In this document: positions 1-64,000 of the stretch, piece by piece
Layout of the letters: each line of letters starts with the position of its first letter
Numbering within the stretch: the stretch's first letter is position 1
Source of the DNA: Lycorma delicatula
Taxonomy: Eukaryota; Arthropoda; Insecta; Hemiptera; Fulgoridae
Length of the DNA stretch: 64,000 nt
Direction: 5' to 3'
NCBI RefSeq assembly: GCF_047948215.1
Contig: NC_134467.1
Coordinates: forward strand, 39,988,520 to 40,052,519
Translations under genes and position numbers: made by a program
Notes under the pieces: model-generated
Told to the model about the DNA's origin: nothing
Databases searched by the model: none
What the model saw: the letters and a program-made list of their open reading frames with translations, nothing else

Positions 1-1535
1 GCTTTAATATGTGGCCTCAAAGTCTGACTCTTCTTTTAGCTATATTTTTCCAAATGCTTCTTTCTTTATCTATTTGCCGCAACACCTCTTCATTTGTCAC
101 TTTATCCACCCATCTGATTTTTAACATTCTCCTATAGCACCACATTTCAAAAGCTTCTAATCTTTTCTTCTCAGGTACTCCGATCGTCCAAGTTTCACAT
201 CCATATAAAGCAACGCTCCAAACATATACTTTCAAAAATCTTTTCCTGACATTTAAATTAATTTTTGATGTAAACAAATTGTATTTCTGACTGAAGGCTC
301 GTTTCGCCTGTTATTTGTCGCTATTCAGCATTTTATATCGCTTCTGCTTTGTCCATCTTTGTTATTTGAGAAGTAGAATTACTTACTTCTCAAATAACAA
401 AATTCTTCTACCTCTATAATCTTTTCTCCTCCTATTTTTACATTCAGTAGTACATCGTTGTTATTTCTACTACATTTCAATTTAATCTTGTTTATTTTCA
501 TGCGGTAGTTCTTACGTAGGACTTCATCCATGCATGCCGTTCATTGTTTCTTCTAAATCCTTTTTACTCTTGGCTAGAATTACTATATCATCAGCAAATC
601 GTAGCATCTTTATCTTTTCACCTTGTACTGTTACTCCGAATCTAAATTGTTCTTTAACATCATTAACTGCTAGTTCCATGTAAATATTAAAAAGTAACGG
701 GGATAGGGAACATCCTAGTCAGACTCCCTTTCTTATTACGGCTTCTTTTTATCTTCTTCAATTATTACTGTTGCCGTTTGGTTCCTGTAAATGTTAGCAG
801 TTGTTCTTCTATCTCTGTAATTGAACCATAATTTTTTTAAAATGCTGAACTTTTTATTCCAGTCTATGTTATTGAATCCCTTTTCTAGGTCTATAATTGG
901 GTATGTTGGTTTGTTTGTTTTTCTTTAATCTTCCTTCTACTATTAATCTGAGGCCTAAAATCGCTTCCCTTGTTCCTGAAACCAAATTGGTCTTCTCCTA
1001 ACACTTCTTCCACTCTCCTCTCAATTCTTCTGTATAGAATTCTAGTTAAGATTTTTGATGCATGACTACTTAAACTATTTGTTCTGTATTCTTCAAATTT
1101 ATCTGCTCTTGTTCTCTTTGGTATCATGACTATAACACTCTTTTTGAAGTCTGACAGAACTTCCCCTTTTTCATAAATATTACACACCAGTTTGCATAAT
1201 CTACCTATCGCTTCCTCATCTGCACTGTGCAGTAATTCTGCTCTTCAGATCTTTTATTGCTCTCTTAAATTCAGGTCTCAGTATTGTTTCTCCCATTTCA
1301 TCCTCTGCAACTTCCTCTATAACACCATTTTTTAATTCATTTTCTCCATATAACTCTTCAATATATTCCTTCTTTCATATTATAAATCGGTGTACCATCA
1401 TTGTTTAACACATTATTATTATGTACCCCAAAATCTTTTTTAACTTTCCTATATGCTCTGTCTATTTTACCAATGTTCATTTTTCTTTAATTCACTCTTC
1501 TTTCGCTAGTTTGCACTTCCTGTTTATAGTATTTC
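1..1535 (-). mobile_element. LINE family A, copy A1 (cut by window edge)
   Basis: Non-LTR retrotransposon fragment read on the minus strand. Its 3' end lies left of the window. Successive broken frames give the conserved C-terminal region ([20 protein letters not shown] near 130-220), the reverse-transcriptase stretch around 560-720, the RT segment with VLGEDQFGF near 1000, and at 1180-1530 a linker read as EELYGENELKNG, normally between endonuclease and RT. It is the longest copy of this family here and the only one running past the point (about 1070) where three sister copies stop. Several stops and frameshifts make it dead. The clade is not assigned. Confidence 0.85.
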
Positions 1536-2900
1536 TAAAATATTATAATTGTACATTAATTGACTATGACGATATTTAAAAGTAAGCAAGATGTAAACTG
1601 TGTGTTTTACAACTGGCGCAGTAGATGTGATAAACTTGGAAATCATTTTGTAAATAAACACTCAAATCAAAAATCAAAAACTAAACATCAAACTAGTATT
1701 TTTCTATTTTTTGAATTAAGTGTCTGCAACCCATGATTTTTATTACTTCTATTTTTAATAAATTGGTCAGTAAAACGTAATAAACACGCTCACTTTGGTT
1801 TTCGGGAATTTCTAATCGAAAAAATTGTGTTTGGGGGAAATTTTAGACGTCTGAACCTCTTCTGCTCCCTTGAAAAAACATCTAATGACAGGGTAGGAAT
1901 GGAAATTAACAGGTAACATTTGCTTTTCTTTCACTAGGTCTTACAGGAATATGGCGGCAAGTTTATTGAGCGGTGCAGAATTTTTAACTAGGATCTAAAA
2001 GGTATTTATGTATTTTTTATTATTATTATTATTATTAATAATCCTTAACTGTAAATTTTACTTCCCAGAAAGTGTTAAAACATTTAATACAGATTCTCCA
2101 TGCTTAAATTTTCTTTCCTTAGTTTATTTTATGTACAGCGACTGAATTTAACAATATTTTATACAAGAAATAAATGTTAAAAAAACTGACTACAAAAAAA
2201 AAATTGCTGACAAACATTACTCTAATATAGGACAATTAAAGAGTGTGCAGGTAATAATTTTGTACGTGGTATATTTTTTCAAATTTATATAAACATATAT
2301 ATTTATATGTTTATGATTCCTATGACTCCCGGTAACGTAAGGATTCCAACCTAGGGTCATACATTTAAATCGATTCAGCCGTCTAGCTGCTATCGTGGAA
2401 CATACATACACCCTAAATATATTACACTCCTTTTTGGGCAGAATGTAAAAAATTTGTGGGTATAATTTTATCTAAGAATATACCTTCACATTAATTTGTA
2501 TTAATATATGTAGCATTGTAAACAGTACATTCTTATGCTAAGTAGCATTAAATAATGTCCATTTCTGAGTATATCAGTTAATTTTAGTTCTGGTTTGGTT
2601 TCATTGTGATTTTGTATTATACTAGCGAATACCTTGTTTGAATTTAAAATATCGTAAGATTGGTTGCAAAGACATAACATTTATGAATAACTATAATCTG
2701 TTAGATCGACAATATACCTGATCCATGTAAAAATTAATCTTCAACCTACTAACAAATATCCTGTTTGAATTTTGAAAATTAATAATTTGTGATAAAAAGA
2801 TATGAAAAGGAAATAAAATTGTCAGAAAGAGATTAAAAAACAATGTGATATGCGGTATGGCAGAAATGTATACAAACGAAAATCCAAGGTCAGACAGTTC
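1536..2900. other. AT-rich intergenic DNA without a recognisable gene
   Basis: No coding exon or known element recognised. It holds a short (TTA)n tract at about 2016-2038 and long A/T runs. Small open frames here have no recognisable protein character. Confidence 0.6.
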
Positions 2901-3141
2901 AGCATGTAGAGTAAATACATATAAAAATTACACTCACAGTACAAAACTTCAGGATGGAACAATATGCACCATAACACATAGTAGGAAATTACTATACGGC
3001 ATCATAGTTGCCCGTATAGTTAAGCATGTAGAGTAAATCCATATAAAAATTACATGCACAGTACAAAACCTCAGGATGGACCAATATGCACCGTAAAACG
3101 TAGTAGATAATTACTATACAGCAAGATAGTGAAGTTCCCAA
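2901..3141. repeat. Tandem dimer, period about 122 bp
   Basis: The block starting AGCATGTAGAGTAAAT at 2901 recurs at 3023 with about 90% identity, including the shared phrases CAGGATGGA and CAATATGCACC. Only two units are seen. Confidence 0.85.
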
Positions 3142-3270
3142 TTTTATCCACCATAGCGAATGTGTTAAATAAATATTTTTTCAATCGTGACTAAGGATAT
3201 GAGATCCTGCAAAAGTACTTTCATAATAAAATAAGTCATCTCAGTATTCTATACTACAGAATTTAAAATA

Positions 3271-4576
3271 CAGGTGTCCCATATAAAACGCAACCCAACC
3301 TTATATTGGTAGGTATTGAAATAATAAAAAGGCATGTGTAAATGTAAATGTAATTTTTATTATTACCATCCATTACCTTACATTTAGAGTAAATGTTGGA
3401 AGTAGCCGCCGTCTTCTTGAATACAAGCTTCAATTCTTTTTACAGCGTTTCTTGCAACTTTTTTCAAAGTTTGTGACTGGATATTTAATGCATATTGTTC
3501 AATATTGACTTTCAATCGTTCAAGTGTTTGTAGTTTGTTGCTGTAGGCTTTTTCTTTGAGGTAACCCCGTAGAAAAAAATCCGCCGCAGTAAAATCTGGA
3601 GATCTTGGTGGCCACAAGCCTCGACCGATAACACGATTACCAAAGAATTCCTCAACGAAATCAGAAGTTGAACCTGCGTAGTGCGATGTCGCACCGTCAT
3701 ATTGTGTCTTCCTCTTCCAAGAGTGCGATGAACTGAAATAAAATATCCTGATATCGTTCTGCATTAATGGTGTACTCAAAAAAAATAGGACCGATTATTT
3801 TCTTCCGCGATATCGTGGACCACACGCCCAACTTCTGCGGGTGTAATTGTTTTTTGTGATAAACGTGGGGATTTTCAGCACTCCAAATTCTACTGTTTTG
3901 GCTGTTTACGTAGCCATCCAAATGAAACGGTGCTTCATCTGTGAAAAATAATGAATCCGTAACATTAATTCCCCCACGCAGAAATCGACGGAACCGTTGA
4001 CTATATTGTAGCCGTTTTCTTTGTCGGGCTCAAGAAGTCTATGAACCGTTTGAATCCGATAAGGTCGTAATTGTAATTGTTTGGTCGCCCGATGAACAGT
4101 TGATCTAGACAAATTAATTTCAGCAGACAAACGTCTGATCGATTTATTTGGCGAGGCAAGTAATCTGTCTTTGATTTCAGTGACTATATCTGTATTCAAC
4201 ACTGACGCAGATCTTTTGTGTTCCCTGTTATTAACAGAACCGGTCTCTCTAAATTTTGTGACAAACCTTAATACTGATGTTTTGTTAGGAGCTGGTTTAT
4301 CCGGGTACTTATGGCGAAACAAATCTTGCACTGCGACCACTGATTTCGTACTGAAGTACGACTCTACAATGAAAACACGTTCTTCTAGCGAAAACACCAT
4401 CTTGTCTCTAGCAATACATTGAACGTTATGATTGCATTGTTGTTATTATCGGTAGTGTTCTACCAATGTTCAGATGTTGGACGAGTCCATTTCAGTAACG
4501 AGTAGGGAAGTAAGCTTGACTTTTGAAATTTCATGGATGAGTGATTGATGGGTTGCGTTTTATATAGGACACTCTG
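3271..4576 (-). mobile_element. Tc1/mariner-type DNA transposon, DD38D-like lineage, copy 1
   Basis: The element is 1306 bp, flanked by TA on both sides. Its inverted ends are CAGGTGTCCCATATAAAACG at 3271 and the reverse complement of CAGAGTGTCCTATATAAAAC ending at 4576. It carries one transposase gene on the minus strand, now broken. A sister copy at 41876-43204 is about 90% identical. Confidence 0.9.
3384..4400 (-). pseudogene. Transposase pseudogene of the DD38D-like element (copy 1)
   Basis: Starts at ATG 4400 (MVFSLEERVFIVES) and ends at 3384 (HLL stop). Visible domains are the N-terminal helix-turn-helix with the linker KFRETGSVNN, a second HTH (IRRLSAEINLSRSTVHRA), then a DDE/D catalytic core: first Asp in FTDEA, second in YDGATSH, then WPPRSPDF and the third Asp in AADFF. 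The second and third Asp are separated by 38 residues. Compared with the sister copy it has a 1-nt deletion in an A-run near 4016 and a deletion of about 14 nt near 3707, so it is split into three frames. It would cut and paste DNA at TA sites; this copy cannot. Confidence 0.88.
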
Positions 4577-5820
4577 TATATATATAAAATGCAAAAACAA
4601 AAATTTTGCAAGGATAAACATACACTTTTAAAATAAATGCAATATTATTAGTACAAAAAAAAATCATAATCATTTATAAAGATACTGTAACAAACAGATA
4701 GAGAAATTCTTTTTTGTAACAGAAGCTTCCAAACAAATGAGAGAAAATGAACGAAAAACCTAGAAGAAACAGCACAGAAATGTCTTCTACAAAGAATTAA
4801 TAAAAAAGCGTAGAAGGTGTGGACAAAAGAAATTGTTAAACTTGAACAAAAGGGTGGATTGGCTACTGTTACTGCAGGTCAAGACCTAGGCCCAGAGATA
4901 TAAATACTGCCATGGACTAGTGACTTTCAATTCGGTACAGTGTGTGATAAATGTGAGCAGATATGCGAAAGGGTTCGAACTGAATATGCGGTAACAAATG
5001 AGTGTAAAGTGTAGCACAAATATTCCATGTTTGGACAGTGGTTAAGTATAAGAAGCTGTTTGTAGATTTCATTATGAACAGGGGTCAAATTAATGTTGTT
5101 CATTTATAAAAGTGCAAGCTAGTTTCCTTTTGTAAACAATTCTTGCATAAAGTGAATTTTGTTGACTTTGTAATTGCTATTTTACAGTTTTAATCTTTTC
5201 TATGCAGAATGAAACTCGAAGTTGAGGGTTTTATTAGAAAAATAAAATACTATACAACTTAATTTTCTTTTTCTGCACGTAAAGACTATACTGATAACCT
5301 GTTTCGTTAAGCATCTGTTTAAAAGACTATCAAGATCTCATTCGCCTTTGACATAATACAATTTACCATTAATAATAACCTGTATGAATTGATTCTGATG
5401 AAAATACTAAACCGATGTTTCCTATGTTAACGTATTTGTTTGGTGATGAAATCCTATTAACAATAATAATAATAATTGTGAACCAACATTTACAAACACC
5501 TCAGTGTATTTTATTTCTCAAAAATCTTAATGGATTAATAACGAAACAAAAATTCTCCATCTCTGTTCAAGATTTGATAAAAAAATACACAATTTTTAAA
5601 TTTTCCAGGGTGTATATGTCCAATAGTTACAATTATTTTTTGTTATGTTGGTACACTTGTCCCTAATGTATGTTTACATAGGCTGCTTAGTTTATTTTTG
5701 GCTGTCGAAAAGGTTACATGTGTTTTGGTATGGTTGGACATTTTTAACTTGTAGGTAAAATGTAACTAAGAATTTGCATTAAAATTTTGCTTCAAAAATG
5801 GGATAGAGAGCAGCACCACA
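4577..5820. other. Intergenic DNA without a recognisable gene
   Basis: No gene recognised. The stretch 4730-5060 is somewhat less AT-rich than its surroundings and could be an old repeat, but I cannot name it. Confidence 0.5.
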
Positions 5821-6640
5821 TTGAATGTTGTTTTTAGTGATTCTTCTATGAATAAAGTGTTTACAAGAGGTACAAACATTTCCGAGAGGTGCTACGAAAA
5901 CGTTAAAGATGAAGAGCTCCCTAAACGTTCCGGCACATCAAAAACCAATGACATGAAAAAAGTGAAGAAAATGTTTATGAACTATCACCTAATCACAATT
6001 GGTAATTGCTGTTCATGTTGACATTTCATTTAGCTCACGCCAAACAACCAAAAGCAATGTCGAATGAACACTGCTCAGGAGTTGCTAAATGATGTGAACA
6101 ATGAACCAGAACTGTTCAAACTAGTCATAAAACATGAGTGTATAGTTATAGTATACATTGAAACTAAGACCCAAATCGTCGCAATGGAAGCTTCCTGAAG
6201 AACCAAGACCGAAAAAAGCTGATCAAGTTCGATTGAATGTGAAGAAGGATCTAAAGATATGTTCTTCGATTTCAACGGCTTAATGTACCCTGAAACCAGG
6301 TTGTACAATCAATAAGAATAGTTACCTGGAAATTCTATGCAGTTTGCGTGAAGCAATCTGAAGAAAACACCTGTATTTGTGGAGAAATAATTCATGGCAA
6401 TTGTACTGCAATAATACACCTGAACATACTTTACCATGAACATTCTGCTGAACACCTGAACATACTGCTTTATCATGAATTTTTGGCCAAAATCGACACT
6501 GTTATGATACCTCAGCCTCCATATTTGCTGAACACAGCCCCCATGAGACTTCTTCCTATTCCCCAAGCAGAAAAGACGAAGTTTTACCAACACTAAAAAG
6601 ATAAAAAAACAGAATAGCTGAAGAAACTAAATGCCACACC
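5821..6640 (+). pseudogene. Decayed mariner (DD34D, SETMAR/GVQW-like) transposase relic
   Basis: Plus-strand frames, much interrupted, keep mariner landmarks in order: VKDEELPKRSGTSKTND (linker after the first HTH) near 5905, ISFSSRQT (second HTH) near 6030, QSSQWKLPEEPRPKKADQ then VRLNVK near 6170-6240, NNSWQL near 6385, and LAKIDTVMIPQPPYLL then LLPIPQAEKTKF near 6483-6585. These match the order in insect mariner transposases. Frameshifts and stops throughout show it is long dead. It lies in the 3' flank of WDR12, in opposite orientation. Confidence 0.75.
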
Positions 6641-7172
6641 AAAATTGTATTCCAGAGGTGCTTCAAAAATTGGAAAAAACACTGCCACAAATATATTATA
6701 ACTGAGAGGGAGTACTTTCATTGGTAAAAAAATCATTGATGAACAAATAAGGATTTTTAAGAAAAACTACAACTACGTATTTTACGATCGGACCTCATAC
6801 ATGTTAAATTAAATTACAGAAGTGAACTGGTATAAATTTTCGTTGTCTTTTTTTTTCTTTAATAAAAATTCTATTACTTTCTCTGTATAACTTATAATAT
6901 AGTTCACCACAGCATGTAAGATCATGCCATTTTTCTACCATCAAATTATACCACAAAGTAAAACCACTTTTGTTCCAAAAACAACAAAAAATCAAATAAT
7001 TTTAACAGTAATCTGTTACTGAAGATTCAGTTACAGCTTAAATGTATTTTTTATAAATTTAATAGATTCATTCTTGTCTCAGTTTTGATAATTACTAAAA
7101 CTTTTACATAAAAAAGTTAAAATAAAGGAACAGGCAAATTTATTAAAACAACACAAATTAATTTTTCTAAAT

Positions 7173-7178
7173 TTTATT
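7173..7178 (-). promoter_or_regulatory. Candidate polyadenylation signal of WDR12
   Basis: TTTATT on the plus strand is AATAAA on the minus strand, 64 bp past the WDR12 stop codon. A second AATAAA lies at 7139-7144. Which is used cannot be told from sequence alone. Confidence 0.5.
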
Positions 7179-7241
7179 TTGAAAAATTAATATCAATAGA
7201 AAAAAAAAACAAATTATATAATTTAACAATAAAGAAATTAA

Positions 7242-7404
7242 TTACATATAATCTTCATTAATATTTTTTACATCGTATTTATTCGATTTAAAAATACGTA
7301 ACGTATTATCGGCTCCGCCAGATAAAAGATATTTTGGATCTGACCAATCAGAGCATAGTATTTTATCTTCATGTCCCATTAAATCAAACAATGGCACCCT
7401 GGTA
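7242..7404 (-). CDS. WDR12: WDR12 exon 9 (stop codon)
   Basis: Acceptor TTTTTACAG|T. Encodes WD7 ([20 protein letters not shown] through NTLRIFKS) and a short tail ending NEDYM, with stop TAA at 7242-7244. Confidence 0.96.
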
Positions 7405-10400
7405 CTGTAAAAAAAAAATTGCAATTAGTTTCCTTTTTTTAATAATTAAAAACTGTTAACTGGAAGTTTAGAATGAAAGTAAATATTAGTAAAACAAAAC
7501 AATGACAAGATTAAAATATATTGCCAGAGGTAAAGTAATAGAAAATTAAATTTGGTGACATAAAATGAAGACTGAAAACCAAAATAATCATAGTAGAACT
7601 AATAAATACAGGTTTGTAACATTTGTTTACAAGAGTGTGGTTTACGATTGATTAAAAATATGATCCAGTGTTAAAACAATGAGTGAAAAGAAAGGAAACT
7701 TATGAAAATGACAATTAAAAGGAAAAAAGAATCTGGCAATACTACATACATATTATGGAGTTGTGTGAGTAAAAGAAAAATATGGATGGAAAATGGAAGG
7801 AAAACAGGATAAAACCGATTTATAAAATAAAAAAAACTATTAGTCTGTGATCATGATAAATCAGAACTGACATACAGTCCAAGTTAAAAATACTTAACAA
7901 AAAATATTGTGCTTGTACGATAACCATGTCTAACTGGTGCTCGTGTTATATAATCAACAAATAAAAACTTGACTAATTTACTTACTTTCTAATATCCCAT
8001 AACTTAAAATGGCTGTCATAAGCTCCAGAAACGAAAAGGTTCTCTTCAGTAGTCGACCATCTTACGGTCTGTACCCATTCCATATGCGATGTAAATGTTG
8101 CTTTTACCACAGATCCTTCTGAAAACCAGAAACAAATGACACAAAAAACTTAGGGCAACTTATAGCAAATACACAATACCAAAATAATTTTTTCAAATCA
8201 TCATTACCATATAGTCATCGGCATGATAGCCATTTCTTAATCAAAGTTATTTTTTTCTCTTCAGTCATTTGACTGATTTGATGCAGCTCGCCAAGATTCC
8301 CTATCTAGTTCTAGTTGTTTCATTTCGGTATAACCCCTACATCATACATCCCTAACAATTTGTTTTACATATTCCAAACGTTGCCTGCCTACACAATTTT
8401 TTCCTTCTACCTGTCCCTCCAATATTAAAGCGACTATTCCAGGATGCCTTAATATGTGGCCTATAAGTCTGTCTCTTCTTTTAGCTATATTTTTCCAAAT
8501 GCTTCTTTCTTTTTCTATTTGCCATAACACCTCTTCATTTGCCACTTTATCCACCCATTGATTTTTAACATTCTCCTATAGCACCTCATTTCAAAATTTC
8601 CTAATCTTTTCTTCTCAGGTACTCCAATCGTCTACGTTTCACTTCCATATTGACCGACGCTCCAAACATATACTTTAAAATCTTTTCCTGACATTTAAAT
8701 TAATTTTTGATATAAACAAATTATATTTCTGACTGAAGGCTCGTTTCGCCTGTGCTATTCGGCATTTTATATCGCTCCTGCTTCGTCCATCTTTAGTAAT
8801 TCTACTTTCCAAATAACAAAATTCTTCTAACTCCATAATCTTTTCTCCTCCTATTTTCACATTCAGTGGACCATCTTTGTTATTTCTACTGCATTTTATT
8901 ACTTCGTTTATTCTTCCGTAGGACTTCATCCATGCCATTCACTGTTTCTTCTATATCCTTTCTACTCTCAGCTAGAATTACTATATCATCAGCAAATCAT
9001 AGCATCTTTAATTTTTCACTTTGTACTGTTACTCCGAATCTAAATTGTTCTTTAACATCATTAACTGCTAGTTCCATGTAAATATTAAAAAGTAACGGGG
9101 ATAGGGAACATCCTTGTCAGACTCCCTTTCTTATGTTCTTCAATTATTACTGTTGCTGTTTGGTTCCTGTAAATGCTAGCAATTGTTCTTCTATCTCTGT
9201 ATTTGAACCCAATTTTTTTAAAATGCTGAACATTTTATTCCAGTCTACGTTATCGAATGCCTTTTCTAGGTCTATAAATGCCAAGTATGTTGGTTTGTTT
9301 TTTTAATCTTCCTTCTACATTAATCTGAGGCCTAAAATTGTTTCCGTTGTCCCTATACTTTTCTTGAAACCAAATTGGTCTTCTCCTAACACTTCTTCCC
9401 CCCTCTCCTCTCAATTCTTCTGTATAGAATTTTAGTTAAGATTTTTGATGCATGACTACTTAAAAGTTAAAAAAAATATATCAAAGTTTACGGGAGTAGT
9501 AAATTTTTGTGCCTATCTAATTACAACTAGGGTAGATGCTGAGATTCCTATATTAAAATATTATCTATCTATTAAAGGCAAAGTATGGTTGAAGACCACA
9601 TTTTTTTGTCATACCATTGGACTGTTTTGTTGCATTCTGTTTTATTCTGCACTCATTTTATTATTAATATTAACTGCTACATCACAAATCCTTATTTATA
9701 TGTTTCATATACAGCTTATATTGCTTATGACTTCTATTGTCTCATATCATTACAAATTCAACTATTGTATAATGTAAATTGCTTAAAAACGTATGTATTT
9801 ATTAGTAGCTGAAAAAATAATTATACCTGTCGATCGAGGATCATAAAGTCTAATGTGTCGATCAGCTGATGCTGTAATTAAATTTCCACTAACTGGAGAA
9901 ACATGTACATCAAAATATGATTTATTTCCAGGTATTTCACATTTAATTGCACCATATTCAACATCCCAAACTTTTAACGTATGATCCCAAGATGATGTTA
10001 CGATTTGACCATCTGTTAACCAACAGACTCCAGATATTGCTTCTTTATGACCTTTTAATGTTAATAATGGTGTCTGAAAAAAAAAATTATAATATAACAT
10101 ACATAACTAATATCTTATCTATTTAATATATTAATTACTAGCTGTTTCCTGTGGGTTCACTGACATGGATTTGTACCAAGAATAAAGTTAACATTTCAAA
10201 AGAAACATTTAATTTTTGTTAAAATTCTACGTAATTTAAAGATTGATGTTTTAGAGGGATTATATTTAGTTTGTTGAGGATTTTGATCTTATCAAATTTA
10301 TTAATAAACTAAAATAAATCAATTTAATCATATGCAAAAATGAAAAATCTTTTCTCGTAAGATTTTATTACAATTTTTTAATTTTTCAATAGACAGCACG

Positions 10401-13400
10401 ACATGTAATGTATCAAATGTAATTTTGTTTTTGTAAGCATGTGTAAACATTTACATCTTTGTATTAAACCGTGGAATTATAAAATCATTGAAAACATTAC
10501 CAAATGGAAAAACACAGAGCAAGTAATTAACTAAAATTCTTATATGAAGTGCTACCCAAAAGTTCGGGGAATTTTACCATAAATTATAATTTCCACTGTC
10601 TCCTTCAAAGTAATCCCCTTGGTCACTGACGCAGTGATCCCAGCGGTTTTCCCATGATTCTATGCATCCCTGGAAGTCTGCAGGTGTAAGTGTTCGAAGC
10701 ACGTTCTGCGTTTCTTCCTGAATCTCCTCAATTGTGTTAAAACGACGGCCTTTCAATTGAAATCTTATTTTCGGAAAGAGAAAAATGTCGCACGGGGCAA
10801 GGCCAGGCGAATAGGGTGGTTGGGTTATCACTACCGTCTTTTTGGAAGCCAAGAAAATCCGAATGGCTAGCGATGTGTGTGCTGGTGCGTTGTCATGGTG
10901 CAGAACCCAGCTGTTACACCACAGATCTGAACGTTTGCGCCTAATGCTTTCACGTAACCACTTCAAAACTTCACAATAGAACATCCCATTGACAATTTGA
11001 CCAAGAGGAACAAATTCCTTAGATGTCGAAAAGAACAATCATCATGGACTTCACGTTGCTGCGAACTTGGCGTGCTTTTTTTGGCCGCGGTGAAGTTGGC
11101 CACTTCCACTGCGACGACTGCTGCTTAGTTTCAGGGTCATACCCGTATACCCATGTCTCATCACCGGTTATGATGTTGGAGATGAAGTTAGGGTCATCTC
11201 TCGCTGAATTTTTCAATTCACTACAGACAGCTACACGATTTTGTTTCTGGTCGCTGTTCAACAGTCTCAACAGAAAGAATATTCAAACTGCAAAAGGCAT
11301 GCAGGCTTATGTGGAATCATTATAACAAAAGGGCAGTGTCTCGCAACGGGAAACTACAACATTACAACACAGCTGTCTTGCCGGTGGCCTTGTATGCTGC
11401 AAAAACCACAGTAATCAGACCAAAATTGACCAAAAATTCATGAAATCGAGAAGCAAGAACAGAAAATCCTCAGGAAAATCCACTGTGTAGTCCTCACAGA
11501 CAAAACCTGTATCACGGGAACCACAAATGAATTGTATGAAAACACCGACTCAGTCACCAACAAATTTAGGGAAAGGTGTCTACAATTCTAGGGACTCTTA
11601 TGCAGGATGGGTGAAGGTAGACTCGCTAAGAAAATTTTCAACATCATCAAGGGAAGTAAGTTAAAGTTCATTTGTATGAAAGAAACAAAAGATGACCTGG
11701 AATGAATGAACATCTCAGAAGACACAATGGACAGAAGGAAGTTTAGGGATGAAATTAGAAAATTGAACAAGATTCAAAAACAGAAACGATAGGAAGAGAT
11801 GGACGGAGAGGAGGAAGAAGAAACATAGTGAACGGATGAAGAAGTTTGAGAAGAAAATAAAACAGAAGGAAGTAAAGGCATGACTGGCTCAAGTTCACCA
11901 CACTCTCCTAAAGGGGAATACTCGGAAATAATAATAATAAAGAGAAAAAAGTTGCAAACACTAAATTTTTATTAATAATATTAAAGCATACCCTAATTTG
12001 TGACTTATTATCTCGTCGAGCCCTTTTACTTGATGAGGTTTCAAAATCTGAATCAGCACCTCTATGAAGAGCTGAAACAATAAAAAAATATTACAGTAAA
12101 TTATATAAAAAGGTTCCTTAAAATTTTTTATAAAGACTGGAAAACTGTTAAAACATGTATATGTAAAGTGACTTATAAAACGTGTCTAATTTTTCTTTAT
12201 ATTTGAAATATATTACAAATATCGTAGCTTTTAGATTCTATAACATATATCAGTCGTCTGAGAAGCTTAAAGCAGGCTGTGATTATGATAATTTTGTAAA
12301 ATTTTAATGGTTTAACAAATTTTTTTTGGTTATACATTGATGGGAGAACTCACTTGTTTTTTTAAGTACAAGTATATTTAATGTTTGATTCTATAAGTTA
12401 TTTTTATTTATTCTTAAAACTGCAAAACACTTACACCTAATTACATTTACTTTATGACAGATGAATTCTATAACCTAACTGTGATTAGAATCCAGAACCT
12501 TCTGAATGAAAGGCAGACAAGGTACCACTCGCCACAGAGGTTAGCAATATATAAATGTAAATGAATTGCTTTCTGAAGTTTACTTATGTTATTGGCCGAT
12601 TGATGAATGCCAAAATTATTTAATAATAATAAGATGGAAGATCTCTATGAAAGATCATTCATAACACATTGCTGCCTATTATTAAACATAAACAAAATAT
12701 CTTGATGTTTATTCTGATGACATCAATTATAGTACAGAGGAATCTGTTGGCAATAATTTTCAGGAACAAATAATCGATCAATACATGCTATGGAAGCATG
12801 AATCCTGTGGTATTTTACCCCATTTCATTAACCTTAAACAAAATAACCATCATTGCAATTTTTTTTTTGAGAGGCTGTAATGCTGTTATTTGCCTGTCTT
12901 ATGCATTTGTTTCCTTAAGGTTCTTGTCACCATAAATGAATCATCAATGTAAATAAATGCCAGAAAAAATCAAATTATTCATATAATTTATCACAATCGC
13001 ACAATATACTTAAAGAAAAAAAATTACTGATCATGCCAACCCATTTAAGCACCAAATTACTTTGTTTATTTTCCTTTTAATTTTGAAATACATAAAAATC
13101 ACACAGGTTATAGAAATTTTCAACTTTAACACACAGAAAAAATTATATTTTAAGCTCTTATAAATACCAAGAAAATTCAACAGTACTGTTGCCAGCTTTT
13201 GTTAATACATAGTAAATAAATAAATATAATTTACTACTCACAAGCAGACCATATTTTTAATAATGAATCCCAGCTTCCGGTAGCAAATTTCTGTGATGTA
13301 GGGTCAACAGAAACACATTCAACACTTCTTTCGTGGCCTTTACACATATGTATACATTCAACAGAATTATTTGATACATTCCACTCCCATAACATTGCAC

Positions 13401-16400
13401 TTTGATCGTGCGACACACTAGAAGAGAAAATATACAGAAGTAAATTAATATATTAAATAAAAATTTCAATTTCATTAAACCTACATACAAACTATATAGA
13501 TTAATAAAAACCTCTGTATAGATAAATAAAAATAAATTATATTATGTATTTGTAACTTATTACACAAAGTGATTCCAAATCGCACAGCAATCTCTTGGGA
13601 GATGATTCTACAGCCAAAAAAAGGTCATATAAACATAAGCCAGAAAACGGCTCACTAGCGAGTTTCAGCTTGTGAAATATTTAGCTTAGCTTTCTGCTCC
13701 CTCTGTGAAATTAACCTCAACTAAAATTCTTCGGTAGAAATTGAGTCATAAATTTGGTGCTTCCATATGGTTCTTGATCTAAGAAATTGAATAAAAGTAG
13801 TCCCAGACCTCTATCTTACTTAGGATTTAAGAAAAAAAAGAGGGTAAAACACAGAATTTTCTAGGTTTTTAATTTTTTTTAGGTTTGGAATAAAATAACT
13901 TTATTAATTTACCAATAAACAAATAAAAATTTCTAGTTAACATTGTAGAAAATCTAATTCTTATAAAACTGATGTAAATAATGTCTATTAAAACTAAACA
14001 CAAATTTTAGAAGTTCAACTCTAATAAAAAAACAAAACACACAAACTGAACCAGAAAGTGATTTGATTTTAAACAGAATGATTTACAAACAAATGCTAAA
14101 GATTATAAAAATATATTTGAAAGACATCATTCTAAAACATATTAAAAATTCTTATTTTTTTTTTTTTGATTGGCGATAACAGTTGATCAACAATTAAATT
14201 TAGTGTTTAGCATTTGAATATTCATTTGAGTGGCACGTGATATTATTGTTCGGTCAGTCATTCACAATGGGGGACAACACAATTTTTTTTTTTATTTGGA
14301 AAAGTTGATGGACATGTTGCTAATTCATGATAAAAGTAAATAAAAATTGATTGGTTGTGTGTGAATACCAGGAAAACATTTGGGGCTTTGCAGTCAAGTT
14401 CAAGAAACAGGTATGCTTAAATCAAAACAACTATTCGATGTTGGTTGCAAGCATTTTGTGAGAAATACCGATGTTGAAGAAGCAATAATGAATGCAGTAA
14501 AAGTATCTCCCACCTCAAGCACCAGAAGGCTGTCACATCGTTTTTATGTTTCAGTATCAAGTGTGTGGCAAAAATTATGAGCAACAATTATAAATTCTTG
14601 TACACATGTTGTACAAGAATTATTACCATATGATTTTGATAAACAGATAAATTCTGTCGATGGTTAATTAATTAACATCATCCTGATTTTCTAAGTAATA
14701 TATCTTAAATCTAATTTATAACAAGTTCATAAAATTTGTAATGAGATTAACACAGAATGTTTTATATATTTCTAAAACATAATTTGAGAGATCAGATGGA
14801 TCCATTTATTAAATCAACACAGTGACTTGTTTAAAAATTTAAAACAATTTGAATATGAATTTTGTGAGCTGAATCAACTAGAGCCATTGAAATCAAAGCT
14901 CTAAAAACAGGCTTTATTTCAAATTTACAAAAAAAAAGAATATATAAGATGTAAAACACAGTAATTAGATCTTAAAACTTACCATTTTAATTCCGTTATT
15001 AAATTTTATTAATACAATGGTAAATATGTTATGAATTTTCAAAATATGTATATATATATATATATATATGTATAAAAAAAACTTACCTAACAAATGAAGC
15101 AATGGAATCATTCTGAGATACCCACGCGACACCTTTAATAGCTCCTGTATGTCCTGGAATCGTTAATTTATGTTTTCCTTTTGTCGTCCATAAATGTAAA
15201 GTGCTATCATAACAACCACTTATAATCCTGTAACAAAAGATGTTATTTAACGATCTGTATAGTTACAGATAATCATGGTTGTTTCTATTATTAGCATTTA
15301 GTTACTCTTTTAACATGAAGGTAATAATATATATATCATTTCCTAACACTTACACTAAAACTTTCTGGATATTGATATGACAGTACATTATAATACATGG
15401 GAAGTCCGAAATGTAATGTATAATTGCTCATTTTTTTGTCTTGTAAACAAGAATTTACATGTATTGTAATGCTACTTGTTGTGGGCTTTCTATAAACTGA
15501 TGTTTGGGTTTTCCTGTTAATGTCTTTGGTGGTAAATCTGTTGTTGTTTGAAGTTAATTAGCACAGTGGTCGGTAAGTTGACGAATTATTTGAATTTTCA
15601 GAAAGTTTTATATATATAACTTTTGTGAAGTCAATCTTTTCAAGACCCATATTCTTCTGTACTAATATTTACTGAGCATCAAAATTTTCTTTACATGCTT
15701 CCTAATAACCAACTGTAATAATTATTTAAACAGTTGATATGAGACATCCAATTTTTGGAATGTAGGTAAAGTAGGGAAACCGTTGAATTATGTTTTTGAA
15801 AAACATAAATAAACAAACTTTTATAACAAAGTCACTAAAAAAAATCCATTTCAGTAAATTCTCACCATTTTCCTTTAAGATGAACAGCAGATACCCAATC
15901 ATCATGCAATAAACAATCTTCTGGTTCGGGTGACGGTAACTTTTCAAAATATTCAACAGTTATAACACTTTCTGCTGACAATCCACGATCACTGATATGT
16001 TCTGATAATTGTGAACGTATTAGTTCACCAAGAGCAAGAAAATCAAATTCTATTTCTTTCCAATCATCTGTAGAACTTTCTGTAAAATATTAACAATATT
16101 TTAAATTTAATACATATATAAAAAAAACTGTTTTTGATATATCAAAGATATACAAAATGTGATTAGTGACATAACGCTGCTTACATCAACCTCTTTTATT
16201 CAACGAAAGAAATCAGAAAAGTTAAAAATTCTAGCTACTGACAATTTCTCCTCAACAGACTACTAGGGAAAACAATACAGTATATAAGTATAGAAATTAT
16301 GTAAAAAAAATTCTACTCTTTCAATAAGATTTTGAAATACAGAATCCACGGAGATTATATCTCTCCATACCTTTGATCGATTGTAATCAAAATTAAATTG

Positions 16401-19400
16401 CACCAATAATCTGCATTCAAATTCATTGTACAAAATTACACAAAAATTGGTGTATTCCATCTGAAGATGTCAGATAAAATGATTAATGCCACAAAATAAA
16501 ATTATCGCATACTAACTACATAATCATGACATACTAATGTAAATGAATCATTTATTTAGTAGAATGTAACTTTGAGTAAAAAAAAAAAACAACACAAAAA
16601 ACCTTTAAGGTCTCTCCCCCTCGCTTTACAAGGTTTTGAAAAAGACCAAACACTACCAGAAAGTATCTTTGTTAACTAACATTAAATTATTATACGAAAA
16701 ACTTTACCTAACCTTTTAAGTAAATTATTGAGACAAAGGATATCTCAAAAGAATTAATTTACATGAAATGCTCGAACCACTTGAAATCAATTGATAGATG
16801 AATACTTGTTTTCATGGTAGAGAGGTAGGTTTTAATGTTTCCTGTAGTTTTGATTCTACTTGTTGGAACTACACCAACTTTTATTCAGACACAGGGCAAC
16901 ACCAATGCTTCACATCTGCATTGGAAGTAACTTTTCTGGTTCAGCCTCCCGCACATTATGAACATGGTCACTGCTAGTAGTCTCTAATACATATGATATG
17001 TCCAAACTAACTGATATTTCCATTTTTAGATTTTTTTTGGCAAAAAACACTTGACCGTTATCAGCGCCCACAGTAAAATAAATAAAAAAAAAAAAAAAAA
17101 GGAACAACAGATAACAAAAACTACATTATGAAAAAAACTAAAAAAAAACAAAAAAATAAAATAACACTAAAACAAAAACAAAAACTACAGATTTAAAAAC
17201 AAAAACCAAAACTTACAACTAGAATCACAGTCTGAATAATAAGAGAAATAAATTTAAAACAAAAAAATAAAAAATTTAAATAAAACAAATAAATTTCAAC
17301 AAAGGAATGATGGGTCTCTTTTTGGATAACAGAACACTAAAAAAAAAAAACTTAAAAAACTAATAAAAACAATATTAAATTCTACTTTGAAATGGGACAA
17401 ACAGATACAAGCAACATTGGTTGATTCAAGCTGCCGGAAACATGAAAGATTATGTCCTTGTATCTAGACACACAAAAGTTGCCAAAGAGATATCAGCTGG
17501 ACACTTGTAACTAGTGATGTATCAATCAGTCTGTGCAAGGCTTTAGGGATATCTACTTTTTTTTTGTCTTCAGTCATTTGACTGGTTTGATGCAGCTCTC
17601 CAAGATTCCCTATCTAGTGCTAGTCGTTTCATTTCAGTATACCCTCTACATCCTACATCCCTAACAATTTGTTTTACATATTCCAAACGTGGCCTGCCTA
17701 CACAATTTTTCCCTTCTACCTGTCCTTCCAATATTAAAGCGACTATTCCAGGATGCCTTAGTATGTGGCCTATAAGTCTGTCTCTTCTTTTAACTATATT
17801 TTTCCAAATGCTTCTTTCTTCATCTATTTGCCGCAATACCTCTTCACTTGTCACTTTATCCACCCATCTGATTTTTAACATTCTCCTATAGCACCGCATT
17901 TCAAAAGCTTCTAATCTTTTCTTCTCAGATACTCCGATCGTCCAAGTTTCACTTCCATATAAAGCGACACTCCAAACATACACTTTCAAAAATCTTTGAA
18001 TTAATTTTTGATGTAAACAAATTATATTTCTTACTGAAGGCTCGTTTAGCTTGTGCTATTCGGCATTTTATATCACTCCTGCTTAGTCCATCTTTAGTAA
18101 TTCTACTTCCCAAATAACAAAATTCTTCTACCTCCATAATCTTCTCCTATTTTCACATTCAGTGGTCCATCTTTGTTATTTCTACTACATTTCATTACTT
18201 TTGTTTTGTTCTTGTTTATTTTCATGCGATAGTTCTTGCATAGGACTTCATCTATGCCGTTCATTGTTTCTTCTAAATCCTTTTTACTCTCGGCTAGAAT
18301 TACTATATCATCAGCAAATCGTAGCATCTTTATCTTTTCACCTTGTACTGTTACTCCGAATCTAAATTGTTCTTTAACATCATTAACTGCTAGTTCCATG
18401 TAAAGATTAAAAAATAACGGAGATAGGGAACATCCTTGTCAGACTCCCTTTCTTATGTTCTTCAATTGTTACTGTTGCTGTTTGGTTCCTGTAAATGTTA
18501 GCAATTGTTCTATCTCTGTATTTGAACCCTAATTTTTTTAAATGCTGAACATTTTATTCCAGTCTACGTTATCGAATGCCTTTTCTAGGTCTATAAACGC
18601 CAAGTATGTCGGTTTGTTTTTCTTTAATCTTCCTTCTACTATTAATCTGAGGCCTAAAATTGCTTCCCTTGTACCTGTACTTTTCCTGAAACCAAATTGG
18701 TCTTCTCCTAACACTTCCTCCACTCTCCTCTCAATTCTTGTGTATAGAATTCTAGTTAAGATTTTTGATGCATGACTACTACAAATACTTTGGATATCTA
18801 CTACAAAACAAAAAATCCATTCATTTTTTCAGTTCAATGAATTCAATATATATTTAAATACATTTTGATATATTTAAATTTTTTAATTTTTGAAGTCAAG
18901 ATACTCAACAAAGTAAAATAATAAATAAATTTTTAATATTAGTATATTATCGCATCATAATTTTTAAAAATATCTTTTCGACTTTTTTAAAAAATTTCGA
19001 AGCTGACTTATCAGGAGAGGGGTATTACATTATTTTAGCGAGTTTATTATTTAAGAAAATAAAAACTTGAATTGCGAAAAAAAAGTTTTTTTTTTTCATT
19101 TTGGCTCCCATATTCATGGGAAAACATTCAAGTAAAATTATTTAAAAATAAAATAATCCCCAAGTGAAGAAAATAAATTTAAAAAAATTATAATTACAAT
19201 CTTGTAAACCTCCAAGCAGGTATCCTCCATTCAGATTATTGAAAAATTAACGAGATTCATAAAATAGTGTTATAAAACATACAATCAACAGAGCAAAAAA
19301 TATTTTTCAAAATTCAAATGGTGGTTCAAATTGACATGTCCCTTTGATGTATTATGTTGATTTATTATGCTAGTGTATTATGTTATCTAGTTTTCTTTGA

Positions 19401-21959
19401 TCCACAACCTTGTAATCTGTCTGGATGATCGTGGGACTGTATATATGATGACCTCTGAAAGAGGCTGATTTGATAAATTTTGATGTACTGTCTACAATTA
19501 CGTTCTTTGCTCATGTGGTGTTTGATGTGAGCTAGTCTGAGTTTTTTTTGTCAGATTTGTTGTATATATATTTTGTTTGATCATGATTTGTATTGTCTGT
19601 CATTCAGAGTGTTTCTTGATGTAATGTTTAGACAGTGATGTATTGCATTGTGGTGTATGAATGTGTGAGTAGGCACATCAACTCCCCCCCCCACCCGTCG
19701 AGAAGTAATGCTTCTTTAAGAAATTCCAGGAAGGGTGAGTAGCCAGGGGTGTAGGTTTAGTTGGTAGTGTGCAAGTACACATATGCATTTAACTACATCT
19801 CGTGGAACCTGTTAACAACTCCGACACTACCATATGACATCTGTAAAATGGATTCCCCACCTCTACAAAAAAGTTCAAATGGTGGAAACTAATTATTAAC
19901 AACAAATCATGTGATGCAATCATTGTTACAATTAAGGAAACTCGTTGTAACTATTAAGTTATTTTATTAAGAAAATACTTAATATAAAAAAAAATTGGAA
20001 ATAATATTGACACACTGTAAATTAAAAAAAAAATGTATAAGATAGTTTCAATACATACCTTTTAATAGTTCATTCAATAAAGTATTCAATTCGTAAATTC
20101 CTGTATTTGAAGGAACAACGAAGGAAGTATCAGGTACTGAATACCTAAAAATAAAATTAAAAAATATTTTTTATGATATTAACTGAACTTTAATATTCCG
20201 CATGAACAAAAGAGAAAATCTTTGTTTTAATTTGTTATAGTATCTTTTGGATAAGATGTTCAGTGTTGATTTAAAGCTAGAATCAAAGAGCAAAAAAGAC
20301 AATTTTAGCTGCATGCATGGCTGTAAATTGATTCCTTATCTTTCCATATGACCCGCTAGCAAAGATGGGAACTCCTAAACAGAAAGCCTTCTGCGTTTTG
20401 CAGTTTGCTAAATATGAATGTACAGTGGTTACAGTTTAAAGAATGTTCCATCGAAAGTTTTATCATGATCCTCCCAGGGACAAGAACAGCTTGAAATGAC
20501 TGGATGTCTAAAAAAAAATTGTTGAACATGTCAGGGAGTCTTTCCTAAAAAATCTGTTAGGAATCTGCCCGCAAACTAGTGATGCTGGTGTGGAATTCTT
20601 TAAGGAAATGATTATATATGATAAATACGCGGCTCTTTTTTCAACTATAAGATGGACAAGAGAATTTTATTTTATAACAAGATTGTTGCATTTCCTCATT
20701 GGCATAACTATACATGATAGGTTTAATTGAATAACATCTTGCCTGACTGCTGAATTGATCAGTATTTAATGACAGGACTTGTTTATGGTGGCCTCTAAGA
20801 TCAGCAAAGTGATTTTTTTTCTTTTAAATTTATGAAGGATCTAGTGTATATGTCATCGTCATCTACTAATCCATCCGATTTGAGGCACGGATTAAGCAGA
20901 TGTTTTCATTACTCTAGATGTGCTAGTTAAAGTGCAGGATGAACTCTCCAAAAGAGTAACTACTCCTGTGACAAAAGATGCTCACATTGTACAGTTGTTT
21001 GGGAAAACTGTAAGACTTACGCTTTCATTTTATTCTTGATTCATTATAATATCAAATTATTAAATAACTTTACAACTCCAATATTCTTCTTCTTCTTGCA
21101 TACCCTGTATAACTTGTATAGAAGTGAAGATCATTCCTGACAAAATTAACAAATTAATAATTAAAAAAGTCACTTACCACCATTTTTTTTATGCATTCAA
21201 ATGCTTTCGTAATAAAATTACATCATCAGGAACTTAAAAATGTATATTATATTCTTGATAAAACTAAAACTTCATTGCCATGTAAAGTATGTAAAATATA
21301 ACAATGGTTATCATGTGTTTAAAACTGTGTCGACTTAAACGTCCTGTCATTATGAATGTCTCGACCGTTATGTCGACACAATTTTAACACATGACGACTG
21401 TTTTTACTTTATATACTATGCATAAACACAACTTTACAATGGAATTATATTTTGAAAGTGCTTGAATGCATAAAAAATTGTTGGCAAGTGGGGTTTTTAA
21501 TTATATAATCATACCAATGTCATGTTTGAAAAAATTATTAAAAATTAACAAATTTGAAATTTCTTCTGCACAAAAAATAACTGGGACATTTATATATAAT
21601 TAAAATAGTGTATCTTATTAAGAATCCAAATAACATGATTATTTGGACAGGCCTGAGAATGACCTTGAAATGAGGTGGTTTTTAATTACAAATTTTGGAA
21701 TATCTATCAGGTCCTGTTTTGAGATGTGCAAATACTGCAAATTTAAAAAACAAAATCAAAATCTGAGATCAAATAACACTGGAAGGAATCAAAAAACATT
21801 CTGTTTTTAGGTTAATACCAGAGAAATAAACTGGAAGGGGAATCATGGAGTTATTTCTGCTCCATCACTAGAAAATCCTACACATTTTTACAAAAATTTA
21901 TTTTAATTTCAGCAACTTTTTAAATAAAATCAATTCATTTACACCTCATTAAATTGTGC

Positions 21960-21992
<33 letters not shown>

Positions 21993-23332
21993 TTGGACCA
22001 TCAAATATATTTACAGGTTAAAAAGTTACAATAGATTTTCAAAACAAATGAAATTTGTAAAATATTAATATTTTGAACATTATATAATATAGAAAATTTG
22101 AGAAGATAAACATTTTTAAATTACTTTCTTTTATATTGATTTCTTTGTGTGCTGATTTTGATGGTGGAAAATTTGAAAAAAAAAATAGTTATCCAACCAT
22201 TTTTGAAATTCTATGTAATGATCCTAGACGTACAAAATCTGGTTTGTGAAATTCAACAAAACTTTAGTACCAAGCAGGATATGCTTTCGCTTGTTTGTGT
22301 TAATTTGGACTACTGATAATATATATGTCATGTTACTCATAGATTACACACAGACAAACGTTAAGAAATTTCTTGTAAAACCATACTAGTAACAATCTCC
22401 ATATTTTAAAAATAAATCCTTATAAACCATCAAAATTGTCTATTTCATTTTTAATCGACCTAAATTCTTTTTCACAACACTGTCAAATTTCATTAGAGAA
22501 AGATTAAATTACACACACTACATTTGATATTTATTCTAAAAGAAAGAAAATTAATATTAAAAGCATGCAACATCACAATGTATATTTTGTCATTAGTTTT
22601 CAGCATGCAATTTTTTTTAATATCATACAAGATACCTAATAGAAAATCAGGAAACATTATTGCAAAGAAATAAGTACTGGTGGTAAACATAAACACTGAT
22701 AAAAAAAGGTAACAAACTTTTTAAAAGACACTAACTTTTTAATAACATCTACCACTGCAATTTTAAGACATTAGGGTTATTTTTATATGATGCAACCTCC
22801 AACTTTTGTAAATTTCAATACTTTTTGGGATTTGAAAGTTAAAGTATTTTAATTGTATTTACATTTTATATTACTGAATAAACTCTACTGTAGATCTTCA
22901 TACAGATAATTTAAGCAATTATGTTTAGGTAATAACCATAAATGAATATATAAAAAAAATGGTAATGAAACTTTACTAACATGAGGTGTAACATAACCTT
23001 ACATACTTCAAAACTTTACTAAAATAAATTGTTTATCAAACAATTTTTAATAATGAAGAGGAAAAATATAAACTCTAACAAAACAAATAAACTGTATATG
23101 TTAAAAAATTACTAAATTCTTTTATTGTGATACGAATTTTTCTAAGATAATTCACATTTAATAAATTAAAAAAAAACATATTTTATTTCTTAAACATTTA
23201 TTCACAATTAACTGTAATAAAAACTACACTATGTACGATAATAATAAAATATGAAAATAATTACTGTTGTTGTTTTGTTATAAATCGTATCTGCAGTTGT
23301 AATCCATCTATTTTAGATGTAGATGCTGCCAT
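7242..23332 (-). CDS. WDR12: Ribosome biogenesis protein WDR12, complete nine-exon gene
   Basis: Coding exons in gene order: 23332-23265, 20144-20059, 16079-15866, 15227-15087, 13417-13242, 12071-11992, 10073-9827, 8118-7986, 7404-7242. All introns are GT-AG and phases join exactly: 1308 nt, 435 residues plus stop, close to human WDR12 (423). The N-terminal about 75 residues are the NLE ubiquitin-like domain ([16 protein letters not shown]). Seven WD40 repeats follow, with closing signatures LHLW, MLWEW, LLKIW, LKVWD, IRLYD, FKLWD and LRIF. In known biology WDR12 (yeast Ytm1) joins PES1 and BOP1 in the nucleolar PeBoW complex, needed for 27S/32S pre-rRNA processing and 60S subunit maturation; its NLE domain binds the AAA ATPase Midasin. 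A basic insert ([11 protein letters not shown], about residues 240-250) between WD3 and WD4 could help nuclear import. No lesion was seen. Confidence 0.96.
7986..8118 (-). CDS. WDR12: WDR12 exon 8
   Basis: Acceptor GTTTTCAG|AA, donor AA|GTAAGT. Encodes WD6: [13 protein letters not shown] through [14 protein letters not shown]. Confidence 0.96.
8249..9479 (-). mobile_element. LINE family A, copy A2, in WDR12 intron 7
   Basis: A 5'-truncated LINE in the same orientation as WDR12, with a poly(A) side (T-run) at 8249-8257. The 9-bp repeat ATCAAAGTT at 8240-8248 and 9480-9488 is a target-site duplication. Recognisable segments are [20 protein letters not shown] near 8430-8490, the stretch [16 protein letters not shown] near 8800, and the RT region 8940-9420. 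Many stops. LINE homology ends at about 9461; the last 18 nt before the TSD are A-rich and not from the element. Confidence 0.88.
9827..10073 (-). CDS. WDR12: WDR12 exon 7
   Basis: Acceptor TTTTTCAG|ACA, donor G|GTATAA. Encodes WD4 ([13 protein letters not shown] to DHTLKVWD) and WD5 ([20 protein letters not shown]). It is the largest exon. Confidence 0.96.
10545..11270 (-). pseudogene. Mariner (DD34D) transposase, N-terminally truncated, in WDR12 intron 6
   Basis: Two minus-strand frames cover the catalytic half. 11270-11019 has [20 protein letters not shown] (first Asp) and [15 protein letters not shown]. 11038-10574 has [11 protein letters not shown] (second Asp), [15 protein letters not shown] (third Asp, 34 residues on) and the usual ending [10 protein letters not shown] frameshift lies near 11025. 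The DNA-binding half is missing: homology stops at about 11270, where another retroelement fragment begins. The outer end near 10545 (GTGCTACCCAAAAGTTCG) looks like a mariner TIR; the other TIR is lost. Confidence 0.85.
11285..11940 (+). mobile_element. Second LINE type, 3' fragment with (ATA)n tail
   Basis: The plus strand reads [15 protein letters not shown] near 11360, then EKQERKILRKIHGVVLTDK near 11445-11500 and [20 protein letters not shown] near 11560-11610, with several stops, as in the C-terminal region of non-LTR reverse transcriptases. It ends in an (AAT)n run at 11928-11940, unlike family A with its poly(A) tail. It abuts the truncated mariner at about 11275. Confidence 0.65.
11992..12071 (-). 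CDS. WDR12: WDR12 exon 6
   Basis: Acceptor TTTCAG|CT, donor AGG|GTATGC. Encodes the loop between WD3 and WD4, [19 protein letters not shown] then DNKSQIR: acidic/serine followed by a basic cluster. Confidence 0.93.
12481..12552 (-). repeat. tRNA-derived SINE family 2, head fragment
   Basis: Minus strand: CCTCTGTGGCGAGTGGTACC (A-box region) then AAGGTTCTGGATTCTAATC (decayed B box). Aligns with the heads at 26310, 27306 and 44632. Lies in WDR12 intron 5. Confidence 0.6.
13242..13417 (-). CDS. WDR12: WDR12 exon 5
   Basis: Acceptor TCTTCTAG|T, donor T|GTGAGT. Encodes the end of WD2 ([12 protein letters not shown]) and WD3 ([12 protein letters not shown] through [11 protein letters not shown]). 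Confidence 0.96.
13565..13690. repeat. Possible decayed end related to the long-TIR element family
   Basis: GTGATTCCAAATCG followed by GGTCATATAAACATAAGCC, AGAAAACGGCTCACTAGCGA resembles, in order, the outer arm of the elements at 34646, 40284 and 54465. Similarity is patchy. Lies in WDR12 intron 4. Confidence 0.3.
14370..14660 (+). pseudogene. Relic of a transposase DNA-binding region
   Basis: The frame reads [40 protein letters not shown], then a stop. The pattern [26 protein letters not shown] is that of the second HTH in Tc1/mariner-type transposases. The catalytic core is not seen. Lies in WDR12 intron 4, opposite strand. Weak but specific. Confidence 0.5.
15048..15070. repeat. (TA)n microsatellite
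   Basis: About 11 TA units, just inside the WDR12 intron downstream of exon 4 (within 40 bp of the donor). Confidence 0.9.
15087..15227 (-). CDS. WDR12: WDR12 exon 4
   Basis: Acceptor GTTACAG|G, donor AG|GTAAGT. Encodes the rest of WD1 ([17 protein letters not shown]) and the start of WD2 ([13 protein letters not shown]). The downstream intron opens with a pyrimidine run and a (TA)n tract. Confidence 0.96.
15866..16079 (-). CDS. WDR12: WDR12 exon 3
   Basis: Acceptor TTTTACAG|AA, donor TG|GTGAG. Encodes the end of the NLE domain ([18 protein letters not shown]), the linker [15 protein letters not shown] typical of WDR12, and the first strand of WD repeat 1 (HDDWVSAV). The split Trp codon is completed in exon 4. 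Confidence 0.96.
17020..17380. repeat. A-rich low-complexity tract in WDR12 intron 2
   Basis: Repeated runs of 6-18 A separated by short C/T-containing words. No gene or element end recognised. Confidence 0.7.
17558..18791 (-). mobile_element. LINE family A, copy A3, in WDR12 intron 2
   Basis: 5'-truncated LINE in the same orientation as WDR12. The 11-bp GGATATCTACT occurs at 17547-17557 before the T-run and at 18792-18802 after the other end. Best-preserved RT motifs: [13 protein letters not shown] (catalytic YxDD-type box) near 18290-18330, [20 protein letters not shown] near 18650-18700, and the long C-terminal frame 17989-17570 ending [13 protein letters not shown]. Frameshifts separate the parts. 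LINE homology ends near 18779; about 12 nt precede the TSD. Confidence 0.88.
18803..20058. other. WDR12 intron 2 remainder with a GC-richer unknown block
   Basis: 18803-19320 is AT-rich. From about 19321 to 19870 the base composition shifts (TG-rich, then an eight-C run near 19683 and GTCGAGAAGTAATG), suggesting an old repeat of unknown class. No coding pattern recognised. Confidence 0.4.
20059..20144 (-). CDS. WDR12: WDR12 exon 2
   Basis: Acceptor TTTTTAG|G, donor G|GTATGT. Encodes [20 protein letters not shown] and onward to NELLK, the body of the NLE ubiquitin-like domain. The split Glu codon is completed in exon 3. Confidence 0.95.
20355..21020 (+). pseudogene. DD41D-type transposase relic in WDR12 intron 1
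   Basis: Plus-strand pieces in order: [20 protein letters not shown] then [15 protein letters not shown] near 20375-20500 (first HTH), [12 protein letters not shown] near 20530, and near 20870-21000 [10 protein letters not shown] and [14 protein letters not shown] then TKDAHIVQL (the usual C-terminus of this lineage). The catalytic middle is deleted or unreadable. It is antisense to WDR12. Confidence 0.65.
21156..21504. mobile_element. Foldback MITE in WDR12 intron 1
   Basis: About 350 bp forming one long imperfect hairpin. The left arm starting AAAAAAGTCACTTACCACC, with TTTTTTATGCATTCAA, is mirrored by TTGAATGCATAAAAAATTG ending near 21504. The arms meet around 21345, where TGTCGACTTAAACG faces CGTTATGTCGACA. 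There is no coding capacity, and AT-rich words flank it. Typical of a nonautonomous inverted-repeat transposon. Confidence 0.75.
21505..23264. other. WDR12 intron 1, no recognisable element
   Basis: AT-rich intron sequence with a (TA)n microsatellite at 21967-21992. No exon, ORF with protein character or known element seen. Confidence 0.55.
23265..23332 (-). CDS. WDR12: WDR12 exon 1 (start codon)
   Basis: Starts at ATG 23332 in context AAAATGG and encodes [20 protein letters not shown] plus two Gln. It ends CA|GTAATT, leaving a split Gln codon completed by exon 2. It begins the NLE domain. Confidence 0.93.
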
Positions 23333-23430
23333 TTTTTTTAAATAACATAATTTCTTCAAACGCAATACGAACACGAGGCTATAGCCATGTTGTTATTGTA
23401 GCGCCGGGTGGTTATAATATGAACTGAAAG
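23333..23430 (-). promoter_or_regulatory. WDR12 5' UTR and promoter-proximal region
   Basis: Immediately upstream of the WDR12 ATG. The minus strand shows a small GC-richer patch near 23395-23412 (CACCCGGCGC, then TACAATAACAACATGG), unlike the AT-rich surroundings. No clear TATA box. The start site is not determinable from sequence. Confidence 0.35.
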
Positions 23431-24286
23431 ATGAATAGACATTAAACATATTTTTTATTAACGCCTTGAACTGAATCTATTAGTACTAATATTGAAAAGC
23501 ACCCAAAATTATTCATAATAAAGTATTTTCTTTTTGAAGAGAACAAACAAATAATTTAAATATGAAAAAATAACATCCATAATAAACAATTCTAGAAATC
23601 TATGAACACACAAACTACAATAACACATCTGCATGTATTAAAAAAAATATAATTTTGATATTTAACGTTTCTAGAAAAAATATGTAAAATAAAGTAAATT
23701 TAAACTTTTGTAGTAGTTAATACTTAAAACTGTTCTATTTAAATCATATGAAGATAGAAAGTCTTAATTATTAGATGACTTAAAGTTGTTCCCTCCAATT
23801 TACCTTACCCGTAAAAACTACAATTTAAAAGGCCATGAGAATACATGTTGTTTCCTAACGGGCTTTAAATCGGCGTGATTTGATATTATGAAAGGGAAAA
23901 AATTATATTTTGCTTTAAAATAATGTTTTCATGATTAAAAATAATGGAACGGTGTATTTAATAATATCGATTGAATACTGTATCAATTATGGTACAAAAT
24001 ATGCGACGTGGGATTCAACAGGTTTATTAGAATAGGTAAGATTTTAGACTAGATAGTGTAATTAATTAATATAAATTACGTAAATATTTGATATCATAAG
24101 GAATCACATGTGTATGTTCTTTTCATGCACTCCTCATCAAAAATCTTTTTTAAATCAAATTCATTTTTATATTAAATTGTCTAATTATTCTTCAAAATTT
24201 AACCTTTAATTTCAAAAGAATTAGAAATAGGAATTATATGTCTACTTATAATTAATTGTATAATGAGAAAATTATAATTTATATTA
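23431..24286. other. Intergenic AT-rich DNA
   Basis: No gene or element recognised between WDR12 and LINE copy A4. Confidence 0.5.
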
Positions 24287-24293
24287 TAGTATT

Positions 24294-25521
24294 TTTTTTG
24301 TTTCTTCAGTCATTTGACTGGTTTGATGCAGCTCTCCAAGATTCCCTATCTAGTGCTAGTTGTTTCATTTCGGTATACCCTCTACATCCTACATCCATAA
24401 CAATTTGTTTTACATATTACAAACGTGGCCTGCCTACATAATTTTTTCCTTCTATCTGTCCCTCCAATATTAAGAGACTCTTCCAGGATGCTTTAATATG
24501 TGGCCTGACTCTTCTTTTAACTATACTTTTCTAAATGCTTCTTTCTTCATCGATTTGCCGCAACACCTCTTCATTTTTAACTTTATCCACCCATCTGATT
24601 TTTAACATTCTCATATAGCACCACATTTCAAAAGTTTCTAATCTTTTCTTCTCAGGTACTCCGATTGTCCCAAGTTTCACTTTCATATAAAGCGACGCTC
24701 CAAACATATACTTTCAAAAATCTTTTCCTGACATTTAAATTAATTTTTAATGTAAACAAATTATATTTCTGACTGAAGGTTCATTTCGCTGTGCTATTCA
24801 GCATTTTATATCGCTCGCTCCTGCTTTGTCTATCTTTAGTAGTTGTACTTCCCAAATAACAAAATTCTTCTACCTCCATAATCTTTTCTCCTCCTATTTT
24901 CACATTCAGTGGACCATCTTTGTTATTTCTATTACAGTTCATTACTTTCGTTTATTCTTGTATAGGACTTCATCCATGCTGTTCATTGTTTCTTCTAAAT
25001 CTTTTTTACTCTCAGCTAGAATTACTATATCATCAGCAAATCGTAGAATCTTCATCTTTTCACTTTGTTCTGTTACTCGGGATCTAAATTGTTCTTTAAC
25101 ATCATTAACTGCTAGTTCCATGTAAAGATTAAAAAGTAACAGGGATAGGGAACATCCTTGTCAGACTCCCTTTCTTATTACGGCTTCTTTCTTATGCTCT
25201 TCAATTATTATTACTGTTGCTGTTTCTTTCCTGTAAATGTTGCAATTGTGCTTCTGTCTCTTTATTTGAACCCTAATTTTTTTAAAATGCTGAAGATTTT
25301 ATTCCAATCTACGTTATCGAATGCCTTTTCTAGATCTATCAATGTCAAGTATGTCGGTTTGTTTTTCTTTAATCTTCCTTCTACTATTAATCTGAGGCCT
25401 AAAATTGCTTCCCTTGTCTCTATACTTTTCCTGAAACCAAATTGGTCTTCTCCCAACACTTCTTCCACTCTCCTCTCAATTCTTCTGTATAGAATTCTAG
25501 TTAAGATTTTTGATGCACGAC
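24294..25521 (-). mobile_element. LINE family A, copy A4
   Basis: 5'-truncated LINE on the minus strand with its T-run at 24294-24299 and the 7-bp duplication TAGTATT at 24287-24293 and 25522-25528. The 5' end falls directly after GATGCACGAC, the same point at which copies A2 and A3 lose LINE homology. Legible: [20 protein letters not shown] near 25390-25450 and the C-terminal region near 24310-24720. Multiple lesions. Confidence 0.88.
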
Positions 25522-25528
25522 TAGTATT

Positions 25529-26300
25529 ACGAATTTGGACTACAGATTATAAAATACTGCTTCTTCCAAACGAGTTGAAAAGCAACATAGACAACACATC
25601 CAAGTAACTAAAAAAATAATCAGAACTTGCCTTTCTTCTCTTATAATTGTTACCTAATTGTTGCATAAATAATAAATAACTATTCTTAACTTATATTTAA
25701 GCCATATTTTTCTTATTGTTTTAACATTTTCTTCATTCCACATTATAAAATTGTTTTACCAGATCTATTAATGTCATGTAGCTGTTTTTGGTTTTATTCT
25801 TAAGACTGCCTTACAAGATTATCCTGATGGCCTAAATGATTTCTCTTATACTATTACACTTCTTGTAAACAATTTTTATCCTGAAAATTAAATAAAACAA
25901 TTTCAAGAATGGAATCTAGTAATTTTTTAAAAATTTGTTGTAAAACGCAAAAGAGTGATGTTGTAAAACACAATTTTTAGGTTTGATATACGAACATTTG
26001 GTTAAATTATCAACAAAAAAATAAATGTTGCAACAAATTTTATAGAGAATTTAGTTCTGAGAAAATCTAGTAAGTAATGTCAGCTGTTTATGAAGAAAAG
26101 TTTAATAAGATTTACTTCCAGATTTTTAGAAGAATATTTTGTGTTTTACAGTTTCTTTTTTATTTATTTTTACTTTAGAATATGTCCTGAAATCCTTTCC
26201 GTTTGTTTGTGAGACTATCTATATAATCTGATACCTTTCCATATCATCTGGTCTTATCAATTTATATCTTCTTTTTTAATTATTTTTAAGAAGGGTTCAC
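25529..26300. other. Intergenic AT-rich DNA
   Basis: No gene or named element recognised. Confidence 0.5.
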
Positions 26301-26309
26301 TCAATCTCT

Positions 26310-26400
26310 GTTCGATCTCTGTGGTGGAATGGTAACATCTCAGTTTTTTCTTCCAGAGATCCTGGGTTTAAATCCCAGTCAGGCATGGCATTTTTTGTAC
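26310..26400 (+). repeat. tRNA-derived SINE family 2, copy
   Basis: CTCTGTGGTGGAATGGTAAC carries the A-box region and GGGTTTAAATCCCAGTC the B box, followed by the family word AGGCATGGCATTTT. Aligns with copies at 27306 and 44632. Confidence 0.7.
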
Positions 26401-26599
26401 GCAACAAAATTTTCATTTTTATATTCGCAAACACAAGTGTCAAGGTTATGTCGTGAATTAATTCATCAAACAAAAGATTGTTATTTTATACTGAGTAAAA
26501 TTCTCAAAGCAAAGTTCTTTCTTTTCTTTGATTTAACCCTTAATTTCCTAAATTATTGTGTTCAATTTTTTTATTATCATAAAATTGTCATATTTTACA

Positions 26600-27250
26600 T
26601 GTTTGGTTAGGTTATTCATTTCTTCATATCTTTTTTTTACCTCTTCCTCTTCTGTTGATGAGATTGGTATATAAATCTACCATATTGTTGTTGGCTGGGC
26701 TTTGAATTTTTCGTGACTAAACTAGTTCTCTCTCCAGGTTAATTGTAATAATCAACTGTTGGTCCTATTTTCTTATTCATTATTATTCCTGCACCTACAT
26801 ATACACATCTTCGATTTTGTATTATCGTATAAGCCACGTATAGAAATACGATGAACCTTGTTCATCGTATTTCTATATTACCACCCTAATTCTTACAACA
26901 TTTAAATCTAATGTATTTTTTGTTTTAAATTATTGATCAATTAATTGGCACTCTGAGAACTACTGAAAAGCCATGTTACACCTTTTCAGGAATTATTCTT
27001 TGTCAAGATCTTCACCGACATCCATCCTCTCTTATAAAAACACCTGCATTATAAAAGCAAACAATTTTCTGAACAAGGGTTCTGTTGGTTTATTTATGTG
27101 AGCCTAATACTCACCTGTAATGCAGTATCCTTATTGGCTTTCTGAAATTCTTTAGATATGTTACACCTCAGATACTACTACTTGAGTACCCGTGACTACT
27201 TGTTCGGATAATTCCCGATTTTCAGATAATCATTAAATTAATGTTTTTTC
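26600..27250 (-). mobile_element. Probable LINE 5' portion (endonuclease-domain relic)
   Basis: Minus-strand frames, heavily broken, contain KFKAQPTTIW then IYIPISSTEEEEVKKRYEEM near 26640-26720, the pattern at the end of the endonuclease domain of LINEs such as family A, and a degraded IIMNKKI-like stretch near 26770. No continuous ORF, and boundaries are uncertain. Confidence 0.45.
26839..26877. repeat. Near-perfect short hairpin
   Basis: TATAGAAATACGATGAAC (26839-26856) is followed by a 3-nt loop (CTT) and its exact reverse complement (26860-26877): an 18-bp perfect stem. Confidence 0.9.
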
Positions 27251-27305
27251 TACTATCTACAACTTACAGATGAGTCCTGTACAGAAACTAGTTTTTCAAT
27301 CCAGC

Positions 27306-27465
27306 CGGCCGGAGTCCGTGGCATGAGTGATAGCATCTTGGTCTTTCATACGGAGGTCCTGGGTTTGAATCCGAGTAAGGCATGGCATTTTCATACATAC
27401 TACAAATCATTTATCTCATCCTCTGAATCAATATCCAATAGTGGACCCGAAGATTAACAAAGTTG
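27306..27465 (+). repeat. tRNA-derived SINE family 2, copy
   Basis: GGAGTCCGTGGCATGAGTGA (A-box region), then GGTCCTGGGTTTGAATCCGA (B box), then AGGCATGGCATTTTCATAC and a short non-tRNA body. Pol III-type internal promoter layout. Confidence 0.75.
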
Positions 27466-27786
27466 TTAGTTGTAAAGTAATACAAAAATTAGAAATTCCA
27501 GAAGTTAAGAGTAATTTTTTTTTGTTGATCTTTAAGTTCCTGATTTTTTAGTTAACTATTTAACTATGCAGTATACTATATAATGGAATGTATGGTAGTA
27601 ATCAGGTCAAATTTTGTTTGTTGTAAATCTTAATGTTTCATTATCCTAATAAAAAAAACCCTTTTTGGTTAAAAAAACCTAAATTGTTCTATGTATATTG
27701 CTCTGATTTATACTTGATATCTTAAAACTGGATGTACCGATTTGGATTAAATTAGTCTTGATGATTTCTGTATATGGGGCATTTGA

Positions 27787-28501
27787 TAGTTCTTCCTACG
27801 CAAGAACTATCGCATGAAAATAAACAAGAACAAAACAAAAGTAATGAACTGTAGTAGAAATAACAAAGATGGACCACTGAATGTGAAAATAGGAGGAGAA
27901 AAGATTATGGATGTAGAAGAATTTTGTTATTTGGGAAGTAGCATTACTAAAGATGGACTAAGCAGGAGCGATATAAAATGCCGAATAGCACAAGCTAAAC
28001 GAGCCTTCAGTAAGAAATATAATTTGTTTACATCAAAATTTAATTTAAATGTCAGGAAAAGAATTTTGAAAGTGTATGTTTGGAGTGTCGCTTTATATGG
28101 AAGTGAAACTTGGACAATCGGAGTATCTGAGAAGAAAAGATTAGAAGCTTTTGAAATCCGGTGCTATAGGAGAATGTTAAAAATTAAATGGATGGAGAAA
28201 GTGACAAATGAAGAGGTATTGCAGCAAATAGATGAAGAAAGAAGCATTTGGAAAAATATAGTTAAAAGAAGAGACAGACTTATAGGCCACATACTAAGGC
28301 ATCCTGGAATAGTCGCTTTAATATTAAAAGGACAGGTAGAAGGGAAAAATTGTGTAGGCAGGCCACGTTTGGAATATGTAAAACAAATTGTTAGGAATGT
28401 AGGATGTAGAGGGTATACTGAAATGAAACGACTAGCACTAGATAGGGAATCTTGGAGAGCTGCATCAAACCAGTCAAATGACTGAAGACAAAAAAAAAAA
28501 A
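27787..28501 (+). mobile_element. LINE family A, copy A5 (best-preserved C-terminus)
   Basis: The plus-strand copy ends in GAAGACA plus about 13 A at 28489-28501. It begins inside the RT/C-terminal region at about 27795. The 9 bp before it (ATAGTTCTT, 27787-27795) are the reverse complement of AAGAACTAT at 27803-27811, giving a snapback junction. No convincing TSD was found. Confidence 0.88.
27814..28485 (+). pseudogene. LINE family A ORF2 C-terminal fragment, 223 codons open
   Basis: Uninterrupted frame from [20 protein letters not shown] through the thumb/C-terminal region ([19 protein letters not shown], then [20 protein letters not shown]) to [13 protein letters not shown] and a stop. 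The RT catalytic box lies upstream of the truncation, so no active enzyme is encoded. It serves as the reference for aligning the other copies; the open frame most likely reflects a recent insertion. Confidence 0.85.
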
Positions 28502-28980
28502 AATACCAATAGAATTGTATGTTGGTCACAATTGGCCAAGGGGTAGGAAATTACAGAACCAATGTATCTCAGAATGGTTTTCAAATATTAGATAGATTTT
28601 TTCACATGATTTTCTTTAGGTTGCAGTGATATTTTCTGATTCTGTTTGGTTTTATTCATAACCCCCATAAATGTGTGGGAGTCAAAAATTCTTTATCTCT
28701 TGTTGTTTCTGGACTCGAAATCGCATTTTTGAAGCAATTGCATGGTTCCTTACTAATTAATATGTTAACTTTAGTTATGTATTTGGGTAACCCACTCAAA
28801 GTTGGTGAATAACAACATTTTTTTGGGAGGGTTTTTAATAATTTCCTTGCATTTTTCTTGTATTTTCAGCCTAGATTAGCTTATTTTTATAAAATGTTGT
28901 ACAATGATTACTGGATTTGGGTCATTGATGCTATTTAATTTTCGTTACAGTTGCTTTGATAAAGATACTATGTGTCTACC

Positions 28981-29280
28981 CACCGGGTTGGTCTAGTGGT
29001 GAATGCGTCTTCCCATTTCAGCTGATTTGGAAGTCGAGAGTTCCAGCGTTCAAGTCCTAGTAAGTCAGTTATTTTTACATGGATTTGAATACTAGATCGT
29101 GGATACCGGTGTTCTTTGGTGGTTGGGTTTCAATTAACCACATATCTCAGAAATGGTCGAACTGAGAATGTACAATACTGCACTTCATTTACACTCATAC
29201 ATATATCATCCTCATTCATCCTCTGAAGTATTATCTGAACGGTAGTTACCGGAGGCTAAACAGGAAAAGAAAGAAAGGGT
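28981..29280 (+). repeat. tRNA-derived SINE family 1, copy
   Basis: Head CCGGGTTGGTCTAGTGGTGA (A box) and CAGCGTTCAAGTCCTAGTAA (B box). The body includes GTGTTCTTTGGTGGTTGGGT and TGGTCGAACTGAGA; the tail is TTACCGGAGGCTAAACAGGA with an AAAGA-rich end. Five copies occur in the window. Confidence 0.85.
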
Positions 29281-30772
29281 ACTATGGGTCTGTATTTGAA
29301 AATTTCATTAAATAAATCTTTTATGTAATTTAGTATCTATTAAGAGACTTATACATGTTTGTTTCTTGTTGTATCCCATGACACATGATGATCTATATAT
29401 ATTGAGTATTGATGCCATTTAATTTTGGGCTTATGTAACTTTCAACTGACTTTTTAAAATTTTTATCTACAGTTGTCTAGTCATATTAGAAGTTGGTAAA
29501 TTGAGTTTTTTCAACTAATTAACAGTATGTTAATCAGTTCAATAAGGATGTGTGTGAACACTTTTGCCTGTTTATTTTGATTTTTGATTCAGATTAAGCA
29601 TCGCTAGAGGATACAAAATTACATGAATAGCCATAGATCTATCCTTGAATTCACCTCAAAATGGCCGCCAAAATCAATCATTGACGCAATGAATAATCAT
29701 TGTAAGCAATCAAGAAGGTTCAAACGTGCTAATGTAAAGGTTTACTAAGATGTATGAAATATATAAATATGAAATTTTTAAACCAAGTGTAAGATCCGAA
29801 AATGTACTGCCACACCCGAGTGAATTAAATAGGGTATGCGCGCGTGTTTTAGTTTGTATCATTGAATTAAATAAACGAAAAATATTATATTTAAATAAAA
29901 TAATAAATATTTTAAATTAAGTTGTGTGTGTAAGTTGTGCATTAGAAACAATCAATGGTTGTAGAACTTTCGACAACAGGAAGTCTGACAACTGTGTTGT
30001 CAGTTTTTAAAAGGTTTACTTTTAAGGGATGATAATTTACTATTTTATAACATTGATGGATATATATATATATATATATATATATAATGATTTTAAAAAT
30101 CTAAATGTATGAATTTTATGGTTGTATTCAAACGTTATTAAATATTTATAAGTGTAATGTATCATTATAAATTTACAGTCTATATCTAGGTTATTTTGCT
30201 ATTGATTTTTCTATCAAATTAGAAATGTAAAAATAAAAAATATGTATTAAGATTACACGCATGCCTTCAAATAAATCAATAAACTATTTAGATTAAATAT
30301 AAAAAAATATAGGAAAAGTATCTAAGTTGAGTGTTTAGTTTACATAATAAACGCTCAATGTATATATTTGAATGTTTTTATGTAATGTTTTAATATGTTG
30401 GGTGGAGTTTATATTAAATAAATAAATGTTTTTATTCTGGTTAGTACACAGTAATACATTATACAGATCATACTAGGAATGGATAGGCATTTTACTCTGG
30501 GTATAAAAAGATAAAACCGTTCTAGCTTTCGTCCGGAAAAGTTTAAAGACAAAAAAAAATAAAAGTTTGTAAATTCCACATAATAAATAAAAATTGTAAA
30601 TTTATAAATTAATTTTGATGGATTGTGAATAAAATTTAAACTATATCTTTTTATGCCTGACATTTTTCAACTTTGGTAGTAGTATTCTGAAAACCGAATC
30701 ACATCTTAGGTTACTTTCAAAAGTCAGAATGAATTTTCAGGTTTCAAAAATGGAATCTCTGATCAATGTTTG
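29281..30772. other. Intergenic AT-rich DNA
   Basis: No gene recognised. Contains (TA)n at 30060-30086 and a small CG-containing patch (TATGCGCGCGTG) near 29835. Confidence 0.5.
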
Positions 30773-30780
30773 TAAGAAAA

Positions 30781-31695
30781 AAGCCATAATAAGAAAGGGA
30801 GTCCGAACAAGGATGTTCCCTATCCCTGTTACTTTTTAATCTTTACGTGGAACTAGCAGTTAATGATGTTAAAGAACAATTTAGATTCGGAGTAACAGTA
30901 CAAGGTGAAAAGTTAAAGGTGCTGTGATTTGCAGATGATATAGTAATTCTAGCTGAGAGTGAAAAGGATTTAGAAGGAACTATGGATGGTATGAATGAAG
31001 TCCTACGCAAGAACCACCGCATGAAAATAAACATGAACAAAACGAAAGTAATGAAATGTAGTAGAAATAACAAAGATGGACCACTGAATGTGAAAATAGG
31101 AGGAGAAAAGATTATGGAAGTGGAAGAATTTTTTTAATTGGGGGGTCGTCATTACTAAAGATGGAGGAAGTAGGAACGATATAAAATGCCGAATAACACA
31201 CCCGAAATGAGCCTTCAGTCAGAAATATAATTTGTTCACATCAAAAATTAATTTAAATGTCAGGAAAAGATTTTTGAAAGTATATGTTTGGAGCGTCGCT
31301 TTATATGAAAGTGAAACTTGGACGTATCTGAGAAGAAAAGATTAGAAGTTTTTGAAATCTGGTGCTATAGGAGAATGTTAAAAATTAAATGAATGGATAA
31401 AGGACAAATGAAGAGGTGTAGCGACAAATCGATGAAGAAAGAAGCATTTGGAAAAATATAGCTAAAAGAAGAGACAGACTTATAGGCCACATATTAAGGC
31501 ATCCTGGAATAGTCGCTTTAATATTGGAGGGACAGGCAGAAGGAAAAAACTGTATAGGCAAGCAACGTTTGGAATGTGGAAAACAAATTGTTAGGGATGT
31601 AGGATGTAGGGGGTATACCGAAATGAAACGAGTAGCACTACATAGGGAATCTTGGAGAGCTGCATCAAACCAGTCAAATGACTGAAGACAAAAAA
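30781..31695 (+). mobile_element. LINE family A, copy A6
   Basis: 5'-truncated plus-strand copy with 8-bp flanks TAAGAAAA at 30773-30780 and 31696-31703. Homology begins AAGCCATAATAAGAAAGGGA and ends in GAAGACAAAAAA. The RT catalytic region is present but decayed (FADD region near 30925 begins with a stop). Numerous indels in the C-terminal part. Confidence 0.87.
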
Positions 31696-31703
31696 TAAGA
31701 AAA

Positions 31704-32140
31704 GTGGTTTATATTTTTATTTAAATTTTATTTTTTTTACTTCTCTGTGGTTTTTAAATCATTATTCATCTGGGTTTTTAAACCGGTTTTTTAGAATTTG
31801 TAATTATCTCTTCATCAAACAACCATCAGATTTAAAAAATTCAAACGGGGTATTTGTTAGTAGGTTGAAGGCTAACAGCTGTTGAAAAATCTAACAGATC
31901 TCTGTTATTCGGATATATATATATATATATATATAAAATAAGTTTGCCTATTTGTTTATCATATCATGTGAGAACCGACCAGTTACTTTTAAATTTGCAG
32001 GATAGATTCGTGTTATCCCAGGAAAAGTTTTAAGCCATCGACCGAGGACTTAGCTCTTATGAAGGTGAAGGTGAAGGTTAAAATATTAAAATTATTCATT
32101 ATTTCTTCATCTCCAAGAAGGATGAAGTTGTGAATTAAAG
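31704..32140. other. Intergenic DNA between LINE copies
   Basis: No gene seen. (TA)n at 31913-31935, and an imperfect GAAGGTGAAGGTGAAGGT triplet-like run near 32060. Confidence 0.5.
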
Positions 32141-32148
32141 ATATTCAT

Positions 32149-32571
32149 TTTTTTTTCTTCAGTCATTTGACCGTTTTGAGGCAGCTTTCCAAGATACCCT
32201 ATCTAGTGCTAGTCGTTTCATTTCAGTGTACCCCCTACATCTTACATCCCTAACAATTTGTTTTATATATTCCAAATGTGGCCTGCTTACAAAATGTTTT
32301 CCTTCTACCTGTCCTTCCAATATTAAAGCGACTATTCCAGGATGCCTTAACATGTGGCTTATAAGTCTCTCTTCTTTTAGCTATATTTTTCCAAATGCTT
32401 CTTTCTTAATCTATTTATAGATGAAGAATATATATAGGGTATTTACAAGATACCCTATCCACTGCTAGTCGTTTCATTTCGGTATACCCCCTACATCCTA
32501 CATCCCTAACAATTTGTTTTACATATTCCAAACGTGGCCTCCTTACAAAATGTTTTCCTTCTACCTAAAAT
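32149..32571 (-). mobile_element. LINE family A, copy A7: two 3'-end fragments in one insertion
   Basis: Flanked by ATATTCAT at 32141-32148 and 32572-32579. It contains the LINE 3' end (32149-32415), about 25 nt of unrelated AT-rich DNA, then a second same-orientation fragment of nearly the same LINE interval (about 32446-32566) lacking the last about 60 nt of the tail. Confidence 0.8.
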
Positions 32572-32703
32572 ATATTCATGAAGGAAAAAATAGATTAATC
32601 CTTTTTACTTCATTATTATATTTCTGCCATCATGGCAAAAAATGGGTTAATGAATTTTTCGTTGTTAATGGTGTGTGTACTTTAATTACCATAGTTACTG
32701 TTT

Positions 32704-32985
32704 TAATCGATCGGGTTGTTCTAGCGGTGAACATGTCTTCCCAAAGGAGCTGATTTGTTGGAAGTTGAGAGTTCCAGCGTTCAAATCCTAGTAAAGGAAG
32801 TTACTTTTATACGTGTTCGAATACTAGATCAGTGTTCTTTGGTGGTCCGGTTTCAATTAATCACACGTCTCAGGAATGGTCGAACTGAGACTGTACAAGA
32901 CTACACTTCATTTACACTCATACATCTGATGTAATACCTGAATGGAAATTCCCGAAGGCTAAATAGGTAAAGAAAGAAAAAAGTT
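32704..32985 (+). repeat. tRNA-derived SINE family 1, copy
   Basis: TCGGGTTGTTCTAGCGGTGA head, GCGTTCAAATCCTAGTAAAG B box, GTGTTCTTTGGTGGTCCGG body and a GGCTAAATAGGTAAAGAAAG tail. Confidence 0.82.
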
Positions 32986-33991
32986 ACTGTTATTCTATCT
33001 TTTGTAATGTTAACTTTTTTTTTTTTAGGTTTCTATGAAGGCTGAATGCTATAATTGTTATTTATCAGTATTATTATCAGTGCTGTGAGGATAACGTACT
33101 GTGCGGACATACTCTGGTAGATGGGAATAGCGACCAAAGCAACCTGTACGGTTCCCCTTGGTCCTAGGTGGCACTGAGGAACCCGTGAGTTGGCTGTGGG
33201 ATTAACCTGAGCCCTGAGTGTTTGGTGTTTGGCTAAGTTCTAATTTTTACGTGAATGTTTTACGTAATTTAAATTATGTTTTAGAAATTAGTAATTTTTA
33301 AAAATTGTTTTAAAATGCTCATCTTGAGAAAAAAATTTCAGGTATAAATAGGATAATTAAGATGATTACAAAGGTATTAACAATACAAGGTAGTATGTTA
33401 ACTAAATGCGTTAACGCTACGGGTTATATTATCTTTCTATTGTTTTTAAGTTTAACCTGTCTCCATTGCTGTATCAGCATTCACCAGTTTGTTTTTAATT
33501 GGAATTTTTTTTTCTTTGTAATTTTAAATTTTAAATTATAATACAAATAAGAGGCTTATTCCACACGCCCATGCATGCATATAGAGTTCTTTTCTTAAAA
33601 AGTTGATTAAGTAAAGTCTTTGTATTCCTGTTTCAGTTCTTTTTTATTATGACAGGTGTATTATGTTAGACCCGTTTGTTAATTAAGGACCAAATTTCAT
33701 TGTTTTTCATTCGTTGCTTATTTTTTCTTCTTCCATTTTTAAAGCCATTTCAGATAATTTATCTTACTTTGTTGGTATTTTTTCAACTCTATTTTCATTG
33801 TTTTTAATTTTTGAGAGAAGTGTATTTAAAAAAAAAACATAAGAATAATCCTTTGGTCTTTTATTGTATAAATAAGCCTTTTATTTCGATTTTTTTTCCC
33901 CCGTTTTAATAATTATGTATATACTTTGCTAAGTTCACGTCAAAAATGGGTAACATCTTGATGTTTAATTTTTTTAAAAGTGACATATCCT
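32986..33991. other. Intergenic DNA with an unexplained GC-richer block
   Basis: 33085-33235 is notably less AT-rich (for example GTACGGTTCCCCTTGGTCC and TGGCACTGAGGAACCCGTG) than its surroundings and may be an old repeat of unknown class. The remainder is T-rich with no recognisable coding. Confidence 0.4.
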
Positions 33992-34307
33992 TTTCTTTCT
34001 TTTTCTTTTTTCTGTTTAGCCTCCGGTAACTACTGTTTAGATAATACTTCAAAGGATGAATGAGGATGATATGTATGAGTGTAAATGAAGTGTATGTAGT
34101 AGTCTTGTACATTCTCAGTTCGACCATTCCTGAGATGGTGGTTAATTGAAACCTAACCACCAAAGAACACCGGTATCCACGATCTAGTTTTCAAATCAGT
34201 GTAAAAATAACTGGCTTTACTAGGACTTGAACGCTGTAACTCTCGACTTCCAAATCAGCTGATTTGGGAAGACGCGTTCACCACTAGACCAACCCGGTGG
34301 GTTAAAG
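33992..34307 (-). repeat. tRNA-derived SINE family 1, copy (reverse)
   Basis: Reverse-orientation copy: tail TTAGCCTCCGGTAACTACTG near 34016, B box complement near 34225, and head ending ACCAACCCGGTGGG near 34305. Confidence 0.85.
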
Positions 34308-34645
34308 TGACATATCCTGTTCAGATCGAACCTGACCAGGATATCATAAAACAAAAAAATGAATGTAATTGGATTATCTGTCGTTTATAGTTAAGAGTAT
34401 GTAAATAAATAAATATACATTACACTGGTGTTTATAAAGAAAAAAATTTTGAACTGAAATATAATAAATACGTAGGTAAACTTATGTAATTTTTATGATG
34501 GGTCATAAAATTAGATTAGTTTTTCTGTCACAATAAGAGTTTTTTAATTAAGATCCTTAAAAAATAACAGGACAATTTTAACTTTATGATGTCAATGTTG
34601 GTGTAACTATTACTTTCCTGTCATGCACTATAGCAGAGCTATATA

Positions 34646-36616
34646 CAACCTGATTCAAGAGGATAGGGAATACTTTGACAACTCATTCTAAAGGCTAAAA
34701 ATAAGAAAAAAGTTCATATAAATATAGGTCCGAAAACGCTTCGTTACAGAATTATACAGGGTGAAAGATTTCACCGCAGTTTCAGTTACTCCGGGTAAAT
34801 TAAGACTTTATGAAATTCTGGGAAGGTCAATTAAGGGGCAAATTCAATTGTTTCTTATGGTTTTTGAGCTGGGAAATCGAAAAACGTTGGTCCCAAAATT
34901 GTATCTCTCTTAGTTTCTACGATATCTCATGTAAAATGCCAAAAATAGGCTAAAAAACACATTTTTTTTAGCTTTGACGTACAATAACGTTGTTAAATTG
35001 GCAATAAATCATACATTTTTTAAACATAAATTGTAGAGAATTTAATTATAAGAAGATTGATGTAAATTAGTGAATGTGTAGGAGCTCCATCAAGTTGGTA
35101 ATACATTTCAATTCGTTTTGCTAAGGGGATATTTTCCGGCAATATAATAAATTCATTACGTAAAAATTCCAGATGATTTCTTCCTGTGACACGAGTTGTA
35201 GTATGAAAGGACCGATTAATTGGTCATCTATGATACCACACCAAACATTCACTGAAAATCGTTGATGGAAATTTTTTTCCATTGTAGCATGTGGGTTTTC
35301 TTCAGATCACCGATGCGCATTTCGTGTGTTGTTTATTCCGTTATGAAAGTAGCTTCATCCGAAAATAGTATAAATGGAATTAATTGTTGATTCCTATTAA
35401 CCCGTTGACAAAACTGCAGGCGGCTGGCGTAGTCACTAGGCTGGAGATGTTGCACTTTCTGGATATGAAAATGATGCAATCCACTATTATTTAACGTCCT
35501 CCATACTCTGTGAAATATTGGGCCGTGTTGCAATTAATCGTATGATCGTTGCCGGACTACGTTGAACCATCTGCAGAATGTTTTCACCTTTATCAACACG
35601 ATTTGCTTGTCGTTCAGATGAAATATGAGCGCTGGGAAGTGTAGCATTCTCACGAAGATTATTAAAAATTCTAATAAATACTTTACGATTTGGTACAACA
35701 CGATCGGGATACCTATGTCGATATTCCGTAACCGCTGCCGAAGAAATTCTATTGCAAAATCCATAGATGAAAATCACGTCAGCATATTCGGCATTAGTGA
35801 AGATACGCGCGTTTTTTAAAACAAAACTAAACAGAATTTCCCTTTTTTTAACAGACTTGATTTTTATACACTGTAAAATTAATACAAAATTACACTTGTT
35901 AACGGTTTTCTGAAATTTTTACGATAAGAATTCGACGTAATACTGCAAACACGATTCATCAGCGAAAGGTTATTTAATACATTACCACAATTAACTGACA
36001 ACAATGAGTAGTATTTAAACAAATTGTGATGAAAAAAGTCAGTGTTGCCAACTTGTTTTCCGTAGGTCTAAAATTATTGTACCTACTAGACACATCTGTT
36101 TTGTTATTTTGTAACATTTTCTTCTAAGTATTCGTCGGTTTTGTTGTTGATAAGAGTCGACATGTTTAAAATTTTATTTGTTTTCTGTAGACATTATTTA
36201 CATCAAATTTCTTATAATTAAATTCTGTTCAATTTGTGTTTAAAAAATGTATGATTTATTGCCAATTTAACAACGTTATTGTACGTCAAAGCTAAAAAAA
36301 ATGTGTTTTTACCCTATTTTTGGCGTTTTACATGAGATATCGTAGAAACTAAGATAGATACAGTCCTGGGACCATTTTTTTCGATTTCCCAGCTCAAAAA
36401 CCATAAGCAACAATTGAATTTGCTCCTTAATTGACCTTTCCAGAATTTCATAAAGCCTTAATTTACCCGGAGTAACTGAAACTCGGGTGAAATCTTTCAA
36501 CCTGTATAACTCTGTAACGAAGCGTTTTCGGACCTATATTTATATGAACGTTTTTCTTATTTTTAACCTCTAGAATGAGTTGTCAAAGTATTGCCCTACC
36601 CTCTTGAATCACTCTG
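34646..36616 (-). mobile_element. Long-TIR Tc1/mariner-like element, copy a
   Basis: 1971 bp flanked by TA. Arms of about 420 bp (34646-35067 and 36196-36616) are inverted copies of each other. The arm carries the recognisable words GGTCCGAAAACGCTTCGTTA, CTCCGGGTAAATTAAG and TTTGACGTACAATAACGTTG. Arms of this length are far longer than the 20-40 bp TIRs of the other mariners here. The interior holds a truncated transposase (35050-35812) and about 380 bp of noncoding subterminal sequence also found in the giant copy at 54465. Confidence 0.88.
35050..35812 (-). pseudogene. Transposase N-terminal half of the long-TIR element
   Basis: Minus-strand frames: RIFTNAEYADVIFIYGFCNR near 35800, YPDRVVPNRKVFIRIFNNLR (first HTH), a second HTH area near 35540, HHFHIQKVQHLQPSDYASRL near 35440, LFSDEATF with the first catalytic Asp near 35350, and GAPTH with the second near 35075. 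It then runs into the left arm, so the C-terminal part with the third Asp is missing. Frameshifts near 35530 and 35333. The 56400-56790 fragment supplies the missing C-terminal half, with a short overlap. Confidence 0.8.
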
Positions 36617-36618
36617 TA

Positions 36619-37840
36619 TTTGCGTGCCGGATTAAACATTTGAGTAGTTCATTTTGTTTTTTAAAGTAAGCCGTTCAATATCTTAAATGTTTTGATTTAT
36701 TATTTAGATCCCTATTACTGTTCCTTTGAGAAAAAAAAGTCAAAAATAGTAAACATCAAAAGAAAATCAATTTTTTTTTCTAATAAAAAAAGGTAATTAT
36801 TATTACAGGAAATTGTTTTGACTCAATAAAGAACGAAATTAATTATTTGTTTTTAACTAATAGATACCATCTAATTTCCAGATGAAATGATACCGATAAA
36901 GTTCATTAAATATTAAACTGTTCTTTTTTTTTCTAAAAATAATAAAAATCTGTTATTTGAAACGTATTGTTGTTGATATCTGTGTTTGTAGTATTATTAT
37001 TATGTAATCGGTTGCCATAGTTACAGGCAAACAAATAAAATCGATGGTTGGTTTTCTCTGTTAGTTGCCGGTTGATATGGTAAAACTCATTTTCGAAGTA
37101 CTTTTTAAAGACGTAACATCTTTTCCTTTAGTGTTTTTTTATTTTTAACTATTGGTTATTAATTATTAGTATTTAAAAATATATTTGTCCGTTTTTAATA
37201 GATTTCAGGGTTAATTGTATAAATTTGTTTAATATTTATAGATACATGTTGTTGGGTTAACAACGATATTTTTCCATATTTTTAATTATTATTTAAAATA
37301 AACGTATTTATAGTTTTTTTTTGTGATGTTACAATGTTTAATTTATTATTTAAAAAACGTATTAGGTTATTTATAAAATTTATAGGCAATTATATTAAAA
37401 TTAATTATAAAAAAAATGTATTTGTTTTTTAAATATTAAAAAAATTATTTAAATTATATAAAAATATTATCCATTGTTTATTATTATTATTATATTTTAT
37501 TTTATTTTTTAATTTCGTTTAATGTAAAGGTAAGTGTAATTATTTATTACGTAGATATATATTTTACAGTTAAATTTTAGCTATAATTAAATTATACTGA
37601 TGGACAAAAAACTTTCTTTTTTTTTTAATGTTTCTCTAAGTGTGATACCATTTCATTAATTGCTTTTTTGCGTAGATTACAGATATGTAAATACAATTTT
37701 TCTATCACTCTAAAATTGAAATAAATTACTCTTCAAAAAAAAAAAATTAAGGGAAAATTTAGTTAATATCTGTAAAATTTATAATTTTGCATGACCATAC
37801 CTGTGTTAGAATCATTTCACTTATGCGCTTTTCTTTTATA
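36619..37840. other. Intergenic AT-rich DNA
   Basis: Very AT-rich with no gene or element recognised. Confidence 0.5.
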
Positions 37841-37844
37841 AATA

Positions 37845-38000
37845 ATCTCACGCACAACCTGGAATAATTCCCAACGGTTACCATGTTAGTATTCCGTTTC
37901 CCTTTATAGCGGCTTTCCATCACCGAAGTGTCTTCATAAAAACGTTCACCGTGTTCGTCACTTTGGTTGTCCGGGAAAAAATCCAGATGCGAGATGTATT
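37845..38000 (-). pseudogene. Fragment of a repetitive arthropod protein family of unknown function
   Basis: Minus strand reads HLDFFPDNQSDEHGERFYED, then TSVMESRYKGKRNTN. The SDEHGERFxxD and MExRYKGK pattern is one I recognise from many uncharacterised, often multicopy arthropod proteins. It is not a complete gene and lies 20-180 bp outside the long-TIR element that starts at 38020. Function unknown. Confidence 0.5.
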
Positions 38001-38254
38001 TTTAAAGATATATTACATTAGAGTGGTCCAAATAGGGCAAAATTTTTGTCGAAAAACGTGCACCCCCTGATTTAAAAGTACTCTCAAAAACAAAATTTTT
38101 GACGCGTTGATGAACCCTTTCCGTTCGAAAAAAGTCATCCCCCACTCGACTTGAATTTTAAAGGGGATTTAACATTGGTTTTAGGTTATTTTCAAGTCGT
38201 TACGATATAGCGTTTGCATGTTTCATCACAAAACTTAAAAAATAACGTATATAA

Positions 38255-38900
38255 GGGTTTTTGGGGTCGGAGAACACGAATTTGAAGTCAAAAACTTATT
38301 TTGACACATTTTAACTGTCAAAATCGCAGTCAATCAATTGACAACTAGCGTTCTTATGAAGGAAAATCAATGTTTGACATTACAGACAACTTTAATAAGT
38401 GCTTTTGGTGTCGAAGAACACGAATTTGAAGTCAGAAACTTATTTTGACACATCACAACTGTCAAAATTGCTGTCAACAATTGACAACTAGCTTTTTATG
38501 AAAAAAAATCAATGCTCAACATTACAAAAATTGTCAATAAGGGTTTTTGGATTCGGAGAACACGAATTTGAAGTAAAAAACTCATTTTGGCACTTGTAAC
38601 TGTCAAAATCGCTGTCAATCAATTGACAATTAGCGTTTTTATGTATAAAAATCAATGGTAGACATTACAAATAACGTTAATAAGGGTTTTCGAGGTCGGA
38701 GAACACGAATTTTAAGTTAAAAACTTATTTTGACAAGTTAAAACTGTCAAAATCCCTGCCAATTAATTGACAACTAGCTTTTTTATGTAGAAAAATCAAT
38801 GTTAGACATTACAAACAACGTTAATTAGGGTTTTTGGGGTCGGAGAACACGAATTTGAAGTGAAAAAATTGTTTTGACACATTAAAACTGTTGAAGTCGT
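38255..38900. repeat. Subterminal tandem repeats, about 145-bp unit, five units
   Basis: The phrase GGGTTTTTGGGGTCGGAGAA (with variants) recurs near 38255, 38403, 38539, 38684 and 38828. Each unit then runs CACGAATTTGAAGT, ACTGTCAAAATCGC, CAATTGACAACTAGC and GACATTACA. The first unit is shared with the terminal inverted repeat; the right arm has only one. Confidence 0.88.
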
Positions 38901-39033
38901 TGTCAATTAAAAAAATCTGAAGGATAGATTCAAAAAGATCAATTCTCATTTTATTTAAAAAATTTTATATTCATGTATATAATTATTCAAATAATGTTGT
39001 TAAAATTTTATGATTTCTATTTCTATTATTATA

Positions 39034-39510
39034 TTACATTACATATGTAATGTAATTATATACATTTGGATGTTTTTTGCGGTGATCATTTACAATTTGT
39101 AGTATATATTGCAATCGACTTTCATCTCTAGTGAATTTACATCTAAATTCTTTCACCAACTTAACCGTTCTTTCTGAGCAGTCATTGACGACCTTTAGAT
39201 TTTTAACACGATTCAAAGCAGCCAAATAATCTTCGTTTTCGCTCCACTTAGATGGATCAATTTCTAGAAAGCTAGTCGCAAGTTCGAATCGTTTAAAAAA
39301 ATTCAAGGACTCCGTGTTGACAAAAAAGTTGATTTCTTTGTTTAACAATTCGTTAACATTTTTAGTTTCGTAGCGTTTCGTGTGAGCAGGTTCGTTATCA
39401 TAATCACAATCATCATCTGTCGCAGATAATAAATTTTCGTAAGTTTCACCCTAAATTGCTAGTTTTTCAACCATTTTCAGTTTTAATTCGCTTGAGATGT
39501 CTTCATCAAA
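39034..39510 (-). pseudogene. C-terminal relic of an unassigned arthropod repeat-encoded protein
   Basis: Minus strand, open from 39348 to 39034 and extending upstream across one stop near 39451. Key stretches: GTLALFDEDISSELKLKMVE near 39500, INFFVNTESLNFFKRFEL near 39330, FLEIDPSKWSENEDYLAAL, then KVVNDCSERTVKLVKEF near 39190 and QYILQIVNDHRKKHPN near 39085. The VVND..ER...L..F and LLQ(I/V)V..HRK..P patterns occur in multicopy arthropod proteins of unknown role. Its position inside a long-TIR element suggests it was part of that element's transposase; this is inference. No catalytic motif is visible in the preserved part. Confidence 0.55.
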
Positions 39511-39934
39511 AAGAGCTAGCGTACCTAACCAAAATGAGTTTTTTTACTTCAAATTCGTGTTCTCCGACCCCAAAAACCCTTATATACGTTATTTTTCAAG
39601 TTTTGTGATGAAACATGCAAGTGCTATATCGTCACGACTTGAAAATAACCTAAAACCCATGTTAAATCCCCTTTAAAATTCAAGTGGAGTGGGGGATGAC
39701 TTTTTTCGAACGGAAAGTGTTCATCAACGCGTCAAAAATTTTGTTTTTGAGAGTACTTTTAAATCAGGGGGTGCATGTTTTTCGACAAAAACTTTGCCCT
39801 ATTTGGACCACTCTAATATATATATACATTTTTTTTTAAATTTGAATTTAAATCATTTTTATTTCTTTTATATTATTTTATATATATATTTTTTTTTGGG
39901 CGGGAGGGATTTAGTAATGATTTTTTTTAATACT

Positions 39935-39985
39935 TGAACAGGGTACGAACCCGGGACCTTAAAATTACATCCGGTGAAAAAATAA
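39935..39985 (-). repeat. tRNA-like fragment (B-box region)
   Basis: The minus strand reads AAGGTCCCGGGTTCGTACCC, a good pol III B box in a T-arm-like setting, but no A-box half could be fitted. Possibly a third SINE type. Confidence 0.3.
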
Positions 39986-40283
39986 AATTTTTAGTCTATG
40001 ATTAAGTAACGTGAGGTAAACAATATCTTGCTAATAATATATGCTTCTCATGGGAATTTAAAAGGGTATTGTAATCTCTTGTTAATAATGGGTTATAAAT
40101 TTTAAATGTTCAATGGTTTTTAATTATACATTTATTTTAATAATTAAAGTGCAATTAGTAGCTAATGCGATCTCTTTAACGAAAACAATGTTATTTTATT
40201 TACCTGCTTTATGTTTTAATATCTAATTACTATATGCACATTTTTGATTAATTATTTAAAATAATATTAATTTAAAATAAATA

Positions 40284-40742
40284 CAGGGTGATTCAGGAGG
40301 ATAAGCCAATACTTTGACAACTCTTTCTAGAGACTAAAAATAACAAAAAAAGTTAACATAAACGAAAACGCTTCGAGTCGAAAGCGTTAACGGTCCGAAA
40401 ACGCTTCGTTAGCGAGTTATACAGGTTAAAAGATTTCGCCCAAGTTTCAGTTCCTCCGGGTAAATTAAGGCTTTCTGAAATTCTGGGAAGGTCAATTAAG
40501 AGGCAAATTCAATTGTTTCTTATGGTTTTTGAGCTGGGAAATCGAAAAAAAAGGTCCCAGAACTGTATCTCTCTTAATTTCTAAGATATCTCATGTAAAA
40601 CGCCAAAAATAGGGTTAAAAAACACATTTTTTTAATTTGACGTACAATATCGTTGTTAAATTGGGAATAAATCATACACTTCTTAACATAAATTGTAAAG
40701 AATTTAATTATAAGAAAAATGATGTAAATAATGTCAACAGAC
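40284..40742. mobile_element. Solo arm of the long-TIR family (copy b)
   Basis: Begins after TA with CAGGGTGATTCAGGAGGATA and follows the arm consensus for about 455 bp to GATGTAAATAATGTCAACAG. No second arm or interior follows. It contains a local 20-nt repetition around 40367-40395 (CGAAAACGCTTCG twice). Confidence 0.85.
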
Positions 40743-40775
40743 ATTATACAACAGATATTTTCTGTTCATTATTTC

Positions 40776-41010
40776 GGGTCATATCAAAATGCCGACACTA
40801 GTATTGTATTGTCATCGAAGTTACATACGTGAATCAAATTTCATTGATTTTCATAAGATAGTTCATGAGAAATAAAGATTTTCAAGTAAATGCATGAATT
40901 TAGCGTAGGGGTAGCGCGTGTGGGGTGGGTCATATCAAAATTCTAACACCGTAGTATTGTATTGTCATCGAAGTTAACATACGTGTACCAAATTTCATTG
41001 ATTTTCATAC
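40776..41010. repeat. Tandem dimer, period about 151 bp
   Basis: GGGTCATATCAAAAT, TAGTATTGTATTGTCATCGA and AAATTTCATTGATTTTCATA occur in the same order from 40776 and from 40927. Confidence 0.82.
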
Positions 41011-41228
41011 GATAAATCAAAAGATATAGCAGTTGCAAGATTTGATTATAACTAAAGCAAGTTAAATAAAACCTTATAAAATGAAAGATATTTTGTATGA
41101 CGAACGGTGTCTGTAGGAGAATCATGCAACTCTGACAGCTTTTACCGCCTTTTCAAAAAAGAACGGTGTTACTTTCGATCGCATAGAAGGTGGAGCGTGA
41201 AGATGAACACGAATTTCCTTTACGTTTT

Positions 41229-41510
41229 CTTTTTTTTCCTGTTTAGCCTCCGGTAATTACCGTTCAAATAATACTTCAGAGGATGATATGTATGAGTGTA
41301 AATGAAGTATAGTCTTGTACAGTCTCAGTTCGACCATTCCTTAGATGTGTGCGGTTAATTGAAACCAAACCACCAAAGAACACCGGTAACCACGATCTAG
41401 TATTCAAATCCGTAACTGACTTTACTAGGATTTGAACCTTAGAACTCTCAGTTTCTATATCAGCTGATTTGCGATGACCGAGTTAATCACTAGACCAACC
41501 CGATCAGTTT
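41229..41510 (-). repeat. tRNA-derived SINE family 1, copy (reverse)
   Basis: Tail complement TGTTTAGCCTCCGGTAATTA near 41241, body with CACCAAAGAACACCGGTAAC, and head complement ending ACCAACCCGATCAG near 41509. Confidence 0.85.
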
Positions 41511-41875
41511 TATCTCTCCGTACGTTTTGAGAAATATGAAAATACCATTATGGGAAACCCCAAAATGAAAAAAATTATTTCACAATTTGAAATACTTAAA
41601 GCTCAAAAAATATTTTCTTAAACAATAAAGCTACTAAAAAACTTATTATACTCCTCCCCTGATGGGGAGATCCCAAAATAAAAAAAAATAAAAATGTTTT
41701 AAAATTTCGTTTTTAATTTATTTTAAATCAATTTTAGTGAATATTCTAATCAGTGGCGGCTAGCGTATAGGCACTATGGAACTGCAGTACCCTTTTTTCC
41801 AGTTGATATTATCGATAAAATTTAACATAATGAAACCTTTTTTCTTTAATTCTTTGGTTATACTTGTACAATATA

Positions 41876-43204
41876 CAGGGTGTCCAATATAAAACCCAAA
41901 CTTATATTGGTAGGTATTGAAATAATAAAAAGGCATGTGTAAATGTAAATGTAATTTTTATTATTACCATCCATTACCTTAAATTTAGAGTAAATGTTGG
42001 AAGTGGCCGCCATCTTCTTGAATACAAGCTTCGATTCTTTTTACAGCGTTTCTTGCAACTTTTTTCAAAGTTTCTGGCTGGATATTTAATACAGCTTGAT
42101 CAATATTGACTTTCAATCGTTCAAGTGTTCGCGGTTTGTTGCTGTAGGCTTTTTCTTTGAGGTATCCCCGTAGAAAAAAATCCGCCGCAGTCAAATCTGG
42201 AGATCTTGGTGGCCACAAGCCTCGACCGATAACACGATTACCAAAGAATTCCTCAACGAAATCAGAGGTTCAACCTGCGTAGTGCGATATCGCACCGTCA
42301 TGTTGTAGCCGGCAGTGTCTGTCTTCCTCTTCCAAGAGTGCGATGAACTGAAATAAAATATCCTGATATCGTTCTGCATTAATGGTGTACTCGAAAAAAA
42401 TAGAACCGATTATTTTCTTCCGCGATATCGCACACCACACGCCCAACTTCTGCGGGTGTAATTGTTTTTCGTGATAAACGTGGGGATTTTCAGCGCTCCA
42501 AATTCTACTGTTTTGGCTGTTTACGTAGCCATCCGAATGAAACCGTGCTTCATCTGTGAAAAATAACGAATCCGTAACATTAATTCCGTCACGCAGAAAT
42601 CGACGGAACCGTTGATAATATTGTAGCCGTTTTTCTTTGTCGGGCTCAAGACATCGATGAACCGTTTGAATGCGATGAGGTCGTAATTGTAATCGTTTGG
42701 TCGCCCGATGAACAATCGATTTAGACAAATTAATTTCAGCAGACAAACGTCTGATCGATTTATTTGGCGAGGCAAGTAATCTGTCTTTGATTTCATTGAC
42801 TGTATCTGTATTCAACACCGACGCAGATCTTTTGTGTTCCTTGTTATTAACAGAACCGGTCTCTCTAAATTTTGCGACCAACCTTAATACTGATGTTTTG
42901 TTAGGAGCCGGTTTATCTGGGTACTTATGGCGAAACAAATCTTGCACTGCAACCGCTGATTTTGTACTGAAGTACGACTCGACAATGATAACACGTTCAT
43001 CTAGCGAAAACACCATCTTGTCTCTAGCACAATACACTGAACGTTATGATTGCATTGTTTTTACTATTGGTAGTGTTCTACTGCGTCGCCGCGATGTTCA
43101 GATGTTGGACGAGTCCATTTCAGTAACGAGTAGGGGAGTAAGCTTGACTTTTAAAATTTCATGGATGAGTGATTCATGGGTTGCGTTTTATATGGGACAA
43201 CCTG
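41876..43204 (-). mobile_element. DD38D-like transposon, copy 2 (nearly intact)
   Basis: 1329 bp flanked by TA. Ends are CAGGGTGTCCAATATAAAAC at 41876 and the reverse complement of CAGGTTGTCCCATATAAAAC at 43204. It holds a full-length transposase frame broken by a single stop codon. Its right end is 315 bp upstream of the presumed Amphiphysin start codon. Confidence 0.92.
41985..43016 (-). pseudogene. Full-length DD38D-like transposase with one nonsense codon
   Basis: ATG at 43016 (MVFSLDERVIIVES) to TAA at 41985-41987: 343 codons in one frame except TGA at 42270-42272, where the sister copy has TCA (Ser). Domains: HTH 1 (about residues 10-60), HTH 2 (about 80-115), then the catalytic triad in TDEARFHSDG, QHDGAISH and AADFFLRGYL, with 38 residues between the last two Asp. 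The C-terminus reads KRIEACIQEDGGHFQHLL. No other lesion seen. It could encode a truncated protein with both HTHs and two of the three catalytic Asp. Confidence 0.9.
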
Positions 43205-43316
43205 TATAATCCTTAAGTTTAATGTCAGTAGCCATTTCCCATTTTATGAAAAGATAAAAAAAATCTTTGTATGTAACTGTGCGTTTCACAGTTCCAGCGG
43301 CGTGGTGTTTGGATAT

Positions 43317-43332
43317 TGTGCGCATGCGCACA
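43317..43332. promoter_or_regulatory. Perfect 16-bp palindrome with NRF-1/EWG-type site
   Basis: TGTGCGCATGCGCACA contains GCGCATGCGC, which fits the known NRF-1 consensus (Ewg in insects). It sits in a GC-richer island (43285-43400), about 190 bp upstream of the ATG at 43520 and 113 bp past the end of the DD38D element. A promoter role is inferred from position and motif. Confidence 0.6.
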
Positions 43333-43519
43333 TAGGAAGCTTCACGCGAAGTAGAGAGAGAGGACTGTCGCTCCTGCAGTAACGACCCTGGCGTGTTGGT
43401 GGAAAGTAGTTTTTTTTTACTCCGCATATGTACGGAACGTTCCTTGTTAGTTTCCTTTTCTAGTTTAGTCGGTGGAAGGAATGTGAAAGCGGTTTAGTTT
43501 TTTCAGAAGCCATCAGAAG

Positions 43520-43588
43520 ATGGAGGAAAGCAAGGGCTCTTTGATCGCCAAGTTTGTCCAAAAATACACTGGAAGGGCAAAAAAGAAA
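43520..43588 (+). CDS. Amph: Amphiphysin, first coding exon (partial gene)
   Basis: ATG in AGAAGATGG opens 23 codons, MEESKGSLIAKFVQKYTGRA then KKK, ending at donor AAA|GTAATC in phase 0. The pattern M.E.KG..LAK.VQK..GRAK.K is the N-terminus of insect Amphiphysin/BIN1-type proteins: helix 0 of the N-BAR domain, an amphipathic segment that inserts in curved membranes. In flies amphiphysin organises T-tubule membranes. The next BAR-domain exon (expected to begin like ILQNLGK) was not found before 64000, so a first intron over 20 kb is implied. TTAGTTTTTTCAG at 43494-43506 could be a splice acceptor, so a 5' UTR intron is possible. The exon is GC-richer than its surroundings. The call rests on 23 residues. 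Confidence 0.7.
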
Positions 43589-43590
43589 GT

Positions 43591-44631
43591 AATCAGTAAA
43601 AAACTAATTACGTATTTGTTTCTGTGTGTATAGAAATTTAATTTAAGCACCGTTGGACTTTTTACGCGGACATTTTATTAAGTTATTATGTAATAATACT
43701 AAAAAATATTATCTGTATTGATATTTTATTATTTATTCGGTTAAATCGAATACGGGTTTTAAGTACAAAGCTCTTAAAAACCGTGTATCATATTCTTTAA
43801 TGTGATCAAGTGTAGAATTAAATTATTATCCTGCTTCCAGCTATTCTATTCGATTAATTTTTTTTTCGGTTCTTTTATTTTACAGAAAACTTTAACTCTT
43901 GCTTTGAGAAGATCCAGAAAAAAATTTTCTGGAGCAGCACCTCCACTAATTTTTGGTACGAGCCGTCATTGATTTGATATATGAGCCCCAAATTTTTGAG
44001 AAAATAAAAAAGAAAATTTTCAAAATTATGCTGAAATATAAAAAAAAATTGATTATTATTTTGTTTGGATGAGCATTTCAATTTCAGAAAAAAATTGCTG
44101 TCGGAATATTTTCTGAATTTCAGTCGTTTACGGGAAGGATCGTCTGTTAGTTCATATTTAGGCGTAATTAACTATTTTGATAACGATCTGTGTTAGAGTT
44201 TTGGAAATTTCACGTAGGGGAATTTAAGTGTAGAGTGTAACTAAAAAGGATGTGGTAATTTATATGCACGGATGACTAACTGTGTATCTCTATAACTGTT
44301 TTGCATACAAAGTTGAAAATTTGTACAGTTAATAAAGTACGAGAATTTTAACTCTTGTAAAGCAGGGGATTTATTATAAACAAAATAATGAGTAATTATT
44401 TACCTCGATGAAGTTTCTTAGTTTAAAACTTTGTACGGTTAGAAATATAAGAGCATTTCGGTGACTTGTGTTTGCAAAACTTTTAATTTTATCCGGAGAA
44501 GTTGTGTAAATTTTTACCCGGCTTTTTTTAATTTTATTATGTTTTTCTTTTAAGACGACTTACTCAAGTTATATTTTTTAATATAATAGTTTAATATATA
44601 TAAACTTTCAATTTTAATGATTTTTAATTTA
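43591..44631. other. Presumed Amph intron 1, first part
   Basis: AT-rich; no exon or named element recognised up to the SINE at 44632. Confidence 0.5.
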
Positions 44632-44790
44632 ATGCCGGCTTCCGTGGCACTAGTAGTAGCGTATCGGTCCTTCATCCGGAGGTCCCGGGTTCGAATCACG
44701 GTCAGGCATGGCATTTTCATACACGCTACAAATCATTCACCTGATACTCTGAAGCAATACCTAGCGGTGGTCTTGGAGGTTAAAAAAAAA
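44632..44790 (+). repeat. tRNA-derived SINE family 2, best-preserved copy
   Basis: GCCGGCTTCCGTGGCACTAG with the A-box region, GGTCCCGGGTTCGAATCACG (B box GGTTCGAATC), the family word AGGCATGGCATTTTCATAC, and an A-rich end near 44780-44790. Confidence 0.8.
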
Positions 44791-45128
44791 AATCTTTCAG
44801 AAAAATGGTCCTATAGCAAACTTGAAACGTTAAATCGATTTCCATGTTAGGCAGAATACTGTACTAAGTATAATTGTAATTAAAAAGAGACATTGATTGA
44901 AGATTAACTGTTTTAAAGTAAATTTTTTTTTATCTACGAGATGTGTGAGAAAAGTAATGAGATTGGTAACATTACGAGCGATCTGGCAACACTGTGTCTA
45001 TCGGTCTGTGCTAGACCGGCTTGTTCATCCCTTCCACATGCTCAGTACGAGTTTCAACTCCGTTCAGCCAACACATTATTTTTGACAGCGCCATCAGTGA
45101 AATTGTGTTTTTGTTGTGCGTTACGAAA

Positions 45129-46052
45129 ATGGAGCATCGGAATTTAGAGCGACGTTGTGCGGTCAAGTTTTGTGTTAAACTTTGGGAATCAGCGAGTGTG
45201 ACCTTTGAAAAGTCGAAACAGGCGTATGGGGAACATCGCTTATCAAAAGCACAAGTTTTCCGCCGGCACAAATCATTTTTGGAAGGCCGAGAACACGTTG
45301 AAGATCAACTTCGCTTAGGGAGACGTTCAACTTCAACATCTGACGAAAACGTTGAGCGTGTGAGGGTTCTTGTGAGATCGGACCGTCGTTTAACAATAAG
45401 GATGATGAGTGAACAGTTAAATTTAAACATTTTCACCGTACGCGTACATCAAATTTTGACAGACGATTTGGACATGCGAAAGGTTTGTGCGAAATCGGTG
45501 CCGAAAAACCTCACAATGGAAGAAATGGCCAATCGAAGAAACGTGTGCGTTGATCTTCTTGAGAGGATTGACAATGACCAAGAATTCTTCAATCGTGTGA
45601 TCGTTGGTGATGAATCCTGGATATTTGAGCAAGATCTTGAAACAAAGCGGCAAAGCGAAGAGTGGCACACAACGTCATCTCCTCGACCTAAAAAATGTCG
45701 AATGAACAAATCAAACATCAAAACTGTGCTAATTTGCTTTTTTAATAGTAGGGGTTTTCGTGCATAAAGAATTTGTTCCTCCAGGACAAACTGTCAACTG
45801 AGTGTTTTACAAAGGTTTTCTTGAAAGGCTCAGGAAAAGAGTGATTCGCATGAAACCAGACATTGTAGACAAGTGGATGCTTCATCATGACAATGCCCCG
45901 TATCACACAGCCATTTCCATCGGGCAATGTTTGACCTCAAAACGCATCTTTACATTTCCTCAACCCCCCCTCCGCCCTCCATGGTCACCTGATTTGAGAC
46001 CTTTTCCCGAAATTGAAACATTTCTTAAAAGGACGTCATTTTGGAACTCTGG
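45129..46052 (+). pseudogene. Mariner (DD34D-type) transposase pseudogene, split by insertion
   Basis: ATG 45129 gives MEHRNLERRCAVKFCVKLWE with HTH 1 (KAQVFRRHKSFLEGREHVED), HTH 2 (DRRLTIRMMSEQLNLNI), GDESWIFEQDLETKRQSEE (first Asp) and SPRPKKCRMNKSNIK. A frameshift near 45755 and a stop near 45800 follow. The second Asp is in HHDNAPYHTA near 45890; SPDL is present near 45990, but the stretch that should hold the third Asp is deleted. The C-terminus resumes after the LINE at 47236 (IQKTVIDQLKVLPVEAFQRC) and runs nearly into the right TIR. Confidence 0.9.
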
Positions 46053-47227
46053 AGAGTTGGTTAGCTGGCATCTCTCCCGCCACCACCCCATTGGGTCGCC
46101 CTAGAGCATAGACCAAATGTTCCGTGCCAAAAAACGGCTACTGTGCCTCAAAACAGATTTGCGACCTCGTTATTCCTAATACTCGTAGTGAGCTCCTATC
46201 TTGCGTGAGCGGTTAAGCTGGGTGCCGTACAGCACCCGCTTTATGTGTCACTTGTCACATTAAAACTAGATCGGGGAGGCGCACCCCTTGTTATAATTTA
46301 AAACTAAAAAAGTTATAAGTTAAAAAGACGGCAATTTAAGCCGCCACGCCTCGGTAGCTGTTTGCCAGCTAGTGCCTGTCCACCATTTAAAGCGCTTGGA
46401 ACTTATTACTGGCTGATGGCAGCCATTATTTCAAGGAAGACTTCCCACAGACACGCTACAGGAATCAATAAATCTCATTTCTAACGATGACGGTTGAACA
46501 TCGCAACCTCATCGAGGAACTCCCACACGGTCTGACAATGCGGCTCACGCCACATTGACTCACCGTTTATGAGCGGCCAGTTTTCCCCCTGACCTCTAAG
46601 TTCCAGGGTGGCCCGGTCACTGGTCCCCCCCCCCCAAAAGAAGAGCAGTCGAACATTAGATGTTCGTTCGAGTGGACTTGCCCGCAGACACACAACTCAT
46701 CAGCCGCTAGGCGAAACCTGCACAGATATTGCATCAAATTCACATGGTTGGTGAGCACTTGGGCACCCGCCGCCCTTAAAAATGAAGTCGAGGCATACCA
46801 TCCCCCCAGATCCTGTATAAATCTATACAGAGATCTTCCCTTAGTCGTGGTGTGCCATTCATGCTGCCATGCATCCATCGCGAGGCTCCAAAGCCTCTTC
46901 CGCAGGCGGGAAATGGGCAACTGTTCGAAATTTAGATCCGGTGTATTGTGATAGCCGTTCCGTTCCGGTTCTAGCCCGGCCCGGTTTCGGGCCGGGCTAG
47001 AATCCCATATACCTCGGTTTCCCGACCTCTTCGCAACTTCCACATGGCTGCTCGAACTTTCACCACTAAATCGATTGGGAGAGCCTTTCCCAATACGGTA
47101 GTAGCCTCGTAGGAGGTTGTTTTAAAAACACCAGTGCATACAATTAAGGCTCTGCGCTGGGCATTCCTTAAATTTAGAAGCAGTGCTCTATTTCTATCCA
47201 ACCTGTGCGCCCAAACTGGCGCCGCGT
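46053..47227 (-). mobile_element. R1/jockey-like LINE 3' fragment inserted in the mariner
   Basis: Bounded by AACTCTGG at 46045-46052 and 47228-47235, an 8-bp target-site duplication. Minus strand: HQSYAAPVWAHRLDRNRALL then NAQRRALIVCTGVFKT (RT C-terminal region), a frameshift near 47000, SRLRKRLWSLAMDAWQHEWH near 46900, and the zinc-knuckle-like CVCGQVHSNEHLMFDC near 46670 typical of R1-type elements. 46053-46480 is the GC-richer 3' UTR (for example GTGCCGTACAGCACCCGC). No poly(A) tail is visible. Confidence 0.85.
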
Positions 47228-47368
47228 AACTCTGGTGAATATTCAAAAGACTGTGATCGACCAGTTAAAAGTCCTACCAGTTGAAGCCTTCCAGCGCTGC
47301 TACCAGGAATGGGAACAACGACTCCGCCGGTGTGTAGATGTCTCATTACTTTTCTCACACATCTCGTA

Positions 47369-47887
47369 TGATTCGACAAGTATAAAATTTATTTCAGCTC
47401 TATTTCGATCAGAACGGTATCACAAAATAAAAGCTATATCTCGAGTAGTATGGCAAAATATATAAATAATTATTTAAAATATAAACCCATTAAATTATGT
47501 TCAAGGAAATATCTGAAGATAATAACTATACAAAAAAATAATTTACTATTTAAAAGGTGTTAACCAAAGTTATTTAACACGTATTTATTTATACGTTAAA
47601 TAGCGTTCAGAAAATTTATTTAATTTTTTTTGAAAATAAATTGGTTTGACGATTTTAATTTCTAAATGTCCAGTAATTTAAAATGACAATGGAAGCTTAA
47701 TAATACTTTTTTTCGCAAAAATGGCCTTGTTACATAAAATGTTTTGTTGTCTGGTTCAGTAGAGTGGATATTATTTATTTATTTTCTTTCAAATACGAGA
47801 TTTTAATTTCCCGCAACGAATATAGCTAGCCTGAAGGGGGGAGTGTATGATGATCGTGTCAAAAATAGGGTATCAGAGTTTTTTCAA
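47369..47887. other. Presumed intronic AT-rich DNA
   Basis: No exon or element recognised. Confidence 0.5.
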
Positions 47888-48178
47888 AACGCACCAACTT
47901 TGTCTAGTGGTGAACGCGTCTTCCCAAATTAGTTAATTCGATGTTGAGAGTTCCAGCGTTCAAGTTCTAATAAGTTAGACATTTTTATACGTATCTGAAT
48001 ACTAGATCGTATATACCAGATACCGGTGTTCTTTGGTGGTTGGGTTTCAATTAACCACACATCTCCGTAATGGTCGAACTGAGACTATAAGACTATACTT
48101 CATTTACACTCATACATATCATCCTCTGAAGTATTATCTGAATTATAATTACCGGAGGCTAAACAGAAAAGAGAAAGT
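47888..48178 (+). repeat. tRNA-derived SINE family 1, copy
   Basis: TTTGTCTAGTGGTGAACGCG A box, AGTTCCAGCGTTCAAGTTCT B box, GTGTTCTTTGGTGGTTGGGT body, TTACCGGAGGCTAAACAGAA tail. Directly abuts the duplicated block starting near 48184. Confidence 0.85.
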
Positions 48179-48574
48179 AAAAGGTAATGTTTAGATGACT
48201 AACGACCAGTTTAAACCGATTCGATACTGTGTCTATTAAAGGAGGTATGATGATTTCTTTTTGTCTTTAAAAACTCATTTTTTCAACCCCGTGGGTCAGT
48301 AGCTGGTGATATCAAAAAACTTTACTTATATAAGTTTTAGGCTCTTATTCAATAGTAGAAACTTTAAACGAATTCGATATTTTGCTTAATAAGAAAGTTA
48401 TAGCGATATTTTATTTTTTCGAAAAAGTCCCCCCATTTCCACCCCCATGGTCCGATTTTAGCTGTTAACGAACTTGACCGAGATTTTGGGACGAGTTATT
48501 TTTAAGGAGCAATTTGAAAGTTATCGGCCCAAAATTACGGCAGTTATCGTGTGTCCACAAGAAAGTGACATATA

Positions 48575-49708
48575 CAGAGTGATTCAAAGAAACGGGAAAT
48601 TTAAAAAAATTAAATAACGTTAATGAAAAATTATTTTTAGAAAATGAATTTAATTTCATGTAATTGTTCAAATGTTGCCATTTCAGGATACATACATTTT
48701 AGTTTATTTTTTAAAGATGACATCTTCCAGGTGACCTCCTCTTCTACGTAAACACTCACGAAGTCTCTTCGTTAAATTGTTCACGGTTTGACGTAACATC
48801 TCGACTGGAATTTCCGCAATTGTTTCTCGGATCTTTGCCTTCAGTTCTTCGGTTGCAGCTGGTCTACTGTGGAACACTTTGCTTTTAAGGTGACCCCGCA
48901 AAAAGTAATCGCAAGCTGAGAGATCAGGCGATCTGGGAGGCCATCTAATGTCACCGTTTCGTGAAATGACACGTTGCCCAAACAATCGGCGTACAGCTGC
49001 CATCGATATTCGTGCAGTATGAGACGTTGCTCCGTCTTGTTGAAACCAGGCTGTGTTAAGAATCGGTGGAAATCTCTTTTGTTGTTCCACAACAAAGGTT
49101 TCAAGCACGGCTACGTAACGAGCCGATGTCACTGTAATCGCAACACCGTTGTCATCCTCAAAAAAATAAGGGCCTATAACACCGTAAGATGACATAGCAA
49201 ACCACACGGTCACTTTCTGGCTGTGCAACGGACGCCGGTGTAGCTGCGTAGGATTTTCTTGTGCCCGGTATCTGAAATTTTGCTCGTTAACAAATCCACC
49301 GAGGTGGAAATGCGCTTTGTCTGACATCCATAGTTCGTGAACAAACTCTTCGTTATCGTTTATCTTCTGAAGCATGACATTACAGAATTGCGTTCGCACA
49401 ATCTTTTTCATTGCCGAACCGGTTTCCTCAAAATTAGATATCCATGTTTTAATTGCACGTGCTGATGGAACACGGTCGTGCCGTCCCAGATTAAAATGAC
49501 GGCGAAATTCTCTACGCGCACCCTCCACACCGTCATTGTTTTTGTAAAACGCTTTGATAGCAAATGCACGTTGCGCACCACTCCAAGGATCCATGACAAC
49601 TAAATGGCAGGTTAGGTTAGAGAGGCTGGCGCCACTTATCAAGTGGTACCAATCGCCCACGGCTACCAACACAACTTTCAAAATTTCTCGTTTCTTTGAA
49701 TCTTTCTG
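48575..49708 (-). mobile_element. DD41D-type mariner-like element with a DNA-binding-domain deletion
   Basis: 1134 bp flanked by TA. TIRs of about 26 bp: CAGAGTGATTCAAAGAAACG at the left and its counterpart CAGAAAGATTCAAAGAAACG at the right. The block at 57769-58288 is the empty site. Confidence 0.92.
48704..49594 (-). CDS. DD41D-type transposase lacking the second HTH
   Basis: Starts at ATG 49594 (MDPWSGAQRAFAIKAFYKNN) and runs 296 codons without a stop to 48704 (HLEDVIFKK). HTH 1 and its ETGSAMKK linker are present. The protein then jumps to RTQFCNVMLQKINDNEEFVH, so about 80-100 residues containing HTH 2 are missing in frame. The catalytic region is complete: first Asp in MSDKAHF (most relatives have Glu where this has Lys), second in QQDGATSH, third in SACDYF, with 41 residues between the last two. 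Upstream in-frame codons to 49681 are open but lie outside the conserved start. It might give a protein that cuts poorly or competes with full-length enzyme; that is speculation. Confidence 0.82.
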   Translation of the reverse strand: MDPWSGAQRAFAIKAFYKNNDGVEGARREFRRHFNLGRHDRVPSARAIKTWISNFEETGSAMKKIVRTQFCNVMLQKINDNEEFVHELWMSDKAHFHLGGFVNEQNFRYRAQENPTQLHRRPLHSQKVTVWFAMSSYGVIGPYFFEDDNGVAITVTSARYVAVLETFVVEQQKRFPPILNTAWFQQDGATSHTARISMAAVRRLFGQRVISRNGDIRWPPRSPDLSACDYFLRGHLKSKVFHSRPAATEELKAKIRETIAEIPVEMLRQTVNNLTKRLRECLRRRGGHLEDVIFKK

Positions 49709-49849
49709 TATATAAACTTTTGAACTGACGGTGGTTTTGGGTCTGGGGGAATGTGAAACGGGAAGAAATATCGAAATTTTCCGGAAGTCGAATCATGGTA
49801 ACCATTACAATAGGTAGCTTTCTTATGAAATCTACCGGAAATCAGTGAG

Positions 49850-50970
49850 AAATTGTTTCACTTAAAATGTAAGTTTCAAGTCAGAAATAGAGTACGCCAC
49901 GTTTAAAAACAATAATTGCATTTTTTTTTTTTACGAGCGTACCTTACAAAACAGCAATTCCAATTATTATTTTTAACAGATGGTAAGTTAAAAATTTTTG
50001 AGGTGTTAGAAAAGTTTTGATTCTAATTGTGGGCGGTGGGCGAAAAAGTTTGAGAATCTACAAACTAGTTGGAATCTTAAAACGTAATGATTTTCGAAAA
50101 AAACAGATATCCTATTTTTGAAATGATCTACATATTTTCCCTTTTAATATAGATATTCTAGCTGCATTTGCCGGGAAAGTAATAATTTATCTTTTAGTTA
50201 CCCAAGTTTTCTTTGGGCACAGTTTAGTTGTAGTAAATCTAAGATGATTAAGTACGTACTTGGTATAGAAATCTCTTTGTGAATACAAAGAGAAACGCTA
50301 TTAATCTGCTGTGGTTTAACTTACTCAGAATAATGAACACACACACATATGTATATAAAACTAAGCCGGTAACAAGAAATTCATTCATTTTACGGGATAA
50401 TGTGAGCAAAACGGTAATGTAATAGTACCCTGCATTTAAATAGCTTTTGAATTATTTTGTTTTATTACGTTGGTACACCTGTTAATCGGAATTCATTGAC
50501 TGTGATCGATTACATATCTACATGTATATTCTCTATGCAGATTGACAAGTGTATTTCATAAAATTTACAGTTTTATTCAATAATTAATTCCAGTAAATTA
50601 CACTGGAGAGGTATGATCATTTGTATTTTAATGAACAAATTTAATTCCTACATACGTCCGCTAATTTTAATAAATGACAATATATTTCAATGAATGTCTC
50701 ATCATTTATTATCAGATCTAACGACTTATTTATTTTTGCATTTATAAAAAATTGGATTAATTTTTATTCGTACTGGTCTTCTCTCATTGATAACTTTGAT
50801 GTTGGTGGTAGTAAAATGGTATTGTTTTACAATCGTAAAGTTCTAGGTTTGAATATACAGGCGTCTCACAAAAAAATATTAATGTACGCCTATTAAATTA
50901 CATATATACACATGTTCTTTAAATGGAAAGGACAAAAAGTTTCATTTCATTAATAAATTATGATATTTTT
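49850..50970. other. Presumed intronic AT-rich DNA
   Basis: No gene or named element recognised. Confidence 0.5.
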
Positions 50971-50974
50971 GTCG

Positions 50975-51215
50975 TATTTTTACTTCCTTGTAGAAAGTAA
51001 AGGAAGTATTGTGATCGCGAAAAATTTCGGTTTTCAGATTTTAACGGAAATATCCAATTTGACCGTCTTTGAATCCATTTTGACTAGTTTCGGTGTGACG
51101 TCTGTACGTACGTATGTATGTATCTCGCATAACTCAAGGAGGATGTTGAAATTTTTGATTTAGGACTGTTGTAACATCTAGTTGTGCACCTTCCCTTTTG
51201 ATTGCAATCGACTGG
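50975..51215. repeat. Dispersed repeat fragment, class unknown
   Basis: AAGTATTGTGATCGCGAAAA, TGACTAGTTTCGGTGTGACG, GTACGTACGTATGTATGTAT and AGTTGTGCACCTTCCCTTTT. The last part recurs inverted at 60295-60385 (GATTGCAATTAAAAAGGGAG, GTGCACAACTA), so it belongs to a dispersed family. Confidence 0.65.
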
Positions 51216-51602
51216 ACCGCCGCTTGTGAGTGGCCAATTGTCTCCTTGACCTCTAAGTTCCTGGATGGCCCGGTCTCTGCCTCCCTCCCTAGATCAGGAC
51301 AGTAAAATATTAGATGTTCATTTTGACTTGACCTCCCCGCAGACGCACAGCTCATCAGCTGACAGGCAAAACCGAAACAGATATTGGTTCAAATTAACAT
51401 TGTTGTTGAGCACCTGGGCACCCGTTACCCTCAAAAACGAACTCGAGGCATACCATCCCCCCAAATCCTGTATAGATTTATACAAGGATCTTCCCTTAGT
51501 CGTGGTGTCTCATTCCAGCTGCCATGCTTCCATCGTAAGGTTCTGCAGCCTCTTCCGCAGGCGGGAGATGGGCAACTGAACGAAATTTAGGTCCGGTACA
51601 TT
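51216..51602 (-). mobile_element. R1/jockey-like LINE fragment, second copy
   Basis: Aligns with 46560-46950 in the same orientation: ACCGGGCCATCCAGGAACTT complement near 51260, SSQNEHLIFYCPDLGREAET near 51300 (decayed zinc knuckle), and the complement of CGAGTTCGTTTTTGAGGGTA near 51440. Broken by stops. Upstream to 51770 lies an unrelated GC-richer stretch. Confidence 0.75.
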
Positions 51603-51771
51603 AACTTAAATTTCGTTTCATCGGTTTTCATCATTCAAAAAAAAATATTTTTGCCCAACATGTAATCGATTTTGGACGCCTAATAATCTTATTCCGAGAA
51701 GCCGCCCGCTAGGGTAACCCGCCTGGAAGGCGTGCGTACGGCACGCAACTGCAGCTAGTAGAAATATAATA

Positions 51772-53105
51772 CAGAGTTATCATAAAAGAATGATGCGGTT
51801 TTGAATATGGTTTAAATTAAAACAGAATTACAGTTTATGTTTTTTATTTTTCAAATTTGTCGTCTCAATCATTGTTTTACATAATTAATAAATTTCAATA
51901 TGTACGCCCTTAGTCGCTCGACAAATGTCTAAACGATACTCAACTTCTCTCCAAACATTAGTTAACATTTCTTCGTTAACGGTTGTCATTGATTCATTAA
52001 TCCTGTTTTTTAAACGGTTTAGGTCGGTAATTTTTCATTTATAAACAACGCTTTTGATGTGCCTCCGCAAGTAAAAATCGCAAGGTGTCAGGTCTGGACT
52101 CCTTGGAGGCCAAAGTACGGGTCCTTGCCGGCCTATCCATCTATCTCCAAATTTTTCGTTCCAAGCGTCCGTGACCGAAGCATTGAAGTGCGGGGGAGTA
52201 CCATCTTGTTGGAAATGAAGACGATGAATGTTTTCGAGTTCATCCGGCTGAGGAAAGCAATAATCGGTTAATATGGAAAGATACACGACTCCTTTAATTG
52301 TTTTTTCGGCAAAGAAGAAAGGCCCTATTACAGGATTTTTCATCACACCGCACCAAACATTAACTTTAGGCGAATCGCGTTGTTTCTCAATAATTGCGTG
52401 TGGGTTTTCAGATCCCCTATATTCGTGAATTGTGTCTGTTAATGCATCCATTCACATGGAATGTAGCTTCGTCTCTAAAAATTATATCGTCTAAAAATGA
52501 TTCATTTTCACTTATTCTGTCCGACATTTCAACAGCGAAATTGTAACGTTTTACACCATCATCAGGTTTCAATTTCTGCAGTATCTGGATTTTATAAGCG
52601 TGTAATTTCAGTTTTTTACGTAAAACTTTGTGAACTGTTGATTTTGGAATACCTAATTAGAAGCTTCGACGGGGGTTGGACTTCCCAGGACTTCTAATTG
52701 CCGATCGTCTAATTAGTTCAACCGTTTCGTCCGGTACACTTGGTCTGCCAGTTGATTTGTGTTTTTTAACCGATCCGGTTTCTTCGAATCGTTTGAACCG
52801 ACGTGTTATATTATATTTATGTGGTGAATCTCTTCCGAATTCACGTCGTAACGCACTTTGAACTAAAATTACGGATTTTAATTCGGCCATCAATAAAACA
52901 CACTTTGCTTTGTCTTTATACGAGAACATAGTAACTCGCTAAACTCACCGCAACAACAATACAAGAACTGACGTTGTGGTTACAACTGCTGATAAACAAA
53001 CTTTTGGATTGGTGGCTTTCAGGGATATCAGTATAACATCTAGAAATTTCTCTACAATCTTCCTGTGAATTACTGAAACCGCACAATTCTTTTATGATAA
53101 CCCTG
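51772..53105 (-). mobile_element. DD41D (rosa-like) mariner element
   Basis: 1334 bp flanked by TA. Ends are CAGAGTTATCATAAAAGAAT at 51772 and, inverted, CAGGGTTATCATAAAAGAAT at 53105, matching for about 30 bp. One transposase gene on the minus strand. Confidence 0.92.
51885..52929 (-). pseudogene. DD41D transposase pseudogene
   Basis: ATG 52929 (MFSYKDKAKCVLLMAELKSV), HTH 1 with RRFKRFEETGSVKKHKSTGR, a nonsense codon near 52660, HTH 2 (LGIPKSTVHKVLRKKLKL), LDDIIFRDEATFHVNG (first Asp), an extra base near 52407 shifting the frame, QQDGTPPHF (second Asp), WPPRSPDLTPCDFYL (third Asp, 41 residues on), TGA at 52035-52037, then an open run to TATKGxHIE-like CRATKGVHIEIY and stop at 51885. Two stops and one frameshift; otherwise full length (about 348 residues). 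Confidence 0.88.
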
Positions 53106-53393
53106 TATAATAGAAATGTAATATATAAATCACGTTAGGAATGGAGAGATATTGTATGGGCCGTGATTAAGTAAAGGAATTATTTGAGTATTTGTCTGGA
53201 TTGATCAAGGGAAACTATGGTTAAACCTTGAGTTGAGCAGCGTCACAAAATACTACACACAATTCGTTGTAAAATTAAAAAAAAAAAAATCGAATTAAAT
53301 TCCACAGTAATTATTTATTAATATATAAACATATGAATTATTAGTAAAGTAAACGTATAAGATATTAAATATAAAATAGAATATAAAAAGTAA

Positions 53394-53587
53394 AAGAATA
53401 GTCGGTTTAATATTGGAGGCACAAGTAGAAGGAAAAAATTGTGCAGGCAGCCAATGTTTGAAATATGTAAAATAAATTGATGATGTAGGATGTAGGGGGT
53501 ATACCAAAATGAAACGACTGGCACTAGATTGCTAATCTTGGAGAGCTGCATCAAACCAGTCAAATGACTGAATACAAAAAAAAATTA
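53394..53587 (+). mobile_element. LINE family A, copy A8 (very short 3' end)
   Basis: 194-bp tail fragment bounded by the 14-bp duplication AATATAAAAAGTAA at 53380-53393 and 53588-53601. Ends CAAATGACTGAATACA plus a poly(A) run. Encodes the decayed end of the ORF near 53470-53565. Confidence 0.9.
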
Positions 53588-53736
53588 AATATAAAAAGTA
53601 ACTTACAATTTAATTTTATGTCTTGACGACCGAATAATATAAAGGTAACAATTTTTAATTTAAATATGTTTTTATATTTATGAATTAACATGTTATGGGA
53701 AGTCCCTGATGATGGAGTAACGGTACCGAAAATACT

Positions 53737-53739
<3 letters not shown>

Positions 53740-53796
<57 letters not shown>
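53740..53796. repeat. (TA)n microsatellite, about 28 units
   Basis: The longest uninterrupted TA tract in the window. Confidence 0.95.
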
Positions 53797-53798
<2 letters not shown>

Positions 53799-54462
53799 AA
53801 ATTGTCAGTAAGTGAAACTTTAATTTATACAATAAAAAATAAACTACTGCTAATGAAATGACGTGTAATGAGTGAAATGTAACATTTTCATCATATTGAA
53901 ACAAAGTACGTTATTTTCAAATAAAATAAATTACCTCTTAATTATTCAGCTGCCAAATTTGAACTACGCATCTTATTTGACTGAAAATATAAATTATAAA
54001 TAGTGCTGTCACTGTGTGGGGAAAAATACTAACTCGATCGAAAATGTATATTCCGCAAAATTAGAAAAAAAGGTTTTATTTTTTGATCGTACTTCTTTTA
54101 TATTAATTGAGTAATTTTCTAATATTTTGAAATATAATTCTTAATATGTTTTTTTTTAAAATTATTATTTATACTTAATTTATATTATTTTGTTTTAATT
54201 TCAGATTGGATGTTCACATGACCGTTATAAAACCAATAAATGTGAAGTTAAATGTCTCGATCATTATACATATGTAATTTATTACTACAGAATATTACAT
54301 TACCCCCTGAGTAAGTAGTAACAGATATAATTAAATAAAAATAAATATATTATAACACGATCAAGTTAATATTAATTGTATGAAAAATATGTGAACTAAA
54401 CAATTATAAACTACTTGGTTGATTCAATTGTCCTACGGTTACAAATATAGATGGGTTTTACA
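53797..54462. other. Presumed intronic AT-rich DNA
   Basis: No gene or named element recognised before the giant element. Confidence 0.5.
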
Positions 54463-54464
54463 TA

Positions 54465-55891
54465 CAGGGTGATTCAGGAGGATAGGGTAATACTTTGACA
54501 ACTAATTCTAGAGGCTAAAAATAAGAAAAAAAGTTCATATAAACATAGGTCCGAAAACGCTTCCTTAACGAGTTATACAGAGTGAAAGATTTCGCCCGAG
54601 TTTCAGTTCCTCCGGGTAAATTAAGCTTTCTGAAAATCTGGGAAGGTCAATTAAGGGGCAAATTTAATTGTTTCTAATGGCTTTTGTGCTGAGAAATCGA
54701 AAAAAATGGTCCCAGAACTGTATCTATCTTAGTTTCTAAGATATCCCATGTAAAACTACAAAAATAGGGTCAAAAAGCACATTTTTTTAGGTTTGACGTA
54801 CAATAACGTTGTTAAATTGACAATAAATCATATATTTTTTAAACATAAATTATAGAGAATTTAATTATAAGAAGATTGATGTAAATAATGTCAACAGAAA
54901 ACAAATAAAATTTTAAGCATGTCGACTCTTATTAACAACAAAACCAACGAAAACTTTGTAACATGTAATGTTACAAAAAAGAAAACAGATGTGTCTAATA
55001 GGTACAATAATTTTAGACCTACGGAAAACAAGTTGGCAAACTGATTTCATTCATCACAATTTGTTTAAATACTACTCATTGTTGTCAGTTAATTGTGGTA
55101 TTGTGTTAAATAACCTTTCGCTAATTATAAGAAGATTGATGTAAATAATGTCGCTCCCCAGATTTCTCGTGTCACGTAACAATTGCTCCTCCGAGATAAG
55201 GGCGTCGACGTCCTTTATCAGCAAATGGACCCGCCGAACGTCCCTATCTGTTGTTTTTTTTGTATTAGAAAAAATTAAAATATTTATTTTTGTTTTTACA
55301 AAAGATGTTCAGATTGCTGTGCTTTCCAACACAGCGATGCACATTTGCGTTCTAATGTCCATAATGAGATTCACTTGACGCATAACGTTGTTAATGCCGT
55401 AGATATTTCTATTAAATATTCTCATTCACTTCATCGATAGAATGGGATATCGATTCATGAATATCTGTTAAATAACCCCAGAGGAAAAGGGTCATTTTTA
55501 CTACGACTTTTTTGACGTTTTTACTACGAGAGAGAGAGAGAGAGAAAAAGATGAAGAGGGAGAGAGTGTAACAGAGACATATTGAGAAAGAGAGGGGGGA
55601 GAGTGGCAGAGAGAGAGAGAGAGAAAGTGAGAGAGATACAGACATGAGAGAGAGAACGATTTAATTTTTACAATGTAAAAAAATATATGAAATATATAGT
55701 ATTTTATTTTTATATTACATTACAAAAAAAAAATTAACAAGTGAAATATATTATAACAATCTTTCACTTTCTAAAATGAATAGATTTTCAACATTAAAAT
55801 GAGACAAAAAATAATTCTTGTATCTTTACATTGTAAAACAATAAAATAACTTCAAATTTTAAAATATAACTAATAGTAAAATTAAAAAAAA
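54465..55891 (+). repeat. Left arm of the giant inverted repeat
   Basis: Three parts: 54465-54892 is the family arm; 54893-55122 is the family's subterminal region; 55123-55891 is a segment seen only in this element, opening with a repeat of the 30-bp motif AATTATAAGAAGATTGATGT... and carrying a purine microsatellite. A 76-codon open frame (55148-55378) is matched in the other arm only because the DNA is nearly identical. Confidence 0.9.
55525..55660. repeat. (GA)n-rich microsatellite in the left arm
   Basis: Imperfect GA tracts; the inverted partner is the CT-rich tract at about 58750-58880. Confidence 0.92.
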
Positions 55892-56280
55892 GCATAGGTC
55901 CGAAAACGCTTCCTTAACGAGTTATACAGAGTGAAAGATTTCGCCCGAGTTTCAGTTCCTCCGGGTAAATTAAGCTTTCTGAAAATCTGGGAAGGTCAAT
56001 TAAGGGGTAAATTTAATTGTTTCTAATGGCTTTTGTGCTGAGAAATCGAAAAAAATGGTCCCACAACTGTATCTCTTTTAGTTTCTAAGATATCCCATGT
56101 AAAACGCCAAAAATAGGGTCAAAAACACATTTTTTTACGTATGACGTACAATAACGTTGTTAAATTGGCAATAAATCATACATTTTTTAAACATAAATTG
56201 TAGAGAATTTAATTATAAGAAGATTAATGTAAATAATGTCAACAGAAAACAAATAAAATTTTAAACATGTCGACTTTTAT
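55892..56280 (+). repeat. Internal direct duplicate of the arm
   Basis: Nearly identical to 54541-54925 and sharing private variants such as CGCTTCCTTAACGAG and GCTTTTGTGCTGAGAAATCG, but lacking the outermost 76 bp. Ends with CATGTCGACTTTTATTAACA. Confidence 0.9.
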
Positions 56281-56399
56281 TAACAATAAAACAGATTGAA
56301 ACAATTTTTTCGTTATGTACAGTAGAAAATAACTGGAGGAAGAAAGAATACTAACTGCTTTTTTTATAATAATGATAAAATGCTGCTTACAAGTAGTAT

Positions 56400-56790
56400 A
56401 TCATGTGGTTTAATAACTTTCAAAAACGCTACCGTTGTGTTCAATGCACTTTTCAACGCGTTGTAATAGATTTTGTGTTGCCAGTCTAACGGTATCTTTC
56501 CGTTTCTTGATTATAGCTGCAGCGTTGAGAATGCGAGCGATCAGTTCATCGCGTGTGTCTACCTTTTACTTGTAAACCTCATTTTTCAAACATCCCCACA
56601 AACAATAATCCAACGGAGTGAGGTCTGGGGATCTCGGTGGCCAATTAACCGGCCCTCCACGTCCTATCCATTTACCAGCAAACCTTTCATCAATACATTG
56701 TCTTACTTCATTAGTGAAATGTGTAGAAGCTCCATCAAGTCGGTAATACATTTCAATTCGTTTTGCTAAGGGGATATTTTCTAGCAATAA
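56400..56790 (-). pseudogene. Transposase C-terminal half of the long-TIR element
   Basis: Minus strand: NIPLAKRIEMYYRLDGASTH (second catalytic Asp), EVRQCIDERFAGKWIGRGGP, NWPPRSPDLTPLDYCLWGCL (third Asp, 41 residues on), then a stop near 56566 followed by further decayed C-terminal sequence to about 56400. Overlaps and complements the N-terminal half at 35050-35812. A DD41D-type core. The start of the gene is absent here. Confidence 0.82.
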
Positions 56791-56956
56791 TTTTATGCAC
56801 TGTAAAATGAATACAAAATTACACTTTATAACAGTTTTATGAAATTTTTACGATAAGAATTCGACGTAATACTGCAAACACGATTGATCAGCGAAAGGTT
56901 ATTTAAGACATTACCACAATTAACTGACAACAATGAGTAGTATTAAACTGTGGTTA

Positions 56957-57768
56957 ATTATTTGTTACAGCATTTATTTTTAAAGAAATTACAGTTTTTT
57001 TTTTATAGTATATGTTCCACGTCGTCTTATCTGTCAAAAATAAAAACCAATTAATTGAGGTAAAAAAACCTGTTTTTTTTTTTTTTTGATGAAGTACTTT
57101 TTTAAATGTGTAATAAATACGTAAAACCTTTAAATATAATTTATACAGAATTTAATTCTGAACAAAGTGGTGTAAGATAAAATGAATAAAACAAAGAAAG
57201 TTGAAAAAATTTGAATTTTATTTAAAAACAGTACGTTACTGCATTTGTTAGAAAATTATTTATTTAATTTAAATAAAAACAAAATTCTTTTTTGTGATGT
57301 GAAAATTTTGTACAAACATAATTTACTGTTAAAAAATAAAAACTGGAAATTTTGCGACAATTGTGAAATGGAAATAAATAAAGAATACTGGCATAAGAAT
57401 TAATTTTTTATTTATGAAAGAAATATAATAAAGTATTTTAAACATTATTTTCGTAAAGTATTTAAATTTTAAATACCACTGTTGACAAAGTTACTGTTAT
57501 TGATATTTAAAATTTAAATGCCCTCTGGTCTTTCAAATACGTTTTTAATCTTTCATTCTAATATGATCAGCGGACATTTAAATTTTAAAATATTTTTTTC
57601 TTTTTCTTTCTTATTTTTAAAATATTATTTTATTTAATTCTTTTTTTTTTTTTTTTTTTTTTTCTTTTAATTATTTATTTTTTTAATTTAATTTAATTTA
57701 ATTTTTTTATTTATTTATTTATTTTTTATTTAATTTAATTGTATTTTAATTTACTGTATTAATTATTA
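56957..57768. other. AT-rich filler in the core of the giant element
   Basis: No coding pattern. Includes a T-run of about 25 near 57637-57663 and (TTTA)n-like low complexity to 57735. Confidence 0.6.
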
Positions 57769-58288
57769 GGTAGATTTCATAAGAAAGCTTTCTATTATAA
57801 TGTATACCATGATTCGACTTCCAGAATATTTCGACATATCTTCGCGTTTCACATCCCTTAGACCCCAAAACCACCGTCAGTTCAAAAGTTTATATATATA
57901 TATATATATCACTTCCTTTTGGACACGATAACTGCCGTAATTTTCTGCCAATCACTTTCAAATTGATACATAAAATATAACGATCCAAAATCTCGATCGA
58001 GTTCGTTAATGGGCAAAATCGGATGAAAATTAGGGGACTTTTTCGAAAAAAAAAAATATCGCTATAACTTTCTTATTAAGTAAAATATCGAATTCGGTTA
58101 AAATTTCTACTATTCTTTGGATAAGAGCCTAAAACTTATTTAAGTAATTTTTTTGATATCACCAACCAACCATTGGCCCAGGGGGTGAAAAAAATTGGGT
58201 TTGAAAGACAAAAAAATAATCATACCTTCCTTAATAGGCAAAGTATCAAATCGGTTTAAAGTGGTCGTTAGTCTTCTAAACATTACAT
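57769..58288. repeat. Duplicated block, empty-site allele
   Basis: Inverted relative to 48184-49840 but continuous where that copy holds a mariner; at the site it has only (TA)n at 57889-57909. Matches include ATTCGACTTCCAGAATATTT, AACCACCGTCAGTTCAAAAG, ACACGATAACTGCCGTAATT and AAATCTCGATCGAGTTCGTT. Confidence 0.85.
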
Positions 58289-58518
58289 AAATAATTTTTG
58301 ATTTGACCAACCCTTACGGCAAGGGATGACCAAAATGTGGCTAGAAATCAAAAAGATGGGCTTGTCGTATGTTAAACATATGAAACTTTTCACATGCAAC
58401 CATTATCGTATTGAGTAAATTAAAAATTTTTCTTAACTTTAAGGTGGAAATATTTTTTATCCCTTACTTAACACCGGTTAAATCTACCTCTGCCTTCCAG
58501 CGTGCCGAAAGGGATTCA

Positions 58519-59933
58519 TTTTTTTTTAAATTTTACTATTACTTATATTTTAAAATTTGAAGTTATTTGATTGTTTTACAATGTAAAGATACAAGAATTA
58601 TTTTTTGTCTCATTTTAATGTTGAAAATCTATTCATTTTAGAAAGTGAAAGATTGTTATAATATATTTCAGTTGTTAATTTTTTTTTTGTAATGTAATAT
58701 ACAAATAAAATACTATATTTCATATATTTTTTACATTGTAAAAATTAAATCGTTCTCTCTCTCATGTCTGTATCTCTCTCACTTTCTCTCTCTCTGTCAC
58801 TCTCCCCCCTCTCTTTCTCAATATGTCTCGTGTCACACTCTCTCTCTCTTCATCTTTTTCTCTTTCTCTCTCTCGTAGTAAAAACGTCAAAAAAGTCGTA
58901 GTAAAAATGACCCTTTTCCTCTGGGGTTATTTAACAGATATTCATGAATCGATATCCCATTCTATCGATGAAGTGAATGAGAATATTTAATAGAAATATC
59001 TACGGCATTAACAACGTTATGCGTCAAGTGAATCTCATTATGGACATTAGAACGCAAATGTGCATCGCTGTGTTGGAAAGCACAGCAATCTGAACATCTT
59101 TTGTAAAAATAAAAATAAATATTTCAATTTTTTCTAATACAAAAAAAACAACAGATAGGGACGTTCGGCGGGTCCATTTGCTGATAAAGGACGTCGACGC
59201 CCTTACCTCGGAGGAGCAATTGTTACGTGACACGAGAAATCTGGGGGGCGACATTATTTACATCAATCTTCTTATAATTAGCGAAAGGTTATTTAACACA
59301 TTACACAATTAACTGACAACAATGAGTAGTATTTAAACAAATTGTGATGAAAAAAATCAGTTTGCCAACTTGTTTTCCGTAGGTCTAAAATTATTGGAGC
59401 TATTAGACACATCTGTTTTCTTTTTTGTAACATTTTCTTCTAAGTTTTCGTTGGTTTTGTTGTTAATAAGAGTCGACATGTTTAAAATTTTATTTGTTTT
59501 CTGTTGACATTATTTACATCAATCTTCTTATAATTAAATTCTCTACAATTTATATTTAAGAAATATATGATTTATTGTCAATTTAACAACGTTATTGTAC
59601 GTCAAACGTAAAAATATGTGTTTTTGACCCTATTTTTGGCGTTTTACATGAGATATTGTAGAAACTAAGAGAGATACAGTTCTGGGACCAACGTTTTTCG
59701 ATTTCCCAGCTCAAAAACTATAAGAAACAATTGAATTTGCCCCTTAATTGAACTTCCCAGAATTTCAGAAAGCCTTAATTTACCCGGAGGAACTGAAACT
59801 CCGGCGAAATCTTTCACCCTGTATAACTCACTAACGAAGCGTTTTCGGACCTATGTTTATATGAAATTTTGTCTTATTTTTAGTCTCTAGAATGAATTGT
59901 AAAAGTATTGCCTTATCCTCCTGAATCACTCTG
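58519..59933 (-). repeat. Right arm of the giant inverted repeat
   Basis: Inverted partner of 54465-55891. The CT-rich tract lies at 58750-58880; the open-frame twin is 59254-59024 (four differences in the 231 bp compared). The 30-bp junction motif occurs inverted at 59250-59279 and 59506-59535. The outer end is CAGAGTGATTCAGGAGGATA (inverted) next to TA. Confidence 0.9.
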
Positions 59934-59935
59934 TA

Positions 59936-60518
59936 TATCTGTTACAGTTGTTCATGTATTGATTATTAAGGTTTCTTGTTTTCTTTTATTTATTTATTGC
60001 CAGCAGCAAGTATATATTAAAATATAAAATAAAACATTCGGTGTAATACAAACATTGCAAATTAAAATAAAAAAATAGATTTATTGAATTTGTGTTTCAG
60101 GTAAAAAATTAGTTTTACAAACTTATTTTTAACAAATAATAAATAAATGTACAATTTTTAGAAGATTTTGATAAGAAAATAAAAAAATAATACAATTTTA
60201 AATTATAATTGTTAATTAATATTTAATAATCAGATATATAATATTCATGATTATTACCAACATAACATTCAGTCATTCTAAATACAGATCGCCCAGTCGA
60301 TTGCAATTAAAAAGGGAGGTGCACAACTAAATCCTAAATACAAAATTTCAATATTCTATCAGCTAATCGTTTTTGAGATTATATAAAAGGTAAAAAAAAT
60401 AGATTTTGGAAATAAAATTATTCTAATATACTATGATCATGATTAATGATTAAAAAAAAATCTGAAGTTATTAGTGAAATAAAATTTTATGTACTTTTCA
60501 GTTTTATTTTAAAATTTT
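59936..60518. other. AT-rich DNA with a dispersed-repeat fragment
   Basis: 60295-60385 is the inverted counterpart of part of the repeat at 50975-51215. The rest shows nothing recognisable. Confidence 0.5.
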
Positions 60519-60531
60519 TACAGTGGTTAAT

Positions 60532-61574
60532 TTTTTTTTTGTCTTCAGTCATTTGACTGGTTTGATGTAGCTCTCCAAGATTCCCAATCTAGTGCTAGTC
60601 GTTTCATTTCGGTATATCCCCATATACATTCTAAATTCCTAACAATTTGTTTTACATATTCCAAACATTGCCCGCCTGCACAATTTTTTCCTTCTAGCTG
60701 TCCCTCCAATATTAAAGCGATTATTCCAGGATGCCTTAATATGTGGCCTATAAATCTGTTTTTTCTTTTAACTATATTTTTCCAAATGCTTCTTCCTTCA
60801 TCTGTTTTCCGCAACATCTCTTCATTTGTCACTTTATCCATCCATCTGATTTTTAACATTCTCGTATAGCAGCACCACAATTCAAAAGCTTCTAATCTTT
60901 TCTTCTCAGGTACTCCGATCGTCCAAGTTTCACTTCAATATAAAGCTACGCTTCAAACACACACTTTCAAATATCTTTTCCTGACATTTAAATTAATTTT
61001 CGATGTAAACAAATTATATTTCTGACTGAAGACTTGTTTCGTCTGTGTTATTCAGTATTTTATATCGCTCCTGCTTCGTCCATCTTTAGTAATTCTACTT
61101 CCCAAATAACAAAATTCTTCTACCTTCATAATCTTTTCTCCACCTATTTTCACATTCTTTGTTATTTCTACTACATTTCATTACTTTCGTTTTGGTCTTG
61201 TTTATTTTCACGCGGTAGTTCTTGCGTAGGATTTCATCCATGCCATTCATTGTTCCTTCTAAAAACTTTTTACTCTCGGCTAGAATTACTATATCATCAG
61301 CAAATCGTAGCATCTTTAACCTTGTGCTGTTACTCCGGATCTAAATTGTTCTTTAACATCATTAACTGCTAGTTCCATGTAAAGATTAAAAAGTAACGGG
61401 TATAGGGAACATCCTTGTCGGATTCCATTTCTTTTTACGGCTTATTTCTTATGTTCTTCAATTATTACTGTTGCTGTTTGGTTCCTGTAAATGTTAGCAA
61501 TTCTTCTATATCTGTATTTGAACCCTAATTTTTTTTAAATGCTGGTTACAATGTTTTTTTTTTAAATGGTTAAA
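60532..61574 (-). mobile_element. LINE family A, copy A9
   Basis: 5'-truncated LINE on the minus strand with a 13-bp duplication TACAGTGGTTAAT at 60519-60531 and 61575-61587. T-run at the 3' side. Legible: RLALDWESWRATSNQSND near 60550-60600, [14 protein letters not shown] (RT catalytic box) near 61270-61313. The last about 35 nt before the right TSD are T-rich and not clearly LINE-derived. Several frameshifts. Confidence 0.9.
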
Positions 61575-61639
61575 TACAGTGGTTAATAATTATTAATAAA
61601 TCAATATATTTAAATTAATTAAAAAAAAATATATGTATA

Positions 61640-61710
61640 TGAAGTCGGATTCGAACCGATGTGTCCATGGTTATAGATCCGACACGTTCTTACTTACACC
61701 ACATAAGTAC
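61640..61710 (-). repeat. tRNA-like sequence, possible SINE head
   Basis: Minus strand: TTATGTGGTGTAAGTAAG (A-box-like) and ATCGGTTCGAATCCGACTTC (strong B box with a 4-bp T stem), followed by a T-run that could stop pol III. A canonical acceptor stem and anticodon arm could not be fitted, so a functional tRNA is unlikely. Confidence 0.4.
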
Positions 61711-62680
61711 TTGAAAAACGTGAAACAAAATTAATATATAAACTAATATAAAATGCTGATACGGACACCACAAATAAATGTGATGCAATGTGGTGTCCAC
61801 CACAATGCAATTGTGTAACTGTCCACTTCATTAAAGAATTGGAGGATCGTATCTCACTTTCAAATAAGATAAGTTTAAATGAAGTGCAGCAAAAAATTTG
61901 TATATGTAATTTAATATATGTTCAAGAAAGTCATGTGGTGTTCACATCAGTTTTTTTAGTTTTTTTTTCTTTTTAAATAAATGTATTTTATTGTTAACAT
62001 TCCGACTCTGATATTAGGTTTTTAATATTTAAAAACTTTTTTTTTTGTTTTAATATGTTTGTTCCTGGCGATGATAACGCGAAAGCGTTTTTCACCCACA
62101 AAAAAACTCTACAGAAAATACTGTCTTTAATCATCGCATAGAAAGGCTGATGTGAAGGTCTTTGAATTGAATTTTCAACCGTACTTTCATTTAGAATAGT
62201 AATATTTTCAGCTGACTTGGTACTACGTTGACGGAATTACATAGTTGTCTTCACATTAGAAAAAATACCAGTTTTTTCTGGAACTTATTATTACTTCTGG
62301 AATAGTTATTATTAAATAAAGTTAATAGTTAGTTAATAGTTAGTAAGTTAATAGTTATTCTACGCGGTATTATTACCCAGTAATGTTGTAATGAATTTTT
62401 TTCACATGTGAAATGTAATGCCGTTAATGGATGAAATCTACAAATCTAATAGTAAAAAAATACCGCGAAATAAAAGTGATAACTCTTAATGGAACATCGC
62501 TGTAATAGTAAATAAAAGATTTACTTGCTCTTTCGTTTATTGACATCGTCAGAAATATAAGATAAAATTAAATTAAAATCACAATATGAAGTTACAATAG
62601 GGTTTTTTTTTTGTATTGCTAATCGTCTGAATATTAAAGTTAAAATAAATTATACATTGTTACAAATTAGATAAAATATA
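61711..62680. other. AT-rich DNA
   Basis: No gene or named element recognised. A near-tandem AGTTAATAGTTAGTAAGTTA run lies near 62325. Confidence 0.5.
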
Positions 62681-64000
62681 CAGGGTGATTTTTTATTCCT
62701 GTTACCCAATTGTTAATGTCTGGTAATTTTTTTATAAGAAAGGGAAACTTTGTTTTGTGACACGAAGTTGGTACCGCTACTCAACCGGTATAGATGCGGC
62801 AGTGCGAGTTGATTCTCCTTGAACTGTGCAAACTTTTGTGCCGTTTCCGGTCGTGTTACGAACAGAATGTCTTTTACCGTAGAACAACGAGTTTTCATTC
62901 TTGAACAATATTTTGCTACGAAATCGTACGCGAATGTAAAAGAATCATTTCATATTAAATTTGTTGGTGTTCCTCCGCCAGAAAAAATATCAATTTCTAG
63001 GCTAGAAAACCGATTTCGAGAGACAGGTAGTGTTTGCGACAGAAAACGTAACGGTCGACAAACTCGCTTGACAGATGACGTTTTAGAGAATGTGAAAACA
63101 AGATCGCTCAATTCTCCACGGAAACGTTTACGAAAATTTTTCACGAAAGTCGGTTTGTCATATTTGAGTGTTCAGAAAGCCGCTAAAAAATTGAAATCGT
63201 ATCCGTATCGCGTACTATTAGTCCAAGAGCTTCAGCCTCCAGATTTAAACAAGCGATTCCAATATTACCGTCGGTTTAGGTCTCTCGTAAACGATAACGG
63301 AATCGAATTTTTAAACACAGTGTTCTTTAGTGATGAAGCTTGGATCCATCTCGATGGTTATGTGAACAGTCAAAACTGTCGAATTTGGGCGGTTGAAAAT
63401 CCTAACGCTTTACAAGACAAATCTTTGCATCCTGAAAAAATTGGTGTGTGCTGTGCGATATCTCATCATCGTATAGTCGGACCCGTATTCTTCGAATAGA
63501 CAGTAAATGGTGAAGTATACAGGAATATTTTGCACCAATTTGTGTCCTTCCTGGAACCTCAAGAACGGTATTGCCGGTTTCAACAAGACGGCACTACATG
63601 CCACACGTCTCGAGAAACCTTGGATTTTCTGCAAGAGTTCTTTGATGAAGGAATAATAAACAAAGGACTTATGGCGTCCGAGGTCTCCAGACCTCATATC
63701 TCCTGACTACTTTTTCGGGAGCTGTATTAAGTTCGACGCCTTCAAAAACAATCCTCACACTATTGGTGAACTTAAAGTCAATGTTACAGACGAATATTTC
63801 CAATGCAACTCTTAAAATGGTTTCTGCTAATATGCTGAAAAGAGTCCGTGCATGTATAACCACAAGGGGTGGGCATTTTGAGCATATTCTTTAACAATTA
63901 TGTAAGTAATAGCTTTTTATTAAATCTCTTTTGTAAGTTACAAATATATTTTTTATTCCATCTAAATTTCCCTTTCCTAAATTACATTTAAAATTGGGTA
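62681..64000 (+). mobile_element. DD38D-like transposon, third type, right end cut by window
   Basis: Starts after TA with CAGGGTGATTTTTTATTCCT, then GTTACCCAATTGTTAATG. The last bases of the window, AAAATTGGGTA, are the inverse of TACCCAATT, so the right TIR begins at about 63991 and should end some 22 bp past the window. Confidence 0.88.
62867..63894 (+). pseudogene. DD38D-like transposase pseudogene
   Basis: ATG 62867 gives MSFTVEQRVFILEQYFATKS; HTH 1 with ISRLENRFRETGSVCDRKRN, HTH 2 (KVGLSYLSVQKAAKKL), FFSDEAWIHLDGYVNS (first Asp), GPVFFE then TAG at 63497-63499, FQQDGTTCHTS (second Asp), a frameshift near 63670, RPRSPDLISPDYFFG (third Asp, 38 residues after the second), another frameshift near 63790, and TTRGGHFEHIL with stop TAA at 63892-63894. 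About 342 residues when traced through the lesions. Same architecture as the 343-codon transposase at 41985-43016, but clearly a different family. Confidence 0.88.

What the first reader, a model, noticed from the sequence alone, without database searches (positions are those of the whole stretch)
54465..59933. Giant 5.5-kb palindromic element whose inner arms are more alike than its tips
Seen: arms of about 1.42 kb flanked by TA. In the 231 bp at 55148-55378 versus 59024-59254 I count 4 differences (about 98% identity). The outermost about 105 bp of the two arms differ at roughly 15 positions (about 86%). A single old inverted repeat should diverge evenly. Inference: the 770-bp inner segment was copied from one arm to the other recently (gene conversion or break-induced inverted duplication), or two elements of different age were fused at their tips. 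No ordinary Tc1/mariner element is built this way.
Basis: partly seen in the sequence, partly recalled or inferred. Interest (0 to 1): 0.85.

Follow-up and report, generated by a model that had tools for sequence, protein, structure and literature searches.

The report
Transposon end copied onto other end
An insect jumping gene took up a piece of repetitive DNA near one end and later had about 1.1 kb of that end copied in reverse into its other end, most likely during faulty DNA repair, so it now looks like a giant palindrome whose inside is younger than its tips.

Summary
The palindrome is real: 54465-59933, TA on both sides, arms ~1.42 kb, 62 substitutions in 1,413 aligned columns. Divergence changes near 54790: 32/327 outside, 30/1086 inside; 0 of 2,000 shuffles reach this. 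The tips are not odd: in 12 other copies the two terminal inverted repeats (TIRs) differ by 9.1% there, here 9.6%. The unusual part is the inside.

Other copies of this DD41D Tc1/mariner-type family have ~480-bp TIRs and a subterminal block on the right only: right in 23 of 24 fetched copies, left in 0 of 24. Here that block plus ~0.74 kb of captured repeat DNA also sits, inverted, on the left, and a displaced left TIR survives inside at 55890-56292. The left tip groups with that buried TIR (bootstrap 100); the inner TIR part of the left arm groups with the right arm (93). Both duplicates are equally diverged (5/216, 34/1125).

So the right end was copied, inverted, into the left end, most likely by repair synthesis with template switching. 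TIR extension of this sort is published for Galileo.

The parts
54463..54464 (.). TA, left flank (target-site duplication of Tc1/mariner type); the right TA is 59934-59935
   Evidence: read from sequence
54465..54790 (+). Left tip: left-TIR-type sequence. Switch to right-arm type lies somewhere in 54746-54820
   Evidence: 54541-54756: 5/216 differences to the buried TIR, 19/216 to the right arm; bootstrap 100 with the buried TIR; change point 54790
54791..55125 (-). Inverted copy of the right end: inner TIR and right-side subterminal block
   Evidence: subterminal block right-sided in 23 of 24 fetched copies, left-sided in 0 of 24; alignment
55122..55891 (-). Inverted copy of the captured DNA: 31-bp TIR scrap 55122-55152, gag-like scrap about 55163-55254, repeat H to 55891
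55890..56292 (+). Buried left TIR, lacking its outermost ~76 bp
   Evidence: 95.8% to 54541-54944; trees
56293..56947 (-). Internally deleted body with transposase remnant (56566-56787, DDE_3 match below the curated cut-off, DD41D spacing)
   Evidence: 22 of 39 other scored genome places match to exactly 56947
56948..59249 (+). Captured DNA: repeat H with a gag-like scrap at its right end
   Evidence: 56944-59182 colinear with C13:18477247-18474145 at 80-88%
59250..59280 (+). 31-bp scrap of right TIR; its junction to the subterminal block is shared by both arms
   Evidence: identical to 59506-59536
59277..59933 (+). Right end: subterminal block (first 61 bp repeat 56887-56947) and right TIR
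58521..59933 (-). Right arm of the palindrome, template of the left arm's inner part

Best explanation
One copy of an internally deleted DNA transposon (Tc1/mariner type, DD41D transposase, ~480-bp TIRs) was rearranged. Step 1: its right end acquired about 2.3 kb of repetitive DNA (repeat H, a gag-like scrap, a 31-bp scrap of its own TIR). Step 2: the left TIR was rebuilt with the right end as template. Read from the left tip, the sequence is left TIR, switches at 54746-54820 to the matching but inverted right TIR, continues inward through the right subterminal block and the captured DNA as far as 58521, then returns to the left TIR near its position 77. The inverted repeat grew from ~480 bp to ~1.42 kb and the older left TIR was left inside. 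Shown: the mosaic, its direction (right to left), the order of the two steps. Supported: that both duplicates date from one event. Inferred: that the copying was break or gap repair with template switching.
For: Subterminal block right-sided in 23 of 24 fetched copies, left-sided in 0 of 24. Left tip's nearest neighbour among 36 TIRs is the buried TIR (5/216; next 15/215); bootstrap 100 outer, left + right arm 93 inner; pair-restricted states 8 against 0 outer, 0 against 2 inner. Both duplicates equally diverged, 5/216 and 34/1125, p 0.82. The TIR-scrap/subterminal junction is in both arms, so capture came before inverted copying. Shared TAAAC at 56947 between element and a relative of the captured DNA, a short A-run at 55890. 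Tips as diverged as in 12 other copies.
Against: In 54757-54892 the left arm is not closest to the right arm by raw count: 8/135, against 6/106 for L017R and 8/136 for both TIRs of L025; the switch there rests on two shared states and bootstrap 93. That stretch is also more diverged than the rest of the copied tract (8/135 against 26/990, p 0.054). The change-point test on the three TIRs alone is modest (342 of 10,000 permutations). Only one such copy was seen. The repair pathway cannot be seen in a finished sequence.
Confidence: 0.82

Rival explanations
1. Local gene conversion between the arms of an element that was already symmetrical made the inner part young.
For: Inner arms more alike than tips; long inverted repeats can convert each other (general knowledge).
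Against: Conversion needs both arms in place; 0 of 24 copies have the subterminal block on the left. It does not explain the buried TIR or why the tract ends where that TIR begins. Divergence across the copied tract is not significantly patchy (13/328 against 17/758).
Confidence: 0.07
2. Two elements were fused or nested, or aberrant transposition joined ends of sister copies.
For: The element holds three TIR copies and repeats of its own ends.
Against: Only two outer TAs and two tips; the buried TIR lacks its tip; both arms share the same private junctions. Transposase-driven joining of ends is not excluded as the trigger of the break.
Confidence: 0.05
3. Assembly artefact: the contig folds back on itself, or two haplotypes were joined head to head.
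For: No reads were available; 2-3% inner divergence could be allelic.
Against: The arms stop at TA with unrelated flanks; the third TIR lies on one side only; outer divergence is that of ordinary TIR pairs; the assembly is in 14 contigs.
Confidence: 0.04
4. No event: TIR tips in this family simply diverge faster than inner parts.
For: True in part: in 12 other copies outer TIR 315/3457 against inner TIR 95/1597, p 0.0001.
Against: Explains only the level of the tips; not the ~0.95 kb of right-end and captured DNA on the left, the buried TIR, or the change of tree partner.
Confidence: 0.02

Closest known systems
Galileo (P superfamily, Drosophila) copies with extended TIRs (PMC3573991: passages and first part of the Discussion; PMC4168063: passages and one section)
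   Same: Non-TIR sequence becomes inverted in both ends; repair of one TIR from the other with a tract running past the TIR was proposed; foreign TE pieces in one TIR transferred to the other.
   Different: Another superfamily, TA target site; the displaced TIR is still present here; Galileo has many such copies, I saw one here.
Long-TIR (LTIR) DD41D elements of aphids, e.g. Apismar5.1 (PMC5490172, passages)
   Same: DD41D spacing, ~460-466-bp TIRs and 2.3-kb elements there; ~480-bp TIRs and 2.40-2.46 kb here.
   Different: TIR sequence differs from the one printed there; no tree made; the palindromic form is not described in the passages I saw.
Pack-TIRs formed by gap filling with template switching in animals (PMC8277862, passages)
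   Same: Foreign filler inside a TIR transposon, short microhomology at junctions.
   Different: The filler here is repetitive DNA and was then duplicated into the opposite end.

Membership tests
Tc1/mariner, long-TIR DD41D group | TA target-site duplication | tested here: met
   TA at 54463-54464 and 59934-59935
Tc1/mariner, long-TIR DD41D group | 41 residues between second and third catalytic D | tested here: met
   41 in the window remnant
Tc1/mariner, long-TIR DD41D group | TIR above ~460 bp, full element above 2.3 kb | tested here: met
   TIR ~480 bp; 2.40-2.46 kb in 4 of 5 fetched longer copies, the fifth lacks one full end
Tc1/mariner, long-TIR DD41D group | Helix-turn-helix and DDE domains in the transposase | tested here: met
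   L037 frame, 311 aa: DUF4817 above cut-off; DDE_3 27.4 bits, just under its cut-off of 28.6
Tc1/mariner, long-TIR DD41D group | Groups with LTIR/rosa/VS transposases in a tree | not tested
   no reference transposases were aligned
TIR extension by recruitment (Galileo-like process) | Sequence next to one TIR in ordinary copies is inverted into both ends | tested here: met
   23 of 24 copies right-sided, 0 of 24 left-sided, here both
TIR extension by recruitment (Galileo-like process) | Extended copies have themselves transposed | tested here: inconclusive
   only the two arms match 55123-55891 over full length; 40 of 1,151 candidates scored
Galileo / P superfamily | 7-8-bp target-site duplication and P-type transposase | tested here: not met
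   TA flanks; DUF4817/DDE_3 transposase
Pack-TIR | Captured non-TE sequence | tested here: inconclusive
   captured DNA is repetitive, in part gag-like; its origin is not settled

The most novel reading that the evidence does not exclude
If transcribed, the 1.4-kb arms would fold into a long double-stranded RNA that carries the TIR and the block upstream of the transposase; the rearranged copy could then silence its own family, as Mu killer does for maize Mutator (PMC3440606, search listing only). No call tested transcription.
Probability: 0.06. Interest if true: 0.65.

Novelty: new variant of a known kind. Interest (0 to 1): 0.33.

Why it matters
It is an unusually readable record of how a transposon end is rebuilt: because the displaced TIR is still there, donor end, direction, both switch points and relative age can be read from one copy. 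It shows in a DD41D Tc1/mariner-type element a kind of TIR extension described for Galileo, and hints why long TIRs keep arising: each TIR can act as template for the other and drag neighbouring or captured DNA along. It also warns that uneven divergence along a long inverted repeat need not mean ongoing gene conversion.

Tried and rejected
Host-gene capture: a frame in the captured segment first looked like a host exon. No Pfam match and no PDB match. The genome search returned 28 short copies of it among 51 matches; in the four I translated (L005-L008) it sits in longer open frames, one of them (L008) with a CCHC zinc-knuckle pattern (motif recalled, not scored by a call), so I read it as a gag-like retrotransposon scrap.

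Purifying selection on the 76-aa ORF: its 4 differences between the arms are all amino-acid changes (translations).

A deletion derivative of the 48.2-49.8 kb element inside the palindrome: rejected; 57769-58286 is a repeat whose other copy at 48184-49836 carries a separate insertion.

Extra errors in the newly made left arm: 17 changes on the left, 8 on the right, 3 unresolved, over three stretches of the copied tract; p 0.11, not significant, and some lie in clusters that may be alignment effects.

Never answered: genome searches with the captured interior (56948-57590) and with the arm junction (55040-55240). How common repeat H is, and whether that junction exists elsewhere, rest, which scored 40 candidates each.

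Literature: seven answered searches; in their listings and the passages I read I saw no such rearrangement in a Tc1/mariner element. That is not proof of absence.

Full report
Observation. The inverted repeat is real. The element is 54465-59933 with TA on both sides. The arms align over 1,413 columns with 62 substitutions. Divergence is uneven: the best single change point is 54790, with 32/327 differences outside and 30/1086 inside; 0 of 2,000 permutations reach that value.

What the parts are. BLAST of the region against the window shows a third copy of the outer arm, 54541-54944, inside at 55890-56292, exactly where the left arm ends. A search of the window's own 2.2-Gb assembly with 56293-56960 scored 40 of 1,932 candidates: this element, 22 places that end at query position 655 (window 56947), 1 that ends at 609 and 16 that end at 489-497. 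I fetched 19 of the 22 (L014-L032) and 5 of the 16 (L033-L037). The short form is TIR (~480 bp), body, subterminal block, TIR; 11 of the 19 have both ends complete, 1,721-1,755 bp. The longer form is 2.40-2.46 kb in the 4 of 5 with both ends, and one natural frame of 311 aa (L037) has a DUF4817 helix-turn-helix and a DDE_3 match just under its cut-off. The spacing between second and third catalytic D is 41 in the window remnant. This agrees with the long-TIR DD41D group of aphids (PMC5490172, passages), but no tree was made.

Sidedness. The subterminal block lies on the right (transposase 5') side in 23 of 24 fetched copies, is missing in one (L016, truncated right TIR) and lies on the left in 0 of 24. 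In the palindromic element it is on both sides.

Mosaic. I aligned 43 TIR sequences: left tip, right tip and buried TIR of this element, both TIRs of the copy at 34641-36619, and 38 from L014-L032. In the outer segment (54541-54756) the left tip's nearest of 36 neighbours is the buried TIR (5/216; next 15/215) and the pair has bootstrap 100. In the inner segment (54757-54944) left and right arms pair with bootstrap 93. States shared by a pair and present in at most 10% of other TIRs: 8 for left tip + buried TIR and 0 for left + right in the outer segment; 2 for left + right and 0 for left + buried in the inner one. Against this: by raw count the inner stretch 54757-54892 of the left arm is no closer to the right arm (8/135) than to L017R (6/106) or L025 (8/136), and a change-point test on the three TIRs alone is modest, 342 of 10,000 permutations. 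The stronger evidence that the inner arm is right-end DNA is the subterminal block and the captured DNA themselves.

Control for the tips. In 12 other copies (11 genome copies and 34641-36619) left and right TIRs differ by 315/3457 in the outer and 95/1597 in the inner part; here by 28/291 and 8/135. So the tips are as different as usual, and a mild outer-inner gradient within TIRs is normal in the family. What stands out is the young inner arm.

Ages and order. The duplicate of the TIR (left tip and buried TIR, 5/216) and the inverted duplicate (54751-55891 against the right arm, 34/1125) are equally diverged (p 0.82), as one event would give; with so few differences the test is not strong. 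Both arms share a private junction, a 31-bp TIR scrap joined to the subterminal block, so the captured DNA was in the right end before it was copied.

Captured DNA. 56944-59182 is colinear at 80-88% with C13:18477247-18474145 of the same assembly, which also continues into a gag-like sequence. That locus has ~0.86 kb extra, including an internal duplication, and is a relative rather than a proven donor. At 56947 the element and that relative share TAAAC. The search with 55123-55891 found only the two arms over full length; 40 of 1,151 candidates were scored.

Mechanism. The simplest account is repair of a break or gap in the left TIR with the right end as template: left tip, a switch by homology inside the TIR onto the inverted right TIR, ~1.1 kb read inward, return to the left TIR near position 77 at a short A-run. 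Mosaic, direction and order are shown; one event is supported; the repair pathway is inferred. Repair of one Galileo TIR from the other with a tract running past the TIR was proposed (PMC3573991, passages), and foreign DNA passed from one TIR to the other is reported in D. willistoni (PMC4168063). Capture by gap filling with template switching is described for animal TIR transposons (PMC8277862, passages).

Verdict. Observation confirmed. This is a clear case of a known process in an element type for which my searches did not show it.

Noticed in passing
48570-49714 and 57769-58286: An element with a DD41D transposase frame (325 aa) and ~33-bp inverted ends sits in a repeat whose uninterrupted counterpart lies inside the palindrome.
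   Followed up: partly
34641-36619 and 40278-40741: A ~2-kb relative of the palindromic element with both ends, and a single TIR of the same family with a 25-bp insertion.
   Followed up: partly
3384-4400, 42270-43037, 52035-52451, 62819-63499: Further transposase-like frames; DUF4817 above cut-off in 3906-4400, 42270-43037 and 62819-63499. The window is dense with Tc1/mariner-type remains.
   Followed up: partly
10574-11038, 45021-46104: Frames that look like mariner transposase (label recalled).
   Followed up: no
17570-17989, 27814-28485, 60545-60880: Three copies of one C-terminal frame ending SNQSND, probably a non-LTR retrotransposon (label recalled).
   Followed up: no
13616-14038 and L009/L010 (C13:18475595-18476006): TIR-like sequences only ~65-67% identical to the family's TIR, i.e. 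an older related family; a similar relic lies inside the captured DNA at about 57059-57238.
   Followed up: partly
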